NCBI GenBank assembly: GCA_963922205.1 | Contig: CAWUHX010000158.1 | Span: 62,001-126,000 of the forward strand | Reading direction: 5' to 3' | Length of the DNA stretch: 64,000 bases | From: Romanomermis culicivorax | Taxonomy: Eukaryota; Nematoda; Enoplea; Mermithida; Mermithidae | Shown here: positions 1 through 64,000 of the stretch, in pieces | How the letters are laid out: every line of letters starts with the position of its first letter | Position numbering within the stretch: position 1 is the first letter of the stretch | Translations under genes and position numbers: made by a program | The notes under the pieces: model-generated | The model's input: the letters and a program-made list of their open reading frames with translations, nothing else | Databases searched by the model: none | What the model was told of the DNA's origin: nothing

Positions 1-930
1 CTGAGCCTACAGTTATAATTTTAAACATTTTTGAATTTTCCAACAAATGTAAAAAGAATGTAAAGTGACCATATCTGTTGAATTCCCAATGGTCAAGAAC
101 CCCAACCCAAAAAATCACAGAAATACCTTTGTTTATACGAAGGACAATTTTTTGTGTAAAGTGACTGCATCCATTGAATTCCCCATGGTTAGTAGCCCCT
201 TCCCACAAAAATTGCGGAAATGTCTTTGTCTACACTTAGGATAGTTTTTTGTGTGATGTGACTGCATCTATCAAATTCTCCATAGCCAAAAAACCCTCTG
301 CCCAAAAAATCGCCGAAACGCATTTGTTTACACTCGGAATATTTTTTGTGTAAAGTGACTGCATCCATTGAATTCCTCGCAGTTGAAAACTCTTTCGCCG
401 AAGATTAGCGGAAGTACGTTTGTTTACAGTCAGAATGACATTTTGTGCAAAGTTTCCGCATCCATTGAATTCCACACCGAAAGCCCTTTCCATCAAAAAA
501 TCACAAAAATACAATAAATTACTCTCAGGATAATTTTTTTCGTAAAATGACCGCATACGTTGAATTCCCAATAGTCAAAAACCCCTTTACCAAAAGACCA
601 CAGAAATACCTTTGTTTTACACGCAGGGTGACTTTTGTGTAAAGTAACCACATACATTGGATTCCCCATGGTGGAAAACTCCATCCACCAAAAAATTCCG
701 AAAATACGCTTGTTTACACCTGGGATAATTTTTTTGTGTAAATTGACCACATTCATTGAATTCCCCTCTTCACGGTCGAAAACTCCTTCCACCAAAAAAT
801 CACGAAAATACGCTTGTTTACACCGAGGATAATTTTTTTGTGTAAAGTGACCACATACATTGGATTCCCCGCGGTTGAAAACCCCTTCTCAAATAAGACC
901 ACGGAACCTTTGTTGTTTCGAGATCATAAG
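1..930 (-). repeat. Tandem array of ~105-bp repeat (minus orientation)
   Basis: About nine degenerate copies of a roughly 100-107 bp unit. Each unit contains a GTGTAAAGTGAC block, a CATTGAATTCCC block, a run of A before ATCAC, and TTGTTTACAC. The pair TTTACAC...GTGTAAA makes each unit weakly palindromic. The same unit recurs at 16.36-16.70, 31.04-32.17, 34.02-34.88 and 54.52-55.15 kb. Because the period is close to 105 (35 codons), one strand stays open over several units and gives false 100-aa ORFs. No gene is supported here. Confidence 0.9.
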
Positions 931-1150
931 TTGAGGATATTTTGTGGGAGATATTTTGTTAGAGGCGTTTTGTTGGAGACATTTTATGCTGGTGACATTT
1001 TGCATGGGATCATTTTGTTCGGAAATCATTTGTTAGGGATATTTTGTTGGAAATATTTTGCTGGAGACATAATGTTGGGGATGTTTTGTACGGAGACATT
1101 TTGTGTGGGAATATTTTGTTGGAGATGTTTTGTTGGAGACATTTTGCTGT
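931..1150 (+). repeat. Minisatellite, ~15-bp unit
   Basis: About fourteen imperfect copies of a unit close to GGAGACATTTTGTTG, with variants such as GGGATATTTTGTTGG. It directly abuts the 105-bp array. The unit length keeps one plus frame open, so the apparent hydrophobic ORF over it is an artefact. Confidence 0.85.
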
Positions 1151-2462
1151 GACACAGTCAAAACCTCGTAGCACGCCCACGCTGATGTACGCTCAGGAAT
1201 GTAACCATTCTATTGTGGGATATGCGGCTCGTATACCCTCGGCTAACCTTTCTACGGTTCGTGGGAGATTCCTGACTTGATTCTAACCCTGAGGCCAACT
1301 GCACTAACTGAGAAGTGTCCAGGGGAAACTCCAAAGCTGTGTGTTGATGTTAATAAAATTATTATTGTGAAAATGGGCAAACAATGTGCCAAAAGGGTGA
1401 ATGCAATACAAAACACAAATCGGATGAAAAATGTTCGTGCACAAAAATACAAATTCTCCCTTCTTTATCGACGGTTTGAACGGTAAGGTAGGACGATAGA
1501 AAGACGCTAAATAAAGATGCATATAAAGTAGAAGAGGGACTCGGAGGATGAAAACTGGAAGTATTTTTATAACAAAGACTTTTTGATATAAAAAGATGAT
1601 GAGGGAGCCAAAGGTCTGAGTAACGCTTACATCAGTGTTCAATGAGCAATATATTTTCATTTCAGAGAGACTGGAAAGCCGTATAATCATACCCTGCCAT
1701 ATACATGGAAACCAAGCTGGTTTGGCCTTTGAAGTTGTAACAACGGACATAAAGTTTTATTACTGCAACGAAACTGTCCTAGCGAAGCATACGACAAGTT
1801 AGTATTGTAATAGCCACAATCTTCTGTTCTAAAACTGCATTGCATAGGAGGGTTGGACTGCTAAGTCGTGAGGTAGATGCATTGATGAGTAGCATGTTCA
1901 GCACATCAAGGCATGGCAAATGGTTGAACATATGCATGCATACACTTTACCTTGAGATTGATAGGTTAGTACTTGAATCCATTTCAGAGAGCTGTTTTCT
2001 CCGAGCAATGTTAAGCTTGTGCAGCAGTGTTACATGATAACGTGGTGCTAATCCTCTACCCTGGGTTAAAGTCTATGCGTATCACCATTTAATGACAATA
2101 GTCACCCGAGATTGCATCATCGTAATTTTTTCTGACATATGGCCAATCAGACAAGGGCACAGAGCAAATAATGACACAAATCTTTAAAAGTAGCATCACA
2201 GGAATCAAAATCAATTATCTATTCTACCCTTACCATCACCCTAGAAAGAGCTTACCCAAACTCATTTATGCTCATAACCATATCTTTCTTCCCTATGTGT
2301 AGATATAAATACTTTTGGAATGATAGAAGTAAGTCAGAATAGGTAAAGATCAGATTAACAAGAAAAACGGAGAAAAACGATACCAGCGAATAAAAAAGTC
2401 CATCCTCGCTGTCAATCAGAAAAAAGCTTGCCTAAAGTTTTTATACATCCATGCACAATTGT
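1151..2462. other. No gene seen
   Basis: AT-rich sequence with only short ORFs that show no compositional or motif support on either strand. I see no exon with good splice borders of the type found elsewhere in the window. Confidence 0.5.
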
Positions 2463-3670
2463 CTATGTGCATAGTTTTATGGTTATTTCCGCTAGTAATT
2501 TGAAGTCCATAAAAGAAATGTTTTTGGTAAGCATGTCTTTTTTATACACTGGATTGGATGCTGCAAAAGTTTTTGCTTCATTACTGTAGGCACTAGTGTC
2601 CAACATAGTGTTAAAGTTTTGACCATTTGGCATACCGTTTTGGGAGCTATAGAGATTTGCACACACTGAACTGTCGTTCAAATATTATCTGAACCTGAAC
2701 AAATGAATAACCAATAATGCTCTGGAAATACAGTATGCTTCTTTACCTAATAGATAAGAAGAAAAAATGTGGCTCGAAATCCAGATAAATTTGTTTATAT
2801 CTAGCTTTGCTTCAAAAGAATCTGGAAATTTTGAAAATTTTCATTAGATCTCAGGATTTGACTGATTGTTTGAAATCAACTTACAGGGAAACGGCAAGAG
2901 TTATGCTGATCTGATGCCCTTTGCTGCATTGAAAAAGCATCGCAATCGACTATCATTTGGTGTATCTTCCATCTGACTACATCACGCAGTGTGAAACAGG
3001 ATGCTTCCAATTTTAGAGCATTTTTTCACGGCTTATAACATTAGGCCCCAGGTCAGACAGCTGACGTTTATTTTGCTACATCAAACTGGCAGTCTTTTCA
3101 ATTGAATTTATGAAAGAAGGAATGTTTGTAGCATCTCCTCCGAGACAGCCTGTTGCAAAGCCATTATAAATACATCGATGAAATAATAACTGTGACGACC
3201 CATATTTTTCGTTTTTACTCGTCTAGTCTGGACTTTTTCAATTTTTCTGCGTCTCGGTGATGACATAATTAGTGTGGATTTTTCAACATTCCCGTATGAA
3301 CTTTCAAAATTTCAAAATGCCCACATCAACTACAGCTGCTAAATCAAATCTGATTGAAATTTTAATACAATATGATATACATCACTGGCTAGAGGAATGA
3401 ACAGAAAATCCTGCAGCATTCTACGGGAAGGTGTCCAAAAAAGCTCCAAATTAATTTTTCAGTTCCTATGAGTTCCTTCGGGAGACTTTAAAAGAGCAGA
3501 TTAAAAGTGTTAGATGAGGGATTAGTAATTCTTTTTAAACATTTGGCTACAGAGTCACGCCTTATCTGAGCTGTGAGTTTTCGAAGGTGTACAGGTTGGA
3601 AAATTTCATTCCAAACTTTCAAGTGTTCAGCTATGCGAAAGTTGACTTTTGTCCGAGTAAATGCTGCCAC
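2463..3670 (+). repeat. Segment duplicated at 61.62-62.88 kb (direct)
   Basis: Scattered but collinear matches link this stretch to 61,620-62,880 in the same orientation. Examples are the blocks around TACCGTTTTGG, GATTGTTTGAAATC, GCAATCGACT and ACATTTGGCTACAG. The distant copy lies between two candidate host exons (60,959-61,096 and 63,426-63,599), so this looks like a duplicated intron segment or an old dispersed repeat. Identity is visibly below that of the recent elements in the window. Confidence 0.7.
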
Positions 3671-3689
3671 GATACTTAGCGTGTAAAAA

Positions 3690-4550
3690 TAAACAATACG
3701 CCTGATTTTCAGTTGCGATTTATTTTAAATTTTAAAATTTAAATATATAAATATTAAAAACTTTCTAGAAACAGGCGTCTTAGAGACAATGTCTGTAAGA
3801 ATCAAGAATCTCCTGGATTTAGAACAATGTGGATAAGTCAAAATTTCGTTTTCCCTCGTTGAAACATATATTGTACAATTTTTCGCGCTGATTTCGAATC
3901 TGAGGAGCATTTTGCACTAATTTTTTCTTCATTAAGCCATCGCAGTGTAAAGAGTTAAAAATTCGCATATGCAAATAATTTCATATTGGAACCACTTTTA
4001 TTTTTCTCAATTCTGAAGATTTTCAAGTGCGATTTTCTTTAACCGATAATAGATTGAACAGAATCTTGAAAACATAGGCGATTGTCTTCCCGGCCGTTAG
4101 TTCCAATACAGTGTACGAAATAAACCGAAAAATATAATTTTTACTCTCAAGAATTTTTCGCTTTAAACATCACAAGTCGGGAATGGTCAAACAAAATTGA
4201 ACCCTATTCCACCGTGACATGTACTATACATGTGCCTAGCTTCATGCAAAAATTCAGAGCTACACAAGAAAAACTCAGTGACCGAATTCGACATATGTAG
4301 ATTGAACCACAAATTTACTTGTCATTATATAGCACGTTTTTGCTTCAAATTAATATTTATATATATCCCAATCGACTTTCGACAATTTTTCATGAAGTTT
4401 CTTTAAACGATAGTATTTTAACGCACTTTTCGAACAGTTATTCCTGTGGTTTTCTGGATTTTGATTCACTGCAATATGTGATAAAATTAAAAAATTGAGC
4501 TTCTATTCCTGAAAAATTTTCACTTTAAACTCTGGCTGATCGAAGTAGAC
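3690..4550 (-). repeat. Dispersed repeat, inverted copy of 20.42-21.47 kb
   Basis: Read on the minus strand, this stretch matches 20,420-21,470. Shared blocks include TGCATGAAGTTAGGCACATG-like and AATTGTCAAAAATCAATTG-like sequences. The 20.4-21.5 kb copy itself contains two tandem half-copies. No coding potential is seen. The retroelement begins abruptly at its right edge (about 4,555), which may mark the insertion or truncation point. Confidence 0.7.
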
Positions 4551-4570
4551 GGTTGTTTCATCATTGGCGG

Positions 4571-7130
4571 CTATTTTTTAGCTGGTGGAAGTCTAGGCAC
4601 TTTAAACTTACCTTGGCTCTTGGCAGCTGTTTGCTGATATTTATCAGCTTGCGCTCTGTCATCGCCCGACGCCTTCCTTTTTACACCCATTTGCTTTAAC
4701 CTTTGCAAGCCCATAAAGATGTACTGATTAAAGGCCGCAATGTAGAATTCATCTACTCAGTTTCCCTGGGCTTCAACCACAAGTTGTCCGTGCACAAACA
4801 AACACGCCTGGGCATACCACCTACCCATTGCCATCAGCGTGATCGGAGCGAAATCCAACTGCAAAAATATCATCAGGGTCACATACCTTTGACCATTGGC
4901 GCTGGCGCTTGCAGCTGCGTTTTAACTTGTCCGGACCCTCCAGCTTGTGCTGTTTGGGAAAGCGGGACGATTTGATGGTACTTTAGAAATTAACTCACCA
5001 GCTGGGGTATAAGTTAACATATACCCAGGCATATCAGAAGCAATTTTTCTCTCCCCGAAGCTTTTACTGACAAATTCCAGTCTGAGTTCGAGCAGATTCT
5101 GTGGTGCGTAAGCGATTGGATAATTGGTCGGTTGTGTGTCTTCCATCATAGGATACTGCGATCCCGGGGTTAAAGTCTCAAAGCCTACATAGTAAAAGGT
5201 TACGTAAAAATAAGGATTTACCTTATAAGCTTCGTCCTTCAATAATGATTTGTCATCACTGATTTGTAGAATTTCTTTGGCTTCTCTGAACTGTAGTGGG
5301 ACAAATCCAAACCAATTTTGCCATGGGTATACCCCTTTCTTGGTTGGGTTTTGGGGTTCCAACGGTGGCAATGTGGCTGCTAACTCTAAATAGTAGGCCA
5401 GGTGGTCGCCTGACTTCCAGGACATGCGTTTGATCATTTCCTGGCCTTCTCTAATATAACTACTTAAAAAGTTATAATTTAGCAGCACATTACTTTCATA
5501 ATCACACTCTGCTCTTGAATGAGGCCATGCCAAATGATAGGCCAATGGCATGAATTTGCAGATCAGCCTTAACTCCGGAAAGTTTCACTCATCTAGCATG
5601 CTCAATATTTTGGCCAAGTTTGGCGTGTAAAAGTTTGTCTTATAGACTTCCTTATGGTCATCTATACCCACTGGGTAATGATTATTAGAAGAAAACACTT
5701 CTTGTGGGATGTCATCAGGCTTCTGGGCTTGCTGCCAGTATAGCTTAGCGTTTTCATAGAGAGTCGAAGATATTTTACCTTCTAAATCCCAATAGGACCC
5801 ACCTGATTTGAGATTTTCCAAAATATCTTTGGCGATGTTGACCCAGTCTGGTATTTGTACATCCTGGATTTCATCGGGATCACTGTCTTTGGTGTACCCA
5901 TCATCTTTAAGTGGTTTGCTATCTCTCGGGAGTAGCCAGTAAAACACTCTTGGCAATTGAACGCCTTGAGGACGAACAGGGTTACATTCTGTAGGTGTGG
6001 TATAATAACGGGTGTTATTTCCCTGCATTTGTACTGCCCAATGGTTATACATTTCACATTTCATCATATGGTATACCATATTAGGCTGTACCTGATCAGT
6101 TTCCATTACTGGGGAACCTAGCCCCATTTCTCCGTTCACGTTCCCTGGTATTACTAAATATTGCTGATAAAAATGTAGGGCAATGGTATTGATCTGTTTG
6201 GGATCAACCTTGTCATGATCGAAAATCTGCATTTGCATGAGCAGCTGATCGGCCATGCCATGGCGAATCATGGCAAACATTACCAATAGCGAATAATATG
6301 CGTCTAGAGCTGCGTACCTAAGCTCTTCCGGCAATATTCCTCTTTTGGCAAACCGATCACAGTTCGCCTTTAGTGAAAAATCGTACTGATAGGGGCCCAC
6401 ATCTATTAGATAAAATTCCATGAACAATCCCTTTAACCAAAAGGTTTTGGGACAAATACCCATCTGAAAACATTTTTTTTCTAGGTTATGCCCTACCATG
6501 GTCAAGGCGAAACAGTCTAGATCAAAGTATCCACCCTTGGTCTTCATTAGATGTTCCCGTAAGGGGACAGTTTTGTCCCTATCCTTATTGTCTCGCCCTG
6601 AACCACATATGTTATAAATACTTACCAAACCCTCCAATACCGAATATCCGGTGAATAACATGTCGGAATTTAGGAAACTGTGGAGGCTTGTCAATTCTTT
6701 GATCATTAAGGTCCTGGTATCGATAACTTGGTGAGTGCGAAGCTTACGTATTGGGCAAATTCTTTTCCCACCCGATTGTCGACCTCTCTCATCTTGAACA
6801 AGGCAGTGACTTTATCCTGATGAACTTTTTCGATGTCGAATCCACAAACTGGCTGTTCTCTGAAGATTGATACTCATCGGATAAAGTGGAGTACTTGGCT
6901 AACTTTTCCTATGTCTACCATATGTGGTTCCTTGGGATTAGCTGGCCAGTATCCGAAAGTGGCTTTGAACCACTGGTCCAGTTCATGGATCCTTACAACC
7001 CTTTTGATGTTGTAATCTAGATATTGAAAGATACTATTAATTTTACTATTTATTCCTCTTTTTTCAGCGTATTTTTGGGGTCTATAGTGCACCAGCACCA
7101 CAACACGAAGCGGGTTAAGTTTCGCAGAAA
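4571..7130 (-). pseudogene. Retroelement-associated ORF with DEDDy 3'-5' exonuclease domain (broken)
   Basis: A long minus-strand coding chain of about 850 codons, interrupted by in-frame TGA codons at 6,874-6,876, 5,585-5,587 and near 4,760, plus one frameshift near 6,720. The first part (7,101-6,877) ends just before the segment carrying exonuclease motif I, FDIE (near 6,835). The central part (6,706-5,588) holds a region resembling motif II (VGHNLEKK, where the expected Asp is not evident) and a clear motif [14 protein letters not shown], typical of RNase D/WRN-like DEDDy nucleases. The C-terminal part (5,551-4,922 and on to 4,571, in another frame) ends in a Lys-rich tail. It lies downstream of the integrase on the same strand, where an env or accessory gene would sit in some LTR elements. 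The domain call is confident. Membership of the retroelement rather than a captured host gene is inferred from strand and position. The apparent loss of the motif II Asp may mean it is inactive. Confidence 0.7.
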
Positions 7131-7315
7131 AAATAAATTAGTGCAGGCTTGTTAGGTGAGCCACTGATATACAAACATTGAGCTGGTAGGCAACTAACAC
7201 CTTACTAAACCTTACCCTTGCTACCTCTATATGTTGGGGAGGGTAGACCTGATCCGATTGTCCACCACTTGATCGGACACCAATCTCTGACCAGCTGCTT
7301 GAGCGATCAACTATG

Positions 7316-7327
7316 CTCTATTTATGG
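7316..7327 (-). promoter_or_regulatory. TATA-like box upstream of the exonuclease ORF
   Basis: Minus-strand CCATAAATAGAG lies about 190 nt upstream of the start of the exonuclease coding chain, in the otherwise non-coding spacer after the integrase. It suggests this ORF could have its own transcript. Single-motif evidence only. Confidence 0.35.
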
Positions 7328-8212
7328 CGCTTAGTATTTACAATTTTTACAATGCTCAAGATTGATAATTTTTAATAATTTTGATATCAAAAAAGTGATA
7401 TGTTTTGATTTGGAATTAAATAGTTTTTGATGAATTTTGATAAAAAATCTGAATGGGCTGAACCCAAAGTTCTAGATTTCCCTTGAAAGGTCTAACTCTC
7501 GCCGATATCAGGTGTATTTCCAAATTTGGAAATTCCTTGATTGGAGCTTTCGATTATAGGTACTCTTGTTTTTCGTTCCATCTAAGTTCTAACCTCGTCT
7601 GCACTTTGGGGTGCCGAGCTGGTCTTCTAGTGACTTCTGGGCATTACCTGCGGTTTCCAAAAGTTTGATAAAAATAAGTTTGAAACTTACCATCAATAAA
7701 GAAAAACTGGTCATCTTGTCGGTGCTGGGCTCTCCCATATTCAACATGTCGCTCTGAGTGCAACCACTCACGCATCAGAGCTTGTTGACGGTTCAGAGCG
7801 CCTTTTCCCATTTCTTTTCCCTTCGAAATGTTTCTTTTTGAATAATAAATTTGTAAAATTTAAAAATTTTTTCTGAACACTGAAAAAGTTTAATTTGGCT
7901 GTTCTACTAATTTCCTTTTTATGTGCAATTTGGGGAATGTTTTACTTCTTCCTTCCGGTGGAAGTTTAGAATTCAGATAAGCAGGGGCAGCTATAATTTG
8001 TTTTTGAAAAATGAAAATTTTTAAAATTATATTTTTTGGAAAAATGTCAAAAATATTTTGGGTCGGCACTTTGGTCTAAAATTCCGAAGAATTTTTCCCA
8101 AAGTCTGAAATAAAAATGAAAAAATTTATAAAATAAATAGGAATTATATAAACACGATAAATATCACAAAAAAAGTACCTACGTGCGAAAATGTACATGA
8201 ATAAAAATAAAA
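7328..8212. other. Non-coding spacer inside the retroelement
   Basis: AT-rich, with no ORF that extends either neighbour. I looked for a long terminal repeat shared with the 14.95-15.4 kb leader and could not see one by eye. Confidence 0.4.
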
Positions 8213-9981
8213 TCAGCGCCAGATCGGGTATAGATTCGCCTTGGGCAAATTTCCAAATGATTTCCTTTGGTTTGGTGCTCCAGCCGTAACTGTTTGTGCC
8301 ATATTGGAAAGTGATGCATTTTTGTCACGTGGCGCATCCTGATTGGCTCGCGCTATTTGTGGCAAGACCCTAGTGATCTCGTAACAAAAATGTTTCAACC
8401 TGCTGATTGAAACAATTTGGCGATTTAGTGGGTTGTCCCAATGTACAATGGCTTGTCTACTTTTACCAGAACCCAGTCCTTAACCTTGAACCCATGTTGG
8501 TTGGACTTTTTCTTGAAGTATTTCTTTGATTTTTCGGCAGCACTCCGGATATTTTTGGCAATATCCTCATATAGGTTGACTGAATGATTTGTCAACACAA
8601 ATTTATATGTCTCTGCATTGCCGTCTGGCATTACAATGTTGCATGCTTTTGATAAGTTTAACCCGAAGATTACCTCCTGACCTCTAAGCAGTGAAAATGA
8701 GGATTGCCCCGTTCCTGCATGTCGTGTGGCATTATAGGCAAACACCATGGGTCTCAAATATCTCAGCCAATTATTTTTTTCCTCAATGGCCACTTTTCTG
8801 AGCTGCTTGATGAGTGTCTGATTAAACCTCTCCACCATTCCGTTTCCTGGAGGGTGGTAAGCTGTCGTAAAAATTTTCTGACACTCTAATAACTTGCAGA
8901 TTTCCTTCATCAGATCTGAGGTAAAACAACCCCCTCTGTCACTGAATAATCTCTATGGAGTCCTGTTTCTAAACACAACTGCTTGTAGAAAAGTAACTAC
9001 AACGGTGCTAGCTGACTGATCTGGGATCAGTTCAGCTTCAACCCACTTTGTAAAATAGTCCTGAAAGACTATGACATAGGGTCTCTTCTCACTAAGTGGA
9101 GAAATACTCACAATATTTACTGATACAATATCAAATGGACCTTGTGGAATAATTGGTATCAGTGGAGGAATTTCAGTGTTTCCCTGATTAGCCATTTGAG
9201 ACACTGGACAAAACTTTATCCAGTGCCTGACATCCTTTTCTATTCTAGGCCACCAGAACCATTTCTTAATCATAGCAAGGGTCCTTTTGAACCCCTGATG
9301 AGTCATCATCACAGCACCATGGTACTGGTGCAAAGTACTGTCTTTTACACAGGATGGGACGACCACTTGATCATCAGATCCCTGTCCGGCTTCGCGGTAT
9401 AACACTTCACTCTGGATGTAAAATCCACTATGATACTTGGTTGTCCCATTTGGACCCAATCTATCAAAGTAAGGTTTTAATACCTCATCTTTTCTCTGCA
9501 AGAGGGCCATGAGATCATCTCTAATTAGTCCTTTTGGCAACTCAGTTTCTTTGGGGTCTGCCAAAGTAAACTCTAGTTCTTTTTCCCGGTATAACCAGGT
9601 AACTCTTTTTTCCTTACCTTTTTCCTGATTTCCCCTACTTACCGTTTCTTTGTCCTGATTGCCATCAGGCTGGACCTGAGCCTGATTACTCTTCTCCACT
9701 TCTTTGGCCATGCTCCTCATAGTTAAAGTATTTACCAAGTTTGCAGGCGAAATTGATTCTGGATCACCCTCAGAATCTTCTGGATAAATTTGGCTGAATC
9801 TTGGACTTATATCAGTCCTCTGATTTTTCTTACCTTTTGGCTCTGAATATAACGGAGTACCCTCCTCAGGATTCCGATCTGTCAGAATTCTGAATCTCTT
9901 TACCAAATTGAGATGCTTTTTCTCAATAAGCTGTGCCTCTAGATCTTTCAGATTAGACTCTCGTTTATCACCTGAAAACAT
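8213..9981 (-). pseudogene. Ty3/gypsy-type integrase region of pol (broken)
   Basis: Minus-strand pol C-terminal part. 9,981-8,953 carries a charged linker, then an HHCC-type zinc-binding N-terminal domain (HQYHG...THQG...CPVSQM). It then enters the catalytic core, where the position normally occupied by the first Asp reads Asn in IVSVNIVSIS. An in-frame TAG near 8,953 precedes FSDRGG (second Asp). 8,910-8,425 contains GNGMVERFNQTL with the catalytic Glu. A frameshift near 8,440 shifts the C-terminal tail into another frame that ends in TGA at 8,213. The order zinc domain, DDE core and C-terminal tail is that of gypsy-like elements. The stop codons, frameshift and first-Asp loss show this copy is dead. 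Confidence 0.88.
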
Positions 9982-11520
9982 ATGTTCCCATTTTGGCCGT
10001 ATTTTTTACGCTTGATCATCTGGTTCATCCATCCTAGACAAAAATTCTGCCACGGCACTCTGTTTTCCAGGCACATACTCTAATTTATGGTTGAACTGAA
10101 AGATCAATGAGTACCATCTCTTCAACTTACCATTGGTCATGGCATTGACCTTCATAGAAAGCAAAGGCTTGTGATCAGTTCTTATGATCACCTTATGACT
10201 TACTAGGTAGTGCTTGCATAACTTTAAACCATACACTATTACCAAGCACTCCTTTTCCGTGGCTGACCAGAGTCCACTTTTAAAATTCTGCTGTTGAAAG
10301 CAATTACCCGGACTTGGTCTCCTGGTAGAGAACTGCTCCTACTGCCTTTCCACTGGCATCTGTCTGAAGGACAAAGTCTCCAGACCCGTCCAAAACTGGA
10401 TACCTTAGAAAAGGCACTGACATTAGTGCTTCTTTTTGGCTCTTAAAAGCATGATGGTGAACCTCCATAATTTCCCAAACACAGTTCTTCCCAGTTAATT
10501 TATACAATGGTTCAGCGTATTTAGCCAACCCTGGTATGAACTTTTTACACTACTGCAACATTCCTAGAAACCTTTGCAGTTTACGTTTAAACTCTGGGAA
10601 TGGGAAATCTTTAATAGCTTTGACCTTCTTCGGATCTGGGGAAACTCCATCTGAATTTAAGATCTATCCTAGAAAATGGACTCTCTCTCGGAGAAATTCA
10701 CACTTCTCTAGCTTCAAGGTCGAATGGGCCTTTTGTAGAGCTTGCAAGACTAGCTCTAAATTAACTAAATGATCCTCACATGTATTTGAGAACACTATGA
10801 TATCATCTATATATACTAGACAGATTTTCCAAACATATGGATGCAAAACTCGTTCCATCATGCGCTGGAACTCTGCTGGCGCATTCTTTAGGCAAAAGGG
10901 CATGACTTGAAATTGATAAAGCCCTTCTTGGCATATGAAAGCAGTTTTTTACTTGCTTTCCTCATCCATTGGCACTTGCCAATATCCTGATTTGAGATCT
11001 AGGGTTGTATAAAACTTTGCTTTACCTAAGCAATCTAGATAATCTTCCATTCTTGGAATGGGATACTTATCATCCTTGGTAACATCATTTATACTCCTAA
11101 AGTCCACTACAGGTCGCTTGGTACCATCCTTTTTACATACAAGAAATAATGGAGCTGCCCAAGGTGACTTTGATGGTTCAATTACATCCTTTTTGAGCAT
11201 ATCTTGGACATGCTCACAAATATGTGGCTGTAAATTAATGGCAGTCATGTGGTACCATTTTGCCACTGGTGCTGCATCGCCTGTATTTATTTTTCATATT
11301 AAGTAGGGTGTAGTGGTTGGAGGATCATTGGGCAAGCTGAACACGTCTCTATATTTTGCGAGAAATCGTAGAGCTTAATCCAATTGCTCTGATGGTATGT
11401 TGGATTTAGCCAGCATACTGTACAAAGCTTCCTTGAACTCTTTCTCATCCAATCGAGTCGAATCAGGTCTAGCTTGGACTGCACAGGTTTGCAGCTTCTC
11501 AAAATCCTCAACTATCTTCC
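9982..11520 (-). pseudogene. Ty3/gypsy-type reverse transcriptase and RNase H (broken)
   Basis: Minus-strand fragments in order. 11,520-11,267 is the pre-RT segment, with stops. 11,266-10,949 holds RT fingers and palm: KKDVIEPSKSPWAAP, KKDGTKRPVVDFRSIND and TTLDLKSGYWQVP. 10,903-10,664 holds MPFCLKNAPAEFQRMM and the catalytic YIDDIIVFS. 10,528-10,304 begins RNase H (VLQTDASGKAVGAVLYQ). 10,245-10,006 continues it (IRTDHKPLLS, then YVPGKQSAVAEFLSRM). An in-frame TAA separates the first two RT fragments near 10,946, and further frame changes occur near 10,650, 10,530 and 10,290. The family is clear and the copy is inactive. Confidence 0.93.
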
Positions 11521-11900
11521 ATTTTAGTTGATCTTAGTTATCAGCACCACACAACACTGAATTGGTATGGCCAATTATTTGATTACATTTCGAATGGCAT
11601 CCTGATCATGTGTTGTTGGATACCGTAACTACAAAATGATCTTTGGTACTATCTACTATGGTACTTTCAATGTGGAACCTTTTTTCAGCTTCTTCAGACT
11701 CTATTATGATTCCCCTTCAGGCCATTTTCACCTACCTAAACCCAAAGTTTTGCTTTCAAAAATATATCCCTACCACTAGGTAAGTAAATGGTATTCACAC
11801 TCACCACTGGCACTGTAACCTTTAGCAGGCCAATCTTTGGCTGATACTGGTCAGGGGCACTCATCGTGGATTCCATGTGGCTCATGGTCATGACCTCTCC
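11521..11900 (-). pseudogene. Protease-RT linker of pol, degraded
   Basis: Continuation of the protease frame after an in-frame TGA at 11,901-11,903. About 55 further codons are readable before an in-frame TAG near 11,745. No domain recognised. It joins the protease and RT parts. Confidence 0.55.
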
Positions 11901-13240
11901 TCAATTTGTTTGGGGCTGGTCTAGCGTCATGTATATTCGCTGCTGACGGTTGTTGAGCATCATCGTCCTATTCCTGAAATCTATTACGGCTCCTACCTGA
12001 GGATGAGCCAGAAAATCTGTTCCCACAATTAGGTTTTCACCTGCTTCCGGAATTACAATTGCTTTTACGAGGAACTGTCCACACAATGTATCCATCCTAA
12101 ATTGGATATACCCATGGGCTTGGACTGTCTTACCATTGGCTACAGTAACATTTAATATCCTCGAATATTCAGTGTAATCTGGACCCATATTTTCTTCCAG
12201 AAACTTAGCCGACATAACAGTACACTGAGCTCCTGTGTCAATTAGAGAAAATGTCTTACAACCTCCTATTACAACCTCAATGTGGAATGGGGCTGTTCTG
12301 GGGTACCTATCCAGCAAATAACATTCCTGAGGGCTGGCTGGTGTGCCTCTCTTTACTACTTGTACCAATGGTACTACCATTTGTGGCGCAATAGCATTCA
12401 TTTGTACAATGCTGCCCAATACCACATTAAGGCAACTCACTATCTGACTTATTTGGCCCAAAGGATTCATTTGTGATTGCCTTGCAACCATTACACTAGA
12501 AAAATCTTTCTGAGGCTGCTGATTTGTGAATTGACCCTGTTGAAGAGAGTGAGTCAGACCCATTATAGCTTGAGGTGGCTGAGGTTGCTGTAATGCAGCT
12601 TGCTGCTGGTATTGCTGCATCTGTTGGAACTGCTTCTGCAGCTCTTTTTGCCTTTTGAATTCCAGAAATTCACTATAATCGGAATTCTGTTGGTAACTCG
12701 CATGACTATCTTGATAACCTGAATAGCGGATGTTATATGCACCTCTGCCTCTACTATTAAAATTAGCATTCAGGTAAACTCCTCTACCTCTATAATTACC
12801 TCTTGCAAAACTGTTGAAGCCTCCCCTGTTGAAGCTAGGGAAGGTGGCTCTGCCTCTGCTCCTGTGCTCAGACAACACTTTCAATGTCCTGCAGTTTGCA
12901 GTATTATGTGTTATGTTCTTGTGGAATTTACACCATGGCTTTGTTAGATCTTGGGAAACTTGACCTCACTGGTTGGTGCCGGGTATGGCCACATCGGACC
13001 AATTCTCCATTTGCCTACTATCAACCTTTTGCTGAAGCTGATCAAACCTTTCGACCAGTTGTACCATCTCTTTAGAAATTTTCAATAGAAGAGATTCTTT
13101 CTTACCTTTTTGGGTCTGAGCCCTAGGGGCTTCTGGAACTGGAATCTCTTCTATTTCAGGTGAATCACTTCTTGACGTTTGGGTCTGGACCAGTACCTGA
13201 TTACCTAAAGTTTGATATGGTTGCTTTGTCTCTGGCCCTG
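11901..13240 (-). pseudogene. Gag nucleocapsid linker and aspartic protease (broken)
   Basis: Minus strand. 13,240-12,970 reads, in the frame -1 to gag, a Gln/Glu-rich helix-forming linker that ends at an in-frame TGA near 12,976. Next comes a zinc-knuckle-like C-x2-H...H-x4-C (WCKFHK...NTANC). The RGG-rich stretch at 12,860-12,720 (SRGRG, NYRGRG) is probably RNA-binding. After a Gln-rich segment follows a retropepsin-like domain with the catalytic SLIDTGAQCTVM near 12,240 and a downstream ENLIVGTDFL. The -1 frame relation to gag is the usual gag-pro arrangement, but no canonical slippery heptamer is visible at the gag stop (GGATTTTAAC). Confidence 0.85.
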
Positions 13241-14485
13241 TTAAAATCCTTCTGACTGATTTCTAGCAACTACGGCAATTTCAGGGTCATGTTCACTTGG
13301 CATACCTACTTCATTAATAACAATAGGATCTTGCTGTGTACCCTTTGGTCCATATCTTTGAAAGGCATTTCTATATCTTTGTTCAATATCATGAACTTTT
13401 ACTGCCAAGTCATACCAAGTTCTAAAGGTATGCTTGGAATTTTTCAGTTCAGACTTAAATGTGGAATCACTCCTATACACAAAGGTATCAATAATCAGTC
13501 TCTGCTTTGACTGATAATCTAGATCACCCTTTACTAGTTCCACTAGTATACTAACTCTTTTTAAGGATTCAATGGCCTGTTCATTGGGTCTCTGTTGGAT
13601 CTTAAATAATTCCCTGGTCAACATTTCCAGGTTATACTCCAGTGCAAAGACATTTATTATGGCTCTCCTGGCCTCCCTATAGGTCATGTTGTCACCTGCA
13701 ACAGACATCAGTCTACTTTTAGAAAGCCTCAGCAGTGCTTCATATTTGGCTGATTCGAATGTATCCCTAGGGAATTCCCCTTCAAGTACTGTCAAGAAGC
13801 TAGACATCTGCTGACTTACCATACCTTCCTCTAAAAGTTTGGGTAATACTTCTTTAACGATATTCCTGACAACAATCTCTTGTGCCAAGTTATTTGTTGG
13901 CATTTCTCTCTGATCATAGGCTGCTGTTAAAACTGGATCAATATCAGAGTTGAGAGATTGCAACGTAACTCGATTTGGATCTTGTTGTAGTGGTACACCT
14001 CTGTGATTTGATGGTACATTGTCTCTGTCAAATGTGCAATCTCTATATGGGAAACATGCCAGTTGATCTGGTCTAAGGGTATTTGGATCAACTATATTTC
14101 CTCTACCATCATAGACCATTCCTGTCAAAGTTAGATGCTGCCGAGCTATCTGATTTGAATTCCTGAGGTCTGCCGATTGCTCAGCTCCCTCGAATCGAAC
14201 ATCTCTAGCTGGACCTCTCCAACTTTTGGTCTCAAAGTTGAGTCTTTGCCCTTCATCAATTTCAGGCCTATTACTAGGCCCTGCGCCTGCATATGTTTGG
14301 ACAGAGAGATGGTTGTCTCTTTCTGCACCCCTATTACATGGTCTAACCTGTCTATCCAGCTCCTGTTGGGGACTGTCTGCTTCCCTCTTATTGTCCTCAG
14401 TGGGGGCATTCGCAATTATGTCGAACAAAGCTTCAATGGTCCCTTTTAATTTGCATAGCTGCATCCCCAACTGTTGATTGGACAT
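13241..14485 (-). CDS. gag: Retroelement Gag (capsid) ORF
   Basis: Intact 414-aa minus-strand ORF starting at ATG 14,485. It would form the retrotransposon particle. The N-terminal 150 residues are polar and low in hydrophobics. Residues about 200-380 are helix-rich, with a pattern typical of retroviral-like capsids ([50 protein letters not shown]). No zinc knuckle is present in this ORF; one lies in the following frame. The upstream ORF (14,947-14,546) is in the same frame, separated by a TGA and a TAA, so the original gag may have been longer. Identification rests mainly on position ahead of protease and RT. Confidence 0.75.
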
Positions 14486-14545
14486 TTTGGGAGTCCTTTC
14501 CTGCCAGCAGAATCGCTCTTATTCCTCGGGAATCCTCTCTAATCG

Positions 14546-14947
14546 TCATTCGATTTCGGTATCCCTTTTATCCAAATTTAGTCGAAATTGGGGCATAATA
14601 ACGCCCCTTTTTGGTCCTGCTAATTCGACCTTTGGCGGTGACCTTTTCAAATTTCGCAGCTGCGGTCCATCAGAGAGTGGGTTCAGATTCCCCAGGCCTG
14701 CCTCTTGCGGATCAATGGCAATCGCTGGTGGTTGATCTAAAGGTACCCCCACATCTTGGGGCGTAGAAGGCATTGCATTTTGCTGCAATAGTTGAACCGT
14801 GGCAGGAGTTTGATCTGGGATCTCTGGGTCCGGAGCAGCATGCTGTTGCTGTTCCCCATCTCCCAAATTTAGAAGATTCCCAGCACTCGCCACTCTGGGT
14901 GGTGATCTATTCAAAGTATTACCTCTCGGTATCCTTCCATTAGGCAT
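14546..14947 (-). CDS. Gag N-terminal segment / upstream ORF
   Basis: 133-aa ORF, Pro/Gln/Asn-rich and probably disordered, ending in TGA. It is in frame with the capsid ORF that starts 60 nt downstream, with a second stop (TAA) between them. Either it is the original N-terminus of gag, cut off by point mutations, or a separate leader ORF. No domain recognised. Confidence 0.5.
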   Translation of the reverse strand: MPNGRIPRGNTLNRSPPRVASAGNLLNLGDGEQQQHAAPDPEIPDQTPATVQLLQQNAMPSTPQDVGVPLDQPPAIAIDPQEAGLGNLNPLSDGPQLRNLKRSPPKVELAGPKRGVIMPQFRLNLDKRDTEIE

Positions 14948-15390
14948 TTTAAATCCTGCTAACTTTCTGTAGAAACCTGGAGGATTTTCCTTTCTCCTAG
15001 TCTGACTAGGAAGTTCCGTGGTGAGGAGTCAAAAGCCACCACTTGTTGTGCAAGTCTTTTCTTAGGGAGGTTAAGAAAAGATTGAGGCTTCTGGTCTGAA
15101 CTGACCAGTTAGAACTACTCCCTTGGCTAAGCCTCAATGATAGTGCAATAGTCCGGTTCCCCAGACCTACAACAACAAAGATAACTTCAACCTTAAATGT
15201 GAGGCCTCACCAGAGAGCTCCGCAGTCTCCTAGCTGAGACAAGGAATCCCCTCAGAGATAGACTGACTTGGTTGGATCCCCTAATGGATTTTCCAGAGCT
15301 TGCTGACTGCAAGCTGGGGCCTGGGCCTTTGGCCCTTTGCTCTCTTCAATCGGATGAATCTAAATAGTAAACAAATATATATATAACAAT
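14948..15390 (-). other. Putative 5' leader of the retroelement
   Basis: No ORF. More GC-rich than the flanks, with short hairpins such as CTTTTCTTAGGGAGGTTAAGAAAAG (near 15,055-15,080). This is where a 5' LTR and primer-binding site would be expected for the minus-strand element. I could not identify a matching LTR or a convincing tRNA primer site. Confidence 0.4.
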
Positions 15391-16359
15391 AAGTCCGATG
15401 AAATGTTAAAAGAATGTGGATTAACCACAGTTGATAATATGAAAAAAAGACACAAGTGCTGGGAAATATTTTATGGATGCCAGCAAAAATATACCTCAAA
15501 CTATAATAAAAATGTAAATATTGAACGAATGAATTCACTATCACTTTTTCATCTTTCTGTGGCGCTCCATTTCTATGCAAATGTTTGCATTGCTGGTCAT
15601 CCAATTTTCCGATTTGCATGGCGATTTCCCAATGCAACTTGCCATCAACAGGGTGCCCAACAACTCCCCAGAAATCGTTGACCGTATGGCTAGCCAATTG
15701 GGCAACCGCCCCTCAGGATTTTTCAATCTTATGGCTAGCCATATGGTAGCCATTGGGACCCCCATACTTTTGGTCGGAAAAATACAGAAAAATGCCAATG
15801 ATGAAAAATGTCAATTTCTTAGCAAAAAATGGTTAAAGTGTGAATTTTCTGGGTGCTTCAAGCCATAAATACATTTTTCCGTCATTTTAGACAAAAATTA
15901 CTATTTTTTGAACTATTTTTCGGACTTTTTGGCGGAAAAAATCTATTTTTTCCTTGAGAGAGGGAATTACTGAATTTCGGAAATTACTGAACCCCAGCCC
16001 AAAAAAGTCGCCCAACCCCCCCCCCCCCCAAACGTCGTTGCCCCGTTACATGTATGCTCGGTGGTGTCCCAAGAATATGCAAAAAACGGCCTTTTTTGGA
16101 GGACTTTTATTTCCGGGATGTGCCACATTTGGGTGTAGCATCAACAATCTCTATACTTCACTCCATGCATCTATCTTGTGTCCCTCGGATTACCTTTTTT
16201 CTTTTTTACGAATCTAGCGTCAATCAAATTATACCATGGCTAAAAGTCCCAAAAACCACCGAAATTCCACATCTTTGTTATATAATACTTATGGTTTCAA
16301 AAAAATTTTTTTTGCAGTTTCAATTCAACCAGTAGTGTTAGTGGGATTTCCGGGGTGCT
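15391..16359. other. No gene seen; poly-C tract
   Basis: Short ORFs without support. A run of C at about 16,016-16,029 lies in sequence related to the 5' part of the nested repeat (blocks resembling ATGCCCAGCAATCGG and TTGTTATATAATACTTA also seen near 33.9 and 54.4 kb). Confidence 0.4.
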
Positions 16360-16700
16360 ATGAATTTTTATCATTTGGAATTTAATGGACGTGGTGACTT
16401 TACAAAAAAAATCATCAGGAATGTAAATAAAAGTATTCTTGTGATTTTTTTGAGGAAGGAGTTTTCCACCATAGGGAATTCAATGAACACAGTAAGTTTA
16501 CATAAAAAAACTATCATGAGTGTAAACAAATGTATTTCAAGGATATTTTGGGGGAATGAATTTTCGACCATGCAAAATTGGATTGGGGCAGTCACTTTGC
16601 ACAAAAATAGTTGTGCGTGTAAACAAAGGTATTTCTGTGATTTTTTGGCTGGAGGGGTGTTTGATTATGGGGAATTCATTGGATATGGTCACCTTACAAT
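16360..16700 (+). repeat. 105-bp tandem repeat, three to four units
   Basis: Plus-orientation copies of the unit described at 1-930. They run into a downstream unique part (16,700-16,880) that also follows the arrays at 34.9 and 55.15 kb. The open plus frames over this array are repeat artefacts. Confidence 0.85.
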
Positions 16701-18483
16701 TTTTTACAACGTTTTTTCAAGTGCTGTGCAGTTTACAGATTTTTTACTCTCAACGAATGGAAATTCGGAGCTTTAAGATTGTTTTTTTATTGTTTCCCTG
16801 ATGTGAACGTCACCAAAGTTAAAACTTCAATGTGTTCCAATGAGGGTTTTCATGCATGGTCAAGGCCAACTGAAAAGGAGTTGAGTTGTTTATTGGAAAA
16901 TGCTCCGATGGGACAGAACCAAGGAGAATATACTTGCTTGAATTGTTGCCACTTGCTAGGCCAGAGATAGAGGCTGACTAGGTTTTTGGGAACTTGGGTG
17001 AGAGTTTGAAAAATCCAGTTTTTTCAATTGCGTTTTCAACCTTTTTCATTGAAAAATTTTCCATTTCTGTGAAAAAGTATATTCTGCAGCTGGGTGGATC
17101 AACACTTCTTCCAACCATAGATCTGCAGCTCCAAAATTTTGAAGAGAGTACAGGGGGTGGGACCTGGGTTTTTACATTTTTTGAGACAAAAATCCAATAA
17201 ATTTGGCCAAACATTTTTTGAATATGGAAGGTTTTTCAATTTCAAAACGTTGGGTAAGTATGTTCTCCCATATCTCCACCCCTCACACATGTATGCTTCA
17301 AACTGGGTAGGAATTTTTCACTAAATTTATTGTCCATAAAACAGGAATCCACTGTGTAGAGTAAACACATAAAATCCAGTTCAGTTTTTGAGAGAAAAAG
17401 TTACAGCTCAAAGTCTTCTTAAAACTAAATCAATTGTGTGAACCAATTTCAAGCACTAAAATTGCACAGATGAGAAAAAATCTGCAATTGTGTCATATAG
17501 GGCCTATATATTACTTTATAGGCTCGGCTGAATCAGGAGCTTTTGAAGGGCATTTTTATGTTTTATCTTGTTGGCCCATTTGTAGATGGTGCCCAGACTG
17601 TAACCAGGGGCCATATTTATAAAGGAGGCTAAAGTCTAAAGTCTATAGATCAAGCTATATATTATGTTTAGAGGTCTCTCTGCTGAAGTCCGAGGATGTC
17701 AGCAATATGACTAAAGAGTCTGCTGGCTTGTACCAAACTAGCTACCATAGGTCACTCAAATGAGCTTCCTATTGGTAAAGGCTGATACAGTGCAACAGTT
17801 CTTTAGCAGATCTAACACAACCTTCAGTTGCTATACAGCACTTGGAATCCAACAGCTTGCACCTGAAAAACTACCAGAGTACTCCAGAGAACCTTACCCA
17901 ATGACCCTTGTAAAAGTCGGAAATGTGAGATGATGCTGCAGAAGAATTTATGTGGCCCAATATAAAACTCGATTGCCACTAAACAATGGATGAAACGTAC
18001 ACACCAATCAGCCATCCCACTTTATTGATGTAAAATGACAATAGCAAAAATATGGAGGTCAGGTGGTAGGCACAAAATAAACATAAATTATGAGATGAAA
18101 TATTATTATATCACAACATGTCTAATATTGCCTTTTAAAGACAGTCATGCCCATGTAATGACGCCTTCTTGCCACATTCACAATTTGCATAGATGGGATG
18201 CCTGCTACCATAACTGCATCCCCAACAGGATCCTAACTGAGGCAATGTATTTTTTGCTATGTACAAGTGATCAAAAACCTTATGCATGCAAAAAACGCTT
18301 TTGTGAATGACATTGTTTGTTCACAAGATGATGATTTTCATGCTAGAGTTTGTCAATATTTGAAGCACTAAATGGACTTGATTGAAGTTTTGGACTGATT
18401 CAATAAAATTAAGGAAATAAGTTATTTGTTAAACAGGAAATAAGTTAGTAAATGAGATACCCATTTGTTTTACCCATCCCCCT

Positions 18484-18635
18484 GTATCAAATGGTGGCAA
18501 TGTTGAGATGGTGACAATGTTGGGATGGTGGCAATGTTGAGATGGCGGCAATGTTGAGATTTTTCATGGCAATGTTGAGAGAGTGGCTATGTTGGGACCA
18601 TGGCAATATTGAAATGGTGGCTACGTTGAAGCACA
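18484..18635 (+). repeat. Minisatellite, ~18-bp unit
   Basis: About eight imperfect copies of a unit like ATGGTGGCAATGTTGAG. The apparent 85-aa plus ORF over it is not supported. Confidence 0.85.
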
Positions 18636-18769
18636 ATCATTTTAATCACAGGCATAAGTTTACAAAAAAAATTGACTATAATTTATTTATTCATCTGTAT
18701 TTTTCAGCGAAAGGGATAGGTGCAGTTTTGAAACAGTCAGGAGCTAGAATCCTATTAGTTTACCATTTC

Positions 18770-19016
18770 TATGGTCTGTTTTTCTTGGAATGCTTCTAAA
18801 TATTTGAAGTAGAAAACAAGTAGTTATTCAGATTTTCACGATTTGCTGATGAACGATATTTCAGGTAGGACTATATATATTGGGCATACTGACCTAACCT
18901 TTAACAATTTTTCGAGTGGAAAATTTTACAGTAAACACTCTATGTCAACAATTTTGATGGTGGTACTTATTGTGTCACTTTTCTATTTGGAAGCATTTTA
19001 TGAAAAGCCGACTATA
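18770..19016 (+). mobile_element. MITE family R2, full-length copy
   Basis: About 247 bp with inverted ends: a TAGTCTGTTTTTCTTGAAATG-like left end (here starting ATGGTCTG) and a right end of GAAGCATTTTATGAAAAGCC followed by GACTATA. TA at both ends suggests TA target duplication as in Tc1/mariner-type elements. The interior carries a TTTTTCGAGTGGAAAATTTTAC block. No coding capacity. Confidence 0.75.
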
Positions 19017-19322
19017 TGCATTTCAATAAAGTCAGCCATCAGCATGGTTGCATATAATTTCAATTAAGGAAAATTTTACTCTAGTAGACACAGTGCTAGA
19101 GGAAGGACAAAATGCTCGAAGCTGCAGAATATACATTTTCACAGACATGGAGAATTTTTTAATGAGAATGAATGAAAATCTAATATTACAAAATTGGATT
19201 TTTTAAACTCTCACCCAAATCCCCAAGAACCTAGTCTACCCTTTTTTTCTAGCTTGCCAACTACCCAAGCAAGTATATTCTCCTTTTTCTGCCTCATTGA
19301 GGCATTTCCCAAAAAAACTAGT

Positions 19323-20419
19323 CAATATGCTTTGCATGAGAAAAATCTGCATCATGTGATCAAAAATATTTCATACACGACTCACTTTTGATAATTTTGC
19401 CGACTCTCAAGCTAACAATTGTATTACATATTTTTCGAAGACATTGATGACAAGTTCTGGAATACATTTTTGAAGCATATATTTGTTTAGAAAACAAATA
19501 TTTAATGAATTACCCACACATGATCGATGTTATGGCTTCAACTCACATCAGAGACTGATGAAGTTATGCACCTACTCAGATACATTTTCCTGATTGTATT
19601 GCCCATTTAGAGTGAATATTCCCTGTAGAAAAACATCGATTTAATTTTCCTGCCACATTTTTATAGAGAGAGTCTCTTCTATCAATAATATTGTGAAAAG
19701 CTCGACTGTCATATTATAATAAATCAAAAACTGATAGATCTTTCATTCCATTTTTTATTGCTGCCAGCAAATAACTTACCAAAAAAACTGACACACAAAT
19801 TGCAACTGGTGATTTTAGTAGTAGATGTTGCACCAAGACATTCTGAACACAAAAAATAGTATGGTTTATCCATCAGGACCAGGATTGGTGGTGCATAGGC
19901 AGAACTAAAATGACTGTCATGATATATTACTATTTTGTCCTGCAAAAAGTACAGCTTTGGGTGGCACTTTGAAAAACATCTGAAAACCGTTGATATAAGA
20001 GACTTCCTCTATAAACCTATGGCAGGGAAACTATACCAGTGTTCTTCTACAGAAAAGATTCTTCCTCAATCAGCCATTCAATCAGGAGGAAATATCTCAG
20101 TACTTCATCAGTCTCTTCGATGTGAGTTAGAGCTATAACAGCAACCATGCATGGGTAACTCACTGAATCCTGTTTTCTAAACGAGATTATGCTTCAAAAT
20201 TGTGTCCCTAAAGTTTTCATCAATGTCCTCAAAAAATAAGTAATGCATCTATTAGCCTGATAGTTGCCAAAATCTTCAAAACTGTATAGTGTCTGAAATG
20301 ATTCTGATCATAAGATTCAGATTTTTATTATGCAAAGCATATATGGATATTAGATATGGTATGAATATAAAGTTCGGCTCTTTTCTACCAAATGCTGAGT
20401 ATTTGTGTCAAACATAAAA
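19323..20419. other. No gene seen
   Basis: AT-rich, short unsupported ORFs on both strands, no recognised repeat. Confidence 0.45.
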
Positions 20420-21470
20420 ATAAATTACTTGTAAAAATGTCATTTTCCAAAATTTTATTGCGCGTTGTTTGTAGTGGATCTAAAACTTCAAAAACAACTG
20501 GATCAACAGTTTGAACGCCAAATTAAAATACTATCGCTTAATAAAAATAAAATATTGGTTGAAAATTGACTGCAACATGAATGATAATTTGGAGCAAAAT
20601 GTGCAATAAATGCTATGTAAAACCGGGGTTTGATTCACATATTCTAAACTTGATCAAAGGATTTTTATCACCTAGATATGAATTTTTTGCATGCAGTTAG
20701 GTGCATGAATGGTACATGTTGTGGTCGAGTAGAGTTCGATTTTATACGACCAATCCTGAGTTGTAAAGTCCAGAGTGAAAATTCATTAGGAATAAAAGTT
20801 TAATTTTTCTAATTTCATCACATGTTGCAGTGAAACTGAAAGTCCAGAAAATCACTGGAATGACTGTTTGAATGCTGCATTGAAGTCCCATTGCTTAAAA
20901 AACATTTCGAGAAAAATTGTCAAAAATCAATTGAGACATAAATATTAATTTGAAGCAAAAACATGCTATATATGACATAAGAAACTATAGTTTCATTTAC
21001 ATACGTCCGAATTGGTTGTTGAGTTTTTCTTGTGTAGCTCTGAATTTTTGCATGAAGTTAGGCACATGTATAATACATGTCACGGTGAAATAGGGTTCAA
21101 TTTTGTTTGACCATTCAGGACTTGTGATGTTTAAAGTGAAAAATTGTTGAGTGTGAGAATTAAGTTTCTTCGACTTTTTCCGTACATTGTATTAGAAATC
21201 AATTGTCAGTATGTTCTCTTATTGATTAAAGAAAACCGCAACTGAAAATCTTTAAAATTGTGGAAAATATAAGTGGTAATAGAGAATACTTAAGGCATGT
21301 GATTTTTGAACACTTTACACTACCATAGCCCAATGAAAACAAATTTTTGTACAATATGCTCATCAGATTCGAAATCAGCACAAAAAAAACATTTTAAATA
21401 TGTGCAATGTGGAAAAATAAAATTTCGACTTATCCTCAGCTCACTCAAGGTGATTTTTTCAGAAATTGAC
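20420..21470 (+). repeat. Dispersed repeat, with internal tandem half-copies
   Basis: Inverted relative to 3,690-4,550. Within it, 20,450-20,800 and 20,800-21,170 are diverged tandem copies, both containing a block ending GAAAAATTGTC / GAAAATTGAC, then GAAGCAAAA, then CATGTATAATACATGTCACGG-like or ATGGTACATGTTG-like sequence. It ends 30 bp before the candidate exon at 21,501. Confidence 0.65.
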
Positions 21471-21500
21471 TCTTAGAGTATTTTCAACATCTTTTTACAG

Positions 21501-21650
21501 ATGCATCACGACATTCTGATCAGTGTTCAACCAATATTAATGGACAAAGCTATGCAGTTTTCCGATTATCTAACCCCATGGATAGCGAGAATCGTGCACA
21601 GTGGTCAACTTGCACCAATTCGAATGGGAAACCACTGTGGGGCTGGAATG
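21501..21650 (+). CDS. Candidate host exon, class C module (phase 1-1)
   Basis: Preceded by CTTTTTACAG and followed by GTAATT. 150 nt. The frame that ignores the first two nt is fully open. The encoded module has Cys, 28 residues, Cys, with YAVFRLS before and AQWSTC at the second Cys, then a Trp-rich end (LWGWN). If the donor is not used, the frame continues to a TGA at 21,760, so this could also be a terminal exon. Paired with other class C exons downstream. Unknown family, probably extracellular. Confidence 0.6.
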
Positions 21651-21760
21651 GTAATTTTTCGACCAGCATTGAAGTTCCGATGTCAATCACTGATGTGTAC
21701 AGACTGCTTCAGCTCCAGAAGCTGCGTCATATAGAACAGGCGAGATCTGCAGAAACATGA

Positions 21761-24215
21761 GTGAATAATGTATGCTTATTTAAATGTCCTTATTTCGATC
21801 ACACTAAAATTCTGCATGATTCAAGTTTTATTGATGCAAGACAGCTCATACTGAGATATAACTTTCTGAACAACAGTTGTAGGTTTCCCAATTGATACTT
21901 TCATGGATCAACCAAAATCAGATATTAGCCTTTATTACTGTACCTACAGAGAATGGTAGAAGTTTCAATGATGAAACCTCCATTAGGATATTCTTTTCTG
22001 TTGTTGATCCTAACAAATAGAAATTTGTAAAAATTGATGTTGAGTTATTGAAATTGAAACGTGTTAATATCCTGAAACATGTCTCACAATGCCTATTTTT
22101 GGGCTAATATAAAAAGAAAGTCTGCACAGCCTTATAGCCCACTGCAGCTTTAGTTTTTTCTTGAAATGCATGTAAACAAAACGTGGGAAGCAAGTACAAT
22201 TTTCTACTTTATGATTTCCTGCTTAGCTATATGTTATAAGAGCTAAAAATATGTGAGTACATATAACTAAAGGCCTATTTATAATGGGTGTCCAGTAAAA
22301 ATCTGGACTGCCATAAAAGGTCGTTTTTTACAATTCCAATATGGGACAATCAATACATAAAGTTAAAGACAAAGAAAAGCTCTAAAAGATAGGGCTAATT
22401 ATAAGCATCAATGACTCCATTTTGTCCTACAGTATCAATCCTGTTTTGAGTATTTGTTGTAAAGTTTTTGCTTGCCAACCTTGGTTGTAGACTAAAGACT
22501 CCAGATAGGATCAAAAATTTTTGATGACTCGAACTTCAGGAACACAGGCAGGGTTTAAAGACTTTTCCACAAATTCTACATTTTTGAAATCAAGTGATTC
22601 AAAACAATTTTTGCATAATGTGTACTTGCTCGATCTGGCCAAAAGATATATGCACCATGAGTGTAGTCCGTGTGAATGTAGGGGATCACACTATGCGTAA
22701 TGCATTCTTTCAAATAACATTGGGAATTGATAGCATAGCTGGATTTCGAATGAAATCTGTTGATAAGTTTTTGACATCTGTCATTTTCTAGAGAATAATA
22801 GCAGTTATTCTTCCCCATCAAAAGTGGATTTTCAGGCTAAACGTTTCAAGCTGTGGGCAATCCATTCCAGTCCATGGCACTGGCAATTAAGACTGCCAGT
22901 GCCTCTTTAATTGCACTGGGCCAAGGAAGATGCTTTTGAAGAACCCCTCAATCCAAGGAAGGTCGAAAAAGCATGCAAGCATTGAAATTTCAAAATTTTG
23001 GATGCAATTTAAAAACTAAAATGAGCTCTTCTGTTTTTTAGGTTAAGATAGTATCTGATGAACATTTTCAGAGCTTAGTCTGAACGAGCATACAAAAAAG
23101 GCAACTTATCAGTGATGTTATGTCAATGAAAAAAACGCTTTGACATGATGTCTCATGTTTCAACAACTTTTATAAGTGAAGTAAAGGACGTTTAATAAAT
23201 CTGGTCAGCAATGTGTTAGTAGTCACAGCGAGTGCCACTTTCATTGCACCCAGTTGAACAAGACACTTTTCGGAAGACCTCTTCCTTTACATTTGAGGAG
23301 GAACTCTTAAAAATGTTAGTTCTTTTGTTAAACATTTTCTGAGTCTGGTCGAAAACTCTAGCTGACCAGATGACCTGGAAGGATATAAACAAACCCTTTG
23401 ACTAAATGCTATTGTACAGAGAGATTTTGAAAATTTTAAATAGCTTCTTTTGAACATGTAATATATTTCACTTGTTTGTCCAACAAAATTTTTATGAGCT
23501 TGTTTATTCAAGCACTGTTCGACATTTTTCCAAGCTTAATTGAAAAAAGGTTAACTGACCAGACAATGTAGATCAATAAGAAAAGATCTTCTGACTTAAT
23601 CTTTCAAGTTTGAAGAACTTTTGAAGTCCAATTTTGTATTTTTATTTTTGAAAGACCAATTGTTCCAAAATTGTATTTTTTGTGTATTAGAACTTGGTAT
23701 ACGTCCGATCCTATTTTTGAGAGCTCTTTCAGTGAAGGAAAATTCCCCCTCAGGGCAGTCACAAATTTTTTGCTTTTCTTAAACTTTCTCACATTTATCC
23801 AACTTTTTATTCATTAAACCCTATAGCACTCTGGTCAATTTCATAATGTAAAAAATCACAGTAGTTGTGCCACTACACTTTGACTATGTAAATTTTGATG
23901 CAAATGAGCAAAAATTTGATGTGAACATTTTTTCAGACCAATTTGCTAATGATTCACACATATAATTTTTCCACATTAAATAGACTTTAAGGTGCTCAAA
24001 GATGGCCCATCTTGTTGGTATTAAATGCTATAGTGCAGTGCAGTTGTCACTCTGGTCAATTTCATGACATAAAAATGTATTACTACCTGGACTACAGTAT
24101 GAACCCGATTTATACAATGTTTCATAGTATATATAGTATTCATAGTAAGGTTTACCCCTACACCCAAGCGCATGTATGATACTGATCCTGGTTACAGATC
24201 TGCAATGTTTTGCAG
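21761..24215. other. No gene seen (putative intron)
   Basis: AT-rich. A short perfect hairpin (GGCACTGGCA...TGCCAGTGCC) lies near 22,875-22,905. No coding support. Confidence 0.4.
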
Positions 24216-24272
24216 TATGTCAGTTCAACCAAAGATGTGTTTCAATGTCAGCTCTGCGGACGAAATTCATAG
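24216..24272 (+). CDS. Candidate host exon, class A module (C-x5-C)
   Basis: Acceptor GTTTTGCAG, donor GTGAGT, 57 nt, phase 1-1. Encodes CQFNQRC followed by a basic helix-like stretch. It aligns with the class A exon at 58,787, which encodes CHQDGHC at the same place. Followed 51 bp later by a class B exon. Confidence 0.6.
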   Translation, partial: YVSSTKDVFQCQLCGRNS

Positions 24273-24323
24273 GTGAGTATACCAGTAATCTGTGGACTGT
24301 GCTTCAGCTCTTTAATATCTCAG

Positions 24324-24452
24324 ATAACTTAAATAAGTCGAATGACTGCATTGAAATGATGGACGACTTGGCAAAGCAAAATTTAAGATCGAATGTAGAA
24401 GCATTCTTCAATCATGAAGATAATACTTGTGACTTTGAACGTCTATATAAAG
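24324..24452 (+). CDS. Candidate host exon, class B module (C...CDF)
   Basis: Acceptor TTTAATATCTCAG, donor GTAAGG (a strong match to the consensus), 129 nt, phase 1-1. Encodes Cys, a helix-like stretch of 26 residues, then CDFERLYKG. The CDF-x-x-L-x-x-G end is shared with 28,126-28,218 and 58,929-59,033. Confidence 0.68.
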
Positions 24453-25162
24453 GTAAGGTATATTTGATCCCATTTTCATCATACTGTATCAAATCTCTGA
24501 GGAGTGAGGGGTATGACGACCTTTTATGAATTCTATTGATATCTCAAAATTTTAGGAGCTGGATGGTCACTCTTCAGAAAAATTCAGACATTACCACTAC
24601 AATAGTGCAAAAATCGGTTGACCCAATAATTTTTGCCTAAAAAACTGTATAAATATTTATTTAAAGTGCTAAGCGCCGTCAAATTGACATGTTTTACCTT
24701 TTTGTTACTTCTGAAATGTGGAAAAAATCAGTTTTCTTCCTCAAAACGTTATCTTGACATACTTTGGAAAAGTCACCTTGAATTTATTGAAAAAATTGCC
24801 TCTCATGTGGACTTTTTCAAAGTGTACACTCTTATCATTAAGATGTCCTGACAGAGCTTAGTTAAACTAAATGACAATTAGTTGAAAAGGGTTGAACATA
24901 AAAAGAACTATTATTTTGATATTCTAGCAATGTCTCTTGATTTTTATGTTTTAGCAGCTTAAAATTTTTGGAAGTAAAATGTTGAGCAATAGTAAGAGAG
25001 AAGTTTCATCCCGAAGACCATCCATTGTGTTTTTTAGAAGGTTGTTTACTTAAAAGGAAGTTTTTGATTTATAATATTTAATGACTATCTAATGATATTC
25101 ACATTCAGGAAACCATTTTGAGATGTTGTTTAGCACTTGGTGATCATCATTCTTTTTTCCAG

Positions 25163-25285
25163 AAAGACTAACTCTGAGTTTGCCCTGTAGCATTGGAGCA
25201 AATGGGAAAAAAATATTGTTCAAAGTTGGTAAAGAAAATAGCACGTATTATTGTGATGAGGACGGACCAATTTTTGCTGGAACAA
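25163..25285 (+). CDS. Candidate host exon, class C module
   Basis: Acceptor CTTTTTTCCAG, donor GTAATG, 123 nt, phase 1-1. Encodes Cys-x8-ILFKVGKENSTYYC. It completes the first A-B-C set with 24,216 and 24,324. Confidence 0.62.
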
Positions 25286-25807
25286 GTAATGATCTTTGAG
25301 CTAGGATCAATCCTTTCTACAAGGAAATATTGTGATAATGATACGATATATGAGAATATATATCTCCATCATGTGTGAAGTAGGCCTTGCCTTCGACCAA
25401 CAGGCTGAATATCAGAGATTTTCTCTGAATCCAAAGTTAGAATCAGCGAATTCTTCATAAACCTGACATTGCTGGAAGCATAGCTGTCAAACGTGAATAA
25501 ATTTAACTCTGGATTTCCATCCTTGCATAAAGTAGTTCACTGTAGGATGTGATTGAAGCAGATTCAAGAGTTTTATGAAAAGGCAAGAGTCATCTTGCCA
25601 ATGTAAGCAGTATCTTACATCCTTTTTGACATGGAAATATGTTTGATAAATGCTCTGGATCTATTTATAAATGAATCATGAAGATGCACGTTAGCATAGT
25701 GAAGCTGGAATCTCATTTCTGGGACAGCATCATGCTTCCTCAGTTTGAAAAGTCTCTTGAAATTGAGAAGAAAGTCGAGATTGTAACCAAACTGTAGAAT
25801 AAATGGA

Positions 25808-26765
<958 letters not shown>

Positions 26766-27455
26766 TAAATGAATCAGTCAACGGAATCAATCATTAAAGA
26801 ATCTATGGACTATGTCTTTCATGGGAGGAACGCTTGTATCTAATGAAGGCATGTCGCTAGAATAATGATATACCTATGGGACTGTTTTCTTGGTATCTCT
26901 CCAATAGGATTCCTCATAATAGTTTTGGCCACTCACACCACTCGAAATTGTCGATTTTTCACAATGAACGTCGGAATGTATAATAATAAGGATACTCTTG
27001 TGAATAATGAACGTGCGGCAGTTCTCCCGGGTTGACTGTTATAGTAAGCTAGGTAACAACTCATTAAGAGAAGATGTCAACATGATGATGCAGCTTCACT
27101 ATCTGATTATTGATTTCCTGACTCAGTTCATAATTCTTAGAATATACAAAACCCTTCGGGTTTGGCTGTTTTCGGCTTCAGGTATTATGATGAATAGTTC
27201 GAATGCTTGATCTTAAATCTGGATCCTAATCTGGCTAATTCATGTTCCAGTTACCTCACCCATGCCTCAAATTTTTATATCATGTATTGGTGGTAAAAGA
27301 ATTTTTATCACAACTTTTATTCCACTTGTTAGATTTAAAAAAGAGATACGTCCTGACTCTTCATGCTCTGACCCTCAACTGTTCAGCCGATGAATGAACG
27401 ACAGCTAACTTGGACTATAATTCATGATCGTAAATCATTACTTTTTCCAATATAG
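26766..27455. other. No confident gene (putative intron)
   Basis: One plus ORF at 27,007-27,210 shows neither splice borders nor the module pattern. A missing class A or B exon might be hidden here, but I could not identify one. Confidence 0.4.
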
Positions 27456-27569
27456 CCCTGGAGCGTTGTCGTAGTGGAGAACACCGGTTCATCAGATTAG
27501 ATGAAGTCAACGAGGGTGTAGCAACATATTCATTCTGCAGAGCCGAAAACAAATCAGTCGACATAGAGG
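27456..27569 (+). CDS. Candidate host exon, class C module
   Basis: Acceptor TTTTTCCAATATAG, donor GTACGG (weak), 114 nt, phase 1-1. Encodes CRSGEHRFIRLDE and TYSFC, i.e. Cys-x22-Cys with a strand-like FIRL between. Confidence 0.55.
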
Positions 27570-28125
27570 GTACGGACACGTTCATTAAAACCATGCTTAG
27601 CGTTCAATGTGAAACTTTTAGTCTGTGAATACAATAACACATGCCACACAAAAGACGCACTACTAGGTGCTTATTATCAGAAACATAAAAGTAAGGAATA
27701 TTTGTATGTCCTTTGCTCCGAATTTTTCGACTTTTCGAATATACTGTACTGCTTTCTTGCAAGCCTACTTTCATTTCGATCTGTCTATTAGTAGGAGTGG
27801 CGGCATCTTTAGTGTTAGACGTATTGTTGATTGTACATCTTTTCGTAACACATCCATACCTTCTATTCGCCTCCGTGGTGACACCAGCAAGAGCAGGTCA
27901 TGAAAGTTGATGGCTCGAAACAATCGGGCTAGTCTATATTCAACAATCCGTTGCGAAATAGCACGAATGTATTCTGATTTGAAAATTGTTTTTACAAAGC
28001 CTCTGCTGTAGAAACTTTTAGTGATTTTAAGATTCGAAGGGTCACTGAAATGCTAAAAGGTCACAGTTTTTCACATATTCTTCCAGGAACAACCAGACAC
28101 CCGTAAATTATGCCTAATGTTTTAG

Positions 28126-28218
28126 GTATTCCACAGTTTCGAACATGTAAAGATCTAGTGGGTATTGTTGAATATCGGACGGACAGGTTATGTGACTTTG
28201 ACAAGATATTGCAAGAAG
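28126..28218 (+). CDS. Candidate host exon, class B module
   Basis: Acceptor AATGTTTTAG, donor GTGAAC, 93 nt, phase 1-1. A shorter class B: Cys-x14-CDFDKILQE-G. It is followed 108 bp later by a class C exon. Confidence 0.6.
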
Positions 28219-28326
28219 GTGAACGAATGCAATTAATCTTTAAAAATGATATACACTGTTTCTATCTTAAGAAACTTTTGATTTTATTTATGACTCATGT
28301 TTGGTAGTAATCTTGCATATTTACAG

Positions 28327-28434
28327 ATAATTTCGACAGCAAACTTCAATGTGACAACAAGGACTTTTATGCAGTATACAACGTTGAAGCTGGAAAAGCC
28401 AAGATATGCGTCGGCGAAACAATGATATCATTTG
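28327..28434 (+). CDS. Candidate host exon, class C module
   Basis: Acceptor GCATATTTACAG, donor GTAAAC, 108 nt, phase 1-1. Encodes CDNKDFYAVYNVEAGKAKIC, Cys-x18-Cys. Its YAVYNV matches the YAVFRL of the 21.5 kb exon. Confidence 0.65.
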
Positions 28435-28931
28435 GTAAACAAGCCGAAATTTTCCTCAGAATCTAACCAGCAAATGGTTAAAAATAAGACCGCCATAAAA
28501 GCCAATTAAATTGTGACCCTTATGATTTGATGAAATACATAATTTCATAATCAGCATTGCATTAAGTTTTATTACACAGGACTTTTGACACATTCAAGAA
28601 CATTATGCACATTAGAAATTTTTCTTCAACAACATACCGGACTTCTGAGGCTGGTTAATACTTAAATTGGCCATGGTCAGCGTTCTCTCATCACATTGAA
28701 GTAGTTAGTTCTCATTAATAGATTTAGCTCGCTTAGCCATTAAACATCTTAAAAGATGTGTTTTTCGTGGAATAACCATGGCTAAACAAATCAGAGTCTG
28801 TCAGATGGTCAATTCCTCCGATCTTTTTGGCTCCGTCATAACTCTTATCATTTTCTAGAGGTCTTTGTATCCAGACCGAGATGCCAATTAGAGATAAAGA
28901 AAGAACTATAGTCGGATTGGCTAGCTAGAAC

Positions 28932-29180
28932 TATAGTCTGTGTTTCTTGAGATGCTTCTAAATAATGAAAATGGAAAACAAGTAGTATTTCAGATTTCCA
29001 CGATTTTCTAATAAACAATATATCATATAGGACTATAAATTTGTGAGCATACTGACCTATCCTTTATCAATTTTTCGAGTTGAAAATTTTACCGTAAGAG
29101 CTGTATGTAAACGATTTCGACGACAGTACCGATATGTGTCACTTTTCTGTTTGGAAGCATTTTATAAAAAGCAGACTATA
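28932..29180 (+). mobile_element. MITE family R2, full-length copy
   Basis: Left end CTATAGTCTGTGTTTCTTGA, right end GAAGCATTTTATAAAAAGCA then GACTATA. About 249 bp, no ORF. Its right end directly abuts the inverted-arm element that starts at 29,181. Confidence 0.8.
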
Positions 29181-30874
29181 ACTAGTTTATTAGAAAATGC
29201 CCCGATGGGACAGAAAAAAGAAGAATATACATGCTTGGGTAGTTGCCAAGCTAGAAAAAGAAGTGAACTAGATTTTTGAGAACTTGGGTTAAAGTTGGAA
29301 AAAATTCACCTTCGTTATATTGGATTTTCATTCTTTCTCGAAAAAAATTTTCCATGACTGAGAAAAAGTACATTCTGCAGCATCGTGCGTTTTGTCCTCC
29401 CCCTGGCATCAACTACAGTATTATTTTTCTAGATGAAAATTATATGCACATGACTTCAAATGTAGAGAAATGGTGAACCAATAGCATTCTTACACCCGAC
29501 CGATTCAAAACTTGTGCCTCTCACACTGGCTGAAAAATGGTGAGGGAGGCATGTTATAGTCATTTTCAGAACTATAAAGAAACCTGAGGCTGGTTGCACT
29601 AACCCAACATAAGGATAATCTCAACATCGGGACTAAATTGCTGATCCAGAGTTGAGCTAATCGCACTGTCCAAATTATTCTCTTCCAGTGCACAAACAAT
29701 ACTCACTTCAGGATTAACTAATACTGAGGTTTAAGTTCGAGTTTGAGAATTGCACAAATCTTATATTTATTTGCTTTATGGACAATAAAATTATATGAAA
29801 ATGTTAGTGCAACCCGACAGCTCGAGCTGGGAATAATCTTGACATTGAGCTTGTTATAGTTCTGATAACATTCAAATTATACCGAACTTGAGATCAAACC
29901 GAGTCGCCTTTTTGTTCGAGATAATCTTGAGCTCGATCTTAGACCCCTTTAGTGCAACTGGGCCTTGGTTACAGTCATTGGGCACCGATTTGCCAACGGG
30001 AGAACAGGGTAAAGCATACAAAAATGCTCCTGGTTCAGCCATGCCTATATTACGGGTGTGCGCCAAATCCCGTACCCAGTTCTCCCCCACTATACTCATA
30101 CTCCCACAGCAACAGTACGACTTTTTGAAAGCAGGACGGGAGCGGCAGGGATGGGTGAAATTGCTTCCCGCCTGCCATCCCGCAAAAAGCTCGCGCTCTT
30201 TCTGCAAATTTCAGTTTAAATCCAAAAACTGTGGATGATGCTATTTTGTTGAATAGTTAAATAAAAGAGAATAAATTTATTTATAGCTTGTAATCAGTAG
30301 AACTTATGGAACGAATTCTATACGATATGTTATATAAAATGAGTGAATAAAATATATCTTGCACATCGATTTAGTTCTGAGAAGACTTTGTGCGCCTTTT
30401 CTAAAAAAACTGAGCGGGATTTCATGTATCACTTTCTCAGAGTTCATTCCTGTTATTGACACTAAAAATAGCAAAAAAGTTTAACGCAGTTAGTGGCACA
30501 CATGTGTGAGGGAAGACATAGGGTTACAAATCACCTCAAGGGTTTTGAAATTTTTTGGTGAACTTTTTTTTTAATTTTTCGTCCCAAAAAACGCCAAAAA
30601 ACCAAGGTCCACCCCTGTACCGTTATTAAAATTTCGGAGATGCACATGTTTGGTTGGAAAGTGTGTTGATGCAGTAAGCCAGAATATTCTTTTTCACAGT
30701 CATGGAAAATTTTTTTTGAGAAAGAATGAAAATCCAATCTAACGAAGGTGAATTTTTTCCAACTTTAACCCAAGTTCTCGAAAATCTAGTTCACTTCTTT
30801 TTCTAGCTTGGCAACTATCCAAGCTAGTATATTCTTTTTTCTGCCCCATCGGGGCATTTTCCAATAAACTAGTT
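29179..30874 (+). mobile_element. Non-autonomous element with ~200-bp inverted arms, copy 2
   Basis: The left arm (29,179-29,385) begins AACTAGTTTATTAGAAAATG and holds GCCCCGATGGGACAGAA. The right arm (30,690-30,874) is its reverse complement. The interior shares long blocks, inverted, with 55.9-56.7 kb, e.g. the GC-rich segment at 29,940-30,230. The 111-116 aa overlapping ORFs at 29.87-30.24 kb lie in that segment. The sister copy does not keep them open, so I do not call them genes. Confidence 0.75.
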
Positions 30875-31039
30875 CACCTCTTTTTGGTGGGCCTCAGCCA
30901 TGCATGAAAACCTTCTTAGAAGCACATTAAAGTTTTAAGTTTTGTCATCTTCACACCAAAGAAACAATAAAAAACAATCTTAAAGCTACGAATTTTCACT
31001 TTCGCTAAGAGTAAAAGATGTGTAAATTACATAGAACTT

Positions 31040-32170
31040 GAAGCACGTTGTAAACATAGTGTAAAGTGACCGTTTCCATTGAATTCCGCATGATCAAGAA
31101 TCTGCCAACCCCAAAAAACCGTAAAAATACCTCGATTTACACAAAGAAATTTTTTCGCAGGAATTGACTGTATCCATTGAATTTCCCATGGTCAGAATCC
31201 TCTTCCCCCCAAAAATCGCAGAGATCCATTTGTATACGCTCAATATAATTTTGTGTGTAAAGTGATCACATTCATTAAAATTAAAAGCCTTACCACAAAA
31301 AATCACCAAAATACGCTTGTTTAAACTCGGGATAATTTCGTTGTGTAAATTGACCGCATTTATTGAATTCCCCGTGGTCTAAAACTCTTTGCCCCAAATT
31401 ATCACAAAAATACGCTTATTTACACCCGAGATATTTTTTCGTGTAGAATGACTGCATCCATCGAATCCCCAATGGTCAAAAACCTTTTCCTGCGAAAAGT
31501 CATGGGAGTACCTTCATTGAATTAATGATGATTTTTTTGCGTAAAGTGACCACATCCATTGAATTCGCTTCGGTCAAAACCCCTTCCACCAAAAAATCAC
31601 TAAAATACGCTTGTTTACACACCATATAATTTTTTTGCAAAATGACCACATCCTTTGAATTCCATATAATCGAAAACTCTTTACACATAAAAATCACACA
31701 AATACGCTTATTTACACCCGCAATAATTTTTTGTGTTAAGTGATCGCATTCCTTGAATTCCTCATGGTCAAAAACCCCTTCCTCAAAAAAATTACAAAAA
31801 TACGCACGTTCACACCCAGAATAATTTTTAGTGTAAAGTGACTATGTCTATCGAATTCCCAATGGTCGAAAACCTCTTCATCGAAAAATTCGCAGGAGTA
31901 TCCTAACTTACATCACTGATGATTTTTTGTGTAAAGTGACCGCGTCCATTTAATTCCTAACAGTTAAAAACCCCTTCCACCTGTAAGAGTCGCGAAAATA
32001 CGCTGGTTTACACTCGGGATAATTTTTTTGTGTAAAGTGACCGCATCAATTGGATAACCCGTGGTCGAAAACCTCTTCCACAAAAAAATAACGAAAATAC
32101 GCTTGTTTACACTCGGAATAAAATTTTGTGTAAAGTGACCACGTTCATTGAATTTCCCAAGATCGGAAAT
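31040..32170 (-). repeat. 105-bp tandem repeat array, about ten units
   Basis: Minus-orientation array of the unit seen at 1-930, the longest in the window. It joins the inverted-arm element on its left and the 5' part of the nested repeat (32,170-32,495) on its right. The order is the mirror image of 33.54-36.3 kb and 54.06-55.3 kb. Confidence 0.9.
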
Positions 32171-32495
32171 CCTAGCACCCCTGGGGACCTCAAAAAGTGC
32201 TTTTTTTGCATGTTTTTGGGGCCCCACCGGGCACCACTTGCAGATAGAGGCGGAATGACAAAAGGCAACCCATAGTTTGCTCCTATGTCCGAAATTATGC
32301 AAAAAACCCGAAAGTTCTAGCTCTTAAGGCCCTGTCATACTTCACCGCGCGGCGCCGTGCGGTACCGGTCGGCGCGTGCGGTACCGCGCGGCGAAGTATG
32401 ACAGGGCCTTTACCGTTTTGGGTCTAGAGGGGAGGGGGGACATGACATTTGGGGACCAAGTATATTATAGGTTGACGCTATCGCCCCACCTATGA
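32171..32495 (-). repeat. 5' part of the nested repeat (minus), interrupted by a GC-rich foldback
   Basis: Reverse complement of 33,540-33,760 and 54,065-54,290: GGTGGGGCCCC near 32,220, CCGTTTTGG near 32,412, and a terminal AGCGTCAACCTATAATATAC at about 32,464-32,483. The foldback at 32,326-32,411 is inserted in it. Confidence 0.75.
32326..32411. mobile_element. GC-rich foldback / mini-MITE
   Basis: Near-perfect palindrome: AAGGCCCTGTCATACTTC...GAAGTATGACAGGGCCTT, with CCGCGCGG cores. About 86 bp. A related imperfect palindrome lies at 32,688-32,805. It is absent from the sister copies of the surrounding repeat at 33.6 and 54.13 kb, which read straight through, so it is an insertion. Confidence 0.75.
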
Positions 32496-32618
32496 TGACC
32501 TAAACCTTCAACAATTTTTCGAGTGCAAAATTTTACAGTAAGATGTAGACGATTTTGACGACAGAACTGATTTCTGTCACTTTTCCATTTGGAAGCATTC
32601 TATAAAAAACAGACTATA
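32496..32618 (+). mobile_element. MITE family R2, right half
   Basis: Matches the second half of the R2 element, from CAATTTTTCGAGTG to GAAGCATTCTATAAAAAACA then GACTATA. The left half is missing. The break coincides with the terminus of the minus-oriented nested repeat, which probably inserted into R2. Confidence 0.7.
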
Positions 32619-32687
32619 GTCCTTAGCTGGACCTCGGATCTAGTCCAACAGTCCCCGCTCAGACCTGGCAAAACCAAACAGTAAGAG

Positions 32688-32805
32688 GCCAACTGTACCC
32701 CGCCGTACAATGCCGTATGGCACGTAAATATAGCAGATACTTATCATGTGCCATGCGCGTGCGGCGAAGACGGCACCGTACGGCGAAGTATAGTTGGCCC
32801 TTAAC
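32688..32805. repeat. Imperfect GC-rich inverted repeat
   Basis: GAGGCCAACTGTACCCCGCC at the left pairs imperfectly with GGCGAAGTATAGTTGGCCC at the right. Related in design to the foldback at 32,326. Confidence 0.55.
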
Positions 32806-33234
32806 TAGCTAATAAAATGGGCTTTCACACAGCGGACCCCGTAGACTTCCAGATGTATCCACGGGAAGGAACAAGGTTGGAGAGACCCTGTACGGTATGC
32901 GTCTCGCCAGACGTCTGCAAGAATGGCCCTTCATAACATTACTACGTACTGTCAAAATTTGTAAATATATAGAAGGAAACAGATACTGTAAAGAAAGTGA
33001 AAGGACACATAAATTTATGCAAATTTGAGCGGGGAACACAAGAGAAAGATTTATTCTCTTGGGCGTGGGTGTGATACACGAAGAATATAATCTATCATAT
33101 TAAAATCCAAGTGTCCGTTTGTGTGTGGTTCACAACACTATAAGTATATCGCATGGTATATGAAATACCTTTTTAAAAGAATATGAGGGACTCAGAACCA
33201 TATAGTGCAATGTATAAACATTACAGAAAATATG

Positions 33235-33540
33235 CCTACAGTTTGACGCAATATGTTATGAAATAGCCCCATGTTTTTTTCATTTCTCGGCATGTTATAA
33301 CATTGTCCTATGTTATAATATAGTCTTATTTTATAACATACAAATTTTTTTTCATTTTTCGGTATGTTATAGCATCCTGACATGTTATAGCGTGGTCTTA
33401 TGTTACATTATAACATGAGGAGCTATGTTATAATACAGGTTATGTTATAACATGAGAGGATGGTATAATACGAGGTACGTTATAACATGAGGAGCTATGT
33501 TATAACACAGGGTAATTTATCACACTGTGTATGTTATCAT
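33235..33540. repeat. Palindromic TTATAACAT satellite-like array
   Basis: At least twelve occurrences of the self-complementary core ATGTTATAACAT or close variants. They are first interspersed with A/T-rich spacers, then in a roughly 30-bp tandem pattern containing GAGGAGCTATG. Each unit can fold on itself. It ends exactly at the terminus of the nested repeat starting near 33,541. Confidence 0.8.
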
Positions 33541-34019
33541 AGGTGGCGCGACAGCGTCAACCTATAATATACTTGGCCCCCAAATTTCATGTCCCCCCCC
33601 TCTAGAGCCAAAACCGTAAGAGCTAGAACCTTCGGGTTTTTTGCATAATATCGGGCATAGGGACAAACTAAGGGGTGTCTTTTGTCATTTCGCCTCTATC
33701 TGCAGGTGGTGCTCGGTGGGGCCCCAAAAACAGGTAAAAAACGCACTTTTTAAGGCCCCCAGTTCCACCATGCCCAGCAATCGGTGTGCCATATCCAACC
33801 TCCATACTTCGGCCTAAGCATCTTGGGGGTGTAGTCTCAAATGCGAATTTATTTTTTTTTGAAATATGGCCTCAATTCAATTATGTGGTTGTCCAAAGTT
33901 CCGGAAAACGCCAAATTCCCCAATTTTGTTATATAATACTTATTGGTTCAAAAAAAAAATTTTTTGCAGCATAATGCACTACTAATTTTTTAGCAGTTTC
34001 AAATAAACCTGTAACCTTA

Positions 34020-34880
34020 TTCAAATTTTTGGGCTGAAAGGGTTTTCGACCATTGGGAATTTGATGGACGCGGTCACTTTACACGAAAAATCATCCCGGG
34101 TGTAAACAAGCGTATTTCCGTGTTTTTTCAGTGGAGGGAGTTTTCGACTGCGAGGAATTCAATAGACGTCCTCACTTTACACAAAAAAATTATCCACAGT
34201 GTAAACAAGCGTACTGCCGTAATTTTCTTGTGGAGGGGATTTTCGACCACGAGGAATTCAATGAATGTGATCACTTTACACCAAAAATTATCCCGTGTGT
34301 AAACAAACGTATTTTTGTGATTTTTTGTCGGAAGAAGTTTTCGAGCACGGGGATTTTGATGAATGCGATCACTTTACACAAAAACTTATCCCAGTTGTAA
34401 ACAAACGTATTTTCGTGATTTCCCGGTGGGCGGGGTTTTCGATCACGGAGAATTCGACGAATGTGATCACCTTACAAAAAAAACTATCGCGGGTGTAAAC
34501 AATCGTTTCTTCGTGATTTTTATGGAAGGCGTTTTCGACTGCGGGTAATTCAATGGATGTGTCACTTTACACAAAAAAAATTATTCCGGATTTAACCAAG
34601 CCTGTTTTCGTGAGTTTTTGGTGGGAGGGGTTTCGACCACTGGAAATTTAATGAAAGTTATCACTTTACACACTAATTCATATTGAGTGTAAACAAATGT
34701 ATTTCTGCGATTTTTGAGGGAAGATGTTTCTGACTATGGGAAATTCAATGAACAGAGTCAGTTTACACGAAAAAAGTCATTTGTGTAAACAAAGGTATTT
34801 CTGCGATTTTTTGGGTTGAAGGATTCTAAACCATGAGGAATTCAATAGATATGGTCACCTTTCAGTATCTTTACAACGTT
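34020..34880 (+). repeat. 105-bp tandem repeat array, about eight units
   Basis: Plus-orientation copies of the unit at 1-930. Overlapping short plus ORFs here (VNKR...IFVIF...FSTTGNSM patterns) are translations of the repeat, not genes. Confidence 0.9.
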
Positions 34881-34889
34881 TTTTAAGTA

Positions 34890-36158
34890 CCGTAAAGTGG
34901 GGCTACTTTGGACAAAATTCAACTTCAAACTGATGTAACTTTTGATACGACTGATCAAATTTCATGATTTTTTTTTAAAAGATCAGTCATTAGGCATACA
35001 ATCATCATACAGACAAGGGAGGATGCAACTTTGTTGCATCCTCCCTTTTTTTAAAAAAACCATGTGTCCAAAGTTACCCCATGTTTGGGGCTACTTTGGA
35101 CGGCGGTAATTTTTCATTATAAAGTGTTATCAAACTAATTTTTAACAATAATTGAGGCTACTTTGGACAAGTAAAACATTTTTAAAAAATAAAAAAATGC
35201 AAAACAACTTCACAACACCAACATAACAAAGTTACCAGGACTTATAAGTCGTAAAGTCACTGATTTACGCGGTGAGAATCATATCGAATCTTTAAAGGCA
35301 CTAAATTTTGACTGAATACTGACGAGATCACTTTCACAATGTCGCACCCAATCTCCACCAGGATGATTGTTAACGAAATTTGCCACGTTTCTACCTATTT
35401 TTCCTTAGAAAGACGCCGCTAATTCCTTTAGATCTCTAGTTTCAACTGGGAAACCCCATTCCGCTAGCAGCAATACTGCTTCAACAATCCATGTTTCTTC
35501 TTCTTCGGTAAAGACTGTTGGTTTTCCAACAGGTTCTTGATGCTTTTCCTTGGCCTTGTTTGCTAAGGTAGACTTAGGAATATTAAACGCTGATGCAGCT
35601 TCTCTCAACGGCATTCCATCTTTAACACACTGAACAGCATCAGCTAAGACGCTAGCCGAATAATTAATATAATTTCGAGCACCTAGCTTTCGTTTATAAA
35701 CTCTAACCATTTTTAAATGCTGAAAAATATTTAAACCGTTTGTCCAAAGTTACCCCGCGACCAACAGATTTCAAGTTTATCTAAAAAAACGACTCCTCCA
35801 CGAATCGTTATTGAACTCATGCTAAAACTGATAATAGAATCCTAAACTAGGTTGTTTGAGGATCAAAATAAAAAAAAATTAACGCCGGAACTTGACTTTT
35901 GAGCTTACACTTGCAAAAGTTTGCGTACAAACTTTTTTACTCAAAAAATTGTAATTTTTAAAAATGTAAATTGCTACAGTAAGACGATGGTTATAAAATA
36001 AGTCAACTGTACCAATATTGTTGAACAAAAACCAAACTACAACATGGTATAAAATTTATTTGCAAGAACATATTTACAAAACTTAGAAATCGCGCCAAAC
36101 GAGAAATGTAAAATTTGTCCAAAGTTACCCTGCTGTCCAAAGTAGCCCCACTTTACGG
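34890..36158 (-). mobile_element. pogo-like DNA transposon, internally deleted
   Basis: 1,269 bp with inverted ends CCGTAAAGTGGGGCTACTTT / AAAGTAGCCCCACTTTACGG, flanked on both sides by TA. The sister repeat at 55.18 kb reads CGTTTTTTAAGTACTATGTG with a single TA, i.e. an empty site. Subterminal copies of GTCCAAAGTTACCCC occur on both sides. The only coding remnant is the DNA-binding part of a transposase (35,405-35,710). Confidence 0.92.
35405..35710 (-). pseudogene. pogo/CENP-B-like transposase, N-terminal DNA-binding part
   Basis: 101-aa minus ORF from ATG 35,710. Residues about 15-50 form a pipsqueak-type helix-turn-helix (QCVKDGMPLREAASAFNIPK followed by STLANK). The second half starts a CENP-B-type domain (FTEEEETWIVEAVLLLAEWG). 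A TAA ends it at 35,405. The same frame remains readable for about 45 codons beyond the stop (NNHPGGDWV-like), as expected for the family. No DDE catalytic domain follows, so the copy cannot encode a transposase and must depend on a complete relative. Confidence 0.85.
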
Positions 36159-37179
36159 TACTATGCGGTTTACACATCCTTTAGTTTTGTCGGAGGTGAG
36201 AATTCGTTGCTTGAAGTTTTTTTTATTGCTTTTTTGAAGTGCAGATAACCAAATTGAAAACTTCAATGTGCTTCTATGAAAGTTTTCGTGCATGGTTGAG
36301 GCCCACTAAAAAGAGGTGAACTAGTTTATTAGAAAATGCCCCGATGGGGCAGAAAAAAGGAGAATATACTTGCTTCGACAGTTGCCATGGTAGAAAAAGA
36401 AGTGGACTAGATTTTTGAGAACTTGGGTCAAAGTTGGAAAAAATTCACTTCCTGTATACTGGATTTTCATTCTTTCTCAAAAAAATTGTCTTTGTCTGTG
36501 AAAAAGTATATTCTGCAGCTGAGTGCATCAACACACTTTCCAATCAATGTGCATCTCTGAAATTTTTAGGAGGGTACAGGCGTGGACCTTGGTGTTATAC
36601 CATTTTGTGAGACAAAAAATTCAAAAAAAGTTGACCAAAAAATTTTTTGCATAACAAATTTTCCAGTTTCAAAACCTTTGTGGAAGTTTATACCCCCATG
36701 TCACCTCTCACACATGTTTGCTTCTAACTGTGTTAAACATTTTTACTGAATTTGGTGTCAATAAAAGGAATCAACTGAGGGAAAGTGGCACATGAAGTCC
36801 CATTCAGCTTTTTTTAGAAAAAAGAGATACAGCACAAAGTCTTCTAAGAACTAAATCGATTGTGCAAGATACGTTTCATTCACTCATTTTATATAACATA
36901 TCATATAGAATTCACTCCGTAATTTCTACTGATTACAAGCTACAAACAAATTTATTCTCTTCTATTTAACTATTGAACAAAATAGCATCATTCACAGTTT
37001 TTGGATTTAAACTGAAATTTCCAGAAAGAGCGCTTTTTGCAGGATTGCAAATAGGAAACAATTTCACCCATCTTTGTCGTTTATCTTAACTTAAATCATT
37101 TATCTCTTGATCTAATGCATACCCATCTTCAGTAAATATTTCTTATTATCCAAACTGAAAGCAAATAATCATTTTATAG

Positions 37180-37314
37180 CGACCAGCCAACTTGGATGCT
37201 GGTACCGTGCTCAAGTAAATCTAATGGTTGTTCAATTTGATGCTGCCAACGGAGAATACAAGACTTGCTCTAAAACGCCAGCAGACAAGTCAATGGACAA
37301 ATTTGACCACACAA
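37180..37314 (+). CDS. Candidate host exon, class C module
   Basis: Acceptor ATCATTTTATAG, donor GTACTA (weak), 135 nt, phase 1-1. Encodes CWYRAQVNLMVVQFDAANGE then YKTC: Cys-x22-Cys with a VVQFDA strand. It lies about 70 bp past the truncated nested repeat. Confidence 0.6.
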
Positions 37315-37755
37315 GTACTATTTTTTACTGTTTCGAAATATTTGAACAATCACGGGAGTCAGTAATAGTCTTCTGCCGGTTTCTGTGTTTTTTTGCATTA
37401 TGCTCAAATACAGACATGCAGGGTTAAAATTTTCCAAGAGAGAGGGTCCTTGAGCTTCTCATCCAGGAGGTAGAGGGGTGGGAAAGTAAAAAAACAAAAA
37501 AAAATCTGCAAGCTTGTTTTTGATACGAAATGTGCATAAAAATCATCGAAAAAGCTGTCTTGGAAAAAGTTCAGGAGGGGATGTTAGACAATTTTTTGGG
37601 TCAGAGAGGTGACCAGTGTCTCAGGTAAGGGGTCTACCTTCCCTATCCGCTATGTGCATGTATGCTCAAAATATGGAATCTTTTCCGTGTCATTTCTATG
37701 AAGCTATCTGTAAAAACGAAGTGTGCAGTCAATAGTTTTTCTCGTACGATGGTAG

Positions 37756-37872
37756 AATACTCACCGCCAAGAATATTTTTAACAACTGATCTCAACTCTA
37801 GAATACAAGCTAAGTTTGTATCTATTTTTTCACAAAGGGAATCTGTGATTGAATATCGTCAAAATCTTATGG
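37756..37872 (+). CDS. Candidate host exon, class B-like without cysteines
   Basis: Acceptor CGATGGTAG, donor GTCTCT (weak), 117 nt, phase 1-1. Encodes TTDLNSRIQAKFVSIFSQRE and a LMG end that line up with the helix and the CDF..L..G end of class B, but both cysteines are replaced. A diverged or decaying module. Least certain of the set. Confidence 0.4.
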
Positions 37873-38442
37873 GTCTCTTGATTTTTCTAGATTGTCGTCA
37901 TGTTACTAGAGAAAAATGACAGTTATTGCTCCTATGATGATCGTCTCTAATTAACGATAAAACTAATAGTATTTTTTCATTATTCCAGTATATCAAAAGA
38001 GATATGAGTGATCATTTTTACTCACAAATTCAGGGCTCCTATATGGTATGTAGCATAAATCATGAAATGTGGATAGCTGGACAGCAGAAAAACCGATTTT
38101 TTCACTTCCTAACCACAGAACGGCACTTAATCTTGATGCATTTCTGTGGAGTGAGTGTATAAAATGGTGTAGTCTCAATGCAAGGAGCATGATTGTCAGT
38201 TCAAAAGTTATATCAAAAAAAGCTGCCTACTTTTTCATAGGAAATTAGTAAAATGTTCTTCATAAAATTTTTCATATCACTACAAAGTTCGTCGTTCATA
38301 GTGTAAAATTACAGAATTTCATCAGGTTATCTATTGTTTTGACTACTCCACCGCGATTCACTCCAAGCATACAACCTCCAATGAAAATCGGAAAAATGAT
38401 ATCCTAGTGCCATGAATTTCGATTTTTAGGCAGAAAGAATGT

Positions 38443-38448
38443 TGCCTG
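38443..38448 (+). repeat. Polinton target-site duplication, left (TGCCTG)
   Basis: Six bases directly before the element's AGTAGTATAG end, identical to those directly after its CTATACTACT end at 53,154-53,159. Six-bp duplications are typical of Polintons. Confidence 0.95.
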
Positions 38449-38966
38449 AGTAGTATAGAGGGGGGGCTCGAGCGTAAAATTCGTCCCCGACACACACAAA
38501 ACATAGGCGTTTGACTTAGAAAAAAAAGCAGCATCGTCCCCATGTACAAAGTATAGGCAAGCACAGCTAGCCTACACTTTGAACCTATTAGTCATCAGCT
38601 AGCTGCCATAAAGTTTAAACTTTTAGGCAGCCAGCTAATAATAGGGGGGAATGGGACCCCTCCCCCTCCCAAGTTTTCCTCACGCTCAGCTATGTAGCTA
38701 GCTACTACACTATTTAGTAGTTTAAAGAAGAAAGGCATGCTTGCTGCTACGTCACTATTTTAAAAAACAAGCCTTTAAAGAAGGAGTAAACATGTTCTCT
38801 ACTACTACGTCATTTTAGAAAGCATATTCTTTATGCATTTTTTATGTTTCAGTGAAGCCACATTTTTTAAGTCATCATAAACATAGCTTCGAGCTCCATG
38901 CTTACTACTACGTCACCATTTTTATGAGTACACAATTTTCTTTTATTATGAACTGGCTAAATAAAG
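38449..38966 (+). repeat. Polinton left terminal inverted repeat
   Basis: 518 bp, inverted match to 52,638-53,153 with a few percent differences, a small length difference in the G-tract near the tip and one short indel near 38,700. Contains three copies of a CTACTACGTCA-like element, at 38,748, 38,806 and 38,909. Confidence 0.97.
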
Positions 38967-39193
38967 AACAAGCACAAAGCATAAATTGGCATATTTTACA
39001 ATTTTAAAGATAAATCAATAACATAGGTCATTTCTTTTGCTAGCGTAAAGACAAAGTGTGCACCACATAAGGGTTAAATATTAGGTTTATAGTATAAGCA
39101 TTACTACTTCTTTTGTTATTATTTTTTTCATTTTCTATTTTTTTAGTTTTCAATTTTTATCATTTTTTTCTGAATTTTTCATTTCAATTTTTT

Positions 39194-39394
39194 TCATTTC
39201 GACTTAATACCAAATAGTTTGCAACCAACATAATAACTATGATCACAATGATCAGTTTTCTTTGGTGTCTTTACTCTGAGTGCTGGCAAAGGATCTGACC
39301 CCAATTCTCTAAACTTTCCTGCTTGGACGTATTTACACACAGCATAGTGACAATTATGAATAGGAACTTTTTGGCACAACCTGCAAGGCTCCAT
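39194..39394 (-). CDS. Small Cys/His-rich protein (Polinton)
   Basis: 66 aa, ATG at 39,394. CRLC near the start, CHYAVCKY in the middle and DHCDHSYYVGC near the end give six Cys and several His in zinc-finger-like spacing. Basic C-terminus. It is the last gene before the left TIR, directly downstream of the TBP-like gene. Function unknown; a small zinc-binding nucleic-acid or protein-binding role is a guess. Confidence 0.6.
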   Translation of the reverse strand: MEPCRLCQKVPIHNCHYAVCKYVQAGKFRELGSDPLPALRVKTPKKTDHCDHSYYVGCKLFGIKSK

Positions 39395-39486
39395 TGCAGA
39401 GAATGGATGTTTCAGCTTTCTATATGATATATTTATACCAGTGGGTAGTACTGTAATTGAATTATACTAACACTTGCTCATCAAGT

Positions 39487-39999
39487 TCAAAAATTGACAA
39501 TTAACTCTTTGAAGTTCTTCTGCAGTTCACCATAGGTCTTTGCTCCTGTAATAATAATTTTACCATTGTGAAAAATCAATGCACATAAGCCCCGCTTTTT
39601 AATTGTATATTTAAGTGCAGGAAATAATTCGGGAGAATAATCACATTGACCCCTATGAGTGTTATAGAATTCCTCAACATTGATACAGTGATCTAGGGCG
39701 TATGACCCAACAATATTGCACATTCTAAATTTCCTGGGTCTTGGTCGATAGCCGAGTTTGAGCAGTATTTCTGCAGCATAATCTATACTTTTCACAGCCT
39801 GCTGAGTTGCCTTAATGCCCACACATACGAGCTTGCCATTTTCATACAATAGTAGACAACATTTTGGATCATTTAGATGCCAAATTAGCGACCGAAATTT
39901 TCCCATTGTCAGTTTAGAGCCATTCAGTTTTTTAACAAGTGAGTCCAAATTTAGTTGACAGCCAAGTTCAGCTGTGACAGTAATGTTTTGTACCTGCAT
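39487..39999 (-). CDS. TATA-binding protein (TBP) homologue carried by the Polinton
   Basis: 170 aa, ATG at 39,999, ending in TGA or TAA near 39,487. It consists only of the TBP core: two direct repeats of about 80-85 residues. Repeat 1 (residues about 1-85) has GKFRSLIWHLNDPK, YENGKLVCVG and a closing KLGY. Repeat 2 (about 90-170) has NIVGS, YSPELFPALKYTI, ALIFHNGKIIITGAK. These are the hallmark positions of TBP. Of the four DNA-kinking Phe positions, three appear as Phe and one (YENGK) as Tyr. In cells TBP binds and bends TATA promoters and nucleates preinitiation complexes. The gene starts 2 bp after the penton stop and has a TATAAAATTTG motif 56 nt upstream, inside the penton gene. Similarity to eukaryotic TBP is moderate, so it is a diverged paralogue, not a recent host copy. 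It has no introns. Confidence 0.9.
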   Translation of the reverse strand: MQVQNITVTAELGCQLNLDSLVKKLNGSKLTMGKFRSLIWHLNDPKCCLLLYENGKLVCVGIKATQQAVKSIDYAAEILLKLGYRPRPRKFRMCNIVGSYALDHCINVEEFYNTHRGQCDYSPELFPALKYTIKKRGLCALIFHNGKIIITGAKTYGELQKNFKELIVNF

Positions 40000-40001
40000 T
40001 T

Positions 40002-40766
40002 TTAGAATAAACTTCGCTTTCTAAAGTGTAACTTCACAATTGTTTTACCAGTGACAAATTTTATAGGTTTGTCTTGATCTGTTCTAATTGAATTTTCTAT
40101 AGAATCAATATCTTTTACAAGTACAGGCAAGTAGTGAGGAGCTATATATATCTTATCTATAATGTCACCAAAAGCTCCCTCTATATTAACAATACGGAGG
40201 AGGGGGGCTAAAATATCACCAGCAATCTGTTGTTCAATGATGTTACAATAAACATACATAGTTTCGAGACCAGCCTTCATATCAGCAGGGTGTGCAGCAG
40301 CAATTTTCAATTTTTCAGATGAAGTTGTTTCTAGTTGTGATTTCTCAAAGCCCAACAGGTAGAGTAAAGGATCACTTAATTTTATGCTCTTGATTCTAGT
40401 CAAGTTCACTTTCAGGACAACTGCTCTGGCTAATCTCCTGTCATTATATGGAACTTTTTCCTGTTCACTCAACAACCTGATGGATTGTTGAATAGCTTCA
40501 ATTAAATCTATTATAGATTCATACCTTGTAGAAGGTACTTTTAGTAATTGCCTAGTATTGGTCTGAAGATCATAAAATTTTATTACACTATCACTAGGTG
40601 TTATATTGAACCATGTATTTGGGTAGATGAATTCACAAAGTGCACATTCCCATTCACCTTGCAAAATCAATCTATGAGGCAACCTGATACTAAAATTTGA
40701 AGCAGAGTTACTTGGATCGCTCTGAGCATTGCTCGGTAATGTTACATAAAACTGTGAAAAATCCAT
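40002..40766 (-). CDS. Polinton minor capsid (penton, single jelly-roll) protein
   Basis: 254 aa from ATG 40,766, chosen because it lies 30 nt after the TATA motif; an upstream TTG in frame is unlikely. It opens with FYVTLPSNAQ...NSASNFSIRLPHRLIL followed by GEWECALCEFIYPNTW, and closes with a basic FRKR tail, features of the conserved Polinton penton-like protein. It would occupy the five-fold vertices of the capsid. The gene is intact. It lies between the protease and the TBP gene on the minus strand, and its stop (TAA) is 2 bp from the TBP ATG, suggesting linked expression. Confidence 0.82.
   Translation of the reverse strand: MDFSQFYVTLPSNAQSDPSNSASNFSIRLPHRLILQGEWECALCEFIYPNTWFNITPSDSVIKFYDLQTNTRQLLKVPSTRYESIIDLIEAIQQSIRLLSEQEKVPYNDRRLARAVVLKVNLTRIKSIKLSDPLLYLLGFEKSQLETTSSEKLKIAAAHPADMKAGLETMYVYCNIIEQQIAGDILAPLLRIVNIEGAFGDIIDKIYIAPHYLPVLVKDIDSIENSIRTDQDKPIKFVTGKTIVKLHFRKRSLF
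40055..40065 (-). promoter_or_regulatory. TATA-like motif for the TBP gene (variant)
   Basis: TATAAAATTTG, one mismatch to the element's TATAAAAGTTG consensus, 56 nt before the TBP ATG and within the 3' end of the penton gene. Confidence 0.45.
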
Positions 40767-40795
40767 TTTTTTCAATATGTCATTATGGTAGAAAC

Positions 40796-40806
40796 TAACT
40801 TTTATA
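40796..40806 (-). promoter_or_regulatory. TATA motif for the penton gene, overlapping the protease stop
   Basis: TATAAAAGTTA. The TAA stop of the protease gene (40,802-40,804) lies at the fixed place TA[TAA]AAGTT within the motif. Confidence 0.75.
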
Positions 40807-41296
40807 TTCTATTGAGCTGTTCAAATAAAAATGCATCATAATATATGGGAGTATTTGTTCTAAAGAGACTGTTGATGAAGCCAGTGACAAATTCATCAGC
40901 ATAGCTTTGTTCCAAACTAGCAGCAATATCTCTCATACTTATACCTCTGACTATCCACACGAGAAAGTATACACATAACTGACCACATGTAGCAGTCAGG
41001 TACTGTTGAACACATTTGGTATTGCACTTGTAAGAAGTAGATATAGTCTTGATGTAATTCCTAAGCTGTTGAGGTGGTTCCAGGCCGTAACTGTCAAAAT
41101 AACAACATGCATGTTTTTTATCAACAAACAGAGCTACCCAGTGTGAACCAGGTTCATCCTGCTTGTCCAAATTTACAACCAATGCTGCGGGTACAGTGTC
41201 AAGAGGTGGTAAACAGTCTATAGGAAATACCCCATTGAAAATTTGTCTGAGAGATTGATCTCTATTGATCAAGATGTAGATTTCAGAGGTATTCAT
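40802..41296 (-). CDS. Adenain-like cysteine protease (Ulp1/adenovirus type)
   Basis: 164 aa, ATG at 41,296. Catalytic set visible: His52 in GSHWVALF, Asp67 in YFDSYG, Gln97 in VQQYLTATC and Cys103 in TCGQLC. This family matures capsid proteins in adenoviruses and Polintons. The start overlaps the major capsid protein stop by 4 nt (ATGA), hinting at coupled translation or a shared transcript. All catalytic residues are intact. Confidence 0.93.
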   Translation of the reverse strand: MNTSEIYILINRDQSLRQIFNGVFPIDCLPPLDTVPAALVVNLDKQDEPGSHWVALFVDKKHACCYFDSYGLEPPQQLRNYIKTISTSYKCNTKCVQQYLTATCGQLCVYFLVWIVRGISMRDIAASLEQSYADEFVTGFINSLFRTNTPIYYDAFLFEQLNRI

Positions 41297-42594
41297 GCAG
41301 TATAGTCATTAAAGACGTGTCTATTTTTATCGATCATAATCAAATTGTCAAATTCTGCATAAACAATAACTTCTATACCTGCGTCAGGTATCCTATCAGC
41401 AAATGTCAATTCGATACTTGTGGAACCATCTCTAATCAAGTCCCAATGTCCACTATCATCTTCGTCAAGTGTAAAATCGAAGGCAAAGTAGCACTGTCCA
41501 TTTTTAAAATTAAGTCTGCTAATTCCATTCCCTTTGTTATCTTTAGCCATGTCTAGAGTTTCAAAGAGCTGATCATACGCTCAAATATATTTGTTGTTGG
41601 CGAAACCAAGTCTTAATGGTGTTGCTGGAAAAGCTTGACCACCAGAGACGACCTTGACTTCACTTATACTGTAAAATTTAAAATTGAATGGAGATTTTTT
41701 TATTTCTCCACAATATGCATCTGCATCGACACATGCTATAATCATCCTACGGGGCAACTTACCAGTGAATAGAGTATTCAGAGGTGTAGATTGTGTTGTA
41801 CTAGCAATATGAAGATTCACCATTTGAACTCGTCTAATTGGGTACTTGACTGATGTCTTTAACATTGCTTTCTCCAGAGCCAATCCAACACTGTCGAGAA
41901 CTTCAACTTTCCTGATGAAGAGTTTCATCTGGGAAACTTCCAATTTTGCATTTTCTGCATCACCAGCTGGACACTGTAATACAAATGGATTACTATTGCG
42001 AATCAATTCCAGTTTGAGCTCAGTATTGCTGAGTAAATATCGATCTTGCATTAGAAGATCAATATGAAGAGGAGCTGTTATTTCAACTGTTTGACCATTT
42101 TCAAAGTACTTTACTCTGTCTTTAAAACCCTGGCAATCAGCAGTATCTATTTTAGGACCAGCTTCCACAGTATACAAAGAAGACTGTAAGTGACTATTTT
42201 TAGCATCAAAACCAAAATTTAAATCAGTTTCAAAGAATGCTCTGTAGGCATACTTATCCCCACTATCATGAATAAGACGACCATTCAGGAAGAGCTTCAC
42301 TTGTCGGAAAAATGCTTTACCAATCAGATTGATAGATGCAATTACTGGTGCAGCTCCACCAGCAGGAACAGTGTAAGTAATTTTCAAGGTCATGTACAGA
42401 TAATTTTTGCTAAGCTGAATCATGTGAGGATCTGGAGGTATACGAAATTCGTATGGACCATCATTTGTGATAGGATTTATCGGGTTAACTTCATCCCAGT
42501 AGCCTCGTTTAATTACTACTTGTGTGGGAGGAACAGTGAAAAAGTCCAATTCAGACTTTGTACTAATACTAGAAATTGTATCAATTAGAGCCAT
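41293..42594 (-). pseudogene. Polinton major capsid protein (double jelly-roll), one in-frame TGA
   Basis: Start ATG 42,594, 40 nt after the TATA motif; longer in-frame starts lie too close to the motif. The N-terminal piece of 337 codons contains KSELDFFTVPPTQV near the start and FRQVKLFLNGRLIHDSG and YAYRAFFETDLNFG, typical of the Polinton capsid. A TGA at 41,581-41,583 interrupts. The same frame resumes at once and runs 95 codons to the true stop, including the conserved-looking ending EVIVYAEFDNLIMIDKNR. Flanking reading frame and conservation are undamaged, so there is a single nonsense change. Without readthrough the last quarter is lost and no normal capsid is made from this copy. Confidence 0.9.
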
Positions 42595-42633
42595 GTTTTC
42601 TTCTCTTTTTCTTTGAGAATATATCATTTTTCT

Positions 42634-42644
42634 CAACTTTTATA
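42634..42644 (-). promoter_or_regulatory. TATA motif for the major capsid gene
   Basis: Exact TATAAAAGTTG on the minus strand, 40 nt before the chosen ATG. Confidence 0.75.
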
Positions 42645-42688
42645 CCTTTTGGTCTAGTCCCCAAGCCTCTCCCAGTCTGCAGGGCATC

Positions 42689-43003
42689 TCAAGCACTGTG
42701 AGCCAACTTGGAGAGTGCTGCTCGGCCGTGTTCTTCTAGAGACTCCTTTATAGATCGACCTTCTGCTAAATCTCCAGCAATATGTGCACCTGTCAATAGT
42801 GCTTGCTTACCAATATGGTCGGCAGCTGACTTAATAACAGGAATGGCCTTTCTGAATAATGATCTAAAGAAGCTTCCTAGACCTCCACCACGCTGATAGG
42901 GAGTGCCTTTGAAGCCTTTGAAACCATAGCCAGTTTGTTCAGCTTGCTCAGTGTAGTACTGAAGCCAAGTTGCATAATCTTCCGGATTAAAGTATTGTCT
43001 CAT
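42689..43003 (-). CDS. Small conserved Polinton protein, basic amphipathic
   Basis: 104 aa, ATG at 43,003, 31 nt after a TATA motif. Aromatic N-terminus (YFNPEDYATWLQYYTEQ), a Gly-rich hinge (QRGGGLGSFFRSLFRKAIPV) and a helical C-terminal half with GKQALLTGAHIAGDL. The Gly-rich/amphipathic design recalls minor core or membrane-active proteins of adenovirus-like particles. That is only a resemblance, so function is unassigned. It lies beside the capsid gene in the structural cluster. Confidence 0.72.
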   Translation of the reverse strand: MRQYFNPEDYATWLQYYTEQAEQTGYGFKGFKGTPYQRGGGLGSFFRSLFRKAIPVIKSAADHIGKQALLTGAHIAGDLAEGRSIKESLEEHGRAALSKLAHSA

Positions 43004-43033
43004 CTTTATAAGTTTGAAAAATGCTGTAAATTA

Positions 43034-43044
43034 CAACTTTTATA
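43034..43044 (-). promoter_or_regulatory. TATA motif overlapping the upstream stop codon
   Basis: Exact TATAAAAGTTG. The TAA stop of the 242-aa gene (43,040-43,042) lies within it at TA[TAA]AAGTTG. Confidence 0.8.
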
Positions 43045-43768
43045 CTTTTCCAAATTCTAACCATCTAGACCTTGGTGTAATGCTTTTGGGTGCCTTAACT
43101 TTTTTTCCATCTACAGGTCCACTCGGGGAAGCAAATGTTTCATCCCTTTCACTTCCAACATTTAACCTGGACTTATTTACAAAAAGATCTCGAGGCACAT
43201 TCTCCTTTAAGAGGTTCTTTACAAACAATTCTGACCCTATTGCTTGCTGGCGCCTCGGACCAACTCTTGCTACATCAGAAATCAAATCAACAATGTTGCT
43301 TCCACTTATTTTGGTGCCTTTCAGAATTATTTCGCCTTTATCCGACCACTCCATGTGTGGATTATCTTTAGCATAATCATATAACATTTTAGCTTGACTA
43401 TGCCACTTTTTTGGTACAATTTTCATAGTTTTTTCATACAGCACATCTTTTCTCAGGGTAACATCAACAGTGCTTTCAGCAGTGTCTGGCTTTTTTTGCT
43501 TCGGTGTTATTTCTTCCAGATCAGGAATAGGGTGTTCTGCAACAGGTTCACTAACAGTCAACTCATAAGGTCTGGTTTGATCCTGCGTAGCCTGCCTATA
43601 TCTGTGCAACACTTGATTGTATAAGATTATCTTTCTGTCAGAGGGCAATGACTTATTAGTTAAAATGTCATTCATTTCTTTATCCAAAGCAGTCATTACA
43701 TTAGCTGCTATATCCTCCCTATGACCGATGTCATGCGGTACAAGAATCATTTTATTTGTATGCATCAT
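43040..43768 (-). CDS. Conserved Polinton protein with SGSNIVDLI motif
   Basis: 242 aa, ATG at 43,768 (overlaps the preceding stop as ATGA). Residues about 40-60 are helical (KIILYNQVLHRYRQAT). Residues about 120-175 contain KAKMLYDYAKDNPH-like and EIILKGTKISGSNIVDLI, the most conserved part of this family in Polinton-like elements. Basic C-terminus. Role unknown; its place in the structural cluster suggests a virion or core component. No catalytic motif seen. Confidence 0.75.
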   Translation of the reverse strand: MMHTNKMILVPHDIGHREDIAANVMTALDKEMNDILTNKSLPSDRKIILYNQVLHRYRQATQDQTRPYELTVSEPVAEHPIPDLEEITPKQKKPDTAESTVDVTLRKDVLYEKTMKIVPKKWHSQAKMLYDYAKDNPHMEWSDKGEIILKGTKISGSNIVDLISDVARVGPRRQQAIGSELFVKNLLKENVPRDLFVNKSRLNVGSERDETFASPSGPVDGKKVKAPKSITPRSRWLEFGKV

Positions 43769-44109
43769 CTTTTTATAATTGCATCAGCTAGTAATTGTCC
43801 AGCTATTCCTAAAATTGGTGCCAACAATACAGGCAAAAATCCACCTTTTTGTTCTAGAATGTCTCGTCTTTTGCTGAGACTTGTTTTCTCATCTGCTAAT
43901 ACTCGTAAATGTCCCTTGTGGGAACTTAATTTATTCAAGATATTTTTGTCAACTTTTATATTGCCTTCGAGGAAGTTGAGTATACATTCACACAAACAAA
44001 GTATCAGTTCACGATCAGCGGTGCTAATAATAGTTTTACGTTGCTTGGGTTTAGCCTTAGCTAGTACCCTGATGTAATCAATATTATGTCTAAGACGATC
44101 ACAAGGCAT
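43765..44109 (-). CDS. Small conserved Polinton protein with hydrophobic C-terminus
   Basis: 114 aa from ATG 44,109, 26 nt after a TATA motif. The longer in-frame extension begins at a TTG and overlaps the ATPase gene, so it is not used. A basic helical body (RVLAKAKPKQRKTI) with LILCLCECILNFLEGN and SSHKGHLRVLADEK, then GGFLPVLLAPILGIAGQLL, a membrane-seeking tail. This body-plus-hydrophobic-tail pattern is common in Polintons and resembles membrane-lytic or internal virion proteins. Function unproven. Confidence 0.78.
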   Translation of the reverse strand: MPCDRLRHNIDYIRVLAKAKPKQRKTIISTADRELILCLCECILNFLEGNIKVDKNILNKLSSHKGHLRVLADEKTSLSKRRDILEQKGGFLPVLLAPILGIAGQLLADAIIKR

Positions 44110-44134
44110 TTTGACTAAACAACTGAAGAATAGA

Positions 44135-44145
44135 CAACTTTTATA
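44135..44145 (-). promoter_or_regulatory. TATA motif overlapping the ATPase stop codon
   Basis: Exact TATAAAAGTTG. The ATPase TAA (44,141-44,143) is embedded as TA[TAA]AAGTTG. Confidence 0.8.
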
Positions 44146-44764
44146 CTTTTGGCACATATATCGTGGAAAATTTTGAGAAAATATCAGCTCTGAGTCTAAG
44201 TCTATCAGGTGTTGTTTGAGAAAGATCAATAATTATATAACTGTATGGTTTAAATGTGGCATCTTCAAAAGACTCCAGAAAGTACTTTACCTTATCAGGA
44301 AACAACTGTCTTGCCAAAGTTTTTACTTGGAGTCTATCGGCAGGATTTTTCATCAAAACAAGGTACTCTGCATTTATTCTAGATGTTCTTAGACCCTCGA
44401 AGAAAACATTTTGAACAATGTGTATCACAGACACATTCATGTGATGACATCCACGAGTAAAAAGAATGTCCAGATGCTTGTTTTTTGCCATTTCCTGCTT
44501 CAGATCATCTAGTATAACAAGCTGGGGTACAGGACTGAGCTCTCTAATCAAGTTCATGTCAGGTAACCCCTGATAGAAGTTGACTCTGCCAGACAAGTCA
44601 TTGTAGACTGGCTGCTTTTCACTAAAGAACCAGTGAATATGTTCAGAAACTGGTTCGATCAAGTACTTCACATTTAGTACTAAATTCTTTACAAAGGTTG
44701 TTTTGCCCGCTTTTGTAGGGCCAGCAACAATACATGTAAAGGGGTGATTAAATTTTATAGCCAT
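44141..44764 (-). CDS. Genome-packaging ATPase (FtsK/HerA type)
   Basis: 207 aa, ATG at 44,764, 24 nt after a TATA motif. Walker A at residues 15-22 (GPTKAGKT), Walker B at about 82-87 (LVILDD), and a downstream IHIVQNVFFEG holding the Gln/Asn sensor. This family pumps DNA into capsids in Polintons, adintoviruses and related viruses. Normal length and intact motifs. The stop codon lies in the promoter of the next gene. Confidence 0.93.
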   Translation of the reverse strand: MAIKFNHPFTCIVAGPTKAGKTTFVKNLVLNVKYLIEPVSEHIHWFFSEKQPVYNDLSGRVNFYQGLPDMNLIRELSPVPQLVILDDLKQEMAKNKHLDILFTRGCHHMNVSVIHIVQNVFFEGLRTSRINAEYLVLMKNPADRLQVKTLARQLFPDKVKYFLESFEDATFKPYSYIIIDLSQTTPDRLRLRADIFSKFSTIYVPKV

Positions 44765-44787
44765 GTTTTTTTTCTTCTATAGATTCT

Positions 44788-44798
44788 CAACTTTTATA
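44788..44798 (-). promoter_or_regulatory. TATA motif for the ATPase gene
   Basis: Exact TATAAAAGTTG, 24 nt before the ATG. Confidence 0.75.
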
Positions 44799-44921
44799 AT
44801 ATGCAACATGCTGGAAATACCAGCAATTGTGCTTTGATTTTTTTTTTTAATTTTTTTCTCTTTTAATTTTTTTCTTGTCTTTTATTTTTCATCACAATAT
44901 TTAATTACAATTATCACAATA

Positions 44922-45254
44922 TTAATAGGGTATATCTATACCTTCATCATTGTATTTTCCTGTGGCTTCTGGACTCAGATTCATCCAGATCTCAAACAAA
45001 AGGGGTCCAGCACTGCAGGTTTTCATCAAACCCTCTAGCGCCTTGGCAAAATGCCAAAACCCTGTCAATTTTCTCTTACCCGTACAATGATCCAGTTCAT
45101 TGGCCACTTTAGCCAAAATCTTCCATTCATGCTTGTAGCCATCATTTATTCGATCCCAAAAATATGAGGCAAATCTCGCCACATCTTTTTGAGTATAAGG
45201 ACTTTTGAGAAAAGTGCCCATACTCAGTGCAACATTTAAAAAAATACCTTCCAT
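44922..45254 (-). CDS. Unrecognised Polinton protein, 110 aa
   Basis: ATG at 45,254, 63 nt after the TATA-like motif; the frame upstream of it starts with GTG inside the motif and is not used. It is mostly helical with aromatic residues (RFASYFWDRINDGYKHEW, TGFWHFAKALEGLMK) and two Cys, ending acidic. No signal peptide or known motif. The A/T-rich gap between it and the ATPase (44,800-44,920) holds long T-runs. Function unknown. Confidence 0.6.
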   Translation of the reverse strand: MEGIFLNVALSMGTFLKSPYTQKDVARFASYFWDRINDGYKHEWKILAKVANELDHCTGKRKLTGFWHFAKALEGLMKTCSAGPLLFEIWMNLSPEATGKYNDEGIDIPY

Positions 45255-45316
45255 TTTGAAAAAGTGACTAAACTGTAGAAGGAAAAGTTTGAAGACTGAA
45301 GAGTAAGGAGAATTCA

Positions 45317-45327
45317 CAACTTATATA
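45317..45327 (-). promoter_or_regulatory. TATA-like motif, variant
   Basis: TATATAAGTTG, one base from the consensus, upstream of the 110-aa gene. Confidence 0.6.
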
Positions 45328-45366
45328 TATAAAAAATGTTAAAGAATACTTGCAAATCACATTTGA

Positions 45367-45582
45367 CTAGTTTACTGTAGGTTTGAAGATGAGTGCCTGT
45401 CTATCAGCCAGCTGCTTCTTTAGTACAGCCGTGCCAGCTTCCTGCAATGCCTTATTGTATTCTAGACATTTTGGGCACATTTCAATAGTAAAGAATGTTT
45501 TACCCTGAGACAACTGGAAACACTCCCGTTCAGAGCTGTTCTTTTGACAAAAATAACACAGTTCAATCATTAAGAGATACAT
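45367..45582 (-). CDS. Small zinc-ribbon-like protein (Polinton)
   Basis: About 71 aa from ATG 45,582 (another ATG follows four codons later). CYFC and MCPKC, 23 residues apart, form two CxxC knuckles, the layout of a zinc ribbon such as those in TFIIB, TFIIS or polymerase small subunits. A single extra Cys lies between. The rest is helical (YNKALQEAG). A TATATAAGCAAC sequence lies about 95 nt upstream at 45,676-45,687. Without a search I cannot tell a transcription-type ribbon from an unrelated zinc protein. Confidence 0.6.
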   Translation of the reverse strand: MYLLMIELCYFCQKNSSERECFQLSQGKTFFTIEMCPKCLEYNKALQEAGTAVLKKQLADRQALIFKPTVN

Positions 45583-45753
45583 GGCTCTTGGCAAGTTTCA
45601 AGCGCAGAGTTCAATAGGAGCTTTAACTTTTTTTGACTCCATTCTAGTTAATCAAATGATTAAAATAATTTTGAAGTTGCTTATATACTGAAATATCAGG
45701 CACATGTAAAAATTTTTATACCTGCAAATCATTGTTTAATTTTCATACTGTAG

Positions 45754-46817
45754 CTATAGTTTTATCAAATCTGTCACCCAACTATTCAATTTATCTGGGT
45801 GACCCTTCCATTTAACAAAGTATTCAGTTTTCCCAGACCTTTTTCTCTTTGGTATAATCTTTTCTATAATGCAGACATCTGTAATCTCATCAACTTTCTG
45901 TAATTCTGGCTCATAAAATAACCCTGTATGACTTCTCCCAGCTGATCTTCTACCGTATATACAGGAGGATATCTAGCTTTTTGCTCACGAATCACAAAAA
46001 CTTCATCACTCCAATTGGGAGTGTAACCCTTCTCAAAAGTCCTTTTGACTTTGCTTATGTGTACCTTGTCACCAGGGACTAGTTTAAATTGTACACTGGA
46101 CTTACATTTCCTGAAAAGCTTTTCAACAATTTCAGCTTTATTCTCATCAGTAACATCAATGGGAGCAGCACCTATGGTCCTATGCCTAGTCGAGTTGTAA
46201 GAGTTTAGCAGGTGGGGTAGAATGTTTAGGTACTTGTATGTATTATTTTGGGTAAAATGATGCCACATTTTTTCCTTTAAAGTTCTATTGAACCGCTCAA
46301 CAATGCTAGCCTTAGTTTCACTAGCAGTTATGAAAAAACTAATGCCAAGTTTCTTTAATAAGGCCTGGAAAGCTTTGTTTGTAAACTCTGTACCAGCATC
46401 AGTGTGTATTTTTTGTGGCTTTCTGCCAGATTTCAAAATTGTTTGGAAGGCATGCAAAATAGATGATGTATTTTTATTTTTCAAGGGTACAGACCATGCA
46501 AATTTTGATAGGACATCTATACAATTTAAAAGAAATTTGTATCCATCATTATACCTGGCCAGTGAACTGAGGTCTGCAAGATCCATTTGCCACTGTTCAT
46601 CAATATCAGTAATTAGAACATTATTCCTGGGGTAATGGCGCCTAGCATACTTGTGTACAGTATATGTTGGCTGTTTCTGTAACCATTCCTTAACAGAATG
46701 CAGAGTGACCCTTGGATTACTAGATTTTGCCTGTCGTAACAGGTTCTGAACACTACAACACCCTGTACTTGGGTTGAAGTATATGCTTTCAAAGAGCTTG
46801 TCCATTTTTTCAAGCAT
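45754..46817 (-). pseudogene. Polinton integrase with chromodomain, frameshifted before the chromodomain
   Basis: The 317-aa ORF starts at ATG 46,817; a second ATG at 46,805 may be the used one, because the TATA motif is only 9 nt before the first. It carries the retroviral-type catalytic core: Asp79 (QMDLADL), Asp140 (HTDAGTEF), Glu174 (ASIVERFNRTLK). A C-terminal beta domain follows. After GYF (near 45,915) the frame is lost and the ORF stops at 45,864. The -1 frame then encodes a chromodomain (EYFVKWKGHPDKLNSWV), ending in TAG at 45,754. A one-base loss in a T-run explains this. Chromodomains are thought to steer insertion to certain chromatin. The core is intact but targeting is disconnected. 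Confidence 0.9.
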
Positions 46818-46825
46818 GCTGCTGT

Positions 46826-46841
46826 CAAACTTTTATTTATA
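46826..46841 (-). promoter_or_regulatory. TATA-like motif for the integrase gene, overlapping the upstream stop
   Basis: TATAAATAAAAGTTTG. The TAA stop of the membrane-protein gene (46,837-46,839) occupies the same place, TA[TAA]A, as in the other overlaps. Confidence 0.6.
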
Positions 46842-47052
46842 CATCTGCAAGATTGAATCTGACACTTTTTGTACTAGTTTTAGGTTTTTTGGTGAACAGG
46901 TTCTCCAAATATCTCCTTAACAATTTCAGTAGAGTCAGTATTGTTAGTACAGCCAATAGAGCCACACAATACCATATCTCAGTAAAAACTGTTTTCCCAT
47001 TATGCCTTTCCAGGCAAGCTAGAAAATGTTCAATAGTGTGGTTAGCATCCAT
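46837..47052 (-). CDS. Small single-pass membrane protein (Polinton)
   Basis: 71 aa, ATG at 47,052, 28 nt after an exact TATA motif. One clear transmembrane helix at residues about 27-45 (WYCVALLAVLTILTLLKLL), with a short N-terminal part and a basic Lys/Arg-rich C-terminal tail. It is the first minus-strand gene from the divergent centre. Function unknown; possibly an early membrane factor. Confidence 0.65.
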   Translation of the reverse strand: MDANHTIEHFLACLERHNGKTVFTEIWYCVALLAVLTILTLLKLLRRYLENLFTKKPKTSTKSVRFNLADV

Positions 47053-47079
47053 GTTTTTTCTTCATTTTAGAGAGCCAGC

Positions 47080-47090
47080 CAACTTTTATA
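47080..47090 (-). promoter_or_regulatory. TATA motif for the membrane-protein gene
   Basis: Exact TATAAAAGTTG on the minus strand. Confidence 0.75.
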
Positions 47091-47586
47091 GCCACCAATC
47101 AATTTTCAAAGAGAGCCAGTTGTTGTTTATTTACCTAAACTTTATTGATTGAAAACCTTCTCACTACACGAAACATTTTATGTAGAGTCTGGCATGTTTT
47201 TCCACTGGTGAAATTAACAAAGAGATCAAATTGAAAGAGCAGTGAGGTACAGTATTAGAAGCTCAAGTGATTCACATGCTCATTGTTGTGAATCAAGGCC
47301 AGCTAAGAGGCAAGAAATACTTTTATACAAAGATAGCTGGGAAAATGACTCATAAGGTGACTGCTTGTCTAAAGAAAAGTGATGTAAGCAAGAAAGTTTT
47401 TATATGTGCGTTTTGATTGAATTTGACTTGAAAGACAGATCAAAAAGTGAGATAAGAAAAAACCAGAAAAAAACAGTTTATTTCAGTATGAATCATCAGA
47501 AAAAGTGAGAAAGATGTGACATTTGATGGAACAGATCAATAGGTTTTGCTTTTCCACTAAGCCTACAGTAATCCTGCCCATAAGAG
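47091..47586. promoter_or_regulatory. Divergent intergenic region of the Polinton
   Basis: About 500 bp without ORFs, between the leftward gene cluster and the rightward polymerase gene. It holds a perfect 9-bp inverted repeat, TGATTCACA...TGTGAATCA (47,268-47,295, 10-nt loop), and extra TTTTATA-type boxes (near 47,320). A candidate control region. Confidence 0.55.
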
Positions 47587-47595
47587 TATAAAAGC
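47587..47595 (+). promoter_or_regulatory. TATA box of the polymerase gene
   Basis: TATAAAAGC on the plus strand, 26 nt before the first in-frame non-ATG start candidate (GTG 47,621). Confidence 0.65.
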
Positions 47596-47620
47596 AAAAA
47601 AATTTGAGGAAAGCTCATTT

Positions 47621-50600
47621 GTGATTTTTATCAAGTTAAAGAAAGGTCGGATTGTTGAAAGGGATGTTAAAAATTTTTTGTGCAACAAATGTGGAAGAAG
47701 CTTTGGTGAAAAACGATATTTGAATGGACATATGGCTGCATCACACGAAGGGAGACGATTCAAATGCCCTCGATGTGGCTCAATGTTTACACAAATGAAA
47801 GGATTGAAGAATCATTACCAGAAACAACATCAAGAATTCAATTGCCTGTATTGTGGAACCAGCTTTTGCAACCAACAAGCATTATTTTCCCCTATCCATA
47901 GTAGTAGCTGCTTGATGGTCAAACCAGAAGAGGGAAATTCAATGGAATTGATGGATGAAAAACCAACTACAAGTGGACTTATGATTCCGGAAGATGAAGA
48001 AACACCAATGGAGCTGAGTGCATACCCAGAAGAAATGCAGAGAGAAATCAATAATTATTGGCGACTTATTCGAACCAATCAGTCCACTTCCAACCTACTG
48101 GAGCATATTTACAATTATAGATGGGCAGCTACCAATGGAGACCTTACAAGGATGATTTACAACATTTATCAGTCAGAAAAGGAATGTTTTCGTATTGATG
48201 CTGCAATTGGATGCTTGTTGAAAAATCGAGAAACAGGTGAGTACAAATATTGGTATGCATGCCAGAATAACTATACACTGTTAAACCATCCTGTTTTGAT
48301 CAAAAATGGGGAGGATGTGCAGCAATTAACTGGGACTATGAAAAAAATTGATTTTGAAGAAAAATTTACACGCCCTGATACAAAATGGTCTCTTGCCCTC
48401 ATCACAAATGTTGAATTCTATGTCATGCCACAAAAAAGCTTTGTGGCTGGTTGCAAAGACTTCCATTTACCTGAACCGCTCGTCTACCAGACCCACAATA
48501 TTATTGGTATGACCCAAGATGGCCAGAGAAACAGATTTAAAGATAATCTTTGTCTTTTTCGTTGCTTAGCCCAAGGAATTTTTGGCAGTTTTGAAGATAG
48601 AAGGCGTGTTTTTGAGCTCTTTGTAAAGTATTGCCAAAAGAAGAATATCCCATCAGTTGTAGATACCTTTTCCGGGGTTCCATACACAGATTTGGAAATG
48701 ATTGAGAAATTATTCCTCATTGATATACAGGTTTATCACTATGATCTTGCTAAAAATATGGCCATTTGCTGGAAAAATGTTATTCCACAATATGAAAAAC
48801 TTATAAATTTGGATGTTTCATTTGATGACAGTAGGCGTGCCCACTATAGTTATATTGTCAATATAGATCAATATGCAAAATGGTATTCTTGTATTTTTTG
48901 CAGTCGTCTCTTTAGAAAACGTGAAAAACTTAATGAGCATACAAAAGACCATTGCCACGAGGGTAAAACAATCCATAAATTTCCTGGTGGTGTATATACA
49001 GTGAAAAAATCCGTTTTTGAACAGCTAGATGAAATAGAAATTTTTGTAGATAGAACATATCGTTTGTGTCCCTTTTATGCAGTTTTTGACTTTGAAGCCC
49101 TTCTTGTAAAAACTTCTAAGCAAACATCTGATAAATTAACTTTTGTTGCTCAGCACCAACCTGTATCATGTGCTATAGCAACTAATATTTCTGGATTTTC
49201 TCCAATTTGTTTTGTTGAAGATGATCCAGATGTTTTGGTCCAAAAAATGGTGGGTCATCTAGAACTGATTAGCTTCAGACAAAATGAAATTTTGACTAAT
49301 CAGTATAACTCAGTATTCCAACGTTTAGAAGGTATGATAGAAAGTTGTAAGGCCTACATTGAAGAACTGTATGATCAAAAAAAAGATTCCAGGCGGGAAA
49401 AGGGACACCTCAACTCAATTATTGCAATCAAGACACGCCTTGAGAGGTACTGTTCCCAGCTCACTTGTTTGGGTTTTAATTCAGGAAAATATGATATTAA
49501 CTTGATAAAAAGAAGTATTTTCCCAAAACTTGTCCAGCAAGTGCGAGAAAATGGGGAAGGACCATGGCCAAAAGCAATTTTGCGAAATGGGTCCTTCTTA
49601 TGCCTTTCTACCAAAAGTCTCAGATTCTTGGATATCTCCCTGTATTTAGCCCCTGGTTTTAGTTTAGACACCTTTATGAAGGCTTATGGGGCATCCCTTA
49701 GCAAAGCCAAATTCCCCTATGAGTATTTGGATGCCTTTGAAAAGCTTTATGAAAAATCACTGCCACCCCCACAAGCATTTTACAGTTCTTTGAGAAAAGA
49801 ATCCATTTCTGATGAGGACTATCAACTATGCCAAAAGTACTGGAGAGAGAATGGAATGAAAAACTTGAAAGATTTTTTAATTTTTTACAATCTTCGGGAT
49901 GTTGTGCCTTTTCTAGAAGCTGTTACAATGATGATGAGGCTCTATTGGGACCAATTTGGAATCGATATTTTCAGAGAAGCAATGTCTCTGCCTGGGGTTA
50001 CTGAGAGATACCTGTTCAAAAGCATTAAAGACTCACACTTTGCCCTCTTTTCTGAAAATTCAAAAGATCTTCATTATTCCTTAAAATCCAGTATGAGGGG
50101 TGGTCTGGCGATGGTGATGACCCGACTGGCAATCAAGGATAAGACATTCATTCGGAATAATCCCAAAAAACTAGTCAAATCAATAATTGGGCTTGATTTT
50201 AATGCCCTCTACCTCTGGGCGCAGTCTATGCCTACACCCACAGGATTTTTTGATCAGTGGGTCTGTCAGGGTGAAAAATTTCAAAAAGTAAACAGTTCTA
50301 AAAAAGTTTCTGTTGAATGGTTAGAAAAGATGAGTTGAGAATGTGGCCATTTCATTCAACACCTTGGAAATGGCAAAGAAAAGTGCATAGGCCTGAGGCA
50401 TTTACCTGTAGATGGTTACTGCCAGGACACCAACACCATATATGAATTTTATGGGTGTTACTGGCATTGTCACAACTGCAACTTCAGCAAGCCAAATAAA
50501 CAAAAGGATAGCAATGATGAGCATGCTAAAAGAGAGGAAAAGGAGGCATATATAAAGTCACTAGGCTACAACTTGGTAACCATCTGGGAGTGCCAATGGG

Positions 50601-51844
50601 ACAACCAGCGCCAAGCTTACATTAATCAAAGCGCTAAATTGTGTCCAAATTTTTTTAGAAAATTTCAATTTCAAAAATACATTAATAAAAATCTTATGGA
50701 AAAATCAATTACAGATGGCTCTGTTTTTGGGTTTGCAAAAGTCGATATTTCTACACCAGACCATCTAAAAGAAAAATATACCGATTTTCCTCCAATAATA
50801 AAGCATGCAGAAGTGGGCCGAAATGATGCTGGTGACTTCATGAAGCAGTATGCTGAAAATACCAACCAGCTAAGACAACCAAGAAAAAACCTTATCAGTA
50901 GTTACTTTGGCAAAGAGATCATGGTTTCTACACCCATGATCCAATTTTTGGTAAAACATGGTCTGATACTTGATAAGGTCCATGAAGTTATTCAATTTGA
51001 CGAGGCAACACCTTTTGAAGCATTCCGTGACAAAGTTACCAAGCACAGACAGGAAGGAGATACCAATCCCGAGCTAGCAATGATTGCTGATACGTTTAAA
51101 TTACTTGGCAACACAGGATATGGAAAAACATTGACCAATAAGGAGAGTCATATGGACATCTTCTACGTAGATTATGAAAAGGCTGCTGAGCTAGGCCTCA
51201 GCCCTTACATCAAGAAAATAAAATGCATAACTGAAAAGTGTTATGAAGTCCACATGCGGAAAAAAGAAATTGTTTTAGACTTGCCCATTGTAGTGGGCCT
51301 TTCAGTCTATAATTGGGCAAAGGTCAGAATGTTGGAGTTCTTCTATGATGTGCTCCAAAAGTATTTTGACCCTGCTGATTATCAGTGTATGGAAACAGAC
51401 ACTGACAGCATCTACCTGGCAATATCAGCTGAACACCTTTTGGATATTGTAAAGCCAGAACTAAAAAGTGAATTTTTGACTCAAGTCTACCCGAATTGGT
51501 TTGTGACAAACCCTGAACAGAAACGAACCCCTGGATTACTGAAAGAAGAATGGCGTGGAACAGCTATGTGTTGTTTGTCTGCCAAAACATACATTGGGGT
51601 CGGAGAAGGTGAGAAAAAGACAAGTTGTAAAGGTCTCAGGAAAAAAATAAATGATCTCACCTTTCAAAAATATCTTTCTGTTCTGGAGACCAAGGAACCC
51701 TGGAATGGTGAAAATATAGGGTTCAGGTTGCAGGGAGACAGCAAAATATGGACGTACATGCAACAGAAGCAGGGTCTCCCATTCCTTTATGTAAAGAGGA
51801 AGGTCTTAGATGATGGCATAACAACTGTGCCATTGGACTTATGA
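47621..51844 (+). pseudogene. Protein-primed family B DNA polymerase, one in-frame TGA
   Basis: 1,408 codons in a single frame, broken only by TGA at 50,336-50,338. N-terminus: three C2H2-like zinc fingers (residues about 22-90) and a further CxxC...H...H near 430. Exonuclease motifs: FDFEA at about 490, FNSGKYD at about 620, YNLRD at about 757. Polymerase motif A (DFNALYLWAQSMP) at about 857 lies just before the TGA. After it come a Cys/His-rich strand and WECQW, motif B (GNTGYGKT, near 51,110), motif C (DTDS, near 51,400) and a final KTY-like region (AKTYIG). Such enzymes replicate Polintons from a protein primer. No ATG exists between the upstream stop (47,558) and residue 38, so the start codon looks lost (GTG 47,621 in its place) or non-AUG. 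Without readthrough the catalytic palm is severed. Confidence 0.92.
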
Positions 51845-52637
51845 ATATTTTTTATTATTGTTTTTTTATTATTCTCATATCTTTTCTTATTCTCATATTT
51901 TGCTATATCAGCTCCTACAATGTAGGAGTCATTATTTTTTTACATATTTATTTATCATTTTTATGTGTTTGTATTTGTCTGTTTTTATATGTTCATGTAT
52001 TTGTCTTGCTTCTGCTATGCAGAAGTAAAGCTTCTACAGGGTACTAGGTGCATGGTGAGGAGCCAATGACGGCCTAGGGTCAGGCAGAAGCCAGCAGTGT
52101 AATGGCGCCAGGTGCATGGTGAGAAAGCCAATGACGGCCTGGAGTTGGACACTGCGAGTCATACTATGTATGGCGGGTGTCTTCTGTAAAAGGGAGGCAC
52201 TTGGTGTCACATATGTACAGGCCTCCACGTGGCTGACACTGGGGCTGGCCCAAAAGGTCAGTGCTAACGGGTACATAATAACTATAACATACATTCATAT
52301 ATAATACACAACTAACAAAAAAAAGAAAATGTTGGTGTAGAAAAAAAAACTTATTGGCAAGGTTGCTACATAAGATAATGGTAAACTAAGTTAAATTTAA
52401 CCAATTTTTTTGGTAGGAAAAAGGTAATTCATACAGTGATGAGCAGATAACATGAAAAAAGTAGACTAGTTGTAGAGTACTACATGATTGTTATGTGGTG
52501 GGAGAAAATGAGCTTATTGATTGCTGAAGAAATATACTACTTTATGCTCGGTACTTTGTGCTTGTTTTGTTGACTGAAAAAAACGACATCGGTTGTAAGT
52601 AGAAGTATAAAAAAACAAAACATGACATTGAAAGGTG
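51845..52637. other. Polinton 3' region, no confident gene
   Basis: T-rich stretch first (a 68-aa hydrophobic plus ORF starting in an ATGA overlap with the polymerase stop, probably composition-driven). Then comes a more GC-rich patch at 52,040-52,270 with a diverged direct repeat of about 30 bp (AGGTGCATGGTGAG..AGCCAATGACGGCCT, copies near 52,048 and 52,109), then A/T-rich DNA to the TIR. Confidence 0.5.
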
Positions 52638-53153
52638 CTTTATTTAACCAGTCCATAATAAAAGAAAATTGTGTATTCATAAAAATGGTGACGTAGTAGT
52701 AAGCATGGAGCTCGAAGCAATGTTTGTGATGACTGAAAAAAAATGTGGCTTCACTAAAACATAAAAAATGCATAAAGAATATGCTTTCTAAAATGACGTA
52801 GTAGTAGAGAACATGTTTACTCCTTCTTTAAAGGCTTGTTGTTTTTTAAAATGGTGACGTAGTAGCAAGCATGCCTTTCTTGTTTAAACTACTAAATAGT
52901 GTAATAGCTGACCATGAGGAAAACTTGGGAGGGGGAGGGGTCCCATTCCCCCCTATTATTAGCTGGCTGTCTAAAAGTTGAAACTTTATGGCAGCTAGCT
53001 GATGACTAATAGGTTCAAAGTGTAGGCTAGCTGTGCTTGCCTATACTTTGTACATGGGGACGATGCTGCTTTTTTTTCTAAGTCAAACGCCTATGTTTTG
53101 TGTGTGTCGGGGACGAATTTTACGCTCGAGCCCCCCCCCCCCTCTATACTACT
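52638..53153 (-). repeat. Polinton right terminal inverted repeat
   Basis: 516 bp, inverted partner of 38,449-38,966. TGACGTA elements at 52,689, 52,794 and 52,855 mirror those of the left TIR. It ends CTATACTACT. Confidence 0.97.
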
Positions 53154-53159
53154 TGCCTG
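53154..53159 (+). repeat. Polinton target-site duplication, right (TGCCTG)
   Basis: Identical to 38,443-38,448. Confidence 0.95.
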
Positions 53160-53460
53160 AATTCTTTTGATGGCCACTCAAGCTTCAAGTTATGGGTATG
53201 TATGTCGATCTTCACAGGAAGAATTTTTTTCAATTCCTTCCATAACTTGTGAAACCATAACACATTGGATCGAGCTTATCATTGCAAATTTTTATAGCTG
53301 AAAGAAAAAATACAGAAAATCTCTTACCGCCCACGCCCAAAAGTTTCTGCTTTCAATTACATCGAAATGAAGAAGTTCATTTTTCAATGAAATGTTTCTC
53401 CCGTTTCCCCCAACGATGCATTAGTCCCTATTCCCCGAATCTGGATCTAGAAAACAGCAA

Positions 53461-53850
53461 TCATCGGACCCGGATCCGGAACAGCATATCTAATCGAATC
53501 CAAATCGGATCCGAATCCTGTACAAAGCTGTTTAATTTCTTGTTTGATTTTTCAACATCAAGTTGTATGAATTTATATTTCTTAGCAGTTCGAAAGTTAT
53601 TAATCATTGAAATGAGAAGCAAATTGAAGCAAGAGCTCAAAATCTTCAGACTAGGCTCTTTTACAAGTTTACGTCTGCAGCGTGCATGAATGACTGAAGA
53701 AATTGTCCACTGGAGAAGTTTTTCCCGTTCCAAATAAATATACATTTTCTCGGTTCGAATTTTCAGTCGGAAAACGATTATATCAAATAAGTAAAGGAAG
53801 AGTGTGAGCAAAATCAATGACTTAATGCTCATCGCAATAGGAAAATTCAA
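53461..53850 (-). CDS. Unrecognised ORF with signal-peptide-like start
   Basis: 129 aa, minus strand. After MNFPIA comes MSIKSLILLTLFLYLFDIIV, a good signal-peptide or membrane-anchor shape, then a charged region with few Cys. A diverged paralogue in the opposite orientation lies at 57,824-58,110. That both copies keep the hydrophobic start suggests it once mattered. It may be a first exon of the secreted module genes, or simply a repeat. No known domain. Confidence 0.4.
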   Translation of the reverse strand: MNFPIAMSIKSLILLTLFLYLFDIIVFRLKIRTEKMYIYLEREKLLQWTISSVIHARCRRKLVKEPSLKILSSCFNLLLISMINNFRTAKKYKFIQLDVEKSNKKLNSFVQDSDPIWIRLDMLFRIRVR

Positions 53851-54064
53851 TCACGATAAAAAAGTGGGATTGGCCACTCGTTCACGCTCCAGTAATAGTG
53901 ATTTCCGATACTTCATGAGAAAAAATTCCATCGAGTGACAAATTTGACAAGATCTTGGTAATTTTTTCGACAATAATTCAAACTGCAATGACATTTATAG
54001 TCTGTTATTTCGAAAGATTGTTAAAGATGAAGTCAGTATGTTCACAAATTTTCAGTCCTATATC

Positions 54065-55340
54065 GTAGGTGGCGCAATAGCGTCAACCTATAATATACTA
54101 GGCCCCCAAATTTCATGTCCCCCCACCCTAGAGCCAAAACGGTAAGAGCTAGAACCTTCGGGTTTTTCATAATTCCGGGCATGAGGGCAAACTATGGGGT
54201 GCCTTCTGTCATTTCCCCTCTGTCTGCAAGTGGTGCTCGGTGGGGCCCCAAAAACAGGTAAAAAACGCACTTTTTAAGGTCCCTCAGTTCCACCATGTCC
54301 AGCGATCGGTGTGCCATATCCAACCTGCATACTTCGGCCTAAGCATCTTGGGGGTGTAATCTCAAATGCGAATTTTTTTTTTCTTTGAAATATGGCCTCG
54401 ATTCAATTATATGGTTGTTCAAAGTGCCGGAAAACGCCTAATTCCCCAATTTTGTTATATAATACTCAAAAAAATAATTTTTTGCAGTTTCAATTGAACC
54501 GGTAGCCTTATTGGAATTTTTGATCTGTAAGGGTTTTCGACCTTTGGGAATTCGATGGACACGGTCACTCCACACGAAAAATTATCCCGGGTGTAAACAC
54601 GCGTATTTCCGTGATTTTTTGCTGGAAGTGGTTTTCGACCACGAGGAATTTGATGAATGCTATCATCTTACATAAAAAACTATCCCGGGTGTAAACAAGT
54701 GTATTTTCGCGATTTTTGGTGGAAGGGGTTTTCGAATGCGGAAAATTGAATGGATACGTCATTTTACACAGAAACCTATCTGGGGTGTAAACAAGCATAT
54801 TTTTGTGATTTTTTGTGGTAGGGGTTTTCGAATGCCGCGAATTCAATGGATGCCTCACTTTACAGAAAAAAATTATCTCGGATTTAACCAAGCCTATTTT
54901 CGTGGTTTTTTGTGGAAGGGGTTTTCGACGACTGGGAATTTAATGAATGTGATCACTTTACACACAAAATCATATTGAGAGTATACAAATGTGTTTCTGT
55001 GATTTTTGAGGGAAGATGTTTCTGACCATGGGGAATTCAATGGACGCAGTCAGTTTACGGGAAAATAGTCATTTTTGTAAACAAAGGTATTTCTGCGATT
55101 TTTTGGGTTGAGGGATTCTAGACCATGAGGATTTCAAAAGATATGGTCACCTTTCAGTCTGTTTATAACGTTTTTTAAGTACTATGTGATTTACACACCT
55201 TTTACTTTTAACGAAAGCGAGAATTCGTTGCTTGAAGATTGTTTTTTATTGTTTTTTTGACGTGAGGATGACCAAATTTGAAACTTCAATGTGCTTCTAT
55301 GAAGGTTTTCGTGCATGGTTGAGGCCCACTAAATAAAGGT
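54065..55340 (+). repeat. Nested composite repeat, copy 4: 5' part and 105-bp array
   Basis: Starts GTAGGTGGCGCAATAGCGTC, followed by the GGTGGGGCCCC block, then six to seven 105-bp units (54,515-55,150). At about 55,179 it keeps the undisturbed TA site occupied by the pogo element in copy 3. Confidence 0.88.
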
Positions 55341-55342
55341 GA

Positions 55343-57014
55343 ACTAGTTAATTAGAAAATGCCCCGATGGGGCAGAAAAAAGGAGAATATACTTGCTTCG
55401 ATAGCTGCCATGCTAGAAAAGGAAGTGGACTAGATTTTTGAGAAATTGGGTCAAAGTTGGAGAAAATTCACTTACTTTATATTGGATTTTCATTCTTTCT
55501 CAAAAGAATTTTCCGTGTCTGTGAAAAAGTATATTCTGCAGCTGAGTGCATCAACACACTTTCCAACCAAGCGTGTGCATCTCTGAAATTTTGAGGGGGG
55601 TAGAAGGGTGAATCTTGCGTTTTGGCGTTTTTTGAGACAAGAAATTCATTAAAATTAGACCAAAAAATTTTTTGCATAACAAATTGTCCAGTTTTAAGAC
55701 CCTTGTGGAAGTTTGTATCCCCATGTCCCCTCTCACACATGTTTGCTTCCATCTGTGTTAAACTTATCTAGTGAATTTGGTGTCAACAAAAGGAATCAAG
55801 TGGGGGAAAGTGGCATATAAAATCCCATCACTCAGCTTTTTTAGAAAAAAGCTACAACATAAAGTTTTCTAGGAACTAAATCGATTGTGGAAGATAGTTT
55901 TATTCACTCATTTTATATAACATATCGTATACAATTCACTCGGTAAATTCTACTGATTACATGCTATAAACAAATTTATTCTATTTTATTTAACTATTCA
56001 ACAAAATAGCATCATTCACAGTTTTTGGATTAAACTAAGATTGCAGAAGGAGCACTTTTTGCGGGATGGCAGACGTTGAGCAATTTCACCCTTACCTGTC
56101 GCGTCCGTCCTGGTTCCAAAAAAGTCGTACCATTGCCGTGGAAGTGCCAGTAGAGTTGGGGAGAACCGGGTACGGGATTTGGCGCTCACCCCTAATATAG
56201 GCACGGCTGAATCCCATTTGCAGATGGGTGCCCAATCACTGTTACCAAGGCCCAGTTTCACTAAAGGGGTCTGAGCTCGAGGTCAAGGTAATCTCGAACA
56301 AAAAGGCGAATCGGTTTGATCTCAAGTTCGGTATACTTTGAATGTCATCAGGATTATAACGAGTCCAATGTCGAGATTATCACCGGCTCGAGCTGTCGGG
56401 TTGCACTAACATTTTTGCATAATTTTATTATCCTTAAAGCAAATAAATATAAGATTTGTGCGATTCCCAAACTCGAACTTAAACCTCATTAATCCTGAAG
56501 TGAGTATTGTTTGTGCACTGGAAGAAAATAATTTGGACATTACGATCAGCTCAAACTCAGAATCGTCAATTTAATTCCGATAGATTATCCTCATGTTGGG
56601 TTAGAGCGACCAATCTTTTCTTTATAGTTCTGAAAATGACTAAAGTATGCCTCCCTCACCATTTTTCAGCTAGTGTGAAAGGCAGAAGTTTTGAATCGGT
56701 CGGGAGTTAGAATGCTGTTGGATTACCATTTCTTTACATTTGAAGTCATGTGCGTATAATTTTCATGTCGAAAAATGTTACTGTAGTTGATGGCAGGGGA
56801 AGGACAAAATGCACGATGCTGCAGAATGTACTTTTTCACAGACATGGTAAATTTTTTTGCGAAAGAATGAAATTCCAATATAAAGAAAGTGGATTTTTTC
56901 CAACTTTACCCAAGTTCTCAAAAATCTAGTCCACTTTTTTTCTAGCATGGCAGCTATCGAAGCAAGTATATTCTTCTTTTTTCTGCTCCATGGGGGCATT
57001 TTTTAATAAACTAG
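55343..57014 (+). mobile_element. Non-autonomous element with ~200-bp inverted arms, copy 4
   Basis: Left arm 55,343-55,545 (with GCCCCGATGGGGCAG), right arm 56,813-57,014 in inverse. The interior 55,860-56,720 matches 29,500-30,360 in inverse orientation. No supported ORF. Confidence 0.78.
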
Positions 57015-57180
57015 TGGTATACTGTTTATCAGAGAATCGTGAAAATCTGGAATACTACCAGCTTTCCACTTTCATTATTTGGAAGCATTTCAATAAAAAC
57101 AAAGACTAATTTTTGGAAGCATTTCAAGAAAAACAAAGACTAAAAAAACAAAGACTAATTTCCATCATGCTGCCAATTTG

Positions 57181-57377
57181 GTGCGAAGTTTCGTGGGAAG
57201 TTTTTTTTTGAACGGGGACCTTACAATTTACCATGTTTCCAGAAAAAATTAGCAATCTACAAAATGCAATTAAAAAAAAAAATTCCATAAAATTTTCATT
57301 GCATTTTGTAAATTGCTAATTACTTTCCCTGGAAACAATGTAGATTGTAAGTTCCGCGATCCGCGAAACTTCGCATA
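57181..57377. mobile_element. Foldback element, ~197 bp
   Basis: Long imperfect palindrome: GCGAAGTTTCG at the left pairs with CGAAACTTCGC at the right. Inside, CCTTACAATTTACCATGTTTCC pairs with the ACAATGTAGATTGTAAGT side, and GCAATCTACAAAATGCAAT pairs with ATTGCATTTTGTAAATTGC around an A-run loop. Would fold to a hairpin. No ORF. Confidence 0.8.
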
Positions 57378-57415
57378 AAATTCGAACCGGAATTTAAATC
57401 ATACTCCATTTATTT

Positions 57416-57616
57416 TGAAATGATCGATGCAGCGATCGTTGTTTCTGCAATCGCAGCCCTATTAGAAATCAGTAAATCAATTTCCATTATCTTGAATGAT
57501 TGAAAGGATTGATTATCAATGATTCTGTATCATGAAAAAGCTTTATTGAATAGAATCAACGAGCCTTCCATAATTCTGTATAAAAGTTTGGCTGCGACAT
57601 CGCTGCATCGATCATT
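57416..57616. repeat. Second inverted repeat, ~200 bp apart ends
   Basis: AAATGATCGATGCAGCGAT at 57,416-57,435 is matched in inverse by ATCGCTGCATCGATCATTTT at 57,597-57,616. A related half-copy lies near 59,398. Possibly a small foldback element. Confidence 0.6.
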
Positions 57617-57823
57617 TTGGAATGTATGGAGCTTATCGTAAATGTCGTCGAAGTTTGAATGATCGTCAAAAAAAACTTATTAATCTTGTTGTCAACTTTG
57701 TTACTCAATGGAAAACTTATCAAACGGCATTTATTCTGATGAAGCATCAGAAATCTAAATTACTGAAATGTGAAAGTGTGGCGAATTTCACTTTTTTCAT
57801 CTTAATGGAATTTTCCTATTGCG

Positions 57824-57889
57824 ATGAATATGGAATCAGTGATTTTTCTCACACTTTTTCTTCACTTATTTAATACTCTCATTTTCTGA
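57824..57889 (+). pseudogene. Signal-peptide-like ORF, paralogue of 53.8 kb, closed by TGA
   Basis: ATG at 57,824 opens 21 codons (MNMESVIFLTLFLHLFNTLI...) matching the hydrophobic start of the 53,830 minus-strand ORF. It stops at TGA 57,887, where the paralogue reads CGA. Homology continues past the stop to about 58,110. It lies about 900 bp upstream of the A-B-C exon set at 58.8-61.1 kb and could have been its signal-peptide exon. Confidence 0.4.
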
Positions 57890-58197
57890 CTGAATATCCG
57901 AACCGAAACTATCAAAAACTTACATTTATTTGCAACGGGAAAAACTTCTTCAGTGCAGAATTTCTTCAGTCATTCCTGCACGATGCAGATAGATGTTTGC
58001 AAAAAGCTTAACTTAAAGATTTTCAGCTCTTGCTTCATTTGCTCCTCCATTCTATGATTGATAACTCTTGACCTGCTAAGAAATATGAATTCATAAAATT
58101 TGATTTTGAAAAATCCATTCACATATATATTTCTAATGTACAGAATTCGGATCCGACCTGGGTCCCGTGAGTTCTGCTGTGTAGGATTGCAGTTTTC

Positions 58198-58505
58198 TAT
58201 AGTCTGTTTTTCTTGAAATGCTTCTAGATAATACGAGTGGAAAGCAAGTAGTATTTCAAATTTTGATGATTTTCTTACGAACAATATATCATATAGGTCC
58301 GGAAATTTCTGAGGATACTGAGCTCTTAACAATTTTTCAATTTAACAATTTTTCGAGTGAAAAATTTTACGGTAATAGCTCTATGTAAACAATTTTGGCG
58401 ACAGTACTGATTTGTGTCACTTTTCTATTCTTTCTCTTCTATTTCACTTTTCTATTTTTTCTTTTCTTTTTCTACTTTTCTATTTCTATTTTCTATTTTC
58501 TATAG
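58198..58505 (+). mobile_element. MITE family R2, right end replaced by CTTTTCTATTT expansion
   Basis: Left end TATAGTCTGTTTTTCTTGAA and central block intact, with a small duplication of TTTAACAATTTTTC near 58,335. After CACTTTTCTATT the usual right end is replaced by about 75 bp of irregular (TTTTCTATTT)n, ending TATAGAC. Confidence 0.7.
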
Positions 58506-58786
58506 ACCTAGATTCGAAGTGTATCCATCCCATCTCTAGTACTCGCAGAATCAAGACGTACGGGGAATAGGGATCAATGCATTGTTCAGGTAAACGGAAA
58601 TTTTATTCATTATTCGGGGAAATGGTATCCTCGGGGACAGAAACTTTTGGAGAATTCGAGTCTCCAGGGAAAAAGCAAATTCGGGGGATAAGGACACAAC
58701 CGAATTTTTTTCGTGTTTGACGATTGGAAATCTTATTCAGAAGCTCTATATGATATTACAATTATAAAAGATGTATAATTTTGCAG

Positions 58787-58867
58787 TTTGCCATCAGGAT
58801 GGTCATTGCGCTGTTAAAGGAGTCCTGTTGGATAGATTGCGTGCTACGTTCTCAAGAATATCACACA
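58787..58867 (+). CDS. Candidate host exon, class A module (C-x5-C)
   Basis: Acceptor TATAATTTTGCAG, donor GTAAGTG (strong), 81 nt, phase 1-1. Encodes CHQDGHC then a basic helix-like stretch. Aligns with the 24,216 exon. Confidence 0.62.
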
Positions 58868-58928
58868 GTAAGTGGGACTGAAATGCAAGATGACATTTTT
58901 AATCAGATTATTACTATTCTAAATTCAG

Positions 58929-59033
58929 GCGTAACAATTGAGAGTACATGCCAAACGATTTTGTCCACTGTTATCGATAACTCAACTTTATTCGACGAGG
59001 ACGATGAATGCGACTTCATTCGTTTGACGATAG
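58929..59033 (+). CDS. Candidate host exon, class B module
   Basis: Acceptor TATTCTAAATTCAG, donor GTCTGT (weak), 105 nt, phase 1-1. Encodes Cys-x19-CDFIRLTI-G with an acidic patch (DEDDE). Only 61 bp from the class A exon, like the 51 bp spacing of the first set. Confidence 0.62.
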
Positions 59034-60958
59034 GTCTGTCACCTGAGACTTTTTGCGAGAAGTTTTCTATCACAATCCACATTTATTCAAAATTGTGATG
59101 CAAAAAATTGATGCAAGATTTTTTTTCCAGTTTGATCTCAGCCTGCATCACATTTATAGTCTTTGAAGGCTGAAATTGAGTCAGTGAATGTTGAGTCCGA
59201 CTAAAGCATTGAATTTGTTCTTGAACCGAATGCTCGAATCTTATCTAAAACATGGAATGTTCCGACTAGACTAGATGCATCCGAGGTCCGAGAATCGATT
59301 ATAAACCAAATCATGGATATATGTAGCCTTTATTGCTCGAATTCATCCGCTCAAACCCGGAAGGATCTGATGGGATCGGATGACTATACTACATTCATTT
59401 GAAATGATCAGTGCAGCGCTCCAGCTATGCTGCTGCTCGCCATTGCAGTTAAGATACAGCTCAACTGAAGCTTAATTCATACACAAAATACCTATCGAGG
59501 AAGTCTGCAGCTGATCTGTAGCACAATTCGATATGTTAAAACATCGCCATTAAAATGCAGCTCAACCACGTGTCATTAGCTGCACTTTAACTTTCTCGAT
59601 ATGTAGTGTGTACATGAGTAAGCTGCAGCTGAGTTGCATCTTAAAAGCAATTAGAGCTAAGCTACAGCTCAAGCTGCAGGTCATCTGGTGCTAGTCCCTT
59701 TGATGGAACCGGCCGCGGATCTCGAATGGATGAATCATACTGACGTTGAAGGCCTTTTTGGCGTCACATGTATATTGAAAAAAACTTATGGGTTAAAGTT
59801 ACCATGTCCAAGGCTGGTCCGACAGTCACAAATTTTTGGAGGTTTTTTCGATTAATTTTTTATCAAGAGTTGGGTCGATGCTTATTTATCCGTTGGATGT
59901 TTCGGGTGGTCGGTCCGACGGTCAAAAAATTTCGAAGAATTTTTTCTAAAAATTTGTTTTCTTACAGTCATAAGTAATAGTCTGTTTTTCGTGAAAAACT
60001 TTTAAATAATAAAAGTAGAAAGTTTTGAGTAATACAAAAAGAATGAACCTGTGATTACGAATATGGAAAAGTATATATCAGATCGCCGAAAATTGAAAAT
60101 TCTCGGAAATCGAGGTCGTCTAATTTCTCTTACAGTGGACCCATGAATAATTTGACTACTTATTAAGATATTTGATTTTGACAGTCAGAGTTTCTAGCCT
60201 TTAACACGTCAAAATGTGTCTAAGCAGGGTAAAGTTTAACGATTCGGTTTGTTAAACGATTGCTTTTCGATCAAACATAAACCATAACTCTTGGAAATGA
60301 AAACAAACTGAAAACTATAGAATTTTTATGGAAAGTTTACTGACGTCAGACACGCTACATTAACCTAATTCATACTATTGTTTATAATAATGTACAGTCG
60401 GTCAAGTTACTGTCATAAAACTGATGCCCATTGCAACTTTCGAAAGTATGAAGCTTAGCTACAGACCCGCCCATTCTCCTCGTGGTGCTCAATGCAAATA
60501 TTTTTCTGGCATCACACTCTGTCGAGGACTGTTTACTTGTTTTGCGAGAAGTACTTCCATTCTGTAAGATTCTGCTAAAGATTCGTGAGCGCTGCTTCTA
60601 AATATTTGAGATGCTCTCGATTGCATGAGATAATTAAAGTTTCATTCGAAACTGTAAACAGATTTTAGTCAATATATTTGAAAGATGCATGGTAATCTAG
60701 CAGAAATGGTCTATTCTTAACAATGGCAAACCTTTTATTACCTGATCTCAACAAACCGAAAAAGCGCGCAGGCATGCATTGAATCACAGGCGTTGTTCGA
60801 GTAATCAGCATCGTTACTGTAATATTCTATATATTCTCTAATATTTCTCTCGAGCCTGAAATTCAACAAAGTTTGGACAGTTTTGTTAATGATGTGGAAT
60901 ATATCTATGAGCATCGGAAGTAATTTTTAGCTCTGTATGCTGTGGGCTTCTATTGCAG
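59034..60958. other. No gene seen (putative intron)
   Basis: Contains a partial R2 left end near 59,975-60,040 and short CAGCT-rich stretches (59,400-59,700), without supported ORFs. Confidence 0.45.
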
Positions 60959-61096
60959 ACGCCGCAAGAGGTTCTGTGGATTGTCGATACAACAACGCCT
61001 TACAACCAAAAGAAGTTTCCTTTATTTTGAATAATATTTATCCAATCAAGATCAGTCGGTGCGTTAATGGAAGCATTACTGCGCTAGATAACCCAG
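60959..61096 (+). CDS. Candidate host exon, class C module
   Basis: Acceptor CTTCTATTGCAG, donor GTTTGT, 138 nt, phase 1-1. Encodes Cys-x25-Cys with KEVSFILNN and KISRC, then an N-glycosylation-like NGS. Completes the second A-B-C set. Confidence 0.62.
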
Positions 61097-61619
61097 GTTT
61101 GTGATGAAAAATTTGAGTCATTATGTTTCGTTTCTGAAAGAAGACTGTTAAATCCAACATTGTTAAAATCAATCAATGTTTTCTGAGTCGTTCATGCGTC
61201 AAAAACTTTTATGGTCTATTCATTTTGATTTGACAATTGCGGAGTACGAAGCCCAGCTTCTTATCAAAAAAGTGGGTCACTTATTCACATTATATAAAAA
61301 AATTTTCCCTCACCCTCAACTCGTGCCCTTCTGGAAAAAAATTCTCGATTAATCGTTTAATTTTCATCATCTAAAATGTATGTTCATTCTAAGACACAAG
61401 GTCTCAGAGGCTTTAGCTTTGTTTTTATACGTTAAAATAAAATTGTGCCTCAAAAAAAGATACGTGAGGTAGTTTTTCACGCTGAGAACAAATCTGACAT
61501 TCGTTTTGTATCGAAGTGTCAATCACGTAAAAAGGGACAAAAAAAGATAGAAAAAAGGTCAAAAAAGATAGTCGTTTGGACCCCTCTCCATCGAATGGTG
61601 TACAATCGTTTTCTCTATT

Positions 61620-62880
61620 TTTTGTGAGCACTGAAGTCCAACACATTATGTTAAAATTTCGGTTCGATCTGTGTACCGTTTTGGAGGTTGTAGAAATTGG
61701 CACACGCTGCGCCGTCATTTAAAAAATGTTTCTGAATCCGAATAAATCCCCAATTAATTATAAGTTCCGGGAATATCTGGGTCCGGTTTTTCGAAGCGCA
61801 CTTTAGGGAAAAGTCCCACTTTCGCTCACAGTGTCACATAGCGCGAAAATGTGACTTTTTCCTGAAGTGTCCTTCAAAAAACTGGGCTCAGATTCGTCTT
61901 TACGTGACACATTAGAAGGAAATATGTGACTCGGAGTCTAGATACATTTTCATTGATCTAGATTTGATGATTACTGAATAATATTCTACAAATGAGAGGT
62001 TGAAAATTTTGAAAAATTCTATTAAATTTCAAAAAGCAAGTGATTGTTTGAAATCGTCTTTTAACGGAAAACGGCGACAGTTATTCCCATATCCTTTGCT
62101 ATATTGCAATGCACTGCAATCGACTGTCGTTTGATTTTTTTTCATCTGGCTGACATCACGTGGTGTGAAACTGGGTGTAGAGAATTTTCTCACAAGTTAT
62201 AGCATAAGTCGGAATCAGACAGGCTACATTTATTTTGCAACATTAAACTCCCATCTTCCATTTTTTTATTCAAATTCAAAAACAAATTATTGAAAAAAAA
62301 AATTTTTATTGTATCTTTTGCGAGACATCCTGTTGCAGTACTTTTTGGAATAGACCGATGAACTTGTACTCACATAGTCTCTTATTCGTCTAATCTAAAC
62401 GTTTCCATTGTTTTCTGCATCCCGTTAAGGGCACATTTAGTAGAACTAAACTGCATATTTATGTCAATTTTCAGGATGTGCAGACACCTACAGCCCCAAA
62501 AACGGTACCCAAAGCTGATTGAAATTAATATGTTGGACATATTTAGTGGCCACTGAGATGAAGGAAAAAATTCTGCGGCATCGTACGGAAAGGTGCCCAA
62601 AAAAAGATCCAGATGACTTTTTTTCTTTATCTCAACTTCCTTTTTGACACTTTGAAGTAGCATAAAAAGTGTAACAGAAGGAATTTAAAAAATTTTTTTC
62701 TTGTCTGCATAGACAGCGTCGCCTACTGCATCTAGTGAACATTTGGCTACAGTCACGTGTTTTCTGAGTTGTAATACTTCAAAACACATGTACAGATCGA
62801 AAAATGCCAAAAATGTAAAAATTCTAAGCTTCGAAGTATTGTAGCAATGTTAACTTCGACTTCTATGTGGCAGAAAAATG
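61620..62880 (+). repeat. Segment duplicated at 2.46-3.67 kb (direct)
   Basis: See 2,463-3,670. Here it sits in the putative intron between two class C exons. Confidence 0.7.
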
Positions 62881-63425
62881 TCGAATGACTCATGCGGCTC
62901 GGCTCACGATATTTCGGTCTCATATTGTGCGTGGATTTTCTACTCTTATTCAATAATTTACAAGCATTTTATACGACTCGCCATAAGGGTCTGAACCGGG
63001 CAAAGCCTGGCCAGTGCTGCGCTATGGCAGGAGTGCTTTCTATATTGAATAATCCAAATTTATCATTGGTCGCCTGACTTTCGAATTTTGGTTGTCTGTT
63101 TTCAACCCGGAATTGATGTGATTTTTGTTCTTTCGAGCAAATTCTGAAAAAAACTGATTTCTGGTTGATTTTTTCGGTCTTCCAGCTGATTGACGGCACT
63201 TTCTGGAAGGTTGACAATATCAGCACATTAAAGAATTGTCGAGATCTGAGCCTGGCCCACGAAAAGCCTAACAGTCTGGGATGAGTTGTCCCGACTCATA
63301 CATGTGGCAACGTGCTATTGGAGCACAAGTACGAGTGTAAATCGATCGATTATCACAGTTTTGAATTGCCTCCATTTTTGAACATGAGTGTCCTAGAGGT
63401 TAACCAGCAAATTTGAAATTTACAG

Positions 63426-63599
63426 GAAATTATAAGGAACACGAATGCAGACTGAATGTCGGCCGATTTACAGACAAGGAAGACGTCGAAAATACTCCAA
63501 TTTTCCGTGTATCTGTCGGTCGGGATTATAAAAATCGAACGGAATGGTCAGCTTGCCCGGATTTGAGCCGAAATGATACAGAGGCTTGGACGTTAAAAG
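63426..63599 (+). CDS. Candidate host exon, long class C module
   Basis: Acceptor GAAATTTACAG, donor GTAAAC, 174 nt, phase 1-1. Encodes Cys-x35-Cys with PIFRVSVG and RTEWSAC, strikingly like VFRLS...AQWSTC of the 21.5 kb exon, and ends with a Trp-containing stretch as that exon does. Confidence 0.65.
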
Positions 63600-63708
63600 G
63601 TAAACTTGAATGAAAACGTAAGATGAAAAAAATACCGGGCAGCACGTTTTGCTACGATTATGATGAAACCTGCTGAATAAGGCACATTTTTGTTTAAGCC
63701 AGAAATTT

Positions 63709-63864
63709 ATAGTCTGTTTTTCTTGAAATTCTTCCAAATAATGAAAGTGGAAAGCAAGTACTATTCCAGATTTCCACGATTTTCTGATAAACAGTATACC
63801 ATATAGAACTGGAAATTGGTGAACTTACTGTCCTTACCTTTAATAATTTTTCGAGTGAAAAATT
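63709..63864 (+). mobile_element. MITE family R2, left part, truncated
   Basis: TTATAGTCTGTTTTTCTTGA start and the central TTTTTCGAGTG block, then unrelated sequence from about 63,866 to the window end. Confidence 0.75.
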
Positions 63865-64000
63865 AGTATTGTGGGTGCCGGACTTATGAGCGTCGCACCA
63901 AAGGCCTGTTGATTGTGTGATGCGGGAACGGTCTCAGCTTGCAGATTGGTCAAAGCGGTTGGCGTAAATCTCTTGGGATTGAGATTGATAGTGAGGGCTT

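Follow-up and report, generated by a model that had tools for sequence, protein, structure and literature searches.

TATA-binding proteins (TBPs) encoded by viruses have precedents among giant viruses, mirusviruses, herpesviruses and viruses of archaea. In the nucleocytoviruses, African swine fever virus (ASFV) B263R and the TBP-like factors of poxviruses have been described (PMC7458399, PMC7221094); ASFV encodes its own RNA polymerase (PMC7458399, PMC7221094), and almost all viruses with a TBP are described as also having a TFIIB-like protein (PMC7221094). TBP has been reported in 59% of mirusvirus genomes (PMC10132985; see also PMC12768974), nuclear reproduction has been predicted for the intron-rich mirusviruses (PMC10132985, PMC12768974), and TATA-binding proteins have been named in Cymbomonas elements that putatively derive from mirusviruses (PMC10675990). 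The herpesvirus TBP-like proteins BcRF1, ORF24 and UL87, which were identified in silico through structural homology, recruit host RNA polymerase II (Pol II) to viral promoters with TATT boxes, together with five further viral factors (PMC4893493). The haloarchaeal tailed viruses HRTV-9 and HJTV-2 have a TBP gene annotated in their genome records.

Within the window, by which we mean the whole 64,000-nucleotide stretch analyzed here, we found an element that resembles Polintons (Mavericks) and adintoviruses in its terminal inverted repeats (TIRs), 6-bp target site duplication (TSD), AG...CT ends, DNA polymerase B (PolB), rve integrase, Pox_A32-type ATPase, C5-type protease, major capsid protein (MCP) and penton, and that differs from them, as described, in having a TBP gene. 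A full-text literature search for Polinton, Maverick or adintovirus combined with TBP, TATA-binding, TFIID or TATA box returned no Polinton TBP, and a term search of Polinton, PLV and adintovirus papers, other than the paper that introduced adintoviruses and the Polinton review of 2015, returned no TATA or TBP save in references on other matters. As far as the accounts cited above describe them, the nucleocytovirus TBPs share with the window protein a virus-encoded TBP fold in which the DNA-binding Phe residues are largely kept and host-contact positions have diverged; unlike in ASFV and most viruses with a TBP, neither a viral RNA polymerase nor a TFIIB was seen in a Pfam scan of the element's ORFs. 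Mirusviruses, likened here by their published description, also provide a TBP in a eukaryotic DNA virus, although they are portrayed as large and herpesvirus-related. By analogy with the herpesvirus TBP-like proteins, the element may recruit host Pol II to its own promoters; unlike BcRF1, ORF24 and UL87 as reported, however, it encodes a plain TBP, and the boxes nearby are TATAAAAG. The HRTV-9 and HJTV-2 proteins group with archaeal TBPs and are 22-23% identical to the window TBP, and the cellular paralogues TBPL1/TRF2 and TBPL2, which have the same fold, are 23% (TBPL1, on a provisional sequence) and 31% (a TBPL2) identical to it.

The Polinton copy and its TBP gene

The Polinton copy spans positions 38449-53153 and has AG...CT termini. 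Its TIRs of ~520 bp are identical at 494 of 509 aligned bases (22 gap columns), and TIRs of hundreds of bp with a 6-bp TSD are Polinton hallmarks; the core set of PolB, rve integrase, packaging ATPase, protease and MCP is also present (Table 1). The first-pass annotation had described an element with intact TIRs and TSD. Both are indeed there, but the copy is not fully intact, as the MCP and PolB genes each contain one in-frame TGA: the MCP frame continues to 41293 past the TGA at 41581-41583, and the PolB pieces are split by the TGA at 50336-50338. In many copies from the same genome the MCP frame is open over ~448 codons. The penton gene, which is also present in own-genome copies, presumably encodes a penton as judged from gene position and motifs, and has no Pfam match. 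The 71-aa ORF, which lay below the size limit of our first ORF listing, was found via a TATAAAAGTT box.

Table 1. Features of the Polinton copy in window coordinates.
Feature	Position	Strand	Remarks
TSD, left copy	38443..38448		TGCCTG, read from sequence
Left TIR	38449..38969	+	
ORF66 (66 aa, Cys/His-rich, after TBP)	39194..39394	-	no Pfam match; TATA 43 bp upstream
TBP gene	39487..39999	-	170 aa, two TBP repeats
Penton/minor capsid protein (presumed)	40002..40766	-	36% and 33% (two stretches) to L001 gene
TATAAAAT before TBP	40058..40065	-	66 bp before start codon
TATAAAAGTT box of penton gene	40797..40806	-	
Adenovirus-type protease	40802..41296	-	Peptidase_C5 8.4e-05; no TATA box (sole case among 11 genes)
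MCP, open part	41581..42594	-	231 relatives
TATAAAAGTT box of MCP gene	42635..42644	-	
p113, small capsid protein (presumably pVI-like)	42689..43003	-	40% identical to L001 counterpart
TATAAAAGTT box of p113	43035..43044	-	
p242, conserved Polinton protein	43040..43768	-	28% identical to L001 counterpart
p154, conserved small protein	43765..44109	-	50% identical to L001 counterpart
TATAAAAGTT box of p154	44136..44145	-	
Packaging ATPase	44141..44764	-	Pox_A32 1.9e-06
TATAAAAGTT box of ATPase gene	44789..44798	-	
p132 (ORF)	44922..45254	-	matches in L017, L020, L023, L035
Retroviral-type integrase	45864..46817	-	rve 1.1e-13
71-aa membrane-protein-like ORF	46837..47052	-	38 bp after TATAAAAGTT box; no Pfam match
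TATAAAAGTT box of 71-aa ORF	47081..47090	-	
PolB, two open pieces	47561..51844	+	DNA_pol_B_2 4.8e-08 on first piece
TATAAAAG before PolB	47587..47594	+	
Right TIR	52635..53153	-	
TSD, right copy	53154..53159		TGCCTG, read from sequence

The TBP gene is, as annotated at first, intronless and lies at the coordinates given; its ORF starts with ATG, and its product matches Pfam PF00352 at 3e-37 (126.8 bits; cut-off 22.9). Two tandem TBP repeats span the whole protein, TBPs in the PDB match residues 2-165 (4.5e-28), and both the ELFPAL and IFHNGK signatures are present. With positions numbered after the TBP literature, each of the four kinking positions holds an aromatic residue (F, Y, F, F), i.e., three Phe and one Tyr as previously noted. 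An AF2 model predicts a TBP saddle, whose absence the annotation had set as a refutation; since the input alignment included 29 TBPs from a database search, the TBP fold was favored. With the window TBP as the single query sequence, a protein search gave no match at E 1e-6. In a further protein search 7905 TBPs were scored, and the best 120 listed are 31-35% identical; among these 120, the TBP-named ones are cellular and many are without a TBP name. Among the best 50 BFVD fold matches no viral protein is more than 24% identical to the window TBP, and the second-best, A0A5P9U4S6, is an unnamed 189-aa viral protein with 24% identity.

TBP genes elsewhere in the genome and on another contig

A PF00352 search of the genome, in which the best 150 half-domain matches of 438 candidates were scored, revealed at least 110 TBP places on 84 contigs: the window's own, the host TBP (two exons, 88% identical to Ixodes TBP) and 108 more. 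The closeness of the host TBP to that of Ixodes makes an animal host most probable. We read 25 further places, hand-picked and thus non-random, in stretches of 5-10 kb, and noticed other Polinton genes at 23 of them. In the first set, each of the 19 places had between two and nine further genes of the element, ORF66 included, and the gene order, where complete, was MCP-protease-penton-TBP-ORF66. In the second set, other element genes were found at L039, L041 and L042, and at L037 penton was matched weakly (24%, 37 bits) and PolB was matched too; no other element gene was found in 6 kb at L038 or L040, and L038 has PolB-like ORFs by eye only, without a Pfam match. Nor was another element gene found at L011-L014, where 3.2 kb were read (L011 is the place of L037). 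Taking the window TBP as family A, the other families are 66% (B), 34% (C), 33% (D) and 30% (E) identical to it, family E being L038 only, whose place in a Polinton is putative. The annotation had suggested looking for the gene next to penton in other elements, and it does adjoin the penton gene in many related ones. Nested insertion of a separate TBP element is unlikely, because the TBP gene keeps its place by penton.

Tallying from the MCP side, we found TBP within 6 kb downstream of MCP at 37 of the 49 places with an A-like MCP, 8 of the 11 with a B-like one, 5 of the 6 with a C-like one and none of the 8 with a distant one (MCP 46-51%), all lower bounds. The tally comprises 74 places from 127 matches listed (116 of 1493 candidates scored), with shorter matches left out, split matches joined and TBP taken from the scored list only. 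The counts are lower bounds because, of the 24 MCP places without a listed TBP, C345, when read, has one and two others have one within 15 kb. Seven of the distant MCPs (C3:3292466, C3:621389, C5:158747, C5:175949, C6:996345, C6:2204583 and C10:1137186) have scores that are equal or almost so, which points to recent spread; the one copy of this group that was read has no TBP. ORF66, which is also found in family A and family B loci, is 89-100% identical in L015, L016, L021, L026, L033 and L044 and 52-62% in others, whereas TBP is only 63-66% identical in L015, L016 and L044, which hints at exchange between families.

Outside this genome, an MCP-alignment scan of GTDB contigs yielded a sole locus, L001, the 11.6-kb contig JAJRVU010000309.1. 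By homology to the window it has genes for ATPase, integrase, penton, MCP and protease, along with three others, although its Pfam matches to these element genes are below curated cut-offs, and it has a TBP ORF (2.2e-45) divergent to the ATPase gene. Its genes are 28-52% identical to their window counterparts (TBP: 35%). Since the contig carries Polinton genes yet is binned in a Planctomycetota MAG, we set a bacterial origin aside and read it as probably a eukaryotic contaminant of the MAG. IMG/VR scans with the TBP, the MCP, a PolB piece and the integrase gave no match, and a PELFP-type pattern returned L002-L006, five loci in which the profile showed no TBP.

The family A TBP is under purifying selection (Nei-Gojobori, 55 pairs: mean dS 0.228, mean dN 0.036, ratio 0.16; 11 of 15 copies, L022, L023, L032 and L035 being left out), with single pairs reaching a dN/dS of up to 0.56 at a dS of 0.018. 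Two of four A-B pairs gave 0.12 at dS >2, and the other two were saturated; the family C pair L039-L025 gave 1.0 on few changes. The penton gene, used as a control, gave 0.06-0.32 (one of six copies, L019, was dropped for one stop). Three trees with few sequences and long branches join the window TBP to that of L001 (97/91, 96/87 and 91/86), and in a larger tree families A-E form a group (90/83). A single clade of Polinton TBPs, L001 included, was not rejected (p-AU 0.50), which falls short of proof. TBPL1 (provisional sequence; long branch) falls among the cellular TBPs, apart from those of Polintons. The annotation had asked whether the gene might be a copy of the host's; we reject a host TBP retrocopy, since the window TBP is far from host TBP (31% identity). 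An unused cellular retrocopy, recently caught and carried as a passenger, would account for an intronless gene, but this identity, the dN/dS of 0.16 in family A and the place beside penton across families make it highly improbable.

TATA boxes and contact residues

The motif TATAAAAGTT occurs seven times in the element, compared to 0.1 in shuffles, and twice in the surrounding 49 kb. Of the 11 minus-strand genes, 10 have a TATA[AT]A[AT] box at a distance of 24-77 bp ahead of the start codon, where 1.4 are expected from random positions in the same stretch and none of 5000 sets did as well; the start codons were picked with homologues and boxes in view, and a mechanical rule (first ATG of each frame) placed a box at 8 of 11 genes. 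In related copies across loci, a box was present upstream of penton (23/23), MCP (14/14), p154 (12/12), ORF66 (19/19), p113 (12/15), ATPase (4/5) and p132 (1/1), as well as TBP (17/29) and protease (2/20). In L001 it was present at only 4 of 10 genes, a count reached by 55 of 5000 random sets. A bacterial promoter scan gave shuffle-level results.

As a TBP-less control we used one Polinton copy on C3 (MCP group 46%), which is flanked by inverted repeats of ~400 bp (86%) and whose two spanning pieces gave no TBP profile match. Under the one rule, boxes were found at 2 of 10 ORFs of its middle piece, the part that the count covers, vs. 8 of 11 in the window element (Fisher p 0.03). Without two doubtful ORFs, an inner piece of a broken MCP and an ORF in the TIR, the comparison becomes 2 of 8 vs. 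8 of 11 (p ~0.07, hand count). We take TATAAAAG to be a good site for cellular TBP as well, so that host TBP could serve the element's boxes.

We compared 12 TBPs at contact positions assumed after the TBP literature. On this list, kinking and base-contact positions are kept at 10 of 14 in the window TBP, vs. 34 of 127 other positions (p 0.0014), and at 10 of 14 vs. 53 of 127 in the L001 TBP (p 0.047); of the 12 phosphate and sugar contacts, the window TBP retains only 4. All 12 proteins have the kinking Phe at three or four of the four positions, with all four in L001, L039 and families D and E, while F116 is changed to Y in families A and B, and V71 to T and T124 to V in families A-C. A Phe-to-Tyr change at a kinking position has been reported to influence TATA binding (PMC7221094). 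For the glutamates that contact TFIIB and the basic regulator face we followed Ravarani et al. (PMC7221094). E188 is retained in 11 of the 12 TBPs; E186 is lost in families A-C and retained in D, E and L001. The face for TFIIA, NC2, Mot1 and TAF1 is changed in all six lineages examined (A-E and L001), with at most 2 of 7 yeast residues kept in any of the 12 TBPs and 1 of 7 in the window. Conservation of the window face does not differ significantly downward from that of the remaining protein (p 0.68), and the face of Pyrococcus TBP is likewise kept at 1 of 7. No Pfam TFIIB match appeared among the element ORFs scanned, an absence that is a weak sign.

Proposed function and alternatives

The first-pass annotation had proposed that the element brings a dedicated initiation factor to its own promoters. 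Judged from sequence, this is supported, and the proposal becomes likelier because TATA boxes stand before nearly every element gene and are scarce in one TBP-less copy. We consider it likely that the gene encodes a functional virus-type TBP, long carried by these elements, that binds the element's boxes, starts Pol II with host TFIIB and is deaf to host regulators. We infer that the protein would bind the TATAAAAG(TTG) boxes before the element's own genes and, once bound, would nucleate Pol II initiation with host TFIIB, while its changed basic face may leave it deaf to TFIIA, NC2, Mot1 and TAF1, which load or evict host TBP. Several results given above weigh against this reading: the possible use of the boxes by host TBP, the loss of E186 in families A-C, the few phosphate and sugar contacts, the Tyr at a kinking position, a basic face that is no exception within the protein and is matched by Pyrococcus, the sparse boxes of L001 and of the TBP and protease genes, the single control copy, and the dN/dS of 1.0 in a family C pair.

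The changed regulator face in all six lineages is also what one would expect of a DNA-binding, unregulated, non-TFIID form acting as a decoy or dominant-negative TBP, which would occupy host TATA boxes or tie up TFIIB, shut down host transcription and favor the element indirectly. We regard such a decoy as unlikely, as it leaves unexplained both why the TATA boxes of the element's own genes are kept in several families and why one TBP-less copy is mostly without them. An architectural role, in which the protein bends DNA for genome packaging, replication or integration and not for transcription, would fit the kinking Phe residues of all 12 TBPs, the loss of E186 in families A-C and a gene that adjoins penton; the retention of E188 in 11 of 12 TBPs and the TATA boxes, which fit transcription, speak against it, and we find it quite improbable.

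If the element TBP is the initiation factor that we favor, its presence in a 15-kb animal-genome element suggests that a single gene can be enough for a Polinton to seize the opening step of Pol II initiation. More tentatively, and with considerable doubt, animal Polintons may be of two transcription types that coexist in one genome, one with a regulator-blind TBP of its own and a box ahead of almost every gene and one TBP-less and box-less, and the N-lobe contact residues T71/V124 (families A-C) with the extended TATAAAAGTTG could constitute an insulated promoter code in a host nucleus that involves no viral RNA polymerase. Elements with their own TBP and elements with none provide two promoter systems that occur naturally side by side, in copy numbers large enough for statistics, and bear on how bamfordviruses began collecting transcription genes.

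The window also holds repeats of other kinds. Remains of a Ty3-type retroelement (4922-14947, minus strand) give weak rve matches along with matches to a gag-type aspartyl protease and an integrase zinc-binding domain. The long ORFs at 25812-26774 rest on a (TAAA)n array of 963 bp (241 copies, 96% matches), and a satellite unit of 96-98 bp forms four look-alike arrays (59-893, 31289-32160, 34038-34775 and 54565-54970).
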